This document shows positions 1 to 43,970 of a stretch of 43,970 nucleotides of DNA, in pieces. Origin of the DNA: a virus; IMG/VR virus record IMGVR_UViG_3300042569_002722, positions 1 through 43,970 of that record; one strand, given 5' to 3'. How positions within the stretch are numbered: the first letter of the stretch is position 1; the number at the start of each line of letters is the position of its first letter. The translations under genes and the position numbers were made by a program. Under the pieces are notes generated by a model. That model did not search any database, had not been told where the DNA came from, and saw only the letters and a program-made list of their open reading frames with translations.

Positions 1-127
1 GGACACTGCGCGCGACACCCGCCGCCAGGCTGCCCGCCAGCAGCTGGTGCACCTGCTCGCACAGCGCATCGTGGCCGAGCTGCTGGCCGGCCAAGACAGC
101 ACCCCGGAGACAACACCCCATGCCCCC
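1..127. repeat. Terminal direct repeat, left copy (circular assembly overlap)
   Basis: These 127 bases are identical to 43844-43970. The repeat starts inside a small ORF and ends just inside the recombinase gene, so genes read cleanly across the join. An exact length of 127 matches a common assembler k-mer, so it is best read as the overlap of a circular contig rather than a biological terminal redundancy. Confidence 0.95.
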
Positions 128-214
128 GAGCCCACCCGCCCCCACCGCGCCGCTGCGCGCGGCCCTGTACGCCCGGTACAGCACCGACAGGCAGCGCGAG
201 ACCTCGATCGCTGA
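2..214 (+). CDS. Small basic hypothetical protein, 3' part (starts at 43842 across the circle junction)
   Basis: Read across the join, a GTG at 43842 opens a 71-residue frame ending with TGA at 212-214. The first half (residues about 4-31) is an Arg/Gln/Leu-rich amphipathic helix with RRQAARQQL and IVAELLA. The second half is Pro/Arg-rich and overlaps the recombinase start by 95 bp in another frame. The GTG lies 2 bp after the stop of the upstream gene, which fits translational coupling. Function is not recognised. The overlapped C-terminal half may be only what the recombinase frame permits. Confidence 0.6.
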   Translation, partial: DTARDTRRQAARQQLVHLLAQRIVAELLAGQDSTPETTPHAPEPTRPHRAAARGPVRPVQHRQAARDLDR

Positions 215-1754
215 CCAGCTGCGCGAGGCGCATGCGCGCGCCCACGCCGAGGGCTGGGTGATCGTCGCCCAGCACAGCGACGAAGGCATCAGCGGCAGCG
301 TGCCCGTGGCGCTGCGCCCGGGCGGCAAGGCGCTGCTGGCCGACGCCCTGGCGGGCCGGTTCGACGTGCTGGTGGCCGAGGGCCTGGACCGGCTCAGCCG
401 CGAGATCGGCGAGGCCGAGACCATCACCAAGCGCCTGGAGCACCGCGGCATCCGCATCATCGGCACCGCCGATGGCTACGACAGCGAGGCGCGCGGCCGC
501 AAGGTCATGCGCATCGCGCGCGGCCTGGTGAACGAGCTTTACCTCGATGACCTGCGCGAGAAGACGCACCGCGGCCTGGCCGGGCAGTTCGACCGCGGCT
601 TCCACGTCGGCGGGGTGTGCTTTGGCTACCGCAGCCAGGCCACGGCCGACGGCCAGGGGCGTGAGCTGGTGGTCGACGAGACCCAGGCTGCCATCGTGCG
701 CCGCATCTTCGAGGAGTTCGCCGCTGGCCACAGCGGCCGCGGCATCGTGGCCAGGCTCAACGCCGAAGGCGCGCCCAGCCCACGCGGCGGCACCTGGGCG
801 GTGTCGGCACTGGTGGGCGACAGCAAGCGCGGCGCCGGGCTCTTGAACAACGAGCTCTACGCCGGCCGCATGGTGTGGAACCGCCGGCAGTGGCTCAAGG
901 ACCCCGAGACCGGCCGCCGCCGCTACGTGGACAGGCCGCAGGCCGAATGGCAGGTGCGCGAGGTGCCGCACCTGCGCATCGTCGAGCCCGAGCTCTGGAC
1001 GGCCGTGCGCGATCGGCAGCGCAACGGCCCAGCCCGAGGCACTCGCCGCGGCGGCGGTGCAGCCCCGCGCACGCTGTTCGCCGGCCTGCTGCGCTGCCCC
1101 AGCTGCGGCGGCCCGGTGGTGGCCATCGATGCGCGCCGCTATGGGTGCAACGTCAGCCACGACCGCGGCCAGGCGGTGTGCAGCATGCGCACGGGCTTCA
1201 AGCGCGCCGCGGTCGACGGCGCGCTGCTGGCCCTGGTGCGCGACGAGCTGCTCAGCCCTGCCGCGCTGGCCGAGCTGCACAAGGCCGTGCGGGCTGCGCT
1301 GGCCAGCGTGCGCCCTGCAGGCGACGCCGCGGCCACGCGCAGCCGCCTGGCGGCCCTGCAGGCCGAGATTGGCCGCCTGGTGGATGCCGTGGCCCAGCTG
1401 GGGCTCAGCGACGCGCTACGGGGCCGCCTGGCCGCGGCAGAGGCCGAGCAGGCTGCCCTGCAGCAGCGGCTGCAGCGCGCCAAGCCGACGCCCGAGCTGA
1501 GCACCGAGCAGGTGATGGCTGCCTACCGGCGCCAGATGCTCCAGCTGCAGCAGGCTCTCGAGGCCGATGCAGACCGCGATCGCACGCGCACGCTGCTGGC
1601 CGAGATCCTGGGCCCAGTGACAGTGCTGCGAGACGACGCCGGCGACTGGCTGGAAGTGAACGAGCCCGCCGCGCGTCTTGCGCTGGCGGGCTCGCCTCTG
1701 GAAGTGGTTGCGGGGGCCCGCAACTTCAACCGCAGGCGGATCCGAGTCGGCTAA
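120..1754 (+). CDS. Large serine recombinase (phage integrase)
   Basis: 544 residues. The N-terminal resolvase-type catalytic domain carries the motif LYARYST...Q, with Ser21 as probable nucleophile, and later the LDRLSRE segment near residue 90. A recombinase domain follows (about 165-300: GYR, IF..FA.G.S...I...LN). A zinc ribbon comes next (CPSCGG near 328, then YGC and VC), then a coiled coil (about 390-480). This is the usual order in large serine integrases, which join attP to attB without host factors and need a directionality factor for excision. A GGAG lies about 10 nt before the ATG. It is last or nearly last in the rightward early operon, so it should be silenced when that operon is repressed. 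Confidence 0.95.
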   Translation: MPPSPPAPTAPLRAALYARYSTDRQRETSIADQLREAHARAHAEGWVIVAQHSDEGISGSVPVALRPGGKALLADALAGRFDVLVAEGLDRLSREIGEAETITKRLEHRGIRIIGTADGYDSEARGRKVMRIARGLVNELYLDDLREKTHRGLAGQFDRGFHVGGVCFGYRSQATADGQGRELVVDETQAAIVRRIFEEFAAGHSGRGIVARLNAEGAPSPRGGTWAVSALVGDSKRGAGLLNNELYAGRMVWNRRQWLKDPETGRRRYVDRPQAEWQVREVPHLRIVEPELWTAVRDRQRNGPARGTRRGGGAAPRTLFAGLLRCPSCGGPVVAIDARRYGCNVSHDRGQAVCSMRTGFKRAAVDGALLALVRDELLSPAALAELHKAVRAALASVRPAGDAAATRSRLAALQAEIGRLVDAVAQLGLSDALRGRLAAAEAEQAALQQRLQRAKPTPELSTEQVMAAYRRQMLQLQQALEADADRDRTRTLLAEILGPVTVLRDDAGDWLEVNEPAARLALAGSPLEVVAGARNFNRRRIRVG

Positions 1755-1792
1755 GCGGCGCCAGGGCTGGGCGCGGGGCCTATCGTTGCCCG

Positions 1793-2011
1793 GTGCCGAG
1801 CCTGCCCCTCATCACACCCGCCCAGGCGCCGCCGGCGCGCCCATGCTGGCACTGCCAGCACTTCGGCGGGCTCGTCTACCAGGGCACCGCCGCCAGGTGC
1901 CGGCGCGAGGGCGCCACGCGGATCGTCGCGCAGCCACGCTTCGGCTGCGCGTTCTGGGTGCGTGAGCCTGGCGCGGATGACGAGCCAGGGCCGCCCACGC
2001 CTGCAGCCTGA
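1793..2011 (+). CDS. Small Cys-rich (zinc-binding type) hypothetical protein
   Basis: A GTG-started frame of 72 residues directly after the integrase. It contains CWHCQHFGG (Cys18, Cys21), then Cys36 and Cys52, which together could hold one metal ion. The N-terminus is Pro-rich and the C-terminus acidic and Pro-rich. The ribosome site is weak and the frame also extends upstream without a stop, so the start is uncertain. Its position beside a serine integrase makes a role in integration control possible, but nothing in the sequence proves it. Confidence 0.6.
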   Translation: MPSLPLITPAQAPPARPCWHCQHFGGLVYQGTAARCRREGATRIVAQPRFGCAFWVREPGADDEPGPPTPAA

Positions 2012-2146
2012 GGCAGCGTTGCCCCCGCGCGTGCAAATTGCACATGCTGAGGTCTGCTTTGGCCCCCGGCCGAAGCCGGTTGTTACCAATAAGCGCTTCA
2101 TCACAGGATGCGCCAGCCTCGGAAGAGCACGACAATTTCTGCAGCG

Positions 2147-2172
2147 CTTGCTTAGGTTGAAACTTAAGCAAG
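2147..2172. other. Imperfect inverted repeat, candidate attP core
   Basis: CTTGCTTA and TAAGCAAG face each other around a roughly 10-base centre, in a stretch of lower GC downstream of the integrase. Short TTTCT/AGAAA blocks lie outside the arms, but their spacing is not symmetrical. Serine integrases use compact, imperfectly symmetric attP sites close to their gene, so this is the best candidate in the interval. No attB or attL is available to test it. Confidence 0.35.
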
Positions 2173-2180
2173 AAGAAGAA

Positions 2181-2206
2181 ACGGCCAGGGGTAGGAGCCT
2201 GGCCGT
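2181..2206 (-). terminator. Intrinsic terminator for leftward transcription
   Basis: A perfect 9-bp stem (ACGGCCAGG with CCTGGCCGT) and an 8-base loop. On the minus strand it is followed by a T-rich run (TTTCTTCTTCTT). It would end leftward late transcripts that pass the last late gene. On the plus strand it is followed only by CTCT, so rightward termination would be weaker. Confidence 0.75.
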
Positions 2207-2293
2207 CTCTGAGCAGCGGGCCCAAGTTGTGACTCGGGGAGGTCCGCCACCCGCCTTTCGAGGGGCGAGGTGATGTTACGCCCTGTCCGGCGT

Positions 2294-2336
2294 CACCGGC
2301 AACGGTGGCCCAGATGGCCGAGTCACGCAACGTGAC
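2294..2336 (+). promoter_or_regulatory. Three small hairpins ahead of the 47-residue ORF
   Basis: CACCG-GCAA-CGGTG (2294-2307), GGCC-CAGAT-GGCC just after it, and GTCACG-CAA-CGTGAC (2322-2336) lie in a row ending 14 bases before the start at 2351. They could be a structured leader or protein-binding sites. The rest of 2012-2350 holds the candidate attP and the leftward terminator; I see no further gene there. Confidence 0.4.
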
Positions 2337-2350
2337 TTGCGAGGTACATC

Positions 2351-2494
2351 ATGGCCAACAAGCCAGATACCCCCGAGCCCTCTGATGGCACCGTCGTCTA
2401 CACGATGACGATCCGCCTGAAGAACGGCCGAGTGATTCGGCGCCCCTGCGGGCGTCCGTTTCGCATCGTCGTGCGAAGCCGCAAGGTGAAGTGA
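2351..2494 (+). CDS. Small basic hypothetical protein
   Basis: 47 residues starting at ATG 2351, with GAGG 6 bases upstream. The sequence shows a Pro/acid N-terminus, then YTMTIRLKNGRVIRRP, then a very basic tail ending SRKVK. The KNGRVIRRP...G.PFRI pattern looks like a small beta-rich conserved phage protein. It has its own strong terminator and structured leader, so it seems to be an independent unit between the two converging operons. It could be a lysogeny-expressed gene or a directionality factor; both are guesses. Confidence 0.75.
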   Translation: MANKPDTPEPSDGTVVYTMTIRLKNGRVIRRPCGRPFRIVVRSRKVK

Positions 2495-2503
2495 CGACGG
2501 GAA

Positions 2504-2525
2504 GAGGGCGGCGGATGCCGCCCTC
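2504..2525. terminator. Intrinsic terminator at convergent gene ends
   Basis: A perfect 9-bp stem GAGGGCGGC / GCCGCCCTC with a GGAT loop. It is followed on the plus strand by TCCTTTCCCC. It lies between the stop of the rightward ORF (2494) and the stop of the leftward DUF5675 gene (2535), so it can serve both sides, best the plus side. Confidence 0.8.
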
Positions 2526-2534
2526 TCCTTTCCC

Positions 2535-2942
2535 CTATGGCTGCACCACGCGCAGCCGCACCTTCTGGCCAGCGGTCAGCGCGGCCTGCAGCTCCACGAG
2601 CAGCGCCGCGAAGGTAACGCGGCTGCGGCCGATGGTCTTGGCGTAGCGGTCGGCTCCCACCAGGATGCACCCCTCGGTGTCAGCCACGCTGTTGCCGGCA
2701 TGGATGCGCACGCCCTCGAAGCCTGGCACGCCCTCCACCAGCGGCAGCGGGCGCTGGAAGCGCGGGCTGTAGGTGATCACGACCCCATAGTCGCCTGGGG
2801 GGATCGCAGTCTGCCCCGGCACCTTGACGCCGGGGGCTCGCACCGGATCCTCCAGCGTCCAGGCGCGCCAGTCGCCGTCGAGCGTGAGGCTGCCGATGGT
2901 GACGTCTGCATCGAGCTGCAGCCGCTCCAGCTGCAGCTGCAT
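2535..2942 (-). CDS. DUF5675 family protein, candidate lysis enzyme
   Basis: 135 residues. The central pattern [16 protein letters not shown] (His81, Asp88, Cys92) is the DUF5675 signature and resembles the His...Gly-Cys active site of L,D-transpeptidase-like peptidoglycan enzymes. That resemblance is my inference. It is the last late gene, after a holin and a small membrane protein, and no other cell-wall enzyme was recognised in the genome. Its start overlaps the stop of the upstream ORF by one base. No signal peptide is seen, so release would depend on the holin. Confidence 0.8.
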
Positions 2943-3100
2943 CACGGCGTGTCCTGCCCCGAGTCGATGCGGCTCTCGGGCGCGCTGGCGCTGCGCTGCT
3001 GGCTGTTGCGCTGCTCGCGGGCCTTGACGGTGTCGAGCGCGCTGGCCACCGCGATGGCCAGGCACAGGACGATGATGATCACGGTGGTGCTCAGGCTCAT
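2942..3100 (-). CDS. Small single-span membrane protein of the lysis cassette
   Basis: 52 residues. One N-terminal hydrophobic segment (about 5-22: [18 protein letters not shown]) is followed by a charged, Gln/Ser-rich tail. It overlaps the holin stop by 4 bp and ends in a one-base overlap with the DUF5675 start, so it is translated within the lysis cassette. Candidates are an antiholin, a second holin or an inner-membrane spanin-like part, but it is short for a spanin. No lipobox is present. Confidence 0.75.
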
Positions 3101-3417
3101 GCCTCTTTGCCTCCAACGATGCGAGTCAGGATGCGCTCGAGGCCCGAGGTGCCCAGGCTCGCCAGCGCGGCTGCGATGCCCAGCTGCGCGACGAGCGGCA
3201 GGTCTGGGGCCCAAGAAAGCGCCGCGCCGGCGGCCATGCCCAGGCCGCCGCTGGTCATGGCGCGGCCGACCACCACCCGCCAGCTGAGGACCTCTTTGCT
3301 CACCAGCAGCTGGCCGATGCCCACCACCACGCCGGCGGCGGCCAGTGCCCAGGCGTGTGCAATCTGGTTTCCGAGGGCCTGCAGGCTGGCCCACAGGCTG
3401 GGTGCTGGATCGGGCAT
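3097..3417 (-). CDS. Phage holin (LydA-like)
   Basis: 106 residues with three hydrophobic stretches (about 22-40, 55-70, 76-92) and a basic C-terminus ([14 protein letters not shown]). The [15 protein letters not shown]...AALS pattern resembles LydA-type holins. ATG 3417 is preferred over an in-frame ATG at 3441, which lies right in the terminator tail. Holins form inner-membrane holes that time lysis. The intrinsic terminator at 3447-3474 is only about 30 bases upstream. Confidence 0.8.
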
Positions 3418-3446
3418 CGTCGTGTCCTTTGCGCTGGGCATGAAAA

Positions 3447-3474
3447 AGCCCGCCGGCGCTTCCGCGGGCGGGCT
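3447..3474 (-). terminator. Intrinsic terminator just upstream of the holin
   Basis: On the minus strand AGCCCGCC.GCG pairs across a GAAG loop with CGC.GGCGGGCT (one internal mismatch) and is followed directly by TTTTT. This is a textbook Rho-independent terminator. It lies between the secreted DUF4124 gene and the holin, leaving no obvious room for a new promoter. Confidence 0.85.
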
Positions 3475-3503
3475 GGGGGTGGAGGGTGTTCTGGGTGGCG
3501 GCG

Positions 3504-4094
3504 TCAGCAGCGGTTCTGCTTCATGCGCTCGACCTCGGCGCGGTTGCGCGCCTTCTGGCCTTCGGTGTACGTGATGCGCCCGGCCTCGACGTTCGCGCTG
3601 TGGATCTCGCCGTCGGTGAAGCACGTGCGCCGCTGCTCCACCTGGCGCGTGTGGCCGGTGCCGGGGCGCTCCTGGCTGGCGTAGGTGAGGCCGTCGCGCG
3701 TGTAGACGTAGCGGGTGCTGCCGTCGGGGTAGCGGTACACCAGCTGGCGGCTCACGCGCCCTTCGACGTTGTCAGTGTTCACCACCGAAGGCTGGCCCAT
3801 GAGGCGCACGACCTCGGCTTCCGTCATGCCCGTCACGAGCTGGCCGCGGGCGATGGCCAGGCGCACGGCCTGGGAGCGCTGGGCCTCAGAGCGCAGGCTG
3901 GCCTCGCCGGCGGGGTTGCCCTCCACCACGTTGGCCTGGGGCACGGCCATGGCCTGGGCCGTGGCACCCTTGTGCGTGTCGCACGGCGCCTGCTGGAAGC
4001 TCACGCGGCCATCGGCCGCGGTGCACTTGAACATGGTCTGGGCGCTGGCCGCGCCCGTGGCCAGCATCAGCACGGCCAGCATCAGAAATCGCAT
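3504..4094 (-). CDS. Secreted DUF4124 / BamE-like domain protein
   Basis: 196 residues. A clear signal peptide (MRFLMLAVLMLATGAASA, cleavage before Gln) is followed by a DUF4124-type start (MFKCTAADGRVSFQQAPC). Near 100-125 there is a segment like the SmpA/BamE fold (TGMTEAEVVRLMGQPSVVN). The C-terminus is YPDG...R.VYTRDG and ends with a Cys. It should act in the periplasm. ATG 4094 has GGGGAG upstream. It sits between tail genes and the lysis cassette, where accessory genes often land. It may alter the envelope or block superinfection; this is inferred. Confidence 0.8.
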   Translation of the reverse strand: MRFLMLAVLMLATGAASAQTMFKCTAADGRVSFQQAPCDTHKGATAQAMAVPQANVVEGNPAGEASLRSEAQRSQAVRLAIARGQLVTGMTEAEVVRLMGQPSVVNTDNVEGRVSRQLVYRYPDGSTRYVYTRDGLTYASQERPGTGHTRQVEQRRTCFTDGEIHSANVEAGRITYTEGQKARNRAEVERMKQNRC

Positions 4095-4167
4095 GAGCGT
4101 CGCTCCCCTGTTGTCATCACCACATCGTAGGCAGGCTGTGGAGCTGGTGCAAGCCGCGGTCACGGTG

Positions 4168-4446
4168 TCAGACCACCCGCCCGATGGGGATGTCCACGGG
4201 CTCGACGTCTGGCGCCTGCGACTCCACCACCCCATCGCGCACGAAAGCGTTCTGGCCCACGGGCACGCTGCGGCCGCGCACGCGCAGCGTGCTGCCGGTC
4301 TGCAGCACTCCGTCAAAGGCCGCCACGGCCAGGCCGCTGGGCAGCTGCACAGTGCTGGTGTCGTCGCCGTGGTGGGCCACCACCCGCCCTACCAGCACGG
4401 GCGGGGCGGGCAGCAGCGCCTGCAAGCGGCGGAAGAGGTTGCTCAT
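4168..4446 (-). CDS. Small tail-associated protein, OB-fold-like
   Basis: 92 residues. After a short helix (MSNLFRRLQALLP), strand-like repeats follow (GRVVAHHGDDTSTVQLPSG, GSTLRVRGRSVPVG) as in small OB-fold hub or spike proteins. It starts 5 bp beyond the stop of the tail-tip gene, so it is likely part of the baseplate or tip. Family assignment is by pattern only. Confidence 0.7.
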   Translation of the reverse strand: MSNLFRRLQALLPAPPVLVGRVVAHHGDDTSTVQLPSGLAVAAFDGVLQTGSTLRVRGRSVPVGQNAFVRDGVVESQAPDVEPVDIPIGRVV

Positions 4447-4451
4447 CGTCG

Positions 4452-6914
4452 TCAGGCGTCAGGTGCGCGCACGTGAAGGTAGGAGGCGCCGGCAGGAAGT
4501 GCTGCCCGGAAACTCCACGAGATGCCGTCGCCGCTCGCGTACAGGTGGTGCGCTGTCGGCGCCGCGGTGCGCACGACGATCAGCAGGAACTCTGAGCCCG
4601 TCCAGATGGGCGACCAGCCGCTCGAGGCGCCGCTGATGCCAGTGCCCACGGTCCAGGTCAGCCCATCTGTGCTGTGGGCCACTGCTGCCGTGTCGGCCAG
4701 GCCCGAGACGAATCGCCCGGCGCCGTAGGCCAGCCCCAGCGAGTCTGCTGGCAAGCCTGCAGCGTCCCGGGTCCAGCTAGTCCCGTTGGTGCTGGTGGCC
4801 ACAGGCGCCGGCACGGTGGCCGCGGCGCCATGCGCCACGACAAGACGCCCGCCCCCCTCGGCGATGTGATGCCACGTGCCGGTGCCGATGGAGCGCGATG
4901 TCCACGACCCACTGGCCGCCGTGGGGCTGGTAAGCGCGAGGTTGAAGCCGGTCACCAGCCACAGCCCCAGCGCCTGGCTCCAGTGAGCTCCATAGAGCTT
5001 GGTTGCGATGGACGAGCCCCAGGTGGTGCCGTCGTCGCTGAAGTAGGCCCCCGCAGGGTTGCTGGGGGTGAAGTTGGCAATCAGCGCGCGGCCATCCGGC
5101 TTGCCGGCAAGGCCCGAGTACCCCGGGTACACGCTGGCGCCGCTGCTCTGGTTGACCGTGGCATCCGAGACGGCCGTCCAGTTGACGAGATCGGTGCTGT
5201 TCCAGACAAAGCTGCCGTGCGGTGGGTTGCCGCCGGGGCCGCCGCGCAGCATGGTGCCGCCGGCCGCCACGTAGCGGCTCCCAGCCTTGACCATGCGGCT
5301 GAGGCGCGATGCACCCAGGCCTGGCACGGTGGCCCAGGTGGCGCCGTTGTCGTTGCTGCGGTAGTGAGGCAGCGCGTTGTCGGCGCTGAGCAGGAAGATC
5401 GCGGGGCCGCTGGCCACCGAGGCCACCACCACGCTGAACTCGTCGCTGTCGGCGGTGCTGTCGATGGCGTCGCTGGCCCGCACGGCCAGAGCCGTGGTCT
5501 CGGGCGTGCCTGGGGCGGTGCCCACCAGGTGGCCCGTCTCGTCATCGAGCGTCAGCCAGGCAGGCAGGGTGCCTGAGCGCAGGCTGTACACCACCGGCGG
5601 CTCGCCCCCGGTGAAGTAGCCCGACAAGTCCACGTCGACGGCGCCGCCTGGGGCCACCTCGATGTCGGGGATGGGCCCGGTGAAGGTGAGCACGTCTGTG
5701 ATGGGCGGCGCCGCGGCGGTGCCGTCGACGAGCTGCGTGTGCCGCTCGAGCGTGAGCCCCAGCGTGGCATTGGGCAGCTGCACCTCCAGCTGCACGGCGG
5801 TCACCAGGCCCGGCCAGGCCGGCGTGTCGAGCACCTTCACCAGCCAGCCGGGCTCTGGCACCACGGCCACGCCGCCAACCTTGAGCACGGGCAGCGTGAT
5901 GCTGTGGATCTGCTGCTGGCCGCTGCGGCCCAGGATGGCCTGGCCGCGCTGCCGGGCGGCGATCAAGTCGGTTATGAGCACGTCACTGACCATCGGTGCC
6001 TGATGGGCGCCCGTGGTACCAGCCAGCCGCACCAGGCCAATGGCGCCCTGCTGCTGGCCTGCGACCACCACGCCGTCATAGGGGGGCTGGTCGTCGAGCT
6101 GGAAGCTCTCGCTCTCGACCACCGCCATGGGCAGCTCGAGCTCGGGCGCGGCCGTGCCCCATTCGTTGGGCATGAGCGGGTAGCGGGGCCGCACCGTCAT
6201 GCCATAGCCGGCACGCTGGCTCTGCAGCACGGCGCCGGCGGCCTCGGCCACGCGGCGCACCACGCCCAGCGGCGTGCCGCTGTAGCTGAAGACACCGGCG
6301 GGCACCGGCCAATCGTCAAGTTCCCAGAGCACCTCGAGGCCGGTGTACAGGTTCGCCGACGCGGCGATCTGCGCCGCGGTGGTGTCGCCCTCCACCGCCC
6401 ACGTCTGCTCACCCTGGTACGGCGCCCCAGCCACACAGGTCTGGCTGCGGCCTTCGATGGCCACCTCGGTCGATGGGAACTGCCGCGAGCGCGTGACCGA
6501 CTCGATCACGAACTCCCACACCGCGCCGTCGACGGTGACGCGGAGCCGTGGCGGCTGCGCGCCGGTGCTGAGCTTGGTGAAGAGGGCCGCCCCGCCGCTG
6601 GCGCGCAGCGTCCAGAAGATGCTGTCGCGGTCGGTGGAGATGGTCACCCGCTCCACGGGCAGCACGGTGTCGTCGCGCAGGTCGCGCACGTCGAGCGCGT
6701 GCACCAGGTTGTAGGCCGCGGCGGCCGGTAGGCTGAGGAGCGGGCTGGCGGAAGGCGCCGTCGGCGTGCCGCCGCCAGGCGGCGATGGCGCGGTGTAGGG
6801 GCCGCCAGTGCTCCAGACGGCCGAGAGCAGCCCCCAGGGCGTGACCACCGGCGCAGCCCACAAGGCGGCGCCCAGCCCCCAAGGGGTGGCCAGCGTCGCG
6901 GTGATCTGAGGCAT
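4452..6914 (-). CDS. Tail hub/tip protein fused to Ig-like domain and BNR-type propeller
   Basis: 820 residues with three parts. Residues about 60-390 look like a tail-hub protein (VERVTISTD..SIFWTLRASG, then a long beta-rich body). Residues about 410-495 are a putative Ig domain (GYFTGGEPPVVYSLRSGTLP, then LDDETGHLVGTAPGTPE). Residues about 500-820 contain at least six BNR/sialidase-like blades with the S.D.G..W pattern (YRSNDNGATW, YFSDDGTTWG, TSTNGTSWTR, HSTDGLTWTV, YASGDGISW). The propeller is probably the receptor- or glycan-binding module on the tail tip. It overlaps the upstream tail gene by one base. Confidence 0.85.
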   Translation of the reverse strand: MPQITATLATPWGLGAALWAAPVVTPWGLLSAVWSTGGPYTAPSPPGGGTPTAPSASPLLSLPAAAAYNLVHALDVRDLRDDTVLPVERVTISTDRDSIFWTLRASGGAALFTKLSTGAQPPRLRVTVDGAVWEFVIESVTRSRQFPSTEVAIEGRSQTCVAGAPYQGEQTWAVEGDTTAAQIAASANLYTGLEVLWELDDWPVPAGVFSYSGTPLGVVRRVAEAAGAVLQSQRAGYGMTVRPRYPLMPNEWGTAAPELELPMAVVESESFQLDDQPPYDGVVVAGQQQGAIGLVRLAGTTGAHQAPMVSDVLITDLIAARQRGQAILGRSGQQQIHSITLPVLKVGGVAVVPEPGWLVKVLDTPAWPGLVTAVQLEVQLPNATLGLTLERHTQLVDGTAAAPPITDVLTFTGPIPDIEVAPGGAVDVDLSGYFTGGEPPVVYSLRSGTLPAWLTLDDETGHLVGTAPGTPETTALAVRASDAIDSTADSDEFSVVVASVASGPAIFLLSADNALPHYRSNDNGATWATVPGLGASRLSRMVKAGSRYVAAGGTMLRGGPGGNPPHGSFVWNSTDLVNWTAVSDATVNQSSGASVYPGYSGLAGKPDGRALIANFTPSNPAGAYFSDDGTTWGSSIATKLYGAHWSQALGLWLVTGFNLALTSPTAASGSWTSRSIGTGTWHHIAEGGGRLVVAHGAAATVPAPVATSTNGTSWTRDAAGLPADSLGLAYGAGRFVSGLADTAAVAHSTDGLTWTVGTGISGASSGWSPIWTGSEFLLIVVRTAAPTAHHLYASGDGISWSFRAALPAGASYLHVRAPDA

Positions 6915-8368
6915 CAGACGTCAGCCCTGACGATGAGCGCGCCCTCGTCGGCGCCGGCGGCGCCGGGCGAGATGCAGCGGCAGTACCAGGCGCCAGCGTG
7001 AGCGCCCTGGGTGTTGAAGCGCACCACGTTGCCCGGCAGCCAACCAGCGCCCCAGCCTGCAGCCGGCACGGTCATGTAAGGCTGGCTCGTCAGCGGGTTC
7101 AGGGGCACGAAGTTGCTGGCCGTATTTCCTGCCGCGATCTGGCCGTATCGCTCGCTGATCAGGCTGAAGTTGGTGGCCGAGCTGAAGACCAACGCCCAGC
7201 GGTCGGTGATGCCGCCGGCGTTGTTCATGGTGATGGTGCCGGTGTAGCGGGCTGCAAGCGTGGGGCCGGTGGGCGCATCGGCCCAGGTGCGGTTCCACGT
7301 CTGCTGGCTGAAGGGCGCCAGGGTCACGGCCGCCTGCAGGTTGCCAAGGTCGAGCAGCGTGCTGACGCGGCTGCCCGTGGTGTAGGCGTTGGCCAGCGCG
7401 GTGGTGAAGCGCACGACGCCGGTGAGGTAGTTGACCGACTCGATCACCCTTACCTCGGGCTCGGCGCCGTTGGTGGGGTCGTCGATGAGCACCGGCCAGC
7501 CAGGCCAGAAGGCGGGCATCACGCCGCCAAGGTCGTGCACTGTGCGGGCGTGCCAGTTCACCACGCCTGGCGGCTGCCACGCGCCACTGCGCACGATGCC
7601 CGGAGTGGCGCCGCTCGCCCCAACGGGCTGCAGCCGCACTTCCAGCCGATCGAGCGTCACCTCCTGGGCTCCTGCGGATACCCCTGCCGTCAGGTGACCC
7701 GGCGAGCTGAAGCGGATCGGAATCGCCGCGTCCAACACCAGGGCCAAGGGCGGCCCATAGCGGTACACGAACACCGAAGCACCTGCAGGCTGATCGGCCG
7801 GCCCGCTACCCGAGAAGGTCATCGTCCCCGCGGCGCCGTTGACGGCGGTGATGGTGCGCCACGCCAGCTTGCTGGTGGTGGTGAAGAGGCCGATCTTCTC
7901 GCCCACCTTGAACAGGTCGGTGGGGAAGTAGCTCATGCCCGAGAGGCTGCTGCCCCCTGCACTCACCAGCGTGGCCGCGTAGGCCGTCAGGTCCTGCAGG
8001 TAGGTGCTGTCGACGCTCAGCGCGGCATGCCGCAACTGCCGCTGCAGCGCCGGTACAGAGCCCAGGTTCGATGCAGCCATCGCGAAGAGCGAGACGTTCG
8101 CGTCGGCGGCGCGCTGGTACACCGCCACCTGGGCGTTGCTGGCCAGGCTGTTCTCGTTGCTCAGCACGGCGGGGTACACCAGGCGCAGCTGGCGGCGGCC
8201 GGTGGTCAAGTCGGCCGGCATGGCAGCCGGAAACACACTGTTCGCTACGCCAGTGAGCAGCACCGGGCCGACGGCTTGGCCGCCACCAGCCAGGCCAGCG
8301 GCAGTGTCGAGCACGTCGGTCATGCGCTCCGAGCTGAGGAACTTCAGGTCTGCGGCGACGATGGCCAT
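6914..8368 (-). CDS. Tail structural protein
   Basis: 484 residues starting MAIVAADLKFLSSERMTD. The start resembles tail proteins that follow the tape measure in B3/D3112-like siphophages. The body has many beta-rich blocks and segments such as GEKIGLFTTTSKLAWRTITAV and DDPTNGAEPEVRVIES. It lies between the short distal-tail ORF and the hub, so a central tail or distal tail role is likely. No catalytic motif is seen. Confidence 0.75.
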   Translation of the reverse strand: MAIVAADLKFLSSERMTDVLDTAAGLAGGGQAVGPVLLTGVANSVFPAAMPADLTTGRRQLRLVYPAVLSNENSLASNAQVAVYQRAADANVSLFAMAASNLGSVPALQRQLRHAALSVDSTYLQDLTAYAATLVSAGGSSLSGMSYFPTDLFKVGEKIGLFTTTSKLAWRTITAVNGAAGTMTFSGSGPADQPAGASVFVYRYGPPLALVLDAAIPIRFSSPGHLTAGVSAGAQEVTLDRLEVRLQPVGASGATPGIVRSGAWQPPGVVNWHARTVHDLGGVMPAFWPGWPVLIDDPTNGAEPEVRVIESVNYLTGVVRFTTALANAYTTGSRVSTLLDLGNLQAAVTLAPFSQQTWNRTWADAPTGPTLAARYTGTITMNNAGGITDRWALVFSSATNFSLISERYGQIAAGNTASNFVPLNPLTSQPYMTVPAAGWGAGWLPGNVVRFNTQGAHAGAWYCRCISPGAAGADEGALIVRADV

Positions 8369-8371
8369 GGA

Positions 8372-8770
8372 TCACACCTCGAGGAAGCGCAGGCCCAGGC
8401 GGTAGGGGTCGCCGGGCGCGGGGTCGCGGAAGTCGACAACGGGCGTGGCATCGATGGGCCCGGCCTGCTGGTCGAAGATGACGGTGCGCGCAGCCTCGCC
8501 GCGCAGCACCAGGCTGAAGGTCTGCCCGGGCAGCGCGGCCCAGGCCCTGAGCGTGAGCAGGTCGCTGCGCAGGATCCAGGCGGCTCCATCGCTGGTGGCC
8601 AGCTCGATGGGGCGACCGGCCAGGCGCACGGCGCTCTCGACGATGAGCGCACCGGTCAGGCTGTAGCGCGGCGCGCTCATGGCCACGGGCTGCCAGGCGA
8701 ACTCGTTCACCCACAGCAGGTTGAGCGGCAGCGCGAGGGTGGTGCTGGCGTAGGTCAGGGAATGGGACAT
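8372..8770 (-). CDS. Distal-tail-like protein
   Basis: 132 residues of mainly beta strands (YASTTLALPLNLLWVNEF, LIVESAVRLAGRPIELATSDG, LRGEAARTVIFDQQAGPID) ending in DPYRLGLRFLEV. It lies directly after the tape measure gene, where small Dit-like or minor tail proteins are normally found. Assignment rests on position and beta-rich composition. Confidence 0.7.
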   Translation of the reverse strand: MSHSLTYASTTLALPLNLLWVNEFAWQPVAMSAPRYSLTGALIVESAVRLAGRPIELATSDGAAWILRSDLLTLRAWAALPGQTFSLVLRGEAARTVIFDQQAGPIDATPVVDFRDPAPGDPYRLGLRFLEV

Positions 8771-8772
8771 GC

Positions 8773-11700
8773 TCAGCCTCCGGCGTTGCGCTTGGCGGCC
8801 TCGATCACGCGCAGCAGCTCGTCTGCCGAGTCTTCGGCGACAACCAGCGGCACGGTGCTGCCGCCCACGTTGAGGTTCAAGGTGATGACGCGGCCAGTGG
8901 CGGCCGCACCGCCGCCGGTACCGGCGCTGCTGGGCGTGGCGTCGCTGCCGCCGCCCACGACGGTGCTCGAGCTGGGCAGCGTGGCCCCGGCACGGCCACC
9001 GAAGGGCGTGCCAGGGGTGGCCGGCCGCGCAGGGGCGTCGGTGCGCACCCAGATGCCCACGCCCGACACCGGGAGCCCCGCCTGGCCCTCGAACGAGCCG
9101 CTGGTGTACTGGCCCTGCAGGGCCTGCGCCACGCTCACGCCACCGCGCACGCGCTGGTCGGCGATGAAGGTCCAGTTGCCGGCAGCGCGCGGCGTGGGCA
9201 GCTGGAAGCTGCCGGCGGCACGCACGTCGTTCGCGTCGTAGCTGTCGCTGATGCGGTCTGAGCCGCTCCCGCTGGTGGCCGACGATCCGCCACCACTGCC
9301 GCCGCCCTTCCGGCGGCTGCTGACGGTGCGGTCTGCGCCCGAATCCACGATCCCCGCGGCCGAGCTGTTGATCACCTCGCCGAGGTCGTTGAACTCGGTG
9401 CGGAGCTCGCCGAGCCGATCGCGCGTACGGCCCACCGCATCGCTGGCGTCGTCGAAGGCACCGGCCATCGTGCGGCCCGTGCGCTCGGCCTGCAGCTCAA
9501 CGCCCAGCAGCCTGGCCTCGACGGCGAGCTGGCTGCTCACCACGCCGCCATTGGCTGCGATCGCGTCGTCGGCGTAGCGCTTGAAGGCCTGGCGCTTCTG
9601 CGCGAGCGAGAGCGTGGCGTCGTTGCGGATCAGCTCCCAGGCGCGGCGCGAGTCGCTGGCGGTGCGCTGCAGCTCGTCGCGGCTGGTGATGCCGAAGCGC
9701 TTCATGGCCTCGGCGATGCTGTTGACGCCCGAGCGCAGCTCGTCGAGCTTGCCGCGCGCGGCGCTCAGCCCGTCGGCCAGCTGCTCGCCGCTGATCTTGC
9801 CCTGGCTGCCCAGCAGCTTGAGCCGCTCGATGACGGCGGCCACGGCCTGCTCGGTCTTGGCAGCGTCCAGCGCCTTGTCGAGCTGGCCCTCGAGCAGCTG
9901 CCCCGCGCGCTCGCCTGCCACCCCCGCCCGCTCCAGAGCCCCCACCAGCGCGTCGACGTCGTTGATGGCGGTGTTGAAGGCCTCGCTGAAGCCGGTGGCC
10001 AGCTCCTGCACGCTGGTACCGGCACGGCGCAGGGCCTCGCCGTCGATCGCCTGCAGAGCGCTCTGCAGGCGCCTGGCGCCCTGCTCGCTGCTGTCGAAAG
10101 CGGCGCGGGCTTTGGTCTCGAAGATGAGCAGGTCCTGCCCCTGCAGGCCCTTGGCCAGCGCGGCGCTGATCTGGTCGCCAGCGATCACGCCGCGGCGGGC
10201 CAGCGCATCGAGCGCGGCGCCGGCGGCCTGGATGCCGCTGATGCTGTCGAGCTTGAACGAGCCCGCCACCTTGTCGAGCGCGGCGCTGACGCTTTCGCCC
10301 TTGAGCACGAGCTGGTCGAACTCGCCCACCAGGCCCTTGGCCTCTTTGCTGAGGCCGAACACCGATTCGGCTGCCTGCTGCGCCTTGGCTGCCTGCTCTG
10401 CCGTGGCGGCCGCGGCCGCGCGGGTGGACTCCTCCAGGCGGCGCTGGGTCTCCTCGAGCTCGGCGCTGCGATCGCGGAAGCCCAGCAGCTTGGCAGCGCC
10501 TTCGCCGATGGCGGTACCGGCGCTCCTGAAGGCGTCGACGGCCAGGTCGCCGAAGGCCACGACCGCCGTGGCTGCCAGGCCCAGGCCGCCCGTGAGCCGG
10601 CCCAGCAGGCCCACGCGGGCAGCCAGGCCGGTGGTGGCGGCGGTACCGGCCGCCGCAGCGCGGGCCTCAGCCGCGGCCAGCGCGGTGGCGGCGGCCGCGT
10701 TGGCAGCCTTGCCGGCGGTGTTGACGCCCAGCGCGGCGGTGTTGGCAGCGGTGGCAGCGGTGGCAGCCGTGCGCGCGGTGGTCTCGGCCGCCTGCGCCAC
10801 TGCCGATGCCCGGAAGGCCGCCGCCTGGCTGAGCACCAGTGCGCCGAGGTTGAGCGCCTTGTACGCGGCGAAGGCCTGGCCCGCCGTCAGAAGCGCGGTG
10901 GACACCTCGGCGATGTTGTCGGCCAGCAGGTTGATGAGCTCGGCCACCCGCGCGCTGGTGCCGCCGGCCTGGTCGGCCTGGCCGATGTAGCGCGTCCACT
11001 CGGTGCTGAGGTTCTGGATGGCCCGGCCCACAGTGGCCGGCAGCTGCGCGAACTCGCGCTGCAGCGCGGCCTGCTGGCCCTGCAGCGCGCTGATCACCAC
11101 CTGGCTGGTCAGCGCGCCCTGCTCTGCCAGCTTGCGCAGCTCGCCGATGGGCACGCCGAGCCCATCGGCCAGCGCGCGCGCCAGGCGCGGGCTCTGCTCC
11201 AGCACCGAGTTGAACTCTTCGCCGCGCAGCACGCCGCTCTGCAGGCCCTGCACGAGCTGCACGATGGCCGCGCGGGCCGAGTCGGCGCTGCCGCCGCTGA
11301 GCTGGATGGCCTGGTTGATGCTCTCGGTAAGCGACAGCGCATCGCGCTGGCTGAGATTGAGCTCCTTGCCCGCGGTGCTGATGCGGGTGAAGAGGGTGGC
11401 GGTCTCTTCCAGCGCACTGCTGGTGCGCTTGGCGATGTCGAAGACGCCTTCGAAGCCCTGCGTGAAGGCCTCGCCTTCGCCGGTGACCAGGCGGATCCGC
11501 GCGCCCAGGTTGCTGTACTGGTCGGCCACGCGGGCCACGTCGGCCGTGAGCGAGCCAAGCACGCCGCCGCCGATGCCGAGCGCGGCGATGTTCTGCAGGC
11601 CGCGCAGCTGCTCGCCGAGCTGCGAGACGCTCTCGCGCACGGTCGCCTGCGCGCGCACCTGCTGCGCCGCGCTGCTCTGCGCCGCGGCGCCCTGCTGCTG

Positions 11701-12201
11701 GTAGGCCTGCACCACCACGCGCGCCTGCGCAGCCGTGGCCGTCATGGCCTGCTGAACCTGGCGCTGCTGCGCCGCCACCGTGGTGGTGGAAAGGCCGAGC
11801 GCCGTGAGCCCGCGGCGCGACTGGTCGAGCGCGGCGGTCTGCTCCTGCACCGCCGTCTTGGCCGCACGCACGGTGTCGCGCAGTTTCTCCATCTGCCCCA
11901 CCTGCGTGCGGGTGGGCGAGCCGGCGGCGGCGATCTCCTGGCCGAACTTCTGGGCGGCCTGCTGGGCCTGCTCGAGCTCTCTCTTGGCTGCCTCGGTGCT
12001 GGCCTTCAGCTGCGTGAAGGCGTCGATGGCGGCCTGTTGCTGGCCGAGCTTGCGCAGCTCGGCCGCCAGCGCCTGCGCCCGCGCCGCGGCGGCGGGGTCG
12101 ACAGCGTCGTCGAGCCGCTCCAGCTGCGTGGCGAGCTGGGTCACCTCGGCCTGGCCGGAGGTGTTCGCCTCGATGTCGTAGCGGATCTTCGGGCCGGTCA
12201 C
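8773..12201 (-). CDS. Tape measure protein
   Basis: 1142 residues with a GTG start and AAGG upstream. Ala/Gln-rich coiled coils fill residues 1-220 and 560-1000. A tape-measure core spans about 230-390 (LVTGEGEAFTQGFEGVFDIA, then TRISTAGKELNLSQRDALSL and VLRGEEFNSVLEQSPRLARA). Hydrophobic stretches lie near 430-450 and 535-560. The C-terminus is Gly/Ser-rich. Tape measure proteins set tail length, at roughly 0.15 nm per residue, so a tail near 170 nm is expected, as in a siphovirus. Confidence 0.93.
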   Translation of the reverse strand: MTGPKIRYDIEANTSGQAEVTQLATQLERLDDAVDPAAAARAQALAAELRKLGQQQAAIDAFTQLKASTEAAKRELEQAQQAAQKFGQEIAAAGSPTRTQVGQMEKLRDTVRAAKTAVQEQTAALDQSRRGLTALGLSTTTVAAQQRQVQQAMTATAAQARVVVQAYQQQGAAAQSSAAQQVRAQATVRESVSQLGEQLRGLQNIAALGIGGGVLGSLTADVARVADQYSNLGARIRLVTGEGEAFTQGFEGVFDIAKRTSSALEETATLFTRISTAGKELNLSQRDALSLTESINQAIQLSGGSADSARAAIVQLVQGLQSGVLRGEEFNSVLEQSPRLARALADGLGVPIGELRKLAEQGALTSQVVISALQGQQAALQREFAQLPATVGRAIQNLSTEWTRYIGQADQAGGTSARVAELINLLADNIAEVSTALLTAGQAFAAYKALNLGALVLSQAAAFRASAVAQAAETTARTAATAATAANTAALGVNTAGKAANAAAATALAAAEARAAAAGTAATTGLAARVGLLGRLTGGLGLAATAVVAFGDLAVDAFRSAGTAIGEGAAKLLGFRDRSAELEETQRRLEESTRAAAAATAEQAAKAQQAAESVFGLSKEAKGLVGEFDQLVLKGESVSAALDKVAGSFKLDSISGIQAAGAALDALARRGVIAGDQISAALAKGLQGQDLLIFETKARAAFDSSEQGARRLQSALQAIDGEALRRAGTSVQELATGFSEAFNTAINDVDALVGALERAGVAGERAGQLLEGQLDKALDAAKTEQAVAAVIERLKLLGSQGKISGEQLADGLSAARGKLDELRSGVNSIAEAMKRFGITSRDELQRTASDSRRAWELIRNDATLSLAQKRQAFKRYADDAIAANGGVVSSQLAVEARLLGVELQAERTGRTMAGAFDDASDAVGRTRDRLGELRTEFNDLGEVINSSAAGIVDSGADRTVSSRRKGGGSGGGSSATSGSGSDRISDSYDANDVRAAGSFQLPTPRAAGNWTFIADQRVRGGVSVAQALQGQYTSGSFEGQAGLPVSGVGIWVRTDAPARPATPGTPFGGRAGATLPSSSTVVGGGSDATPSSAGTGGGAAATGRVITLNLNVGGSTVPLVVAEDSADELLRVIEAAKRNAGG

Positions 12202-12250
12202 GGGTGGGCCTTGCGCTGGTGGGTGTGAGGCGGCGCGCAGGCGAACGCAT

Positions 12251-12282
12251 GCCCGGGCTGCAGCGCGTGCCGCAGCCCGGGC
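12251..12282. other. Perfect 11-bp inverted repeat between tail tube and tape measure
   Basis: GCCCGGGCTGC and GCAGCCCGGGC flank a 10-base loop. Neither side has a T run, so it is not a normal intrinsic terminator. It lies in the 125-bp gap where many siphophages carry a tail assembly chaperone with a frameshift; no such ORF is present here. It may moderate transcript levels or protect mRNA ends. Confidence 0.6.
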
Positions 12283-12326
12283 AGCGCAGTAGCGCGCCGG
12301 GGGTCAGGTGCCGATCGGTGGGCCGA

Positions 12327-13304
12327 TCAGGCCGCGGTGAGGCCGCGCACCTCGAACGGCATCGTCTTGCCCGCCGGGGTGACCATGGCGCCGGTGAGCG
12401 GCACCTCGTTCCAGTCGTCGGCCAGGAAGTCGAAGCCGGCGTCGGGCGTCAGCACCACCTCGTAGATCTCGCACTCGATGTCGGCGCCGCTCTCCTGGTT
12501 CTTGCCGTCGAACAGGATGTGGGCGCGCAGGCTCGGCTGCGTGGCCGCGGCGATGGCCCAGCCGCTGGTGGCGGCCTTGCTGTAGCCCGCCAGCAGCGGC
12601 AAGCCGGCGGCGCCGGCCGAAGCGATGTTCACCGCCAGGTCGCCACCAGGGACGGCCGCCAGGAAGCCCATGCGGGCGTTGACGACGGTGAAGTCGTCGC
12701 CCACCGTGTAGGTCGGGCCGGTGGCCGTGATCGTGGTGCTGGCGGCCGTCTGCGACACGCTGACCGTGTACGTGCCGGTGCCACCCGTGCCGGAGACCAG
12801 CGCGGTGATGGTGGTGCCGACCGTCACGCCAGAGCCGGCGATGACCTGGCCGACGTACAGCGTGCCCGACGTCACGGCCGAGACCGTGAGCGTGGTGCCG
12901 CTGATCGCACCGGTGACCACCGCGCCGGCGCCCACCAGCGTGGGGCTGCTGATGTTGCGGTTGGCCAGCCGGATGTTCTGGCCGACGAAGCCGCGCACGG
13001 CCTCGTTGGAGACCGAGCCGGCGGTCTGGTTGAAGGCCGTCTCCGTGCCCAGGAAGAGCAGGCGGATGGCGTCTTTGTTGGCATCGCGCAGCGTCATGCG
13101 GAAGGTGGGCTCACCACCGATCGTGACGCTGCCGATGTTCTGGCCGTAGTCGCTGCGGCCCTTGCTCTGGAGAGAGCGGCGCTCGGCGTTGGCACGGGGC
13201 TCGAAGAGGCTGGCATTGAGCGGGCCCACCCAACCCTTGAAGAGCCCCGTGACGGGGTCCTTCGCGTTGAAGTGGACGTCGCCGGAACCGATGAAACCGG
13301 ACAT
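12327..13304 (-). CDS. Major tail (tube) protein with an inserted beta domain
   Basis: 325 residues, with AAGGAG just upstream of the start. The tube fold is split. The N-terminal half ([13 protein letters not shown]...[10 protein letters not shown]) and the C-terminal half ([12 protein letters not shown]...[12 protein letters not shown]) flank an insert at about 120-200. The insert is rich in Thr, Gly and Val, with [20 protein letters not shown] and [12 protein letters not shown]. Such inserts are found in several phage surface proteins and probably project from the tail. The gene lies directly before the tape measure. Confidence 0.85.
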
Positions 13305-13331
13305 GAGGAATCTCCTTGTGCCGCCTGGTCG

Positions 13332-13793
13332 TCAGGCAGCGGGGTAGGTTTGGTCGTACTCGATCTCGAAGAGGCTGACGAAGCCAGCGCCTTCGGTGAA
13401 GATGGACTTGAGCTCGCCGTCGACCTCGATCTCGCGGGCCTTGCGCACGATCTCGCCCGCCTGCAGCTGCGCGCGGATGGCGTTGCGCCAGTCGATGCGC
13501 TTCATGGCCGCCCTGGCCATGAGGTGCAGCGCGTCGGCATCGGCGCGGCCGTCGTCGGTGAACGCCACCGCGCCCACCAGCACGCGCAGGCTGCGCTCGT
13601 CGCGTCGCCCCTGGTCCTTCTGCAGCCTGTCGGCCACCTGCAGCCAGAAGATGGCGCGTTCGCGCTTCTCTGCCAGGTTGCGCAGGTTCAGCGGCATGGC
13701 TGGGTTGTCCAGGTGGCGCACGCCCTGCGCCACCGCAATCGCCTTGAGCTGTGCACCGACAGCCTCGACGATGTGGAAGGCCACGCTTTGCAT
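13332..13793 (-). CDS. Minor tail / tail completion protein
   Basis: 153 residues. The ATG at 13793 opens the conserved MQSVAFHIVEAVGAQLKAIA start. It is a helix-plus-strand protein (ERAIFWLQVADRLQKDQ, SLRVLVGAVAFTDDGRADAD). It lies between head-tail joining and tail tube genes, the usual place of the tail terminator that caps the tube. The name is by position; no decisive motif is seen. Confidence 0.7.
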   Translation of the reverse strand: MQSVAFHIVEAVGAQLKAIAVAQGVRHLDNPAMPLNLRNLAEKRERAIFWLQVADRLQKDQGRRDERSLRVLVGAVAFTDDGRADADALHLMARAAMKRIDWRNAIRAQLQAGEIVRKAREIEVDGELKSIFTEGAGFVSLFEIEYDQTYPAA

Positions 13794-13797
13794 CGCG

Positions 13798-14139
13798 CTA
13801 CTGCTCCGCTTTGGGCTTGATGTAGACCACCGACTGCAGGCCATCGAGCACGCGCTCGGCGTCACGCATCACACGCCACGTCTGCGCAGGCAAGGCCGTG
13901 CCTGCCTGGTTGCGCGCGGTGATGGTGAGCGTGTCGCCTTCGCGCAGGTCGACTGCCGCCGTGGCGAACAGGAGCCGGTGCCGCCCGAGCGTGAAGTCGC
14001 CATCGAACTGCGGCGCGTCAGTGGTGCTGACGATGCCGCTGAAGGTGACGACGTTCTCGCCCGGGCGGTCGCGCTCGCACGCCACGGCGAAGCCCTCTTC
14101 ATCGAAGAAGGCGGCCATGTCGGCTTCGAGGTCGAGCAT
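13798..14139 (-). CDS. Head-tail joining protein
   Basis: 113 residues. The start MLDLEADMAAFFDEEGFAVA, followed by a small beta barrel (FSGIVSTTDAPQFDGDFTLG, DTLTITARNQAG) and ending VLDGLQSVVYIKPK, matches the pattern of small phage head-tail joining proteins that bind the connector. It starts 9 bp after the upstream gene's stop and is followed closely by the tail terminator candidate. Confidence 0.75.
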   Translation of the reverse strand: MLDLEADMAAFFDEEGFAVACERDRPGENVVTFSGIVSTTDAPQFDGDFTLGRHRLLFATAAVDLREGDTLTITARNQAGTALPAQTWRVMRDAERVLDGLQSVVYIKPKAEQ

Positions 14140-14148
14140 GGGTGGGGC

Positions 14149-14403
14149 TCAGGTCTGCGGCAGCTGCTGCTGGGCGTCGCCGCTCGCGGGGGGCGTGCCG
14201 CCGGCTTCCGCCTTGGCCTTGGCCTCGGCTTCCGCCTTGGCTTCGCTGGCCGGCTTGGCCTGGCCCAGAGCGATGAGCTCGTCGGCCACGCTCTGCGGCA
14301 CCGTGAAGGTGCCGCCCGGCTCCACGCGCTTGCCGCCGGCCTTGCAGGGCTCGACGGCCACCACGTCCACCGGCTTGCCGGTGGGCTTGTTGCGGGCCGC
14401 CAT
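14149..14403 (-). CDS. Small head-region protein with Ala/Lys/Glu-rich tail
   Basis: 84 residues starting 2 bp after the capsid stop. The N-terminal half (VDVVAVEPCKAGGKRVEPGG, then VPQSVADELIALGQAK) looks like the small FI-type or head-completion proteins found next to capsid genes. The second half is a low-complexity helix of repeated A-E-A-K. Probably a head decoration or joining component. Confidence 0.65.
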   Translation of the reverse strand: MAARNKPTGKPVDVVAVEPCKAGGKRVEPGGTFTVPQSVADELIALGQAKPASEAKAEAEAKAKAEAGGTPPASGDAQQQLPQT

Positions 14404-14405
14404 GA

Positions 14406-15353
14406 TCAGTTGACCGCGGTGGTGAACAGGAAGCCGGCGGTGGCGCCCACGAGCTGCGGCTGCCGCGCGTCGGTAACCGGGAAGTACCAGGTCTTCGTGT
14501 TGCGGTCGTAGTACTGCTCTTCGGCGATGGGGTAGTCCTCGAGCTGGTACGTGTAGCCGAAGTTCGGGCTGCCCATCTCGATCAGGCTGCGCGGCGTGGT
14601 GTAGGCCAGGTGCGCGAAGGTGCCCCACACGTCCACCATCGTGGTGCCGTTGTGGTAGATCGCGCCGCCCTCGATCACCTGCTCGAGCTCGAACAGGGCC
14701 GCCAGCTGGGCCAGCGTGGCCGGCGGACGATCAGACGCGGTGCTCAGCCGGTCCAGGATCTTCGGGTGGCTGCGCAGCGCGGTCAGCACCTTGGGGCCCA
14801 GCGTCATGACGTTGGGGCGCACGCCGATCTGCGCACGCACGGCCTCGCGCGCGGCCTGCACGTCGGCGATGGGGTCGCTGGCGGCTTCAGCGTACTGGTC
14901 CCAGCGGTCGGTGCCGGTCAGGGTGAGCTTGTTGCTGGCGGCGTAGGACGCGGCGTTGAGGGCCAGGTCGGCGGCCAGCTTCTCGCGCTCCAGCTCCTGC
15001 ATGTTGCGCACCTTGGTGATGGCCATCTGCGCCTTGTCGATGCCCGGAACGGCAGCGGCGTCCTGCAGCAACTCGATGGGGACCGAGCCTTCGAGGCTGA
15101 AGTCCACCAGCGAGTAGTTGCTGCTGCTGTAGCCGAACTGCACGCGCTTGGTGGCCGTGCCCGGGGCACGCGCGCTGTTCACCAGGCGGAAGTCTTCGTT
15201 GCTGAAGCTGATCACGCGGCCGCCGCGCGCGCCGACCGGCACGACCGGGAACAGGATGTTGGCCACCATCGCGGCCTGCATGGCTGCTGCGCGGGCGATG
15301 CGGGTCAGGATCGGGTCGATGACGCGAGCCTGGGAAGTCGTCATTTGGGGCAT
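14406..15353 (-). CDS. Major capsid protein
   Basis: 315 residues with AGGAG upstream. The pattern VANILFPVVPVGARGGRVIS...F...NEDFRLVNSARAPGTATKR, a long central helix (MQELEREKLAADLALNAASY) and a late ADVQAAREAVRAQIGVRPNV region fit HK97-fold capsid proteins of the size used by about 40-kb siphophages. It follows protease/scaffold and cement genes, which is the standard head order. Confidence 0.88.
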   Translation of the reverse strand: MPQMTTSQARVIDPILTRIARAAAMQAAMVANILFPVVPVGARGGRVISFSNEDFRLVNSARAPGTATKRVQFGYSSSNYSLVDFSLEGSVPIELLQDAAAVPGIDKAQMAITKVRNMQELEREKLAADLALNAASYAASNKLTLTGTDRWDQYAEAASDPIADVQAAREAVRAQIGVRPNVMTLGPKVLTALRSHPKILDRLSTASDRPPATLAQLAALFELEQVIEGGAIYHNGTTMVDVWGTFAHLAYTTPRSLIEMGSPNFGYTYQLEDYPIAEEQYYDRNTKTWYFPVTDARQPQLVGATAGFLFTTAVN

Positions 15354-15390
15354 GTGTTGCTCCTGGGTGTGGGTTGCTGTGCGGGGCTGA

Positions 15391-15738
15391 TCAGTTCGGG
15401 ATCAGCACCACTTCGACGAGCGCGCCGGCCGCGCCGGCGGCCGCCTGGCCGGGTGCCATGCGGCCGAGCTTCACGCCCGAGGTATGGGTGATGGCCCGGC
15501 CCGAGGAATCGCACTCGATGGCCGCGCCGGCAGCGATGGCCGCGCCCGTCTCCACGACGGCGGTGCCGAGCACGTCGACGGGCACCAGGTCGCCGGCAGC
15601 CGCGGCGCCGGTGCGCGTGACGCCGATGCAGGCCGCACCGGCGGCCGGCACGGCGCCGAGCGCCGTGACGAAGCGGTGGATGGTGAGCGCCGCGGCGGCA
15701 ACGACCGAGAGGGTCAGAACAGAGATGTTGGGAACCAT
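15391..15738 (-). CDS. DUF2190 capsid cement (decoration) protein
   Basis: 115 residues, Ala/Gly/Val-rich, with the DUF2190-type pattern (FVTALGAVPAAGAACIGVTR, GDLVPVDVLGTAVVETGAAI, ECDSSGRAITHTSG). Such proteins sit on the outside of the capsid and stabilise it. CAGGAG lies before the ATG. It lies between the scaffold and the major capsid gene. Confidence 0.85.
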   Translation of the reverse strand: MVPNISVLTLSVVAAAALTIHRFVTALGAVPAAGAACIGVTRTGAAAAGDLVPVDVLGTAVVETGAAIAAGAAIECDSSGRAITHTSGVKLGRMAPGQAAAGAAGALVEVVLIPN

Positions 15739-15768
15739 GGGTTGGATCTCCTGATGAGGGTTGCGGGG

Positions 15769-16215
15769 TCAGGCCAGCTGGATGCCGAGCGCTTGGCAGG
15801 CAGCGACGAAGCTGACCTTGTGCTCGTTGGCGTAGGCCTCGGCCTTGGCGGCCAGCTGCTCGCGCGAGACGGCGCCTTCGTTGCCCGTGGGCACCGCGGC
15901 CGCGGGCGCCGCGGCGGGCGCGTCGTCGGCGTGGGCCTTGGCCGCCTTGGCCAGGGCGCCGCGCTCGGCGGCCAGGATGGCCTGGGCGGCCTCGGGGCCG
16001 GTGGTCTTGCCGTCGAGCGCGAGCTGCATGACGAGGGCCTGGTGGCCCTTCATGCCCTCGCCTTCGGCCAGCACGGCCTTGACGCGGGCGAGCTCGGCCG
16101 TGGCGCCTTCCTGGCGGCCGGCGGCGGTGAACTCGGTGCGGAGCGTGGCGAACAGGGCGGCGTGGTCGCGCTCCAGCGACTCACGCGTGATCTCGGTGTT
16201 GACAGCCTGTGGCAT
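15769..16215 (-). CDS. Nested scaffold protein (internal start in the protease gene)
   Basis: On the minus strand GAAGGAGAAGAC stands directly before an in-frame ATG at 16215, a better ribosome site than that of the full gene. The product would be 148 residues, starting MPQAVNTEITRESLERDHAA, helical and charged. It equals the region after the protease domain and its Thr/Ser-rich linker. Scaffolds made this way guide capsid assembly and are then digested by the protease. Confidence 0.7.
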   Translation of the reverse strand: MPQAVNTEITRESLERDHAALFATLRTEFTAAGRQEGATAELARVKAVLAEGEGMKGHQALVMQLALDGKTTGPEAAQAILAAERGALAKAAKAHADDAPAAAPAAAVPTGNEGAVSREQLAAKAEAYANEHKVSFVAACQALGIQLA

Positions 16216-17160
16216 GTCTTCTCCTTCTGCGGTGGTGGTTGAGTCGTCCGAGAGCGCGGCACCGGCGCTGGTGGACAGGGGTTGATCCGACCGCGCCGCC
16301 GCGCCGAAGACAGCCTTGCGGCGCTTGGCGTAGCGGGTGGGGTCGGTGGCCAGCTGCTCAGCCATCGCCGCGACCGTGGAAACACCGTCCACGAGGCCTG
16401 CGTCGATGGCCTGCTGGCCGATGAACACACGGCCATCGGCCATGTGCTCGAGCACGAGCTCGCTGGTGGTGCCGCGGTGCTGAGCCACGGTGTCGACCAG
16501 GAGCGAGTAGAGGTAGTCGAGCTGCGCCTCGGCCTGCGCGATGACCTCGGCCGAGGGCGGCGCGCCGTTGACGCTGGTGCGCTTGTAGCGGCCGCGCACG
16601 AGCTCCATGCTGGTGGGCGATGCAGGCTCCCAGCTCAGGCGCTGCACCACGCCGAGGCTGCCCACCATGTCGGTCTCGCCCTCGACGAATATGGCGTTCG
16701 AGGCGCTGCCCACCCAGTACATGGCCGAGGCCATGACGCCTTCGACCACGGTGACGGTGGGCTTGGCCGCGGCCAGCGATGCCAGGGCCTTGCCGGCGGC
16801 GGGCACGCCGAGCACGTTGCCGCCGGGGCTGTCGGGCGCGAAGATGACCGAGCGCACGCGCGGGTCGACGGCCATGCTGTCGAACTGCTGGGCCAGCATC
16901 TGGGTGCTGATGCCGCCGCTGATCTGCATGAACAGGTTGGCCTTCGGCGCCATCACGCCCGATGCGCGCAGCACCGCCACGCCGCCGGGCAGCATCTCGT
17001 AGCGCTGCTGCTCGTTGGCCAGTGGGCGGCCCAGGCGCTGCTCCACGGCCTGCACGTCGATCTTGTCGCCGCGCAGGTGCGTGGCGTAGATCGCCTGCAG
17101 CTCGAGCAGCGTCTCGGGCAGGATGGCCCAGGGGCCGGTCATCAGTTCCAGCAGCTTCAT
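15769..17160 (-). CDS. S49 family head maturation protease with C-terminal scaffold
   Basis: 463 residues. The N-terminal 270 residues are an SppA/S49 serine protease: SPGG at 111-114 (oxyanion region), Ser145 in GVMASAMYW (probable nucleophile) and Lys193 in RGRYKRTS (probable general base, 48 residues later as expected). Residues about 315-463 are a charged, Ala-rich helical scaffold. A strong internal ribosome site and ATG at 16215 would also make the scaffold alone, as in lambda C/Nu3. An intrinsic terminator hairpin lies 19 bp upstream of the start. Confidence 0.88.
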   Translation of the reverse strand: MKLLELMTGPWAILPETLLELQAIYATHLRGDKIDVQAVEQRLGRPLANEQQRYEMLPGGVAVLRASGVMAPKANLFMQISGGISTQMLAQQFDSMAVDPRVRSVIFAPDSPGGNVLGVPAAGKALASLAAAKPTVTVVEGVMASAMYWVGSASNAIFVEGETDMVGSLGVVQRLSWEPASPTSMELVRGRYKRTSVNGAPPSAEVIAQAEAQLDYLYSLLVDTVAQHRGTTSELVLEHMADGRVFIGQQAIDAGLVDGVSTVAAMAEQLATDPTRYAKRRKAVFGAAARSDQPLSTSAGAALSDDSTTTAEGEDMPQAVNTEITRESLERDHAALFATLRTEFTAAGRQEGATAELARVKAVLAEGEGMKGHQALVMQLALDGKTTGPEAAQAILAAERGALAKAAKAHADDAPAAAPAAAVPTGNEGAVSREQLAAKAEAYANEHKVSFVAACQALGIQLA

Positions 17161-17178
17161 CGGCGGCCTCAGAAAGAC

Positions 17179-17201
17179 GAAACCCGCACGAGGCGGGCTT
17201 C
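17179..17201 (-). terminator. Intrinsic terminator just upstream of the protease gene
   Basis: On the minus strand GAAGCCCGC pairs with GCGGGTTTC (one G-T pair) across CTCGT, followed by GTCTTTCT. The T run is weaker than in the other two internal terminators. It lies between the repeat-rich fibre gene and the protease start, with GAGG of the protease ribosome site right after it. Confidence 0.7.
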
Positions 17202-17230
17202 GGGTGGGTTCAGGTGGCGAGCTGGCGTCA

Positions 17231-18061
17231 TCACGGCAGCTCGGTGGTGATCACCACGGGCGGGGGCAGCTCGGTGGTGAAGATGAGCCAGGGCGGCGAC
17301 GTGGGGCCGCTGGATGCGCTGCCCCACACGCCACTGGCCGCGGCCGACAGCACCACGCCCACGGCCGTGGCGCTGGTGGGGCCTACGGCGGCGCCAGGCA
17401 GCAGCTGCGCGGCGGCGGTGAGCACCACGCCTGGCGCTGTGCCATCCGGCGCCGTCGCACTGCCCGCCACCAGGCTGGCCGCCGCGGTGAGCAGAGCCCC
17501 CGGAGCGGTGCCGGCAGCCGCGCCGCTGGCCGTGCCGGCGAGCAGGGCTGCGCTGGCGGCCAGGGTGCGGCCCGCCGCCGTGGCGTTGACCTGGCCAGCT
17601 GCGGCGCCGGGCAGCAGGCCCGCGCTGGCAGCCAGCGTGACGCCGGCTGCCGTGGCGCTGACGCCGCCGCTGGCCGTGCCGGCGATGAGCGAGGCCACTG
17701 CAGTGAGCGTGACGCCGGCGGCCGGCACCACGCCGAAGCTCGTGGTGATGGTCTCGAGCGGCGAGTGCTCGGTGACCGGCCCGCCCTGCGCCCAGGTGAC
17801 CAGGCGGAAGGTGGTGGTGTAGGTGCCATCGGCCGCGCCGGTGTGCTGGAAGCCACCGAAGTCGTCGAACACCACGGTGCCGCTGCCGGGCAGCGACTGC
17901 ACCACGGCCACGAACTCGGTGGTGGCGTCGCCGGGCAGGTCTGCATCGTCGGCCAGCGGGCTCGGGAAGTCGCCCAGCGCCGCGAAGTCGGCCGGGCGCA
18001 CACCGAAGCGCCCATTGAGGCCGACGACGTTGCGCCCTGGCCAGCCGCCGACGACGATCAT
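17231..18061 (-). CDS. Repeat-rich virion surface protein
   Basis: 276 residues. An N-terminal domain (about 1-110, ending TFRLVTWAQGGPVTEHSPLE) is followed by at least six tandem repeats of about 24 residues with the pattern A.G..L.A.A.L..G.A.G. Examples are AAGVTLTAVASLIAGTASG and ATAAGVTLAASAGLLPGAAA. The C-terminus ends in two TTELP motifs. The repeats are also present in the gene before it. It starts in an ATGA overlap. A fibre or adhesin shaft is likely; no enzyme motif is seen. Confidence 0.7.
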   Translation of the reverse strand: MIVVGGWPGRNVVGLNGRFGVRPADFAALGDFPSPLADDADLPGDATTEFVAVVQSLPGSGTVVFDDFGGFQHTGAADGTYTTTFRLVTWAQGGPVTEHSPLETITTSFGVVPAAGVTLTAVASLIAGTASGGVSATAAGVTLAASAGLLPGAAAGQVNATAAGRTLAASAALLAGTASGAAAGTAPGALLTAAASLVAGSATAPDGTAPGVVLTAAAQLLPGAAVGPTSATAVGVVLSAAASGVWGSASSGPTSPPWLIFTTELPPPVVITTELP

Positions 18062-19233
18062 GCGAGCGCCCTCATGCGGAAGGCCGACGAGGCCTCGCCG
18101 TCTGCCTGGCGGATGGCCACCACGCGGTACACCGTGCCAGGCGCGATGAGCGTGTTCACCAGGTTGGGCAGCTTGCCCGCGCTGTCGGTGGCCACCACGC
18201 CCGAGGTGAAGAGTGGCGAGCCCAGCACCAGGCCGTCGGCGTGCACGGTGTAGCGGTAGTTCACCGAGGCATCGAGCGCGAAGGTGTTGATGGCCAGGCC
18301 GGTGCGCGCGCCGAACTCCATGCTGGCGGCCTGGAACTGCAGGGTGCCGCCGGCGTAGAGCAGGCTGGCCGCGGCGGTCAGGGTGACGCCGGCGGCGGTG
18401 GCGCCCGAGCTGGCGGAGGCCGTGCCAGGAATCAGGCTGGCACCTGCGGTAAGGGTGACGCCGTTCGCTGTGCCATTGGTGCCGCTGCTGAACAAGCCGA
18501 AGGCATTGCCGGCACCGAGCGAAGCATGCAGGTCAGCCACCTCTGCGGGCGTCAGCTCGCGGTTGAACCAGACCAGCCACACGATGTTGGCGTCAATCGA
18601 GCCGACCGTGCCGCCACCGCCGCCAATCTTGTTCAGAGTCCGAGGCCCAACGACGGGCCCGGCCGCGTTGTTGTCTGCGCCCTCTTGTGCCCCGTTGACG
18701 AAGGCGCGCAGACGCCGCGGATCAGATCCGGTGCGCGTGCCCGCAATGGAGGCGGCAGTGGCAGTTTGGAACGGCGAGGTGCCGACTACGTTGTAGTTGG
18801 CGCCTCCTTCTGAGGTGAACACACCGACGACGTTGCCGACGCTGACCACTTGGAACGCACCGAATCCGCCGCTGGTGGCATCCCACCCAGCGCTGTTGCC
18901 GATCAGGTAGGACTCTCGGGCTTCGACGTTGCTTGAGCCGTCCAGAGCGGCGACGCCGTTGTGCACGAAGAAGAACGAAGCTGCGCCGGCTGGCACGCTG
19001 ATGGCGGGGGAGATGCTGGCGCCCCGAGGGGTCGCATAGCCGTTTCTGTTGGTCCGAAAGTGCGCGCCGTAGGTCCCCGTCCCGAAGCTGGCCGGGTTCG
19101 GCGTGGCCGTGTCGGGCGTCAGCACTCGACTCGGGGTCACGAAGTCCTTCAGCGTGACGCCGTCGTCTTCTACCCCGATGAGACAGATCAGGCTGCTGAA
19201 GAGCGGGTGGCTGGTGTTGAGGGTGCGTGCCAT
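18058..19233 (-). CDS. LamG-like adhesin with shared 24-residue repeats
   Basis: 391 residues. Residues about 20-240 look like a concanavalin/LamG lectin fold (AASFFFVHNGVAALDG, RRLRAFVNGAQEG, IVWLVWFNRELTPAEVADLH). A short repeat block follows (ANGVTLTAGASLIPGTAS and AAGVTLTAAASLL), the same unit as in the next gene. The C-terminal 90 residues form a beta-rich domain (YRYTVHADGLVLGSPLFTSG). A good AAGGACG ribosome site precedes the ATG. Likely binds surface sugars. Confidence 0.72.
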   Translation of the reverse strand: MARTLNTSHPLFSSLICLIGVEDDGVTLKDFVTPSRVLTPDTATPNPASFGTGTYGAHFRTNRNGYATPRGASISPAISVPAGAASFFFVHNGVAALDGSSNVEARESYLIGNSAGWDATSGGFGAFQVVSVGNVVGVFTSEGGANYNVVGTSPFQTATAASIAGTRTGSDPRRLRAFVNGAQEGADNNAAGPVVGPRTLNKIGGGGGTVGSIDANIVWLVWFNRELTPAEVADLHASLGAGNAFGLFSSGTNGTANGVTLTAGASLIPGTASASSGATAAGVTLTAAASLLYAGGTLQFQAASMEFGARTGLAINTFALDASVNYRYTVHADGLVLGSPLFTSGVVATDSAGKLPNLVNTLIAPGTVYRVVAIRQADGEASSAFRMRALA

Positions 19234-19234
19234 G

Positions 19235-21355
19235 TCAATTCGTCCTTGCGTGCCCGCACAGCGTCAGGTAAGCGTCGACGTCGCCAGACACGCCCCACGG
19301 CAGCGGCAGCCCGTAGTAGCCGAAGCCACCGTGCCCGTGCAGCAGGTTCAGGCCGCGCTGGCGGTACTCCTTCGCGCCGCGGGTGGCAGCTGCCGAGCTG
19401 CCGATGTCGCCAGCCTCGCGCATGGTGATGACCTGCAGCCCCTCGCCAGCGCCGCCGCACACCAACATGCCGTTGCGCACCCCGCCGGCCGTGCCGTAGG
19501 CAAACTGCGCCCACAGCCCGGCGCCGCCTTCCTGCTCGTACCAGGACCAATGCCGCGACGGGCCTGACCAGCGCGCGAACCTGGGCCCGTCTTCTGGCAG
19601 CCAGGTGAACGGATAGCCGCGCTGGCCGTTTGACCAGCTCCACACGAAGATGGTGCCGCGCGGGCCGAAGGTGCCGTCGCTGATTGCGATCTTGAAGAAC
19701 TGCGAGTTGCCGTCGACCGGCACATCGCACATCACCTGCACCTCGCCGGTGGTCAGATGCACGCGCCGCACCTGCTTCATGGCGAAAGAGCCGAAGTAGA
19801 GCCACGGGTCGCCGGGCAGCTTGTAGAGGCCCTCCGGCGCCACGCACGGCTGCGCCTGGATGGCGGCATCGGTGACCGCGCGGCGCACGAAGCGGTTGCG
19901 GTCCACGCTGGCCAGCGGCTGGCCCGAGCACACCACGCGCAGCAGTCGCCCCGAGGTAGCGTCATAGGCCACGACGCGGTGCCACGCGCGCTCGCTCACG
20001 TACAACACGCCAGCGTCGCAGAGCACGTCCCAGGGGTCGCCCAGGCCGGTGAGGAACTCCGTCACCTTGGCCGGCACCGCGTGGCTGGTGGCGCTGAACT
20101 CGACGCGCAGCACGCGGTTGTTCTGGGTGTCGGCCAGGAAGGCCACAGGCCCCACCAGGTGCGGCCGGCGGTTGCCCTCGGCGGGGATGGGCGCGGCCAG
20201 CTCGTCCACGGCCAGCGTGCGCTCGTCCCAGGCCATGCCCCACAGCTCGTGCAGGCCGCGGCGGTCAGCCGGCACGGCGCTCCAGTCGCCCACCAGCTCG
20301 AGGTTCGCGCCCTCGATGGTGCCTGCGCCCTGCCATTGGCCCGGCATGCCCTTGTGCCGGTAGCCCACCAGCGTGGTGACCTGACCCGAGGCCGACACCT
20401 TGCCCATGCGCCAGGGGTCGCAGAAGTAGACGGTGCCCATCGGCTGCCCATCGGCGCCGGTGCCCTGCCCCACTTCGGCGTGCGTCAGCATGGCCACGGT
20501 GCCCACGCCGCGCGGGCCGTCGAGCAGCGCCACGCTCGGCAGGCGCGCGACCATCTGGTCCCAGAAGTAGGCCTGCTTGTCGAAGGTCGTCACGATGCCC
20601 TGGCTGCTGATGCAGGGGCGGTGCAGGTCACCCGAGCGCACGGGCACGAGATGCGTGCAGTGCATGGCCGTCTGGCCGATCGGCACATCGAATGGCTTGG
20701 CCGCGCGCTTGACCAGCGGGCGCGGCGTCGGCGCGAAGCGGCCGGGCACGAGCGCGCAGGCCGCGTCGGGCGGGCTGTTCGCCACCTCGTAGGTGCCGCG
20801 CACCACCGGCATCGTGGGCTGCTCGCTCGCGCGGGCGCCGCGCAGCACGTAGATCCACCACGACGGCGCCGTCTCGCCCGGCGCCAGGCCGGTCACGTCC
20901 AGGCGGTGCCAGCCCTCGGGCGTGTTGCGCAGGTCAGCGCGGAACGGGCCGGCCGGCGTGGTCACAGCCACCTGCACGCCGTCAAGCAGCAGCGCGTACT
21001 CGGTGCCAGCCAGCGGCACCTTCGCCCCGCCTGCGGTGAAGCTCCAGCCCTTGAGCGGGATGCTCACCACCTCGGGCGCGAACACCTCGAGGTGCCGGAA
21101 GCGTTCGTACCGGCCGCCGTCGATCCACTTGCCCGGCACCACGACGGCGCCCATGTTCAGGGGCTGCAGCGTGACGCCGGCCGGGCTGGGCTGGGGCACC
21201 GGAGCGGGCGGCGGTGGGACGGGAGCGGGCGGCGCTGGCGGCTGTACCGGCGGAGGAGTGGGAGCGGGCGGCACAGGAGCTGGCGTGCCAAAGCCCAAGC
21301 GCTCGAACTCGGCGGCCAGCTCGCGCAGCAGTGTGGGGATGTTGCTCGCGTGCAT
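19235..21355 (-). CDS. Fibre protein with proline-rich stalk and NHL-like propeller
   Basis: 706 residues. A short helix (1-22) precedes a stalk of Pro, Ala and Val (about 25-58). A beta domain follows (60-190), then a long propeller-like region with NHL-type blades (FLADTQNNRVLRVEF, GDPWDVLCDAGVLYVSERAW, LYKLPGDPWLYFGSF...VRRVHLTTGEV). The C-terminus is Gly-rich with HGHGGFGYYG. Probably a receptor-binding or capsid/neck appendage. No catalytic residues are recognised. Confidence 0.72.
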   Translation of the reverse strand: MHASNIPTLLRELAAEFERLGFGTPAPVPPAPTPPPVQPPAPPAPVPPPPAPVPQPSPAGVTLQPLNMGAVVVPGKWIDGGRYERFRHLEVFAPEVVSIPLKGWSFTAGGAKVPLAGTEYALLLDGVQVAVTTPAGPFRADLRNTPEGWHRLDVTGLAPGETAPSWWIYVLRGARASEQPTMPVVRGTYEVANSPPDAACALVPGRFAPTPRPLVKRAAKPFDVPIGQTAMHCTHLVPVRSGDLHRPCISSQGIVTTFDKQAYFWDQMVARLPSVALLDGPRGVGTVAMLTHAEVGQGTGADGQPMGTVYFCDPWRMGKVSASGQVTTLVGYRHKGMPGQWQGAGTIEGANLELVGDWSAVPADRRGLHELWGMAWDERTLAVDELAAPIPAEGNRRPHLVGPVAFLADTQNNRVLRVEFSATSHAVPAKVTEFLTGLGDPWDVLCDAGVLYVSERAWHRVVAYDATSGRLLRVVCSGQPLASVDRNRFVRRAVTDAAIQAQPCVAPEGLYKLPGDPWLYFGSFAMKQVRRVHLTTGEVQVMCDVPVDGNSQFFKIAISDGTFGPRGTIFVWSWSNGQRGYPFTWLPEDGPRFARWSGPSRHWSWYEQEGGAGLWAQFAYGTAGGVRNGMLVCGGAGEGLQVITMREAGDIGSSAAATRGAKEYRQRGLNLLHGHGGFGYYGLPLPWGVSGDVDAYLTLCGHARTN

Positions 21356-21356
21356 G

Positions 21357-22793
21357 CTAGGCCTCGGGGTCCGGCCAGTTTTCGGGGATGTAGGCGTGCA
21401 CCTCGCCGTTCGAGGTCACGTGCAGGATGACTCCCAGGGACGGTGCGTAAGGTGCTGCGCCAGCGATAGAGATGAAGGACTCACCGCCCACAGGACCGGC
21501 GGGAGGGAGCGGCGCACCTGCCGGTGAGTTGCGTCGGTCAATTGAGAAGCCCGCCGCAGGAATAAGGCCGCCAGAACGAGCGGGCGGGAAGATTCGATAG
21601 ACCCCAGCGGGAAAGATTCCCGGCGTGCTGGTGCTGCCGCGCGTCATCGCTACGTAGCAGCCGTCGTTCGGTTCCCATGTCAGCGAAGGCTCACCCTTGG
21701 GCTCTGCCTTCAGCTCGGCGCGCAGACCGCTCGGGCTGATGGGCTGCGTGAATGCTGGCGTCGGTGCGTCGAGGTCCACAAAGCGGAACGGCTCGAACGT
21801 ACTGGCGCCGCGCGCCAGGAAGCACACGACGCGGCCCACCGGGTCCAAGGCAATGTTGCCGCCGGCACAGACCTCGCCGTCGCCGTCGAAGCCCAAGCCG
21901 TTGCAGACCAGCGTGGTCGTGTCGTCCAGTGGATTTGCGCGGAAGACGGTGCGCAGAAGGCCGAAGTTCGAGCCTGCCGTGTAGTACACGACATCCCGGA
22001 GCGTGCCGCCGACGTTCTCGACAGTCGCCTGCGCGCCGCGGTCTTGGTGCGTCGCGTAGGTGTTGCCCCCGAAGACCGGGCGGCTCGGGTGATCTGGGTG
22101 CAGCCAGTCGCGCAGCTGGCAGGCGTTCGCGCCGGGCAGAGACGGGCCGTAGTTCGTGCCGGTAGCGCCCAGGGTGTACCCCTGGCCCGCCAGCGTCATG
22201 TCGATGGTGAAGCAGCCGGCGATGCGCAGGCCCTCTTGATCGCCTGGGATGGCCTCGTCGAAGACACGAAGCGCAAAACCGTCGTTCCAAGCCGCCCCGC
22301 CAAAATTGACTACGCGGTCAAGCTGAGTGATGTGGCATGCGTTCGCGTAGACATGCCGCGCCGTCGGCGCGTCGTTGAAGCCCTTCACCCGATGGGTGTT
22401 GCGGCCGCCGTACGGCCAGACGTTGATGTGCTGCGACCCGTAGAAGGCGAGCGAGAAGCCGCGCGATGCGGCCGACCAGCGGAACCGCTCGTTCGACGAT
22501 CCGTTGGCGTGGCCTGAGCCGTCGAACTCCAAGCACTTGGCGTTCTCGTTCCAGCACACGCCGCGCCATGCGTACAGGACCGCCGGGTAGTTGGCGCCCG
22601 GGTCGCGGTACTGCGTCTCGGGCCACGCAGAAGCGAACGTCTGAACACCGTTGTCCAGCCGCACCCACATGCGGCCGGCAGCATGGGCGGCTCGAATGAG
22701 GGCCAGCGAAGCGGCAAGGGGATGCGCAGCGCGGCCGGCTTGAACCCCACCGCCGCTCTCGACGCCGTAGGTGTTGTTCCGCGGTGCTGCCAC
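21357..22793 (-). CDS. Fibre-associated beta-rich protein
   Basis: 478 residues with a GTG start and weak ribosome site. It lies one base upstream of the propeller fibre gene. Composition is Gly/Asn/Ala-rich with long beta segments and several aromatic clusters (CWNENAKCLEFDGSGHANGS, GSQHINVWPYGGRNTHRVKG, DPVGRVVCFLARGASTFEPF). Its end (GVILHVTSNGEVHAYIPENW) looks like a compact C-terminal head. Probably a virion appendage; no family recognised. Confidence 0.65.
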   Translation of the reverse strand: MAAPRNNTYGVESGGGVQAGRAAHPLAASLALIRAAHAAGRMWVRLDNGVQTFASAWPETQYRDPGANYPAVLYAWRGVCWNENAKCLEFDGSGHANGSSNERFRWSAASRGFSLAFYGSQHINVWPYGGRNTHRVKGFNDAPTARHVYANACHITQLDRVVNFGGAAWNDGFALRVFDEAIPGDQEGLRIAGCFTIDMTLAGQGYTLGATGTNYGPSLPGANACQLRDWLHPDHPSRPVFGGNTYATHQDRGAQATVENVGGTLRDVVYYTAGSNFGLLRTVFRANPLDDTTTLVCNGLGFDGDGEVCAGGNIALDPVGRVVCFLARGASTFEPFRFVDLDAPTPAFTQPISPSGLRAELKAEPKGEPSLTWEPNDGCYVAMTRGSTSTPGIFPAGVYRIFPPARSGGLIPAAGFSIDRRNSPAGAPLPPAGPVGGESFISIAGAAPYAPSLGVILHVTSNGEVHAYIPENWPDPEA

Positions 22794-22822
22794 GCTCTGC
22801 CTGCCTTGTGCCCTGCCCGGCT

Positions 22823-23230
22823 TCAGCCGCCCTGCACGCCGCGCGAGCTGGCCTCGAGCACCACGCCCGCGGCCGTGCCGTCCTGGCGCGCAGCGGGGGC
22901 GAGGAAGTCGCCGATGGTGCCGCCGGTCACGCCCATGGCCGCCAGCGCGGCCTTGCGCTTGGCCGGGTCCATCAGGTTGCTGATGACCAGCATGTCGCGG
23001 CCGAGCTTGTCGCTGTGGCGCGCCGTCTCGGCCTTCTTGGCCTTGAGCTCGTCGATCGCGCGGCCCAGGGCCTGGTTCTCGGCGACGACGGCCTCCTGCT
23101 GGCGGCGCAGCATGTTGAAGACCTGCTCCAGCTGCTCCTGGTTGAGCGCGCTGATCTTGACGGTGAAGCTCTCGACCGGCAGCTCGGCCTGGTCGCCGCC
23201 CTCGGCGGCGTTGGTGTCGGGTTGATCCAT
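22823..23230 (-). CDS. Coiled-coil hypothetical protein, head region
   Basis: 135 residues with CAGGAG before the ATG. The centre (about 28-75) is a strong coiled coil (LNQEQLEQVFNMLRRQQEAV, then ENQALGRAIDELKAKKAE), with a short C-terminus (MGVTGGTIGDFLAPAA). It may be a chaperone or anchor for the fibre genes that follow, since those begin 30 bp later. That is inferred from position. Confidence 0.65.
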   Translation of the reverse strand: MDQPDTNAAEGGDQAELPVESFTVKISALNQEQLEQVFNMLRRQQEAVVAENQALGRAIDELKAKKAETARHSDKLGRDMLVISNLMDPAKRKAALAAMGVTGGTIGDFLAPAARQDGTAAGVVLEASSRGVQGG

Positions 23231-23252
23231 GCTCGGGGCTCCTGTCGTGGGG

Positions 23253-23669
23253 TCAGTTCTGGACGCGGACGGTGTCGGCGTTGTGCGTGAAGGTGCCGGC
23301 CGCGGTGACGACGTCGGCCGCGAACTCGTTGACGAAGATCAGCTCGTCGGCCGAGGCCGCGCCGCCGCGCGCCTTGCGCACCACGCTCTTGCGGGCGGTG
23401 ATGGTGCTGCTGGGCCAGGTGGTGCTGCCGAAGACGATGTCGAGCCGGTCGGTGGCCGTGTCCAGCGTGACGGTGGCCGTGACCACCGCGCCGCCGGCCG
23501 TATAGCCGGTGCCCGTGACCTCGTTCGTGACGTCGTCGAAGAAGTCGTGGGTGTCCTTGTTCTCGCTGTACGCGCTGGTATGCAGCGAGCGGCGGAAGGT
23601 GTCGGTGTCGAAATCGATCTGGCCGCGTGCCCAGAGCTCGAGCATGCGGTTGAAGATGAGCGAGGGCAT
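23253..23669 (-). CDS. Virion structural protein (head region hypothetical)
   Basis: 138 residues with a good AGGAG ribosome site. It starts MPSLIFNRMLELWARGQIDF followed by D.D.FR..L..SAY.EN and a beta-rich middle (GGAVVTATVTLDTATDRLDI). This pattern occurs in phage structural proteins encoded near portal and tail-fibre genes. Function within the virion is not known. Confidence 0.65.
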   Translation of the reverse strand: MPSLIFNRMLELWARGQIDFDTDTFRRSLHTSAYSENKDTHDFFDDVTNEVTGTGYTAGGAVVTATVTLDTATDRLDIVFGSTTWPSSTITARKSVVRKARGGAASADELIFVNEFAADVVTAAGTFTHNADTVRVQN

Positions 23670-23695
23670 GGTGGCTCCTGCGTTGGTTGGGTGGA

Positions 23696-24103
23696 TCAGC
23701 TGCGGGTGACGCCCGGGCGCACGCGCAGCACGCCGCTGAGGCAGACATCGACATCGCCGGCGGCGTCTTCGACCTCGATGTCGTACTCGTAGACCGAGGC
23801 GGGGTCGGTGAGGGTCTCGCCGCAGGGGATGGCGGCGGTCTGCTCATCGGAGAGCCAGAACTCGACCCAGCCCTCGGTCGGCACGGGCGCGATGCGGGTC
23901 TGGAAGGTCTGCACGACGGCGGTGTCGAGCGCCTTCTTACGGATCTGGCCGCGCACCTGGGCGCCGGTCAGGTCAACCGCGGTGGGCTCGCTTGTGGGCG
24001 TGGCCTTGCGCACCAGGTACTGGCGCACGGGGCGCAGGCTGGCGCCCTGGTGCAGCTCGAGGTCGCGGCGCTCGCCGAGGTTGCTGATCTTGGCCGTGGC
24101 CAT
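23696..24103 (-). CDS. Small head/neck beta protein
   Basis: 135 residues overlapping the portal stop by ATGA. It has a small beta-sandwich pattern (DLELHQGASLRPVRQYLVRK, VDLTGAQVRGQIRKKALDTA, EGWVEFWLSDEQTAAIPCGE, VYEYDIEVEDAAGDVDVCLS) like the BppU- or Dit-type N-terminal domains that anchor fibres. It may link the appendage genes downstream to the neck. Confidence 0.65.
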   Translation of the reverse strand: MATAKISNLGERRDLELHQGASLRPVRQYLVRKATPTSEPTAVDLTGAQVRGQIRKKALDTAVVQTFQTRIAPVPTEGWVEFWLSDEQTAAIPCGETLTDPASVYEYDIEVEDAAGDVDVCLSGVLRVRPGVTRS

Positions 24104-25743
24104 CAGGCGGCTCCAGGCTCGGGCGCGCGGCTGGGCTGCGGCGCCGCGGCCGCGCCGGCGCGCGGGCGCAGGGTGATGTTGCGGGCCGTGAGCAGCGCCT
24201 CGTCGGCGGCGCGCTGCGCCACCGTGGCCTTGAAGTCCTGGCCGAAGAGCTCCCAGCTGCCGCGGGTGTGGGTGGTGAGGCCGCCGTCGATGGCGTCCAG
24301 GAAGGCCGTCACTTCGTCGCGCGGGTTCAGGCTGCCCTGGCTGTCGCCGTGCCACGCGCCGCGGCAGTAGGCCCAGCGCATGCGCGGGTCGGTGAAGAAG
24401 CCCGGCGCGCGGATGCGGCCGCGCGAAACGGCCTCGGCCAGCCACGTCTCCATCACCGGCTGGCAGAAGTCGGCGGCGGTCTGGGTGCGCACGTCGAGCA
24501 GGTGCTTCCAGGCGTCCAGCCAAGCGGCCCGGGCCGCGGTGTAGCTGGTGCTGAACTTCTTGATGATCAGCTCGGGGCCCAGGAAGGTGCCGGCGCCGAG
24601 CTGGTCGAGCACGCTCTGCACGAAGGGGCCGAAGGCCGGGTTCGGGCGGCCGGGGTTGTTGAAGGCCGCGCTCTCGCCCTTGGCCAGGCCGATGACGGCG
24701 CCGGGGCCCATCTCCACCTCGGCGCTGGCGGCCTGCTGGCCGGGGCCTGCGCCCGCGCCGCCGGTGTCGCCCAGGCCGAACACCGGCGCCGGGCCAGTGC
24801 CGCTGTCGGAGGTGATGACCATGGTGAGCCAGGCGCTCACCACGGCGGCCTTCACCTCGGCGTCGGTGTAGTCGCCCAGCAGCTTGAACAGGCCCATCAC
24901 CGGCGCGAGGTAGCTCACGCCGCGCGGCTGCTCGGGCCGCAGGCGCTTGAAGTGATGCAGGATGCGGCGGCGGCCGCTGGCGCCCACCGGCTCCACCCAA
25001 TTGCCGGCGTAGACGCCCGCGCCGGCCGTGGCCACGTGGGCGCCCGGGTGCTGGTTGTAGACGTGCACGCCGGTCACGCGGCCGCTCGCGCCGCGGCGGA
25101 TGCCGCCTGACACCTCGGCCGAGTCGCCCTCGCCTTTGGGGTTGCCGATGCGGTCGGCTTCGAGCACCTGCACGCGTAGCCGGTAGGGTTGGGTGCTGGT
25201 GGCCTCGCCGTCGGGCAGCAGGCTGAAGGCGTCGCCGCTCTCCAGGCGCGCGCGGGTCACCAGGTCCTGCAGCTGGTAGAAGTTCTGGTCGCCGTACCAG
25301 TCGCACTCGGTGCTGTCGGCCCAGAGGCTGAACTCGGAGAACACCTCTTCCGACCAGGCGGTGGCCTCTTCGACCGTCCAGCCCAGGGTGGCCAGGTGCG
25401 GCATGGGCACCCACACCAGGCCGGTGCCGATGGCGCGCGCGACGTTGGTGTTGATGGCGCTGGCGGCGAGCGGGTGGTTGCGCACCAGGTCGCGCGCCTG
25501 GCCGCGCTGCGGGCCGATCTGGCGCAGCGTGTCGGCCGCGGCGCTGCGCGGGCGGGCGAACCAGCGGCCGAGGAAGCTGTCGCCGCCGGCGGTGCTGGTG
25601 TAGCCGCTGGCGTCACCCGCGGCGGCGCTGGTGGCCGGCATGGTGGCCTGCATCACCTCGAGCTTGGCGCGCGCAACGGCACGCTGCAGGGCATGCCGCG
25701 GCGCCACCTGCTCCACCAGGCGGTCGACGAGGTTCCAGCGCAT
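24103..25743 (-). CDS. Portal protein, lambda family
   Basis: 546 residues. Conserved portal features are ARDLVRNHPLAASAINTNVA near 80, DWYGDQNFYQLQDLVTRARL near 150, HHFKRLRPEQPRGVSYLAPV near 270 and AYCRGAWHGDSQGSLNPRDE near 460. These match the lambda-B-like portal group that pairs with GpA-type terminases. The portal forms the dodecameric ring through which DNA enters and leaves. It starts one base before the stop of the gpW-like gene. Confidence 0.92.
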   Translation of the reverse strand: MRWNLVDRLVEQVAPRHALQRAVARAKLEVMQATMPATSAAAGDASGYTSTAGGDSFLGRWFARPRSAAADTLRQIGPQRGQARDLVRNHPLAASAINTNVARAIGTGLVWVPMPHLATLGWTVEEATAWSEEVFSEFSLWADSTECDWYGDQNFYQLQDLVTRARLESGDAFSLLPDGEATSTQPYRLRVQVLEADRIGNPKGEGDSAEVSGGIRRGASGRVTGVHVYNQHPGAHVATAGAGVYAGNWVEPVGASGRRRILHHFKRLRPEQPRGVSYLAPVMGLFKLLGDYTDAEVKAAVVSAWLTMVITSDSGTGPAPVFGLGDTGGAGAGPGQQAASAEVEMGPGAVIGLAKGESAAFNNPGRPNPAFGPFVQSVLDQLGAGTFLGPELIIKKFSTSYTAARAAWLDAWKHLLDVRTQTAADFCQPVMETWLAEAVSRGRIRAPGFFTDPRMRWAYCRGAWHGDSQGSLNPRDEVTAFLDAIDGGLTTHTRGSWELFGQDFKATVAQRAADEALLTARNITLRPRAGAAAAPQPSRAPEPGAA

Positions 25744-25973
25744 CAGCGGCAGCCCGGCACGAAGCGGAAGACGCGGCGGGCGCCCGGCTGCGCCGCGGCG
25801 ATCTCGGCGTCGAGCGCCTTGATGGCGGTGCGGATCTCGGCCAGGTCGGCGCGGGTGAGGCGGCGGCGCGCGGTGCCGTCGCTGATTTCGTACTCCTGCG
25901 CGCCTTCGATGATCTTGAGCTCGGCCGCCACGTAGGCGGCGCGGCGCTGCTGGAGCTCGACGAGGTTGGCCAT
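25743..25973 (-). CDS. gpW-like / DUF6148-like head-tail joining protein
   Basis: 76 residues starting MANLVELQQRRAAYVAAELK. It has a central IIEGAQEYEISDGTARRRLT and ends with a helix (ADLAEIRTAIKALDAEIAAA). The helix, hairpin and helix with QEY.I..G.R.LTRADL.EI is the pattern of gpW-like connector proteins, which sit directly before the portal gene as here. Confidence 0.85.
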   Translation of the reverse strand: MANLVELQQRRAAYVAAELKIIEGAQEYEISDGTARRRLTRADLAEIRTAIKALDAEIAAAQPGARRVFRFVPGCR

Positions 25974-25983
25974 GGGCGGGTGC

Positions 25984-26766
25984 TCAGCGGCGCGCAGCTG
26001 CGGCGAGCAGGCGCGTGAAGGTGGAGGGGAACTCGCGTTCGGCCACGCGGCGCGCGATGTCTTCGAAGGGCAAGCGCGGGCGGTAGCTCGGCGCCTTGCG
26101 CACGAAGACGAGGATCGGGAGGATCCCGCCGTCTGGCTGGCGGCGGTAGATGCCGGGGGCCATGGCGCCCTTTGTGACGGCGAGCTCGCCGCCGACGATG
26201 GACACCTGATCCAGCCCGCCCACGAAGTAGGGCGCGTTGCGCGCGTTCTTGCGGCTGCGGGCGCTGCTGCTCTTGCGCTGGGCGGGGTCGAAGGTGGTGC
26301 GGGTGGCGGTGAGGATGCGCTGGATCTCACCCCGCTTGAGGTTGCCCTGGGCGGTGAGCAGATTGGCCGGCACGCTGCGGCCCAGCACCGCGCGCTGGCC
26401 CGGGCCCAGCACGCCGGCGTAGCGCAGGTTGCGCTCGAAGCGCTTCTCTTTGCGGCGGCCGCCGTCCACCTGGGGCAGCAGGTAGTCCTCGGGGAGCGTG
26501 CCGTTGTTCGAGCTGCGGTCTTTGACGGCGACGCGGGCCACCAGGCGCTGCACCGAAGCCGGCTCGATGCGCGTGGCGTTGAGGGTGTACGCCGTGGCAC
26601 CGCCCTCGAAGACCTGCGGCATGGTGCGCACGATCTCGCGCTGGGCGCCCTGAGCGATGAAGGTCAGCGCCTTGGCCGTGACGAGCGGCACCTTGGTGCC
26701 CACGAGCGCGCGAATCTCCACCGCTGCCGTGCGGGCGCTGGCGGGTGACTTGCTGACGCTGTACAT
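25984..26766 (-). CDS. Phage structural hypothetical protein upstream of the connector
   Basis: 260 residues from ATG 26766; a TTG six codons upstream is the alternative. The pattern VPLVTAKALTFIAQGAQREIVRTM followed by a basic middle (RRKEKRFERNLRYAGVLGPG) and the end REFPSTFTRLLAAAARR resembles minor virion proteins encoded near portals. The start lies right behind a strong terminator hairpin (26790-26817), so expression may depend on antitermination. Confidence 0.65.
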   Translation of the reverse strand: MYSVSKSPASARTAAVEIRALVGTKVPLVTAKALTFIAQGAQREIVRTMPQVFEGGATAYTLNATRIEPASVQRLVARVAVKDRSSNNGTLPEDYLLPQVDGGRRKEKRFERNLRYAGVLGPGQRAVLGRSVPANLLTAQGNLKRGEIQRILTATRTTFDPAQRKSSSARSRKNARNAPYFVGGLDQVSIVGGELAVTKGAMAPGIYRRQPDGGILPILVFVRKAPSYRPRLPFEDIARRVAEREFPSTFTRLLAAAARR

Positions 26767-26789
26767 GCGCGGACGGGACCCCAAGAAAA

Positions 26790-26817
26790 AGGCCCCAGGG
26801 CTTGCGCCGAGGGGCCT
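26790..26817 (-). terminator. Intrinsic terminator inside the late operon
   Basis: On the minus strand AGGCCCC pairs with GGGGCCT, with an inner GGC/GCC pair block closing a GCAA tetraloop, and is followed by TTTTCTT. It lies 23 bp upstream of the ATG at 26766. There is no space for a promoter between them. Confidence 0.85.
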
Positions 26818-26998
26818 GAATCAGCATTCCTGCTGAGGAGACAACTGCTAGGCGGTCTTTCACGACCTACCTGAATTGAGGCGAATTTTGGGGCGATGTG
26901 TCTCATGGGAGCGAGCAGTTTTTTGTCTCGCGTGGGGGAGACATCGGGGAGCTTGACGAGAGGCGGCGCGGGGCTGTATTCGCGCAGCGGAGGCGGCG

Positions 26999-27058
26999 GC
27001 CTAACTGTCGCTCGAGCTGACACGGCCTGGGGCCGTGCAGCTCAGCTTGGGGTTCGGC
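26999..27058 (+). mobile_element. attC-like integron recombination site B (60 bp)
   Basis: R'' GCCTAAC (26999-27005), short spacer TGTC, then arm GCT-C-GAGCTG-A-CACGGCC. The loop is TGG, and the return arm is GGCCGTG CAGCTC AGC. Spacer TTGGG and R' GTTCGGC (27052-27058) follow. The arms pair perfectly except for one extra C and one extra A, six pairs apart. These are the two extrahelical bases of classical attC sites, in the same place as in the aadA1 attC. Orientation by these bases is plus. The stop of the ORF at 27060 touches this site. Confidence 0.85.
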
Positions 27059-27059
27059 T

Positions 27060-27482
27060 TCAAGGCGCGGGGTGCGCAGCCCTGAACGCCTCGTGCTCGG
27101 CCATCTCGCGGTTGAACATCGCCTGCGCGCCGCCCTCGGCCTTCGCGGCAGCCACGTCGGGCAAGTGCCCGGGGCCTTCCAGCGTGTTCTCGATCCACGC
27201 GATGCCGGCCTCCGGGCCTTGCAGCTTGGCGTCCACCACGGCCGCGCGCATCGCCATCGTCTGCTGGGCCACGATGTCGCCGAACGTGATCGCGCGGCGC
27301 TCGCTCTTGGCGGCCTCGGCATGCAGGCGGTCAACCTCAGCGCCGATCTGGTCCCACAGGTCGGTGGCGGCCTTGTGGTACGCCGCCGTCTGCTCGGCGG
27401 TCTGCTCGAACAGGCCGCCTCCCATGTCGTCGCACGCCTCCGTGTAGCGCGTCACCAGCGCCATCAACTCTGACTTGGTCAT
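27060..27482 (-). CDS. Hypothetical protein carried between two attC-like sites
   Basis: 140 residues. The N-terminal half is helical (MTKSELMALVTRYTEACDDM, AAYHKAATDLWDQIGAEVDR). The second half has GPEAGIAWIENTLEGPGHLP and ends AMFNREMAEHEAFRAAHPAP, a pattern common in phage hypotheticals. AAGGAAGG lies upstream of the ATG. The ORF fills the space between two attC-like sites, reading against the orientation given by their extrahelical bases. No enzyme motif is recognised. Confidence 0.75.
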   Translation of the reverse strand: MTKSELMALVTRYTEACDDMGGGLFEQTAEQTAAYHKAATDLWDQIGAEVDRLHAEAAKSERRAITFGDIVAQQTMAMRAAVVDAKLQGPEAGIAWIENTLEGPGHLPDVAAAKAEGGAQAMFNREMAEHEAFRAAHPAP

Positions 27483-27537
27483 CGTCTGCCTTCCTTGGGC
27501 GCTCGGCCCGTTGTTGAATTCACGCGCTCCGGCTACA

Positions 27538-27623
27538 GCCGAACCCTGCGCTCGAACGGACCGCCTTCGGCAGTCCTTCACCTTGGCACGCCAGCGGGCG
27601 GCCGTTCAGCTTCGTCGTTAGAA
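27538..27623 (+). mobile_element. attC-like integron recombination site A (86 bp)
   Basis: R'' GCCGAAC (27538-27544), spacer CCTGC, then arm GCT-C-GAACGG-A-CCGCC. A 36-base variable top follows, then arm GGCGG CCGTTC AGC, spacer TTCGTC and R' GTTAGAA (27617-27623). The extra C and A sit at the same positions as in site B and in the aadA1 attC. Spacer lengths of 5 and 6 match the classical layout. The fourth base of R'' departs from consensus. The change is matched at the other end of the unit, where site B's R' reads GTTCGGC, the exact complement. Confidence 0.85.
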
Positions 27624-28595
27624 CGGCACGTCACCGTGCACGCGATCAAGGCACTCGGCCGAGACCAGCTGCGCCAGCGCACTGCTGGCAGGCCAGAGCA
27701 GCTTGTTGAAGTGCAGCGCCTGGCGCGCCAGTGCCGAGTGCTGCCGCGCGAGCGCCGTCGCGCCGCGCTTGTTGGCTTTGCTCTGCAGCCGCATGCTGCG
27801 GAAGCGAGTGCCGCTTGCGTCTTCCAGCGCGGCGGTGACCGCCTCATAGGCGGCTTCGACGCCGAAGGGCTCCGGCTTCTGAGCGGCCGACGGCGCCGGG
27901 CGGAAGGCTCCGGCCACGCGGCGGTACTTCTCGGGCGTGTCGTGGCCATCCCAGACCTGCTCGCGATGCGGCAGGGCTTCGAACAGGTGCGCCTGGCTGT
28001 CGTGGAAGTGCCAGCTCACCTGCCCTGTCGGCAGGCCGATGAAGATGCAGCCATGCCAGTCTTCTGACCAGCCCTCGATGGCCGTCTTGGTGACGGCCAC
28101 CGGCAGGCCCATGGCCACGGCCATGCGCGCGATGAGAGCGACGCACTGGTTGCGCTCGAGGTAGGCAGCGTCTTTCTGCTCACGCAGCTGCTGCATCGGA
28201 TCGACGGCGGGTGCGCCCAGCCGCACGACCTTGAAGCGACGATCGTGCTGCCCAGGCCGCCACATTCCGACGTCATCGCGCGTGCAGAAGATGAACCGCG
28301 GCGCCTTGATGAGCTGGTGACCATGGCCCTTGCGCTTGACCTTAACTCGAGGGTTGGTGATCAGCTGCTTGACGGTGTGCGACTCCAGCTGCTCTGGCGT
28401 GGTCTCTTCGACCACGACCGCGGCCGTGTCGTCGTGCAGCAGTCGGTCAAACACCGAAGGCACGGCCAGGTCGGTGCCGTACATCACGGCGTAGCGCCCG
28501 AAGCCGTGCGCAAGGTCGTGCGCGAGCTTGGTCTTGCCGCTGCCCTGCGGGCCAGTGATCACCACGGCTTGGCCGGGCTTGAGCTTAATGTCCAT
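27618..28595 (-). CDS. P-loop NTPase-containing phage protein
   Basis: 325 residues. The N-terminus has a Walker A (VVITGPQGSGKTKLAHDLA, about 12-30) and a short NTPase region with VVVEETTPEQ. The middle carries GWSEDWHGCIFIGLPTGQVSWHF-like sequence and WDGHDTPEKYRRVAGAF, a segment widespread in phage hypotheticals, so two domains seem joined. The C-terminus ends GDVPF, similar to the tip of SSB proteins. Its TAA stop lies inside the R' box of attC-like site A. It may handle phage DNA, but the role is not known. Confidence 0.75.
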   Translation of the reverse strand: MDIKLKPGQAVVITGPQGSGKTKLAHDLAHGFGRYAVMYGTDLAVPSVFDRLLHDDTAAVVVEETTPEQLESHTVKQLITNPRVKVKRKGHGHQLIKAPRFIFCTRDDVGMWRPGQHDRRFKVVRLGAPAVDPMQQLREQKDAAYLERNQCVALIARMAVAMGLPVAVTKTAIEGWSEDWHGCIFIGLPTGQVSWHFHDSQAHLFEALPHREQVWDGHDTPEKYRRVAGAFRPAPSAAQKPEPFGVEAAYEAVTAALEDASGTRFRSMRLQSKANKRGATALARQHSALARQALHFNKLLWPASSALAQLVSAECLDRVHGDVPF

Positions 28596-28620
28596 GGGTC
28601 GGGTCCTTTCGGTGGGTGGT

Positions 28621-28830
28621 TCAGAACGGCGCTTCCTCTTCCTGCGGCACCTGGCCGTGCAGGTAGCGGCTGGGCATGCGCGTACACAGGCGGCGCGCAA
28701 CGATCTCGGGCGGGGTCGGGAAGGGCCAACCAGGCACGATGACGGCCAGGCGCAGCTGGCCGCCCTGGCTGCCGGCAACCTCGATGGCCTCGCGGCCGTC
28801 GGGGAGCTTCCAGCGGTCGCCTGCGCTCAT
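28621..28830 (-). CDS. Small hypothetical protein
   Basis: 69 residues from ATG 28830. It is a compact beta protein (DRWKLPDGREAIEVAGSQGG, LRLAVIVPGWPFPTPPEIVA) ending in an acidic tail, QEEEAPF. The tail resembles the SSB-type acidic C-terminus and also the end of the neighbouring gene product. It starts 4 bp after the antiterminator-like gene. No family recognised. Confidence 0.7.
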   Translation of the reverse strand: MSAGDRWKLPDGREAIEVAGSQGGQLRLAVIVPGWPFPTPPEIVARRLCTRMPSRYLHGQVPQEEEAPF

Positions 28831-28834
28831 CGGC

Positions 28835-29368
28835 TCAACCCGCTGCAGGCTCGCGCGGCGCCGCATGCGGCAGCCGATCGCGCGCCGCCAGGTTGTCGGC
28901 CAGGATCCGCTCGCTGGCCCTAAAGATCGTGTCGCGGCAGTCGGCCACCAGGCGGTACCAGTGGCTGCGGCTCACGCCGAGCTCGGCCGCGGCGAGCTTG
29001 ATGTTGCGCACGCCGTGCAGGTAGTGCAGCTCGAAGGCCTGGCGGTCCAGCGCCTCGGCCGGCTGCGCCAGGAACGCGAGGTGGAAGGCGGCCAGCTCGG
29101 CGCCCGCGATCGCATCGGGCCCACCGTGCGCGCGGCGGACGCTGCCGCGCGCCTGCAGGCGGCCGAGCAGTGACGGCGGCACCGAGGGCTTGACGTAGAA
29201 GTTGCGCGTGCGCGCCCAGTAGGCCCAGCTGAGCGCGAGCTCGTGCTGGTCGGGGCGCACGGCCTGCAGCTGGCGGTCGGCCTCGGCGGCGTCGTCATCC
29301 GCCGCGGCCTGGCTGTCGGGCGGTGGCGCCGCGGCGGCCAGGCGCAGTGCGTGGTCGGTGTTGGGCAT
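28835..29368 (-). CDS. Antitermination protein Q-like
   Basis: 177 residues. After an acidic linker the pattern LSWAYWARTRNFYVKPSV...LGRLQARG, then AGAELAAFHLAFLAQP, then a terminal HTH (NIKLAAAELGVSRSHWYRLV) resembles phage 82-type Q antiterminators. These load on RNA polymerase near the late promoter so that it ignores terminators. It overlaps the terL stop by ATGA. It lies upstream of three internal terminators in the same operon, which fits this role. A simple HTH regulator is the alternative. Confidence 0.6.
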   Translation of the reverse strand: MPNTDHALRLAAAAPPPDSQAAADDDAAEADRQLQAVRPDQHELALSWAYWARTRNFYVKPSVPPSLLGRLQARGSVRRAHGGPDAIAGAELAAFHLAFLAQPAEALDRQAFELHYLHGVRNIKLAAAELGVSRSHWYRLVADCRDTIFRASERILADNLAARDRLPHAAPREPAAG

Positions 29369-31431
29369 CAGGAGAGTCCTCGTGAAAGCACGCGCCGGCC
29401 CTGGGGTGCGGGCGCGTAGGCGGGCGGGGCTGTTGGCGGTGGCGGTGGCGGCTGTTCCACCGCGGGCACGGTTGCGCCGGGCGTGGCGTCGGGCTGGAAC
29501 ACGCCGGCCGCGGCGGGCGGCGTGGGCTGTTCCAGCGGCGCAGCGTTGATGAACAGGTCGGGCGTGACGTGCGCGGGCACCAGGCGCTCGCGCAGGCGGT
29601 GCCAGTCGGCGGCGCTCCAGCGGTGCAGGCCCAGGTGGTGCGCGAGCGCGAGGTTGTAGACGCTCAGGTCGAGCGGCTCGTTGCGGTCGGCGTGGCTGAA
29701 CTTCTCCCACACGCGCTTGAGGCCGCCGCCGGGCTTGCGCTTGAGCAGCGGGCGCTCGCAGAGCAGGCCCTCGAACCAGCTCTGCTCGAGCGCGGCGCTG
29801 TAGTGCATGGCGCCCCAGCCGCTGGTGAGCTTGAAGCGGTTGAAGAGGTGGTCCTTCGCGACGTCGGTGCCCACCGTCCACAGCAGCACGCCGCCTTCGA
29901 CGCGCTTGCCGTTCCAGTCGATGTCCTGCTTCGTCGGCGTCTGGCCGATGATGGGCCGGTTGGGCCGGCTGCTGCCGTGCATGGCCAGGCAGCCCACGTG
30001 CACGCGGCTGCTGGCGTAGTTGTAGACGTCCTGGGTGTTGCTGCCGCCGGTGTCGATGCCGTAGACGCTGGCCTTCACGAGCACGCCGCTCGCATGCAGC
30101 CACGGCGTGGAGCGGTACTCGTCGAGCTTGCGCCACACGCTGGTGGGCGAGTCAGGGCTTTCGGCCGGGCTGCCCATGAAGACCTGGTAGTCGATCACGG
30201 CGTGCTCGAGGCCTGGGCCCCAGGCCTCGGCCTGGGCTTCGAGGCGGTTGCCCTGGGTGTCAACCGCGATGGTCACGACGAGAGCCCAGTCGGGCAGCTG
30301 GCGGGGCTGCACGCGGGTGCGCTCCATCAGCTCCTGCGCGGACGTCTGCTCGAGCGTGTTCGCCCAGCTGAGGGCCAGGCGCGTGTTGTAGAACACCTGC
30401 ATCGCCTCGGGGCTGCCGCGCTCGAGCAGCTCTCTCGCGCGGGCGTGCTCGCGTGCCAGCTTCAGCCAGGTGATGCTGCCCACGGCGGCGTAGAAGGCGC
30501 TGCAGTGCACGCTGATCGTCTCGCCGTCGCCCTCGCTGCGGGCCTGCCAGTGGGCGGTGCCGCCTTCCTTGGTGCCGCGCAGCATGCGGGCCTTGTGGCG
30601 CTCGTCGATCTCGGCGCCGCACTCGGGGCAGACGAACCAGGCGCGGTGCATGAAGCCGCTGTCGGCGTCGCGCTCGTACCGGAAGTTGCCGACCTCGAGC
30701 TCGTGGTGGTGGCCGCAGTGCGGGCACGGCACCAGGTACACCTCGCGCGTGCCCATGTCGTGCAGCTGGTCGATCTTGCTGCTGCCGGTTTCGCCTGGGC
30801 TGCTGGTGTAGAGGATCTTCGAGTTGTGCTCGAAGGTGGTGGTGCGGGCCTCGGCCAGCATGACGGGGTCGCCTTCGCCGTCCACATCGCGCTCGAGGCG
30901 GTCGATCTCGTCGACGTACACGTAGCGCGCGGGGATCTCGGCCAGGTTGGCCGCGCTGCCGGCGGTGGCGATGTACATGGTGCCGCCCTCGAAGTCTTTC
31001 GCGAAGACGGTGTTGCGGCTGTCGCGGCTGCGCGGGCGGGCGAAGACAGCCTGCAGCTCGGGCACGTCGCGGATCATCTTGCTGATGCGCGCGCTGAGGC
31101 GCTTGGCCAGGCCGTCGGTGGGCTCGAGCACCAGCATGTTGGCCGGCGCCTGCTGTGCGCTTGCGCCCAGCCAGCACAGGGCCACCTGGGTCTTGAACAT
31201 CTGGCTGGCCACCTTGGCCACCACGCGGCGGGCCGGGTGGCGCGGCGACAGCACCTCGAGCAGGCGGCGCGCCATGGGCGTGTGCGCGATGCGGTACTTG
31301 CCGGGCTTGGCGCTTTCCTTCGGCACGACCATGTGGGCCTCGGCCCAGTCGTCGATGCGCAGCTCGGGGTCGGGCTTCGCGCCGCGCAGGGCGGCCTCGG
31401 CCATCAGCGCGTAGCCGTCGGCCAGGTTCAT
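29368..31431 (-). CDS. terL: Terminase large subunit, GpA family
   Basis: 687 residues. The ATPase domain has a Walker A-like VASQMFKTQ (Lys80, Thr81) and Walker B VYVDE (Asp174, Glu175). A zinc-ribbon-like part has CPHC (236-239) and CPEC (268-271). The nuclease domain begins near VTIAVDTQGNRLEAQAEAWG (about 395-415) and ends near HSADWHRLRERLVP. The last 90 residues are Pro-rich. GpA-type terminases usually cut at cos sites. The ATG overlaps the terS stop. Confidence 0.95.
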   Translation of the reverse strand: MNLADGYALMAEAALRGAKPDPELRIDDWAEAHMVVPKESAKPGKYRIAHTPMARRLLEVLSPRHPARRVVAKVASQMFKTQVALCWLGASAQQAPANMLVLEPTDGLAKRLSARISKMIRDVPELQAVFARPRSRDSRNTVFAKDFEGGTMYIATAGSAANLAEIPARYVYVDEIDRLERDVDGEGDPVMLAEARTTTFEHNSKILYTSSPGETGSSKIDQLHDMGTREVYLVPCPHCGHHHELEVGNFRYERDADSGFMHRAWFVCPECGAEIDERHKARMLRGTKEGGTAHWQARSEGDGETISVHCSAFYAAVGSITWLKLAREHARARELLERGSPEAMQVFYNTRLALSWANTLEQTSAQELMERTRVQPRQLPDWALVVTIAVDTQGNRLEAQAEAWGPGLEHAVIDYQVFMGSPAESPDSPTSVWRKLDEYRSTPWLHASGVLVKASVYGIDTGGSNTQDVYNYASSRVHVGCLAMHGSSRPNRPIIGQTPTKQDIDWNGKRVEGGVLLWTVGTDVAKDHLFNRFKLTSGWGAMHYSAALEQSWFEGLLCERPLLKRKPGGGLKRVWEKFSHADRNEPLDLSVYNLALAHHLGLHRWSAADWHRLRERLVPAHVTPDLFINAAPLEQPTPPAAAGVFQPDATPGATVPAVEQPPPPPPTAPPAYAPAPQGRRVLSRGLS

Positions 31432-31919
31432 GGCTTGGCCACCTCGCCCAGGCGGTGGCGGATGCGGGCCTCGAAGTCGGCATAAGCGCCGCGGAGGGCG
31501 TCTTCGAGGTGGTGCTGCACCTCGCGCACCTCGGTCAGGCCCAGCACCTGCGGCGCGGCGCCGCGCATGGCCGCGAAGGTGGCGTCGCGCAGCTCGCGGA
31601 AGGCGTCGAACACGGCGCGCTCGGCCGGCTCCACGGGCATCAGCTGGGCGGCCTTGCGCTTGGCCTCAAGCTCGGCCATGTCGGCCTCGGCGGCTTCGCG
31701 CCTGGCGCGATGGTCGCCGTAGCCTGGGACGGGCGGCGCGACGCCGGTGTCGTCGCCCTTCCCTGCCTTGGCGCCGACGCGGGCGCGCACGTTCTCGGCC
31801 TTCCACTTCTGCGCCGCGGCGATCGAGTCGACGGGCATGCCGCGGCGCTTGTACCGGGTGACCAGGGCCGGATCCACGCCGAGCGCGTCGGCCAGCTGGG
31901 CTTGCGAGGGCGCCGTCAT
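31428..31919 (-). CDS. terS: Terminase small subunit, Nu1-like
   Basis: 163 residues. The N-terminal winged HTH (PSQAQLADALGVDPALVTRY, then RGMPVDSIAAAQKWKAEN) binds DNA near the packaging site. The C-terminal half is a long helix (REAAEADMAELEAKRKAAQL, then EHLEDALRGAYADF-type sequence) for oligomerisation. ATG 31919 is used; a second ATG lies 9 bp upstream. The 420 bp before the gene is full of palindromes, as expected for a packaging region. Confidence 0.85.
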   Translation of the reverse strand: MTAPSQAQLADALGVDPALVTRYKRRGMPVDSIAAAQKWKAENVRARVGAKAGKGDDTGVAPPVPGYGDHRARREAAEADMAELEAKRKAAQLMPVEPAERAVFDAFRELRDATFAAMRGAAPQVLGLTEVREVQHHLEDALRGAYADFEARIRHRLGEVAKP

Positions 31920-31942
31920 AGGCCGCACCTATGGCGCAGGGG

Positions 31943-31964
31943 TGTCAACGCCCGAGCGTTGACA
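31943..31964. promoter_or_regulatory. Perfect 9-bp palindrome upstream of terS
   Basis: TGTCAACGC-CCGA-GCGTTGACA ends about 24 bp before the terS start. It includes TTGACA on both strands, but no matching -10 at 16-18 bp was found. It may be an operator or a terminase-binding (cosB-like) site. Confidence 0.6.
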
Positions 31965-32020
31965 AATCTGCCAGCCAGCGACTGGCGCGCGCACGGGGGC
32001 CGAATCACCCGCGTGGCGGC

Positions 32021-32056
32021 CCTCCCCGGGAGGACCCAAAGGGGGGTGGCACCCCC
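32021..32056. other. Two GC palindromes, candidate cos cleavage region
   Basis: CCTCCC-C-GGGAGG (32021-32033) and GGGGGTG-G-CACCCCC (32042-32056) are both perfectly symmetric and 8 bp apart. They lie about 100-140 bp upstream of terS. Lambda-type phages carry their symmetric cosN at a similar distance from Nu1, and this genome has a GpA/Nu1-type terminase. The cut position cannot be read from the sequence. Confidence 0.45.
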
Positions 32057-32116
32057 TCGACGGTGCGAGGCCTCGGTGCGGCAGTCAGCCAGTCGCCGAT
32101 CCGCCGCCGGCTGTTC

Positions 32117-32333
32117 CGCCTGTTGCTTTGCTCTTGCGCCGTAAGTCCTTATCGTTACTTGTGTTCCGCCGTTACGCGGGGTGGTGTGCTCTAGGAAGGG
32201 GGAAGGGATCAGACGAGGCGCACCACGCCCCGCACGATGCACGCTGCATGCGGGCGCGCGCGCGTAACGGCGGAACACAAGTAACGACAACCACTTAGCG
32301 CGTAACGACGGCGCAACAGGCGCGCAACAGGCA
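32117..32333. repeat. Long inverted repeat with a 27-bp perfect core
   Basis: The arms 32152-32178 and 32261-32287 are perfect inverse copies (27 bp), starting TCGTTACTTGTG and containing TTCCGCCGTTACGCG. Outside them similarity continues with gaps (TAAGT..TT, TTGCGCCGT, GCCTGTTGC), giving arms of about 60-70 bp. The 82-bp centre holds a second imperfect pair (GGTGGTG / CACCACG). GTAACG recurs several times, and CGCAACAGG is repeated directly at 32312-32332. It lies between the replication gene and terS, so it may be an origin or a packaging site. I see no gene in 31920-32340. Confidence 0.8.
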
Positions 32334-32340
32334 GGGCGCA

Positions 32341-34842
32341 TCACGAAGCCTCCCCTTCGCCCACGGCCTTTCGGCCGAAGCGGGCCAGGTGCTTCTCGAA
32401 GTCGTCGATGCAGCCGCCCATCCACTCGCCCTCGGTCACGCCGTTGACCGGGCCTCGGCCGCGCGGTATCCAGCAGCGAACGGTGCGCCTCTCGGTCTGG
32501 CCCACGACCACGGCCACGGGCTTGTACCTGAGCGCGTCGGGCAGGCGATGCCCATTCGCATCACGCTCCACCGTCTCGGTCACGTGCCGCTCGACCGACC
32601 TGGTGAAGGTGGCCTGGTTGCCGATGTACCGCTCGTTCTCACCGTCAGCCCAGCGCCTGAAGAGCGTGAAGAGCTGCGTGGCACTGCAAGGGTGGACAGG
32701 GACGCCGAGGTACCCGCCCAGCCAGTCGTTCACGAACCGCTCAGCGGGCTTCAGGCCCATCTCGACGAGCGCCTCTTTGGCCTTCGTCATCAGCGGCTTC
32801 GTGTACTCGTTGAAGTCGCCCAGGTCCACGCCCTGCAGGTAGTGCATGAACTTGCCCACGCCGTCGGCGCGCAGGAACTCCGCCACGCGCAGGTACAGGC
32901 TCGGGCTCTCGGCCGCCGGCGTGTAAATGACCAGGTGGCGCCGATCGTCCTTCTCCAGCGCCACCGGCTGCAGCTCGTTCGACAGGAACACCACGTTCGC
33001 GTGGTTGCTCTCCCAGCGCACCTCCTGGTGCATGCCGCGAATGGGGATCTCGTCCTCGGTGATCACCCACTTGAGCTTGTTCTTCTGGTGGAAGAGCTCC
33101 TGGCGCGTCACCACCTCGTTGCCAATGAGCAGCAGCTTGCCGCTCATGTAGCCATTGAAGCGATCGTCGAGCTCGCTCTGGCCGACCATCTTTCCGTACT
33201 TGCCCAGGATGCGCCGGAAGGCGTCCCAGAACAGGTTCTTGCCCGTGCCCTGCGGCCCGTGGAACACCAGCGCGAAGCGGATCTTCGCGCCAGGCCGCTG
33301 CACGATCAGCGCGCACCAGCGCAGCACCTGCTGGTACACGGCCGCCACCTCCTCGTCGGTCTTGCCGCTCAGGCTGCACAGGTGCTGCAGCAGCTCGAGG
33401 ATGGGCGCCACATCGGCCTCGGTGCACGGCACCGGCTTCGTGGGCATGCCGCCCCACAGGTTGACGCAGCCCTCGGCCACCTCGATCCCGGGCTCGAAGA
33501 CGATCTGCTCAGGCTTCAGCAGCCGCCGCTCGGGGTGGCCGAGCCAGCTGTTCACGAAGGGGCTGCCAAAGAGCAGGCGCAGGTTCTTCACCTGCATAGT
33601 GGTGCGGTGCTCGCCGTCCCAAACCAGGTCGGTGCCGTACACCAGCGCGAAGCTCTTCAGCAGCCGCTGCAGCACGCCACCGCCCCCCTCCCCCCCTGGC
33701 GGCGCGTCGGCGCCGCCAGACCGGCCAGCCTTGCCGCGGCGCTTGGCCGGCGGCTCGTTCAGCGTGTACTCGTCGGGGGGCGGGGCTCCCTCTGCCGGTC
33801 CAGGTGCAGGCACCGGTGCGCCGCCGCTCGCGGCCAGGCGCATGCGTGGCTTCGCGGCCTGCACCTCCACCCCCAGCGCGGATGCCAGCCACAGCAGGGC
33901 ATCCTTCGGGCGCGCACATCCGGGGGCCCACTTCATGACGACGTCGATGGGCGACATGCCCAGCTCCTCGCCGAAGTCCATGATGCCCTCTGGCGTGATC
34001 TGCAGGTCTTCCTCGAGGTCGCGCCCCAGGTCCTTGCTGGTCACGCGGTAGCCGTTGCGCCAGGTGCGTGCCATCGGCAGCACGCGCGGCACCCAGCGGG
34101 CCAGGTCGGCATAGGCCGCCACGTTGACGCGGCGGAAATCGTCGCCCTGCTGGCGTGGGCTCTCGTGCCTGGCCATCGGCGCAGCAGCTGGTGCCGGACT
34201 CGGCGCGGCGGCCAGCTCGGGCCCGCGGCGCTCGGCCTTCGCCGCCTTCTTGCTGGCCTCGACGATCTCGCGCAGGTACGCCAGCGCCTCGGACTGCAGC
34301 GGCATCACCTCGGCCGCGCGCGACTCCAGCCGCGCACCCGTGCAGGTGAAGTAACGCCCGCCGCAGTACACCTCCACGCCGATCGGGTCGTGCTTGAAGC
34401 TGTCGGTGCTGCCGAGGGTGATGATGTGCACGCCCTTGCCCGAGGGGCTGAACTCGGTGTACGAGTCACAGGCCTGCATCACCGCCTCGTGGTGCTCCAG
34501 CGGCTGGCCGCCGGGCTCGGTCTTCCAGTCCAGGTCGATGCCCACCAGGCCGTCGCCGTCCAGGAACGCGAAGCCCACGCCGCTCATGGCCGGCATGCGG
34601 CGGAAGCGCTGCAGCGCCGCGTCCAGGCCCAGCAGGCGCTTGCGGTCCTTCGGGCTGCCCAGGTCGCCGAAGCGCTTGCCGCCGTCGCCGTAGTACGGCA
34701 CCTTCTGCAGGCCCTTGCGGCCTTCCACCTCTTCCAGCTTCCACAGCAGCCACTGCGCACGCTCGCGCATGGCCTGGGGCATGTTCGTGGCCAGGCGCTC
34801 AATGAGCGCCTCGCGCTCAGGGTTCGGGGTCGCTGCAGCCAT
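32341..34842 (-). CDS. Primase-polymerase fused to SF3-type helicase (NrS-1-like, DUF5906)
   Basis: 833 residues from ATG 34842 (a TTG lies directly before it). The N-terminal archaeo-eukaryotic primase part has GVGFAFLDGDGLVGIDLDWK (about 90-110) and FSPSGKGVHIITLG (about 133-146), as in the NrS-1 phage polymerase. A Pro/Ala-rich linker follows. The DUF5906 helicase has Walker A GPQGTGKN (about 525-532), then LLLIGNEV and VVFLSNE. It should prime and unwind phage DNA. ATGA overlap with the upstream zinc-finger gene. Confidence 0.88.
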   Translation of the reverse strand: MAAATPNPEREALIERLATNMPQAMRERAQWLLWKLEEVEGRKGLQKVPYYGDGGKRFGDLGSPKDRKRLLGLDAALQRFRRMPAMSGVGFAFLDGDGLVGIDLDWKTEPGGQPLEHHEAVMQACDSYTEFSPSGKGVHIITLGSTDSFKHDPIGVEVYCGGRYFTCTGARLESRAAEVMPLQSEALAYLREIVEASKKAAKAERRGPELAAAPSPAPAAAPMARHESPRQQGDDFRRVNVAAYADLARWVPRVLPMARTWRNGYRVTSKDLGRDLEEDLQITPEGIMDFGEELGMSPIDVVMKWAPGCARPKDALLWLASALGVEVQAAKPRMRLAASGGAPVPAPGPAEGAPPPDEYTLNEPPAKRRGKAGRSGGADAPPGGEGGGGVLQRLLKSFALVYGTDLVWDGEHRTTMQVKNLRLLFGSPFVNSWLGHPERRLLKPEQIVFEPGIEVAEGCVNLWGGMPTKPVPCTEADVAPILELLQHLCSLSGKTDEEVAAVYQQVLRWCALIVQRPGAKIRFALVFHGPQGTGKNLFWDAFRRILGKYGKMVGQSELDDRFNGYMSGKLLLIGNEVVTRQELFHQKNKLKWVITEDEIPIRGMHQEVRWESNHANVVFLSNELQPVALEKDDRRHLVIYTPAAESPSLYLRVAEFLRADGVGKFMHYLQGVDLGDFNEYTKPLMTKAKEALVEMGLKPAERFVNDWLGGYLGVPVHPCSATQLFTLFRRWADGENERYIGNQATFTRSVERHVTETVERDANGHRLPDALRYKPVAVVVGQTERRTVRCWIPRGRGPVNGVTEGEWMGGCIDDFEKHLARFGRKAVGEGEAS

Positions 34843-35111
34843 CAACGAGCCGCGCCTCCCTGCCTGGCGCGCACCCGCAGCCGGCGCTCGTGGTCGGCGC
34901 GGCAGTCGGGATCGCAGTACACGGCCAGCGGCAGGCAGCGGTCGCCGCAGTTCGCGCAGGTGCCGGGCTCCGCGCTCTCGGCCGCGGCCCGCTGGGCCTG
35001 GCTGCGCATCGCCAGCTCGCGAAACTCCTCCTCGCGCCGCGTGGCCATGTCGTCCACGCCGAGGCGCTCGTCAGGGTGCACGCCCTCAGGGGCCACCGAA
35101 GGTGCAGTCAC
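34842..35111 (-). CDS. Small zinc-finger protein
   Basis: 89 residues. A helical N-terminal half (DDMATRREEEFRELAMRSQA) is followed by CANCGDRCLPLAVYCDPDCR, a four-cysteine ribbon like DksA/TraR or DUF2116 proteins, and a basic end. It is translationally coupled at both ends: 4-bp overlap with the HTH gene and ATGA overlap with the primase. It may bind RNA polymerase or DNA; not shown. Confidence 0.75.
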   Translation of the reverse strand: MTAPSVAPEGVHPDERLGVDDMATRREEEFRELAMRSQAQRAAAESAEPGTCANCGDRCLPLAVYCDPDCRADHERRLRVRARQGGAAR

Positions 35112-35494
35112 CGCCCCACCCCCATCGGGTGGCCACCCAGAAGCAGGCGCTTCAGCGCGTCGCGCTCCTCCTCGGCCAGGCGCAGGCGGCGCTCGAGCTC
35201 GCTCTCCTGCCGGCGCAGGCTGCCGAGGTCATAGCCCCGCTGGTGCAGCTGCCACAGCACCGGCGCGTCGTTGCCGCAGGCGTCCATGAGCGCGCTCAGC
35301 TTCGGCCAGCAGACGCCCTCCTGGCCGCTCTCCCAGCGGCTGAGCTGGCCCTTGTCGCCCTTGATGGCGTGCACCACCTCCTTCGGCTCCAGGCGCGCTT
35401 CTTCGTAGCAGAACTTGATGGCCGCGCCTAGCGTGGGCCGGCGCACCAGGTCGCGCAGCGACACGTCGATCGGCAGCCGAAGTTGCGTGTTCAT
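35108..35494 (-). CDS. HTH transcriptional regulator with C-terminal coiled coil
   Basis: 128 residues. The HTH spans about 25-60 (LGAAIKFCYEEARLEPKEVV, then KGQLSRWESGQEG), followed by LSALMDACGNDAPVLWQLHQ and a coiled coil (ESELERRLRLAEEERDALKR). It heads the leftward replication operon. A long palindrome overlaps its start codon, which suggests it represses itself. A CII-like activator is an alternative. Confidence 0.75.
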   Translation of the reverse strand: MNTQLRLPIDVSLRDLVRRPTLGAAIKFCYEEARLEPKEVVHAIKGDKGQLSRWESGQEGVCWPKLSALMDACGNDAPVLWQLHQRGYDLGSLRRQESELERRLRLAEEERDALKRLLLGGHPMGVGR

Positions 35495-35530
35495 CTCAAC
35501 ACCTCACAACGTTGTTGAGCGGTGTTGAGA
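35494..35530. promoter_or_regulatory. Palindromic operator at the HTH gene start
   Basis: TCTCAACACC (35494-35503) and GGTGTTGAGA (35521-35530) are perfect inverse copies. Between them CTCACAACGTTGTTGAG is a near palindrome made of the same CTCAACA half-site. So there are four half-sites in 37 bp, overlapping the start codon region. Likely bound by the 128-residue HTH protein. Confidence 0.75.
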
Positions 35531-35660
35531 GGCAAGCAGCCGCACAGTGCGGCCATGGATGCAGACAGCATGATCAGCCTAGGTGGAGAGGTAGGGCGGG
35601 CGCCCTGCCCGGGTGGTTACGCTGGCGGTCCCCCGACACACCAGCCCCAGGAGGGCGCCC

Positions 35661-35906
35661 ATGAACCAGGACATCACGCTCAGCACGCGCGACACCATCG
35701 ACCTGATGGGCGCGTTCGCGTTCGCGCTGCAAGCCACCATGCCGGTGGCCCAACGGGTGCGCTTCAGGCAGACGCTGGAGCTCATCGAGCAGCAGGTCCT
35801 GCAGCAGGATCGCCCGGCTGTGGCGGCTGCACTGGCTCACATTGCAGCGACACTGCCTCGGGTCGAGAGGTCAGGCGATCCCGACACCAGCGAGCCCACG
35901 CACTAG
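35661..35906 (+). CDS. Small hypothetical protein opposite to its neighbours
   Basis: 81 residues with an excellent AGGAGGG ribosome site 6 bases before ATG 35661. It is helical (RDTIDLMGAFAFALQATMPV, RVRFRQTLELIEQQVLQQDR, PAVAAALAHIAATLP). It is read rightward between two leftward genes, so it must have its own promoter and may be expressed in lysogeny. No family recognised. Confidence 0.75.
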   Translation: MNQDITLSTRDTIDLMGAFAFALQATMPVAQRVRFRQTLELIEQQVLQQDRPAVAAALAHIAATLPRVERSGDPDTSEPTH

Positions 35907-35968
35907 CGAGCCGCACGCTCAGCTGGCGCGCCTGGCGCCGCTCGCGATATGCAGGGGTGACGCAGGCC

Positions 35969-36175
35969 TTACGCGGCATCGGCCACCTGCTGCTGGCTGC
36001 CACCTTGGTGCGCAAGGTTCAGGAAGAGGTCGGGCCGCTCGAGCTTCACTCGCGCAGGGATGCCGCGAACCTTCCAGTTCTGGACTCGCTGCACGCCTCC
36101 GGCCTTGGGAATGCGCAGCAGCTCGCAGACCTTGGCAGGCCCGCCCAGCTGGTCAATGAGGTCAGCGTCGGTCAT
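35969..36175 (-). CDS. Cro-like HTH protein, probably from a leaderless mRNA
   Basis: 68 residues. The pattern MTDADLIDQLGGPAKVCELL, then GGVQRVQNWKVRGIPARVKL is the YdaS/Cro-type HTH. It is read away from the S24 repressor with the operator between them. The -10 (TGTAAT, minus strand, 36187-36182) ends six bases before the ATG, so transcription should start at or next to the A of the start codon. It probably favours lytic growth. Confidence 0.82.
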   Translation of the reverse strand: MTDADLIDQLGGPAKVCELLRIPKAGGVQRVQNWKVRGIPARVKLERPDLFLNLAHQGGSQQQVADAA

Positions 36176-36181
36176 GCCGGG

Positions 36182-36211
36182 ATTACACACGGCGTTTATC
36201 GACGCTGTCAA
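36182..36211 (-). promoter_or_regulatory. Leftward early promoter with embedded operator
   Basis: Minus strand TTGACA (36211-36206), 18-bp spacer, TGTAAT (36187-36182). Half-sites TTACACACGGC (36183-36193) and, inverted, GTGCGTGTATCAA (36214-36226) cover both ends of the promoter. The core TAAACGC(C/T)GTGTGTAAT is nearly identical to that of the promoter at 36924-36952, so one repressor should control both. Confidence 0.8.
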
Positions 36212-36254
36212 CAGTGCGTGTATCAACGGCCTGTTTAGCTTCGGACAATGCCGC

Positions 36255-36908
36255 ATGGCCACGCCCCACCCGTCGTTCGAGCGCCTGCTGCACTGCGCCA
36301 GGGCCGCAACGGTCAATCGCGCCCCCGAACAGCGCGTGGTCGACGAGGCAGACCTTCAGCGCGTGCTGGCGTGGTCTCCGCAGAACCGCACCAACTACAA
36401 GAGCCGCGGGGTGTCAAAGCTGGCCGCGCTTGCTGCTGAGCATCAGCTCGGCTGCCCGGCAACCTACGTGTTAGGCGGCACCAACCCTCCCAACTGGATG
36501 AACCCCCAGCGCTTGGTCACGGGGGAGTTGCCCGCAGGCCACTCAGTGGCTCAGGATTTGAGCCAGTCACCGTTTGAAGCTGTGCCTCTGTTAGACAGGG
36601 AGCAGCTCTTGACCAACAAGACACCAGAACTATTCCGCTTTGCACTGCTTGATGACGCCATGGCCCCAGAAATGCCGGCCGGCACGGAGATCGTGTGGAC
36701 CACGCGCCGCCGTGTCGCACCTGGCCGCCTCATCCTGCTGAAGGACAGCCACGACCAACTGCACGTGCGTCAGTGCCATCAAGGGCAGGGGCCCGCGTCG
36801 TGGATTGCAACGCCGAACAACCCGGCCTATCGCAGCTTCACCAGCTCGGATGGCGACGTGTCGGTGCTCGCCGTCTTCAAGGGCCGCCTCGAACCTGACG
36901 ACGCCTAG
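36255..36908 (+). CDS. S24-type phage repressor lacking catalytic residues
   Basis: 217 residues. The N-terminal HTH is near 33-75 (ADLQRVLAWSPQNRTNYKSR, then VSKLAALAAEHQLGCPATYV). The C-terminal LexA-like domain starts near 107. The usual GDSM becomes LLDDAM (Ala135 where the nucleophile Ser should be) and the catalytic Lys is replaced (HVRQ, Arg172). It should therefore dimerise and bind DNA but not cut itself. ATG 36255 has no strong ribosome site. It lies between two matching promoter/operator modules, as cI does in lambda. Confidence 0.85.
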   Translation: MATPHPSFERLLHCARAATVNRAPEQRVVDEADLQRVLAWSPQNRTNYKSRGVSKLAALAAEHQLGCPATYVLGGTNPPNWMNPQRLVTGELPAGHSVAQDLSQSPFEAVPLLDREQLLTNKTPELFRFALLDDAMAPEMPAGTEIVWTTRRRVAPGRLILLKDSHDQLHVRQCHQGQGPASWIATPNNPAYRSFTSSDGDVSVLAVFKGRLEPDDA

Positions 36909-36923
36909 GAAGTACACGCCATG

Positions 36924-36952
36924 TTGACACACGGCTAAACGCTGTGTGTAAT
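36924..36952 (+). promoter_or_regulatory. Rightward early promoter with embedded operator
   Basis: TTGACA (36924-36929), 17-bp spacer, TGTAAT (36947-36952), a near-consensus sigma-70 promoter. TTGACACACGGC and GCTGTGTGTAA form an inverted operator that covers both -35 and -10, so bound repressor must block polymerase. Transcription would start near 36959, which rules out the in-frame ATG at 36951 and supports the one at 36981. Confidence 0.88.
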
Positions 36953-36980
36953 GCGCCCCGTCAACACGACGGAGCGCAAC

Positions 36981-37142
36981 ATGCCTCTCTTTCCCCGGGC
37001 CCCGAACCCGTACTACCTCACCCCTGAGGCACAGGCCGCGCTGAAGCGCCGCTCGGCCGAGATCCGCGCGCACCTGGCCCTGCGCCGTGCCCTGCGCCAG
37101 GCGCGCGACGCAGTGGCCCAGACCAAGCGCCCGCTGCCATGA
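36981..37142 (+). CDS. Small basic protein, first gene of the rightward early operon
   Basis: 53 residues from ATG 36981 with GGAG 7 bases upstream. The start MPLFPRAPNPYYLTPEAQAA is followed by an Arg-rich helix (ALKRRSAEIRAHLALRRALR). Likely nucleic-acid or protein binding; no family recognised. As the first gene after the repressible promoter it would be made earliest. Confidence 0.72.
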   Translation: MPLFPRAPNPYYLTPEAQAALKRRSAEIRAHLALRRALRQARDAVAQTKRPLP

Positions 37143-37375
37143 GCGCGGGCACCTCACCAGCTGCCACCGGCTGGGGCACAGCAGAGCAGTGCATCGAGTG
37201 GGCCATCCGCGCCCGCCATCTACGCCAGCGTGCCGCGGCCATCAAGACCGGGGCACCCACCGTGTTCACCAGCGCCGCGCACGCCGAGGCGCTGGCCCGC
37301 GGCCTGGAGTCGCGCGTGCGCATGGCCGCCGACGCCTTCATCGCCGAAGCCGCGCGCGCAGGCGGTGCCACGTGA
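37139..37375 (+). CDS. Small helical hypothetical protein
   Basis: 78 residues, ATGA overlap with the previous gene. Ala/Arg-rich helices (EQCIEWAIRARHLRQRAAAI, AAHAEALARGLESRVRMAAD). The operon position and coupling support it as a real gene. No motif points to a function. Confidence 0.7.
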   Translation: MSAGTSPAATGWGTAEQCIEWAIRARHLRQRAAAIKTGAPTVFTSAAHAEALARGLESRVRMAADAFIAEAARAGGAT

Positions 37376-37569
37376 CCGCCCTTCTCGCCTTCATCCGCCC
37401 CCGCCTGCTGCTGGCCGAGGGGCTGCTGCTCGTGGCCGTCGCGCTGCCCATGTCGTGGGCTGCACGCCGCGTGGCCGCCTGGGAGCAGAGCTTCGTCGCT
37501 CGATGCACCGCGCTGCGCCTGCTCGACGCCATCCAGTCCACCACCGCCACCCGGAGCTCCAAGCCATGA
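37372..37569 (+). CDS. Small membrane protein
   Basis: 65 residues with a GTG start inside the GTGA overlap. One hydrophobic span (about 11-30: LLLAEGLLLVAVALPMSWAA) is followed by a basic segment and a helix. An early membrane protein like this could exclude superinfecting phage, but that is only suggested by timing and location. Confidence 0.65.
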   Translation: MTALLAFIRPRLLLAEGLLLVAVALPMSWAARRVAAWEQSFVARCTALRLLDAIQSTTATRSSKP

Positions 37570-38000
37570 GCCACCGCGAACTCGTCGACTCCATGCTCGT
37601 CCAGCTCTGCGAGACAGCCTCGCGCCACTGGGGCTCCTCGGTCGAGCGCACTGACCGCATCGTCAACCGCACCCTCAGCGTGCTGCTGGCCGTGGCCATC
37701 GGCTTTGGCCTGGCCTGGTGGCTCTGGGAGTGGGCCGGCCAGTGCGCCGAGTTGCTCACCTGCGGCATGGCCCTCGTGCGCCCGCACCCCAGCGGCAGCG
37801 CGGCGGCTACCAACGAGGAGCGGCTGCACATCGCCGTCAGCGCCGCGCACAAGGCCGGTGAAGACGCGGGCTACTGCGCTGGCTTCAAAGCCGGCGCGCG
37901 CTACGGCCGCGTGCTCCACATCGGCGCAGGCATGGTGCTGGGCGCGGCCCTGGTGGCCGTGATGCTGAAGCTGGGCTTCGTCGTCGGAGCAGGTGCGTGA
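37566..38000 (+). CDS. Two-span membrane protein
   Basis: 144 residues, ATGA overlap with the previous gene. Hydrophobic spans lie at about 37-56 (TLSVLLAVAIGFGLAWWLWE) and 118-138 (HIGAGMVLGAALVAVMLKLG), separated by a hydrophilic loop with AGEDAGYCAGFKAGARYGR. It may work with the small membrane protein encoded before it. No family recognised. Confidence 0.7.
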   Translation: MSHRELVDSMLVQLCETASRHWGSSVERTDRIVNRTLSVLLAVAIGFGLAWWLWEWAGQCAELLTCGMALVRPHPSGSAAATNEERLHIAVSAAHKAGEDAGYCAGFKAGARYGRVLHIGAGMVLGAALVAVMLKLGFVVGAGA

Positions 38001-38380
38001 AGGCCGCGCGCGCCAAGGCGCCCGAGCCCACCACCGAGCAGCTCGAGCTGGCCCTCCGCCAGCTGTGGCGCCCGGGCTACCCGCGCACGCTGGCCGACGC
38101 GCTGGAGCACCCCACCCTGGGCCACTGCGTGCGCGGCCTGGCGCGCAACCTGGGCCGCGCCGCACCGCCGGCCGCCCCGGTGCACCGCCTGCCCACGCAC
38201 CCCGTGCCCGCCACGCCGCAGCAGCCGCCCGCCCAGGCCCGCCAGCGGCGCCCTGGCGTGCCCTCTGACCAATCGCTCGCCGCCGGCGGCAGCCAGGCCG
38301 ACCTGGGCCGCTGGACGCGCAGCCGCGACCCCGGCTGGATCGACCGCAAGCGCGCCGCCGCGAACGACTTCGACGACTGA
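37997..38380 (+). CDS. Pro/Arg-rich hypothetical protein
   Basis: 127 residues with a GTG start in a GTGA overlap. A short helical region (TTEQLELALRQLWRPGYPRT, then HCVRGLARNLG) is followed by a long Pro/Gln/Arg-rich linker and an acidic end (KRAAANDFDD). Disordered character suggests a DNA- or protein-binding adaptor. No family recognised. Confidence 0.68.
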   Translation: MKAARAKAPEPTTEQLELALRQLWRPGYPRTLADALEHPTLGHCVRGLARNLGRAAPPAAPVHRLPTHPVPATPQQPPAQARQRRPGVPSDQSLAAGGSQADLGRWTRSRDPGWIDRKRAAANDFDD

Positions 38381-38411
38381 CCACCCCGCCGCCACAGAAA
38401 GCCCGCCACCC

Positions 38412-40415
38412 ATGCAGCCCACCATCCAGCCCGAGTACCAGCTGACGCCCCTGTCGCTGTTCAGCCCCAGCCCCACCAACCCGCGCAGCCGCATCAGCCA
38501 GGCCGAGATCGAGAGCCTGGCCGCCAGCATCGAGCCGCACGGCGTGGTGCAGCCCGTGCTGGCCCGGCCCCGCCCCGACGCGCAGCCCGGCGAGCCGCCT
38601 CTCGAGCTGGTGGCAGGCCATCGGCGCTGGACGGCCACCAGCTGGCTCGAGGAGCGCGGCCGCAACCCGCACCAGGGCTGCATCCCGGCGCTGCGCCGCG
38701 AGCTCACCGATGCGCAGGTGCTCGCCCTGCAGCTGATCGAGAACATCCAGCGCGAAGACCTGCACCCCCTCGACGAGGCCGCGCACTACCGCCGCATGCG
38801 CGACGCCACCACCGGCGCGCTCAGCGTCGAAGAGATCGCCGCGCTGGGCAAGGTGAGCGTGTCGCGCGTGTACGAGCGGCTGTCGCTGCTGAGCCTGGTG
38901 CCCGCCGCGCGCGAGGCCTTCCTGGCCGGCCAGCTGACGCTGAAGACCGCGCTGCTGGTGGCCCGCATGCCCGCCGAGCAGCAGGCCGAGGTGACCGTGC
39001 ACCTGGCCGACTGGGGCGGCGAGCCCATGACGCCGAAGGCCGCCGCCACCTTCATCCGGGAGCGCTACATGCTGCGCCTGGCGCAGGCCCCCTTCGACCC
39101 GGCCGACGCCACCCTGCTGCCCGCCGCCGGCGCCTGCGGTGCGTGCCCCAAGCGCACCGGCGCGAACCCGCAGCTCTTCGGCGACATCAGCGACGCCGAC
39201 ACCTGCACCGACACCGTCTGCTTCGGCAACAAGAAGGCAGCGCAGCGCTCGCGCCTGGTCGACGAGCTGCGCGCCACCGGCTACCGCGTGCTGCAAGACG
39301 ACGAGGCGCGCGACGTGTGCACGCCCGACGGCCGCGACCTGAAGCCCCAGCTGGTGAGCCTGGAGGCCAGCGTGCCGCCCCACCTGGGCGACCACCGGCT
39401 AAAGGTGTCCGAGGTGCTCGACCAGGCGCGCGTACCCACCAGCGAGGTGCTGGCCATCGACCACCCCAACGCCGCGGCGCCCGTGGTGGCCGTGGGAGTG
39501 CACGTGCTCGAGGGCGCGCTGCGCCGCATCAAGGCGCACCGGGAGCAGCTGGACAAGCAGGCCGCCAAGGCCCCGCCGCCGGCGCCGAAGCCGGCACCTG
39601 CACCAGCTCCTGCCCAGCCCCCTGCCGCGGCCGCGCAAGCCCCGGCCGAGCCAGCTGCCAGCCCTGGTGCGGAAGCCGACGCCGCGCGCGAGGCCTACGT
39701 GCGCGAGCTACTGGCCTTCAAGGCCGAGCCGGCCTGGTACGCGAAGAAGAACGCGCCCGACCTGCTGGGCCGCATCACGCGGCAGCAGGAGCGCCGTGCG
39801 TTCCGCATCCTCGCAGCAGCCGAGGTCGGTGCGCACATGCAACGCGACGGCGCTGAGGGCCTGCCGCCCTTCAAGCTGGCTCAGATGCTGTGCGTGCTGC
39901 TGAGCTGGGATGACGGCGAGCTCACGTTCGCCCAGGCAGCCTACCTGGCGGGAGTGCAGTATCCGTTCACTGAACCGAAGGGCTTCCGCAGCAGCTTCGC
40001 CCAGCACCAGGCCTGGATGTGGGAGCTGACCGACGAGGACGCCGCGCGCCTGGCCATGGTGCTGCTGGCGTCGCAAGAGCATCGCGGCGACGAGTCGCCG
40101 ATGGACGAGTTCACCCCGACCGTGCTGGCCGGCCTCGACATCCCCCAGGCGGGCCTGCTGGCCACTGCGCAGAGCGTGGTGCACGAGGTCATCCAGCTCG
40201 GCGCCGTCGAGCACGGCAAGCCCGCCGAGGCCAAGCCCAAGGCGGCCGCGAAGAAGCCCGCGAAGACCCCCGCGAAGCTGCCCTACCGCTACCGCAACCC
40301 GCTCACCGGCGACACGTGGACGGGCCGCGGCCTTCAGCCCAAGTGGCTGAAGGTGGCCCTGGAGGGCGGCGCCAAGCTGGCCGACTTCGACATGCACGCC
40401 GGGGGTGGCCAGTGA
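38412..40415 (+). CDS. ParB/RepB/Spo0J-like protein with C-terminal H-NS-type domain
   Basis: 667 residues. The ParB core has NPRSR (23-27), ELVAGHRRW (65-73), QLIENIQREDLHPLDEA (107-123) and an HTH (about 139-165). A Cys cluster follows (GACPKRTG...DTCTDTVC), as in ParB proteins of mobile elements, then a Pro/Ala linker and a conserved middle (PAWYAKKNAPDLLGRITRQQ). The end, after a Lys/Pro/Ala linker, is YRYRNPLTGDTWTGRGLQPK plus WL...G..LADF (about 624-662), the DNA-binding fold of H-NS proteins. It may combine ParB-type DNA sliding or nuclease action with H-NS-type binding. Confidence 0.88.
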   Translation: MQPTIQPEYQLTPLSLFSPSPTNPRSRISQAEIESLAASIEPHGVVQPVLARPRPDAQPGEPPLELVAGHRRWTATSWLEERGRNPHQGCIPALRRELTDAQVLALQLIENIQREDLHPLDEAAHYRRMRDATTGALSVEEIAALGKVSVSRVYERLSLLSLVPAAREAFLAGQLTLKTALLVARMPAEQQAEVTVHLADWGGEPMTPKAAATFIRERYMLRLAQAPFDPADATLLPAAGACGACPKRTGANPQLFGDISDADTCTDTVCFGNKKAAQRSRLVDELRATGYRVLQDDEARDVCTPDGRDLKPQLVSLEASVPPHLGDHRLKVSEVLDQARVPTSEVLAIDHPNAAAPVVAVGVHVLEGALRRIKAHREQLDKQAAKAPPPAPKPAPAPAPAQPPAAAAQAPAEPAASPGAEADAAREAYVRELLAFKAEPAWYAKKNAPDLLGRITRQQERRAFRILAAAEVGAHMQRDGAEGLPPFKLAQMLCVLLSWDDGELTFAQAAYLAGVQYPFTEPKGFRSSFAQHQAWMWELTDEDAARLAMVLLASQEHRGDESPMDEFTPTVLAGLDIPQAGLLATAQSVVHEVIQLGAVEHGKPAEAKPKAAAKKPAKTPAKLPYRYRNPLTGDTWTGRGLQPKWLKVALEGGAKLADFDMHAGGGQ

Positions 40416-40657
40416 TGCGCCCCGTCAACGAGCTCTGGCAGGCTGCGCGCGACCAGGTGCTGCCCGCCGGCGCCACCCCCGAGCAGGAGCGCGAGGTGCG
40501 CCGCGTGTTCTTCATCGGCGTGCTCTGCCTGCACCAGACGCAGCAGGCCTTCCAGATGCTCGACGCCACTGAGCGGGAGCAGTTCGAGAAGGCCCTGCAC
40601 CAGGAGCTGACGGTCTTCCGCGCAACCGTGGGCACCGAGCTCGAGGCGCGCGTATGA
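40415..40657 (+). CDS. Small hypothetical protein
   Basis: 80 residues starting at the ATG that shares its A with the ParB stop. Helical (MRPVNELWQAARDQVLPAGA, VRRVFFIGVLCLHQTQQAFQ, ATEREQFEKALHQELTVFRA). Coupled to the ParB-like gene and the next gene. No family recognised. Confidence 0.7.
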   Translation: MRPVNELWQAARDQVLPAGATPEQEREVRRVFFIGVLCLHQTQQAFQMLDATEREQFEKALHQELTVFRATVGTELEARV

Positions 40658-41157
40658 CCCCGCCCCGCACGACGCTGCAGTGCCTTCAAGAAGCGCAAGA
40701 GGCCATGACTCGCGTGGCCGCCCTGCTTCGCCCCACCACTCCACCGGAGCCGCCCATGCCCACCGACACCACCACGCCACCCACCCCGCCCCGCCAGTGG
40801 GCCATCGTCGAGCTTTTCGGCCACCAGCGCATCGCTGGCGAGCTGCTGGAGCAGACCTTCGGCGGCGACACCTTCACCCGCATCGACGTGCCCGAGGTGT
40901 CGTGGCCCGAGGAGGTGTGGGTCGACGGCAGGCGCGAGCAGCAGACGTGCACGATCCCCGCCCACACCAAGCTGCTCGGCGCCAAGGCCATCTACGGCAT
41001 CGAGATCGTCGACGAGCCCACCGCCGTGGCCGCCGCGCACGCCTTCAAGCGGGCCCCCATGCAGGTGTACTCGCTGCGCGAGGCCCTGGCCGGCCTCACC
41101 GACAACGAGCGCCGCCAGCTGCTGGCCGCGCCGCGCGGGGAGCCGTTCGGTGGCTGA
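40654..41157 (+). CDS. Conserved phage hypothetical protein
   Basis: 167 residues from the ATGA-coupled start at 40654. A second in-frame ATG at 40756 with GGAG upstream would give 133 residues and may be the main start. The core (WAIVELFGHQRIAGELLEQT, DTFTRIDVPEV, HTKLLGAKAIYGIEIVDEPT) is a compact beta-rich module found in many phage and prophage early regions. Role unknown. Confidence 0.72.
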   Translation: MTPPRTTLQCLQEAQEAMTRVAALLRPTTPPEPPMPTDTTTPPTPPRQWAIVELFGHQRIAGELLEQTFGGDTFTRIDVPEVSWPEEVWVDGRREQQTCTIPAHTKLLGAKAIYGIEIVDEPTAVAAAHAFKRAPMQVYSLREALAGLTDNERRQLLAAPRGEPFGG

Positions 41158-41752
41158 GGCGCACAACGAGGGCAAAGTGTTGCCCGCCGAGCCGGTGGCG
41201 CCGACCATCGACCCGCACCGAGAGCACTGGGGCGCCATCGCCGAGGCCAGTGAGGTCATCGCCGCCAGCCCCAACTGTGGGCCGGCCGAGGCGCGCGCGC
41301 TGTGCGATGCGTTGGACCGTCTGACGGCTGCCGAGCTTGGCGAAAGCACAACGGACGAGCGCGTGGCGTTTCTGCTGGGCATGACGCGAGAGGCTCAAGC
41401 CTTTGCTGCCAAGTACGCCGATGAAGTCGTTGAGCTGCGCGCCGCCCTTGCGTCCTCGCCGTCGCTGACGGCTGCCGCGAGAGACGTGCTGGGCGAACGG
41501 CACCGCCAGGTCGAGGTTGAGGGCTGGACGCCAGAGCATGACGACGAGCACGGCGATGGGGATCTGGCAGCAGCGGCTGCCTGCTACTCGCTTAACAAGA
41601 CGCAGATTGGCGCGTACATCCTTTGGCCCTGGAACAGCGGCTGGTGGAAGCCACGTGACACACGCAGCAACCTGGTGCGCGCTGCCGCTCTGCTGCTGGC
41701 CGAGATCGAGCGGCTTGACCGTGCCGCCCCGCAGACCGAGAGAGGCGCGTGA
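41150..41752 (+). CDS. Conserved phage early protein
   Basis: 200 residues with a GTG start overlapping the previous gene by 8 bp. The N-terminal 110 residues are Ala/Glu-rich helices. The C-terminal part has ERHRQVEVEGWTPEHDDEHG...LAAAAACYSL...LWPWNSGWWKP...NLVRAAALLLAEIERLDRA, a module common in phage and prophage proteins near the integrase side. The acidic GWTPEHDDEH and WKP-D motifs suggest metal-dependent or nucleotide-binding chemistry, but no reaction is assigned. Confidence 0.72.
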   Translation: MAEAHNEGKVLPAEPVAPTIDPHREHWGAIAEASEVIAASPNCGPAEARALCDALDRLTAAELGESTTDERVAFLLGMTREAQAFAAKYADEVVELRAALASSPSLTAAARDVLGERHRQVEVEGWTPEHDDEHGDGDLAAAAACYSLNKTQIGAYILWPWNSGWWKPRDTRSNLVRAAALLLAEIERLDRAAPQTERGA

Positions 41753-41886
41753 TGGTCGCAATTCGTCAATTCCTTCGTCGGCTGCTGTGTCGCCACCAAC
41801 GTGTACGGCTTGTCGCCATCGAGTGGGATGGCACTTCCGTGCACAGGTGCGACGACTGCGGCAAGCTGTTTCGCAGGGGGCTCTGA
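41752..41886 (+). CDS. Tiny zinc-ribbon-like protein
   Basis: 44 residues, below many gene-finder limits. It is basic at the start (RQFLRRLLCRHQRVRL), then HRCDDCGKLFRR with a CxxC pair; Cys13, His15 and the CxxC could bind zinc. It is coupled to both neighbours by one-base overlaps (TGATG), which supports translation. Confidence 0.75.
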   Translation: MVAIRQFLRRLLCRHQRVRLVAIEWDGTSVHRCDDCGKLFRRGL

Positions 41887-42902
41887 TGGCCGAGAACACC
41901 GCCATCGAGTGGGCCGACCACACCTTCAACCCGTGGGTCGGCTGCACCAAGGTCAGCCCGGGCTGCGACCACTGCTATGCCGAGAGCTGGGCCAGGCGCG
42001 CGGGCAAGGCCGCGGGCGTCACTTGGGGCGGCGATCGCCGCCGGACGAGCGACGAGAACTGGGAGAAGCCGCTGCGCTGGAACGCCGAGGCCGAGCGCGA
42101 GGGCCGGCGCTTCCGGGTGTTCTGCGCGAGCCTGGCCGACGTGTTCGACAACCAGGTACCGGCCGAGTGGCGTGAAGACCTGTTCGACTTGATCGCAAAC
42201 ACGCCGCACCTCGACTGGTTGCTGCTTACGAAGCGAATCGGCAACGCCGAGAAGTTGATGCGTGCGGCACTCAAGGACGACGGCCCGGACTGGCCTTGGG
42301 ACAACCTCTGGCTCGGCGTCACCGTCGTCAACCAGGCCGAGGCCGACCGCGACGTGCCGAAGCTGCTGGCCGTGCAGGCGCGCGTGCGGTTCCTCAGCAT
42401 CGAGCCGATGCTGGGGCCGATCGACCTGACCCGAGTGCATGAGCGTCGGCCCGGCGGTATCAGCGCCTGGCATTGCCTGCAGGGCTACTGCCAGAGGCAC
42501 TTTCCGCGCAAGCAGTGCGGATGCGATCGCCAGGAACCAACGATCAACTGGGTCATCTGCGGCGGCGAAAGCGGCCCCGGCGCGCGGCCGATGCACCCAG
42601 ACTGGGCCCGAAGCCTGCGCGACCAGTGTGCCGCGGCCGGCGTGCCCTTCCTGTTCAAGCAGTGGGGCGAGTGGGCTGAGCACGACGCCGGGCCTCCGCC
42701 GCACGCGGTGATGCACATGGACAGCGAGACCGGCCAAGCCTCCGCGAGTGCATGCGATGGCTTCATCAGCAAAGCCGGCGAGTTCGTTCGCGACATGGAT
42801 GACGCGACCACAGACGAGCCCTACCGCGGCATGGTGCGCGTGGGCAAGAAGGCCGCCGGCCGCCAGCTCGACGGCCGCACCCACGACGAGTTCCCCGCAT
42901 GA
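41886..42902 (+). CDS. Phage Gp37/Gp68 (DUF5131) family protein, CxxCY motif
   Basis: 338 residues. The start has the family signature IEWADHTFNPWVGCTKVSPG followed by CDHCYAE; the cysteines resemble a radical-SAM cluster site. Then come FRVFCASLADVFD, LDWLLLTKRI, NLWLGVTVVNQAEADR, RVRFLSIEPMLGP and CGGESGPGARPMHPDWARSL with FLFKQWGEW. All are conserved in this family. Its reaction is not established; a role in nucleic-acid modification or repair is possible. Coupled to the ASCH-domain gene that follows. Confidence 0.9.
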   Translation: MAENTAIEWADHTFNPWVGCTKVSPGCDHCYAESWARRAGKAAGVTWGGDRRRTSDENWEKPLRWNAEAEREGRRFRVFCASLADVFDNQVPAEWREDLFDLIANTPHLDWLLLTKRIGNAEKLMRAALKDDGPDWPWDNLWLGVTVVNQAEADRDVPKLLAVQARVRFLSIEPMLGPIDLTRVHERRPGGISAWHCLQGYCQRHFPRKQCGCDRQEPTINWVICGGESGPGARPMHPDWARSLRDQCAAAGVPFLFKQWGEWAEHDAGPPPHAVMHMDSETGQASASACDGFISKAGEFVRDMDDATTDEPYRGMVRVGKKAAGRQLDGRTHDEFPA

Positions 42903-43339
42903 AGGCCCTCAGCATCCGCCAGCCCTGGGCCTGGCTCGTCGTCAACGGCCACAAGCCCGTCGAGAACCGCACCTGGCCCACCAGCCACCGCGGCGACACG
43001 CTCATCCACGCCGCCCAGGCGTTCGACAGCGACGGCCTGCTCTGGGTGCTGCACAACTTCCCTGAGCTGCGCGGCCAGCTGCCCCAGCAGTACGAGATGG
43101 GCGGCATCGTCGGCCGCGCGCAGCTGATCGCCTGCACGCAGCAGCACCCCTCGCGGTGGTTCGTCGGCCCCTACGGCTTCGTGATGCACGACCCCAAGCC
43201 CATGCCGCTGGTCCGGCACCGCGGCCAGCTCAGCTTCTTCGAGGTGCCGATGTCGCCGGCCCTGCACGCGGCGCTGCAGCGCGCCGGCGCCGCGCCCGCT
43301 GCCGAGGCCGAGGCTGCCGGCCAGAACAGGCTCTTCTGA
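42899..43339 (+). CDS. ASCH-domain protein
   Basis: 146 residues. Starts MKALSIRQPWAWLVVNGHKP, then VENRTW....HRGDTLIHAAQ and GGIVGRAQLIAC, ending the domain with PYGFVMHDP. This is the ASCH fold, a PUA-like RNA- or nucleotide-binding domain (some members act as amidohydrolases on modified nucleosides). An Ala-rich tail follows. ATGA-coupled with the DUF5131 gene upstream, so the two probably act together. Confidence 0.9.
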   Translation: MKALSIRQPWAWLVVNGHKPVENRTWPTSHRGDTLIHAAQAFDSDGLLWVLHNFPELRGQLPQQYEMGGIVGRAQLIACTQQHPSRWFVGPYGFVMHDPKPMPLVRHRGQLSFFEVPMSPALHAALQRAGAAPAAEAEAAGQNRLF

Positions 43340-43839
43340 TGGCCAGCACCGCCCACAAGCGCAAGCCCGCCCGCCAGGCCCCGCAGATGCCCCGCTGGGC
43401 GCGCCCCAAGCTCGACCGCGGCCAGCTGCTCGACCTCGAGCTCGCGCACCTGGAGAACCTGGACGGCCTGCACGCCGGCGAGCAGAACGAGACTCTGCTC
43501 TGGCACCTGGTGGAGTCGGTCTTCACCTGGTCGAAGGTGGCCGAGTTGCTCAAGCGCTACGAGTCCGACATGGCTCTGCAGGTGCAGATGGCCACGCGCG
43601 TGGTGCACCGCTACGGCCAGACCGGCCGCATCGAGCTCGACTCGCTCGAGTACCAGGTCGCCCGCCGCGGCGTGGAGGTGATGACCACCCTGGCCCAGGC
43701 CACCGACGTGGCCACGGCGCACATGGCCGCCGCCTGGTCAGAGCAGCTGGCCGAGTCGCTGCGGTGGCAGGCGAACGCGTCGCAAGCGGGCGCCATGGCG
43801 CGCGGCCTGGCCATCACCGCAGCTCTGCCGCTGGGCTGA
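43339..43839 (+). CDS. Hypothetical helical protein
   Basis: 166 residues, ATGA overlap with the ASCH gene. Basic start (ASTAHKRKPARQAPQMPRWA), then helices (QLLDLELAHLENLDGLHAGE, LLWHLVESVFTWSKVAELLK, ALQVQMATRVVHRYGQTGRI, RRGVEVMTTLAQATDVATAH). The pattern occurs in phage early proteins of Betaproteobacteria-type phages, but no function is known. Confidence 0.75.
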   Translation: MASTAHKRKPARQAPQMPRWARPKLDRGQLLDLELAHLENLDGLHAGEQNETLLWHLVESVFTWSKVAELLKRYESDMALQVQMATRVVHRYGQTGRIELDSLEYQVARRGVEVMTTLAQATDVATAHMAAAWSEQLAESLRWQANASQAGAMARGLAITAALPLG

Positions 43840-43841
43840 TC

Positions 43842-43970
43842 GTGGACACTGCGCGCGACACCCGCCGCCAGGCTGCCCGCCAGCAGCTGGTGCACCTGCT
43901 CGCACAGCGCATCGTGGCCGAGCTGCTGGCCGGCCAAGACAGCACCCCGGAGACAACACCCCATGCCCCC
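43842..43970 (+). CDS. Small basic hypothetical protein, 5' part (continues at 2-214)
   Basis: GTG 43842 opens two bases after the previous stop. The 43 codons shown here encode a helix rich in Arg, Gln and Leu and run off the window end in frame. Across the circular join the frame continues to TGA at 212-214, overlapping the recombinase start. Confidence 0.6.
   Translation, partial: MDTARDTRRQAARQQLVHLLAQRIVAELLAGQDSTPETTPHAP
43844..43970. repeat. Terminal direct repeat, right copy
   Basis: Identical to 1-127. Joining the ends restores one continuous operon: helical protein gene, small basic ORF, serine recombinase. Confidence 0.95.

Follow-up and report, generated by a model that had tools for sequence, protein, structure and literature searches.

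A reversed gene cassette between attC sites in the packaging operon of a temperate phage suggests a phage version of the integron

Integrons are known as a bacterial device, and the cases described in phages have so far been read as captured bacterial cassettes or integrons. The locus analysed here raises the question whether two hairpins in the packaging genes of a phage are attC sites that bound a gene cassette and, if so, whether this cassette was taken from a bacterial host or belongs to the phages. The window, by which we mean the whole stretch of DNA analysed, comprises the 43,970 bases of an IMG/VR virus record. Its late genes lie on the minus strand: terS and terL (31,928-29,368) are followed by a small conserved gene and a 69-aa gene; then comes a variable stretch, and after it a gpZ-like gene, a 73-aa gene and the portal gene.

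On the right, the variable stretch is flanked by the gene for the terminase large subunit (29368-31431, minus strand; PF05876/PF20454, PHROG 15), which was the query used for finding relatives, and by the small gene after it (28835-29365, minus strand), which is conserved in all relatives; the 69-aa gene (28621-28830, minus strand), common to the prophages L001 and L002, forms the right edge of the variable region. The neighbouring gene for a 325-aa P-loop/DUF5906-like protein (27618-28595, minus strand) is absent from L001 and L002, has its TAA stop inside the R' box of the second attC site and lacks a second bounding attC. Both proteins end in -PF (GDVPF for the 325-aa and EEEAPF for the 69-aa protein; 27618-27620 and 28621-28623, minus strand), endings that recall the C-terminal tail of SSB. 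On the left, the flank comprises a conserved non-coding element (26785-26985, minus strand) defined by an alignment of seven relatives, the minor tail (gpZ-like) gene (25984-26784, minus strand; PHROG 1924 at E 1e-51, and synteny) and the portal protein gene (24103-25743, minus strand; PF05136 at E 2e-81). The element ends in a terminator-like hairpin and bounds the gap on the gpZ side whether the array is present or absent. It contains repeated GAGACA/GTGACA motifs, a conserved CCCCAAAATT...AATTCAGGTAGG block and a GC hairpin with a T-run just before the gpZ gene, and might serve as a late promoter combined with an attenuator or an antitermination leader.

No match to the integron integrase family TIGR02249 was found anywhere in the record, which is possibly incomplete. 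With two attC sites and no intI nearby the locus classifies as a CALIN, an assignment that depends on the completeness of the record, and not as a complete integron, in which an integrase adjoins the array. Domain and PHROG searches of the record bear out the original prediction that the array lies within the packaging block and has no integron integrase nearby. Elsewhere in the window, adjacent DUF5131 and ASCH-like genes lie without attC in the right arm (41886-43339, plus strand), and relatives of these genes are attC-linked in the packaging block, DUF5131 in L002 and ASCH in L128. Two imperfect repeats of ~73 bp (32107-32178 and 32261-32333) between the helicase/primase and terS genes, which are 84% matched across each other in L001, are possibly a packaging or origin site.

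The two structures have the structure of attC sites, and we predict that they are recombined by an integron integrase. Each combines R'' and R' boxes, spacers and an L''/L' stem with two extrahelical bases six pairs apart. In attC-1 (26999-27058, plus strand) the boxes are GCCTAAC (R'', 26999-27005) and GTTCGGC (R', 27052-27058), the crossover G/TT falls at 27052/27053, and L'' reads GCT[C]GAGCTG[A]CACGGCC, with the extrahelical bases in brackets and perfect pairing with L'. In attC-2 (27538-27623, plus strand) the boxes are GCCGAAC (R'', 27538-27544) and GTTAGAA (R', 27617-27623), and L'' reads GCT[C]GAACGG[A]CCGCC, again perfectly paired with L'. Using a covariance model of nine class 1 integron attC sites (resistance cassettes from public plasmids), from which the window sequence was excluded, we found both sites above threshold, attC-2 at 33.4 bits (E 1e-6) and attC-1 at 23.4 bits (E 8e-4), so that the detailed likeness to attC that had been read from the letters is confirmed at both places. 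With filters off, the model had no other matches in the 43,970-base window, and over 100 kb all of its further matches to E=5 were to the same locus in two relatives. An independent box-and-hairpin scanner returned the same two sites alone in 44 kb, with a chance rate at that score of 2 in 100 Markov-shuffled windows (0.02 per window). The covariance model and the bulged bases both assign the attC top strand to the plus strand. None of the viral contigs searched contains an exact copy of an 18-base piece of attC-1.

Hairpins that are intergenic and transcribed, with some genes starting within or beside them, could also have another role in the late transcript, i.e. as a terminator, in RNA processing or in translation control. 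This explanation is barely credible: the boxes, the bulges six pairs apart and the complementarity between box and unit start all match attC, the hairpins lack a T-run, an Rfam search of the window matched zero families, and the same sites lie beside integron integrases in viral contigs.

Judged by its bases, the unit between attC-1 and attC-2 (27053-27617, plus strand) is a real gene cassette. It starts with TTCGGC, continues with a reversed ORF and ends with attC-2 at about the G of its R' box; that is, it has one ORF and one attC within G/TT bounds, and units of this kind are found in more than one array, with break points that coincide with the boxes (window/L323, L002/L299/L301 and window/L001). 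The first bases TTCGGC (27053-27058) are complementary to the unit's own R'' GCCGAAC (27538-27544), including a non-consensus C/G, and not to the R' GTTAGAA of the next unit, as expected of a unit once closed on itself. This pairing, with its shared departure from consensus, was part of the original prediction, and it recurs in an independent second copy of the cassette in the unrelated array of the intI-bearing viral contig L323. That copy shares 79% protein and 83% DNA identity with the window cassette and has the identical unusual TTCGGC/GCCGAAC pair; its attC body is different, and the neighbours beyond G/TT differ (TTAGGC vs TTAGAA in the window). The cassette ORF, here ORF140 (27060-27482, minus strand; 140 aa), matches PHROG 18739 (E 1.6e-11), its protein has weak similarity to the C-terminal domain of Ea22-like phage proteins (tblastn), and its homologues are attC-linked in L051, L056, L080, L097, L135 and L323. 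The earlier count of exactly one ORF between the sites holds; to this we add, as had gone unmentioned, that the ORF lies on the minus strand and is antisense to the attC top strand on the plus strand. The same arrangement is found in L002.

The carrier is a temperate phage with relatives among the prophages of Rubrivivax-group Burkholderiales, and the gap in its packaging operon is permissive. Near-identical terminases are encoded by the MAG prophages L001 (Rubrivivax, 97%) and L002 (92%). L001 keeps attC-1 (29.3 bits; 90%), diverges from the window right after G/TT and has the site flanked by two different genes, an RMF-like gene and one encoding 133 aa; the RMF-like ORF (L001 7629-7922) has half an attC as its N-terminus. 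In L002 there are two more attC sites together with other genes, among them those for HNH and DUF5131 proteins, and its DUF5131 cassette is 88% identical to that of the intI-carrying L299/L301, with the match starting at the R' box; the DUF5131 of L299/L301 has 95% identity to the L002 copy. In L128 (terL 68%) an attC of 22.4 bits at the same spot is followed by an ASCH-like gene, two more stretches are attC-like as judged by eye, and at ~14261-14363 a gene starts inside an attC-like hairpin. Neither the ~200-260 bp gap at the locus in G829 (terL 68%), G500 and G657 nor the unrelated inserts there in G601, G622 and G745 contain attC. L003 and L004, also found by terL alignment, do not usefully cover the locus and were dropped as comparators, and scans of viral contigs with a single protein (terL or ORF140) as query confirmed no relatives. 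The break points that the original prediction placed at the R' boxes are thus met in L001 and, from the R' box onward, in the L002 DUF5131 cassette, and syntenic relatives occur without attC. Taken together, these comparisons show that relatives differ with cassette precision and that one and the same cassette occurs in the arrays of different phages.

Alternatively, the locus might be a dead remnant in which attC-like hairpins, passed down along with old cassettes, are no longer recombined and genes are exchanged by homologous or illegitimate recombination at a moron hot spot. Relatives without attC do have unrelated inserts at this spot, L001 has half an attC inside an ORF, and at the left array end (window 26985, L001 8400), where a clean integrase-type boundary was sought, no G/TT box was found, implying that the array did not arrive there by simple cassette insertion. 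Simple cassette exchange does not predict two cases in which an attC is common to phages without its ORF: L128 shares sites of 93-97% identity with L074 and L057 (L128 13777-13834 and 14256-14362; L074 8312-8369; L057 1308-1414), and the adjoining genes differ. We nevertheless regard a remnant as unlikely because the five sites that the covariance model found in three phages have undamaged stems, bulges and boxes, the break at attC-1 falls at G/TT, L323 has the ORF140 cassette complete with its boxes, and L299/L301 share the DUF5131 cassette with L002 from the box onward.

The ORF of a bacterial cassette is read in the direction of the attC top strand, and the polarity of the window cassette is the reverse of this. 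To place it, IMG/VR was scanned with a half-attC pattern, giving at least 120 loci, most of which were confirmed by the covariance model; read backwards, the pattern is nearly absent in Burkholderiales genomes and is therefore specific. The direction of attC was called by the bulges and the coding strand by a calibrated codon model, used in place of a longest-ORF rule that was dropped as unsafe in high-GC DNA. Applied to 250 pieces of known orientation, the strand caller was right for 147, wrong for 34 and undecided for 69, an error of about 1 in 7 (34/250), and the polarity calls were cross-checked by stop position and homology. By codon model, 92 viral units are reversed and 6 canonical, as against 28 canonical and 1 reversed among bacterial units, mostly found with the same pattern. 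If complete ORFs are required, the ratio of reversed to canonical is 88 to 8 in the viral pattern loci (at least 120 scanned), 34 to 2 in viral intI loci and 1 to 45 in bacteria (Fisher 4e-31), where the controls are mainly Burkholderiales and class 1 integrons, the viral contigs are metagenome predictions and the units are not fully independent. The lone reversed bacterial unit is that of the prophage L002, a member of the window phage's clade. Roughly two thirds of the reversed ORFs stop at most 20 bases from the far box, as cassette genes should; in low-GC contigs, where antisense ORFs are least misleading, 12 units are reversed and 1 is canonical; and the result is the same where homology sets the strand (DNA methyltransferases in L051, L066, L280 and L304, DUF5131 in L299/L301 and the ORF140 family). 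For the window unit alone, codon use decides polarity weakly (64 vs 47), and the call rests on homologues. In the window the attC sites are opposite to the cassette ORF, the ORF runs along the phage operon, and the ORF140 cassette is shared with the intI-bearing array of L323. Reversed cassettes are general in viral contigs and not in bacteria, and the reversed genes found here and in most phage sequences examined suggest that phages have their own version of gene shuffling.

Polarity also bears on the second part of the original prediction, i.e. that phages pick up and spread the cassettes of host integrons. The presence of integron cassettes in a phage is supported; their origin from ordinary bacterial cassettes, picked up from a host chromosomal integron, is distinctly improbable. 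The attC fold is the bacterial one, such capture has been published for Vibrio and Shewanella phages (PMC9892861), where polarity is canonical, and G001, the Rubrivivax MAG that is the host of L001, has an IntI and ~30 chromosomal attC sites (31 by pattern search, one of them the prophage's own). The window ORF is reversed, however, whereas 45 of 46 bacterial units are canonical, and so are all 8 decided chromosomal units of G001, none of which is reversed. In addition, the phage attC sequences are unlike those of the host (GCCTAACCCCTCGCTCAAGCTGACCC vs GCCTAACCGCCGCTCGAGCTGACAC), the cassette genes are of phage type, and the nearest copies of them that the searches gave lie in other viral arrays. 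Because reversal is general in viral contigs and not in bacteria, the cassette looks as if it came from a phage cassette pool and not from the host. The chromosomal integron of G001 lies on contigs C1, C33, C141, C273, C322 and others, and in L005, and on its IntI contig a PHP/DnaE-type polymerase reading frame follows IntI.

Combining these data, we consider it very probable that the window holds a short, integrase-less array of a phage-type integron with inverted cassettes, located in a gap of the packaging operon, with cassettes that would be exchanged by an IntI acting in trans.

Viral integron integrases are consistent with such a system. Three IntI queries identified 225 viral stretches encoding relatives, of which 80 were kept, and the ten viral IntIs tested all pass the NCBI TIGR02249 cut-off (407-477 bits vs 265). 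At 44 viral loci vs 2 attC lies 5' of intI on the opposite strand, and in 14 intI-bearing viral loci all 59 attC matches of the model are opposite to intI, as attC is 5' of intI and on the opposite strand for 15 of 15 bacterial sites. The viral loci therefore have the classical intI/attC geometry, yet their cassette genes read towards intI. The gene order in L280 (terL, array, methyltransferase, intI, portal, protease) places an integron in the same block as the array of the window, and the genes that neighbour intI, or the arrays of array-only contigs, include members of the terminase, portal, tail, DNA polymerase, primase, ParB and phage integrase families. In a quick tree, whose bacterial sample is small and biased, being the best-scoring 30 only, a single supported group unites 57 of 63 viral IntIs with IntI1 and the G001 IntI. 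A single viral IntI clade is not claimed, given these two bacterial members of the viral-rich group and the biased sample. Among 50,697 phage records searched at E 1e-60, IntI was found only in cases of bacterial type that were already known, in a few fragments and in Rctr41k; the known phage integrons M16-3 and Va_p16 are canonical in polarity. Rctr41k (L370, KX853513) was examined as a possible isolated member of the class and excluded, since its attC-like sites are downstream of intI and the genes run with them; at 4680-9434 this virus has an IntI-like gene and, after it, five attC-like sites of ~127 bp with genes in the same direction, a geometry that resembles that of Treponema. Going beyond the single locus, we lean modestly towards a model in which phages own a distinct integron system, comprising a phage IntI group and a shared pool of inverted cassettes that would move from one phage genome to another, with the polarity kept because it would allow expression by the phage and put the recombinogenic attC strand where DNA becomes single-stranded during replication, so that shuffling would accompany phage replication.

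In a phage-type integron of this kind attC sites and integrase would be arranged classically and every cassette gene reversed, so that the genes would be read in the direction of the phage operon and, at loci with an intI, towards that gene. Cassettes would be excised and inserted by IntI via the folded bottom strand of attC. For an array such as that of the window, IntI would be provided in trans, either by the host, for which the G001 IntI is an example, or by another phage; as the record has no intI, the acting integrase is a guess. Expression of the cassette genes would depend on read-through of the phage operon and not on an integron Pc. According to published work, recombination uses the attC bottom strand alone; in chromosomal integrons this strand stays on the leading-strand template, and excision increases greatly when it is transferred to the lagging-strand template (PMC11023631). 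With reversed polarity the recombinogenic bottom strand would be the coding strand, and for genes running with the fork it would be the lagging-strand template, favouring shuffling. By this means phage arrays could be both expressed and prone to shuffling.

The systematic inversion of polarity and the hundreds of viral IntI genes suggest a separate phage branch of integrons with its own gene pool, which includes DNA methyltransferases, DUF5131, Ea22-like, ASCH and RMF-like genes. Through a defined recombinase and defined sites, such a branch would account for some of the mosaicism seen in phage accessory genes, and the inverted arrays provide a direct test of how the strand orientation of attC relative to transcription and replication sets shuffling rates. 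At the same time, the fear that phages freely spread host cassettes would be limited, because a phage-type cassette in a bacterial integron would be antisense to Pc. In a search of the open-access literature, with few subscription papers and without preprints, neither inverted cassette polarity nor viral IntI loci with inverted cassettes were found.

The presence of attC in a phage is itself not new. Phage CALINs and integrons, e.g. in TJE1, P12002L, PH101, Va_90-11-286_p16 and M16-3, were reported in 2023 by Qi, and for several virulent phages the integrase-less attC clusters were active with IntI1 (PMC9892861). Like the window, these CALINs are attC clusters in phage genomes without an integrase; unlike it, the arrays described there as typical have ORFs in the bacterial direction, and reversed cassettes are not mentioned (PMC9892861). 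The sedentary chromosomal integrons of Burkholderiales share with the phage type the attC structure, a TIGR02249 IntI and attC 5' of intI on the opposite strand; their ORFs, however, read with the attC top strand (in G001, 8 of 8 decided), whereas those of the phages are reversed. Class 1 mobile integrons (IntI1; aadA, dfrA, aacA4) have the same R''/L''/L'/R' layout and the same C and A bulges as the window sites, and differ in having a Pc promoter outside the array, canonical ORF polarity and an integrase. Treponema integrons resemble the phage type in that intI and cassette genes are co-directional. In Treponema, however, intI is inverted towards attI (PMC3607928), whereas in the phage type the intI/attC geometry is classical and it is the ORFs that are reversed.

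Follow-up and report, generated by a model that had tools for sequence, protein, structure and literature searches.

The induction of prophages is commonly taken to mean cleavage of the repressor driven by RecA. Repressors that are not cleaved are already known, and the interest of the protein described here lies in a clade-wide signature and a natural domain swap. In the accessible text of Silpe et al. (PMC10432266), 210 of 271 linear-plasmid-like phage repressors are putatively non-autoproteolytic, missing features of the catalytic site, with N15 CB non-proteolytic in a gel assay and VP882 cI autoproteolytic. In our calibration alignment VP882 gp59, taken as the phage cI by annotation and sequence, has the canonical motifs GDSM, FKQL, and PVLSWVQAG. 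N15 CB (NP_046933) has Gln in both catalytic columns and Thr-Gly in place of Ala-Gly. The accessible parts of three further papers describe Gifsy GfoR and GtgR, non-cleavable prophage repressors with known LexA-controlled antirepressors (PMC3121763), phage 186 CI, which is released by the LexA-controlled Tum (PMC7708051), and a gonococcal repressor without the Ala-Gly motif (PMC12186493).

The window, by which we mean the whole 43,970-nucleotide stretch of viral DNA that was analysed, carries an exact 127-bp direct terminal repeat (1–127 = 43844–43970), a sign that the record probably represents a whole genome assembled as a circle of ~43.8 kb. A serine-type integrase gene (120–1754, plus strand; phrog_95, E 3e-81; phrog_125 DNA invertase, E 2e-17) suggests a temperate phage. 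On the minus strand, cro is followed by the gene for an HTH protein of the cro-led operon (35108–35494; PF13560, E 7e-4, below cut-off). Genes for a DksA-type zinc finger and a primase come next, and those for terminase, portal, tape measure, and tail proteins lie beyond them. Elsewhere, positions 38412–40415 (plus strand) encode an unusual 667-amino acid ParB/H-NS fusion, which has relatives in 41 loci by phmmer; a ParB N-terminal domain (E 5e-14) and a ParB HTH are joined to the DNA-binding domain of H-NS (E 2e-11) at the C terminus. A DUF5131 gene (E 7e-96; 41517–42902) adjoins an ASCH-domain gene (42899–43339), and a sub-threshold match to Rfam RF02278, a Betaproteobacteria toxic small RNA, lies at 26783–26843 on the minus strand (30.4 bits versus a cut-off of 50, E 0.027).

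Catalytic positions and fold of the repressor

The frame at 36255–36908 (plus strand) is open throughout and encodes 217 residues, assigned by translation, Pfam, profile, and structure to a CI-like repressor with an N-terminal HTH and a C-terminal domain that is S24-like but catalytically dead. Ala135 is encoded by GCC (36657–36659) in the motif L-D-D-A-M, and Arg172 (codon CGT, 36768–36770) lies in H-V-R-Q. In the alignment with a profile of S24-like repressors taken from related phages, Ala135 occupies the column of the Ser of 'GdSM' and Arg172 that of the Lys of 'tvK', confirming the preliminary description, which had read both S24 catalytic residues as replaced and had proposed alignment with S24 repressors as the check. 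Neither the profile nor the MAFFT columns contain another Ser/Lys pair, and a displaced dyad was rejected. The stretch Asp133-Asp134-Ala135 (36651–36659) takes the place of the canonical Gly-x-Ser. Where many Ser-Lys relatives have P-L-I-S-Y/W-V-Q/R-A-G, the window repressor has PLLDREQLL (residues 111–119, 36585–36611), such that the scissile Ala-Gly aligns with Leu118-Leu119, the P-x6-AG context is absent, and the cleavage-loop segment is ~20 residues shorter. Owing to the replacements of Ser by Ala, Lys by Arg, and Gly by Asp at position −2, together with the loss of Ala-Gly and the shorter cleavage-loop segment, RecA filaments should not trigger self-cleavage, and on the basis of its sequence RecA-driven cleavage of this repressor is very unlikely.

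On its own, Pfam PF00717 gives the C-terminal domain a weak, sub-threshold match (E 0.014, 15.5 bits versus a gathering cut-off of 23.3); a six-frame scan with PF00717 gave no match. For the window repressor Pfam returned no HTH match, NCBIfam nothing useful, and a PDB sequence search chance matches only. The AlphaFold2 model, built from 24 aligned sequences, has a mean pLDDT of 87.9, with residues 111–210 in blocks of 94–97. In VIA-align, residues 122–217 superimpose on the C-terminal domain of lambda CI (1kca) with Z 12.0 and rmsd 3.2 over 93 aligned residues; LexA and UmuD' match the same domain at Z ~11, and Foldseek pairs it with 1f39 at E 1e-5. Residues 6–76 match the HTH of P22 c2 (Z 6.1) and likewise that of 434 (Z ~6), and the repressor also matches 186 CI (2fkd, Z 7.4). 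These fold matches, combined with the replaced catalytic columns, point to a genuine CI/LexA-fold repressor without the dyad. In the model the S24 fold of the C-terminal domain is retained, and dimerization through this domain is probably still kept.

When compared with lambda CI, P22 c2, and LexA, both domain folds are alike, but the window protein lacks the Ser-Lys dyad and the Ala-Gly site. N15 CB resembles it in having a CI-like HTH and an S24-like domain with both catalytic columns replaced and Ala-Gly lost, and N15 also has a divergent Cro, with CB operators annotated to either side of the CB gene. In contrast to the window protein, N15 CB has Gln/Gln rather than Ala/Arg and keeps Gly at −2 and at P1', with 14% identity, and an SOS-controlled antirepressor is known for N15 from the title of a reference in PMC10432266. 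Phage 186 CI is likewise a two-domain protein with an S24-like fold, and MAFFT places Gly at its nucleophile and Arg in its Lys column, a residue matching that is tentative as the S24 profile does not find 186 CI. Unlike phage 186 with its LexA-controlled Tum, the window yielded no LexA box of E. coli type. The Gifsy repressors share non-cleavability with the window repressor but form a 136-amino acid class with no C-terminal S24 domain, according to the accessible text of PMC3121763.

Relatives, domain origin, and the dead-S24 clade

Direct search with the whole protein found no relatives in phages or plasmids, nor did a single-protein scan of viral contigs. Relatives were instead reached through the neighborhood of the primase/helicase-like protein (32341–34845, minus strand; profile matches), and the primase scan plus two annotated phages gave 152 loci. 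Among the ORFs of these loci phmmer ranks L080 best (96 bits), followed by L102, L018 (a Rubrivivax pictus locus with the dead motif as in the window), L013, L108, L121, L012, and L086. Close relatives of the window phage are found in Rubrivivax and other betaproteobacterial MAGs. The catalytic substitutions recur in open-frame relatives with 21–42% identity to the window repressor, indicating that it is not a lone mutant, a chance result, or an error. A profile of the degenerate C-terminal domain (E ≤ 1e-9), run on three genome samples around the Rubrivivax pictus genome, matched 9 of 399 genomes at family level, 10 of 399 at order level, and 3 of 369 at class level, with the center genome included in each count, and Arg stands in the Lys column in nine of the ten places from the family sample (L162 read directly).

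The two halves of the repressor have different relatives. By phmmer, residues 1–82 match L013, a Methylibium rhizosphaerae prophage (E 5e-9), and L169 (E 2e-6), and no member of the dead-S24 clade; the HTH domain proper (residues 5–76, 36267–36482) is thus of the L013 type. Residues 95–217 match L080 (E 4e-24) and also L159, L160, L162, L018, L108, and others, with L013 at E 0.05. L013 shares with the window the HTH type, the Cro, and the operator family flanking the repressor gene, but its repressor has intact GDSM, FKKL, and PLISWVRAG and matches PF00717 at E 6e-23, and it would be expected to be cleavable. Between the two halves, the segment PPNWMNPQ (residues 78–85, 36486–36509) follows the L013-like HTH and resembles KPTGWMDQQ, which ends the other HTH type, that of L080, as expected at a fusion joint, and is probably a fusion scar. 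The window repressor is therefore read as a probable recombinant of a cleavable L013-type immunity module (HTH, Cro, and operators) with a dead-S24 C-terminal domain. The sibling phages L001 and L011 have flanking genes in common with the window, but their repressors are short and lack an S24 domain; among nine sibling short repressors, chosen by eye, Pfam gave some HTH match (E ≤ 0.1) in seven and an S24 match in none.

A first set of S24-like domains, 65 alignment rows merged to 51 distinct domains, contains the catalytic pairs Ser/Lys (27), Ser/Arg (12), Ala/Arg (7), and Gly/Arg (2), with one each of Asp/Arg, Tyr/Arg, and Ser/Ser, proportions that are not population frequencies because the profile used to collect the set had degenerate proteins as its seed. 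The Ser/Ser case (L170) is a misaligned F-R-K row that by eye is Ser/Arg; L170 and L024 were assigned by eye, as the automatic Lys column was misaligned. Loss of Ser with Lys kept occurs in none of the 51. At position −2 from the nucleophile, Gly is present in all 27 Ser-Lys proteins and Asp in 20 of the 24 others. A second set comprised 73 distinct ORFs in 84 loci, viral repressors fitting an expression that demanded Gly at −2 and Ser, so that the only relation it can test is that of Lys/Arg to the cleavage site. Over both sets, P-x6-[AC]G is found in 81 of 97 Ser-Lys sequences versus 0 of 28 Arg sequences; the first set contributes 11 of 27 versus 0 of 25 (L162 added by motif, for this count only) and the second 70 of 70 versus 0 of 3. 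The 16 of 97 Ser-Lys sequences without P-x6-AG have other S24 layouts, and some [AC]G dipeptide lies 24–60 residues upstream in 6 of the 24 non-Ser-Lys proteins. As the rows are related, these counts do not represent independent events.

On the tree the window repressor pairs with L080 (99/82) inside a supported clade of 13 (99/98), in which Arg replaces Lys and Asp occupies −2 in all 13, the nucleophile position holds Ala or Ser and once Gly, and P-x6-Ala-Gly is absent; an inner clade of six (97/82) has Ala at the nucleophile throughout. Lys/Arg requires five changes on the tree, the starred branches forcing three for the Ser-Lys group, and the independent-pairs test of Lys to Arg against Gly to Asp has just three pairs on starred branches. 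L194, which lies near the Ser-Lys repressors, keeps Gly and Ser yet has Arg, and Ala-Leu in place of Ala-Gly. This intermediate state suggests that Lys to Arg and loss of the cleavage site came before Gly to Asp, with Ser to Ala last. Full-text literature searches, which covered few subscription papers, returned no description of the Asp/Arg/no-Ala-Gly signature or of the dead-S24 clade.

Related changes also appear outside this clade. The repressor of L017 (4399–5112, Ramlibacter) has Gly/Arg for Ser/Lys within an otherwise Ser-Lys branch, a separate double loss. L006 encodes two adjacent HTH proteins (4299–5069 and 5300–6046) with degenerate S24-like C termini, the second with Asp/Arg in the catalytic columns. 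L173 and L176 encode proteins of 139–153 amino acids consisting of the S24-like domain only, with DDYM or DDSM and Arg in the Lys column, and the signature is thus found beyond two-domain repressors.

Cro, operators, and the downstream promoter

Divergently from the repressor gene lies a gene for a Cro-like protein of 68 amino acids (35969–36175, minus strand; phrog_8008, E 7e-18), which shares 65% identity across 52 residues with the Cro adjoining the intact S24 repressor of L013 and also matches the Cro of L056. The gap between cro and the repressor gene can be aligned to that of L013 (GATTACACACGGCGTTTATC versus GATTAAACATAGCGTTTATC) and contains the predicted operator-like sequence TACACACGGCGTTTA (36184–36198, plus strand), which aligns with TAAACATAGCGTTTA of L013. 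A second predicted copy, TACACACAGCGTTTA (36936–36950, minus strand), is positioned 3' of the repressor gene within the dyad ACACACGGC-TAAAC-GCTGTGTGT (36927–36949). The L013 motif TAAACATNNCGTTTA occurs in its gap and 3' of its repressor, with four matches versus 0.01 expected, an optimistic expectation as the motifs were read from the very sites, and the window motif TACACACRGCGTTTA is distributed in the same way. The window motif was itself read from the two predicted operators, which match it exactly, and 4 of 100 shuffles also yield two matches at ≤3 mismatches. A putative sigma70-like promoter, TTGACA-N17-TGTAAT (36924–36952, plus strand; one mismatch), has the operator-like dyad in its spacer. 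A promoter and terminator scan of 35900–37200 at the default rule gave nothing; the looser hexamer pattern gave this promoter, the only match in the window at ≤3 mismatches, where about one at three mismatches is expected by chance. Because the downstream dyad lies in the 17-bp spacer, two early promoters, one on each flank of the repressor gene, should be under the control of the repressor or of Cro. Before the small ORFs opposite the cro-led operon, a conserved stretch (GYAGG..TNQP.EGAH in one frame) is found at 35580–35661, and it is present more than once in L007 (5665–6901).

The repressor would bind TACACAC(A/G)GCGTTTA twice, once between cro and its own gene and once within the spacer of the strong promoter just 3' of that gene. 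Given these two operator positions, it would silence two early operons, comparable to lambda CI at OR and OL and N15 CB at its two flanking operators. The C-terminal domain would retain the S24 fold and probably dimerize, with the protease dead and RecA filaments providing no trigger. Release from lysogeny would then most likely depend on inactivation of the repressor by a protein bound to it, either an antirepressor of an unrecognized family or a prevailing Cro.

Release from lysogeny

The preliminary description had argued that the repressor should not self-cleave and that induction by DNA damage must therefore work in another way. Its first part stands: both nucleophile and general base have gone, as has the scissile Ala-Gly, and these losses are common to an old clade. 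Its second part took DNA-damage induction of the prophage for granted, and the searches gave neither a LexA box nor an ANT or Bro-N domain. The window contains no exact CTGT-N8-ACAG, and one-mismatch sites number 9 versus 15.9 expected, fewer than chance, both for a consensus of E. coli type from which the host LexA box may differ; CTGTATATATATACAG at ≤3 mismatches is also absent from the window. The search for ANT and Bro-N among the window proteins covers known families only. When the neighborhoods of the window and 13 dead-S24 loci were clustered together with those of 20 Ser-Lys loci, no family of genes combined presence in the window with occurrence in more than two dead-S24 loci and in none of the Ser-Lys loci. 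One family with no assigned function, phrog_20828, is found in four dead-S24 loci and in none of the 20 Ser-Lys loci, but the window lacks it. Possible candidates for release are a takeover by Cro, a non-SOS signal, and an antirepressor from a family not yet recognized.

These searches bear directly on whether the prophage responds to DNA damage at all. Inactivation by a LexA-controlled antirepressor, which would make the prophage SOS-inducible as in 186, N15, and Gifsy, finds support in the fold match to 186 CI (2fkd, Z 7.4), in the LexA control of Tum, and in the association of non-cleavage with SOS-controlled antirepressors in Gifsy and N15, as given in the accessible text of PMC7708051, PMC3121763, and PMC10432266; with no exact LexA box, one-mismatch sites below chance, and no ANT or Bro-N domain, we regard it as unlikely. 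The same observations, made in a record closed by a 127-bp terminal repeat, favor a repressor unconnected with DNA damage, with lysogeny ended by a non-SOS signal specific to the phage or the host, or for the most part by spontaneous loss of repression against Cro, and the siblings L001 and L011 also have repressors without an S24 domain. However, an antirepressor could be missed because most small phage genes have no known function, as would a host LexA box of different consensus, and this explanation, a serious contender, falls somewhat short of an even chance.

Two further explanations concern the repressor itself. The nearest upstream Ala-Gly, A94-G95, lies 41 residues before Ala135, and an Ala-Gly at −40 to −42 is shared with L080, L018, and L165, which might allow cleavage in trans by another S24 protein of the host or a co-resident prophage. 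No P-x6-AG context surrounds this dipeptide, which lies in a linker of low confidence (pLDDT <50 at residues 90–97) and is absent from the clade members L108, L158, L159, L160, L102, L012, and L086, so that such cleavage is highly improbable. That a recent inactivating mutation or a sequencing error struck an otherwise cleavable repressor is hardly credible, given three to four coordinated changes common to a deep clade, and an error or recent pseudogene was rejected on these grounds. Taken as a whole, we consider it quite probable that the gene encodes a CI-type lysogeny repressor with a dead S24 protease, likely recombined from L013-type and dead-S24 parts, acting at flanking operators and released by another factor.

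The wider proposal is more tentative, and we hold it at rather less than even likelihood: that the signature of Asp at −2, Arg, no scissile Ala-Gly, and later Ser to Ala includes a probable candidate ion pair of Asp with Arg at the former active site, as might join Asp133 and Arg172 in the window repressor, that this pocket serves as a docking site for an inactivator, and that the signature predicts non-SOS-inducible prophages. A clade-wide, coordinated loss of catalysis with the fold kept would provide a sequence rule for prophages that should ignore the RecA-cleavage route. The window and L013 repressors form a natural experiment in which a similar immunity module is joined to a dead or a live protease domain, and the conserved dead pocket raises the question of its present role. 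If true, the signature would forecast from sequence which prophages are not SOS-inducible.
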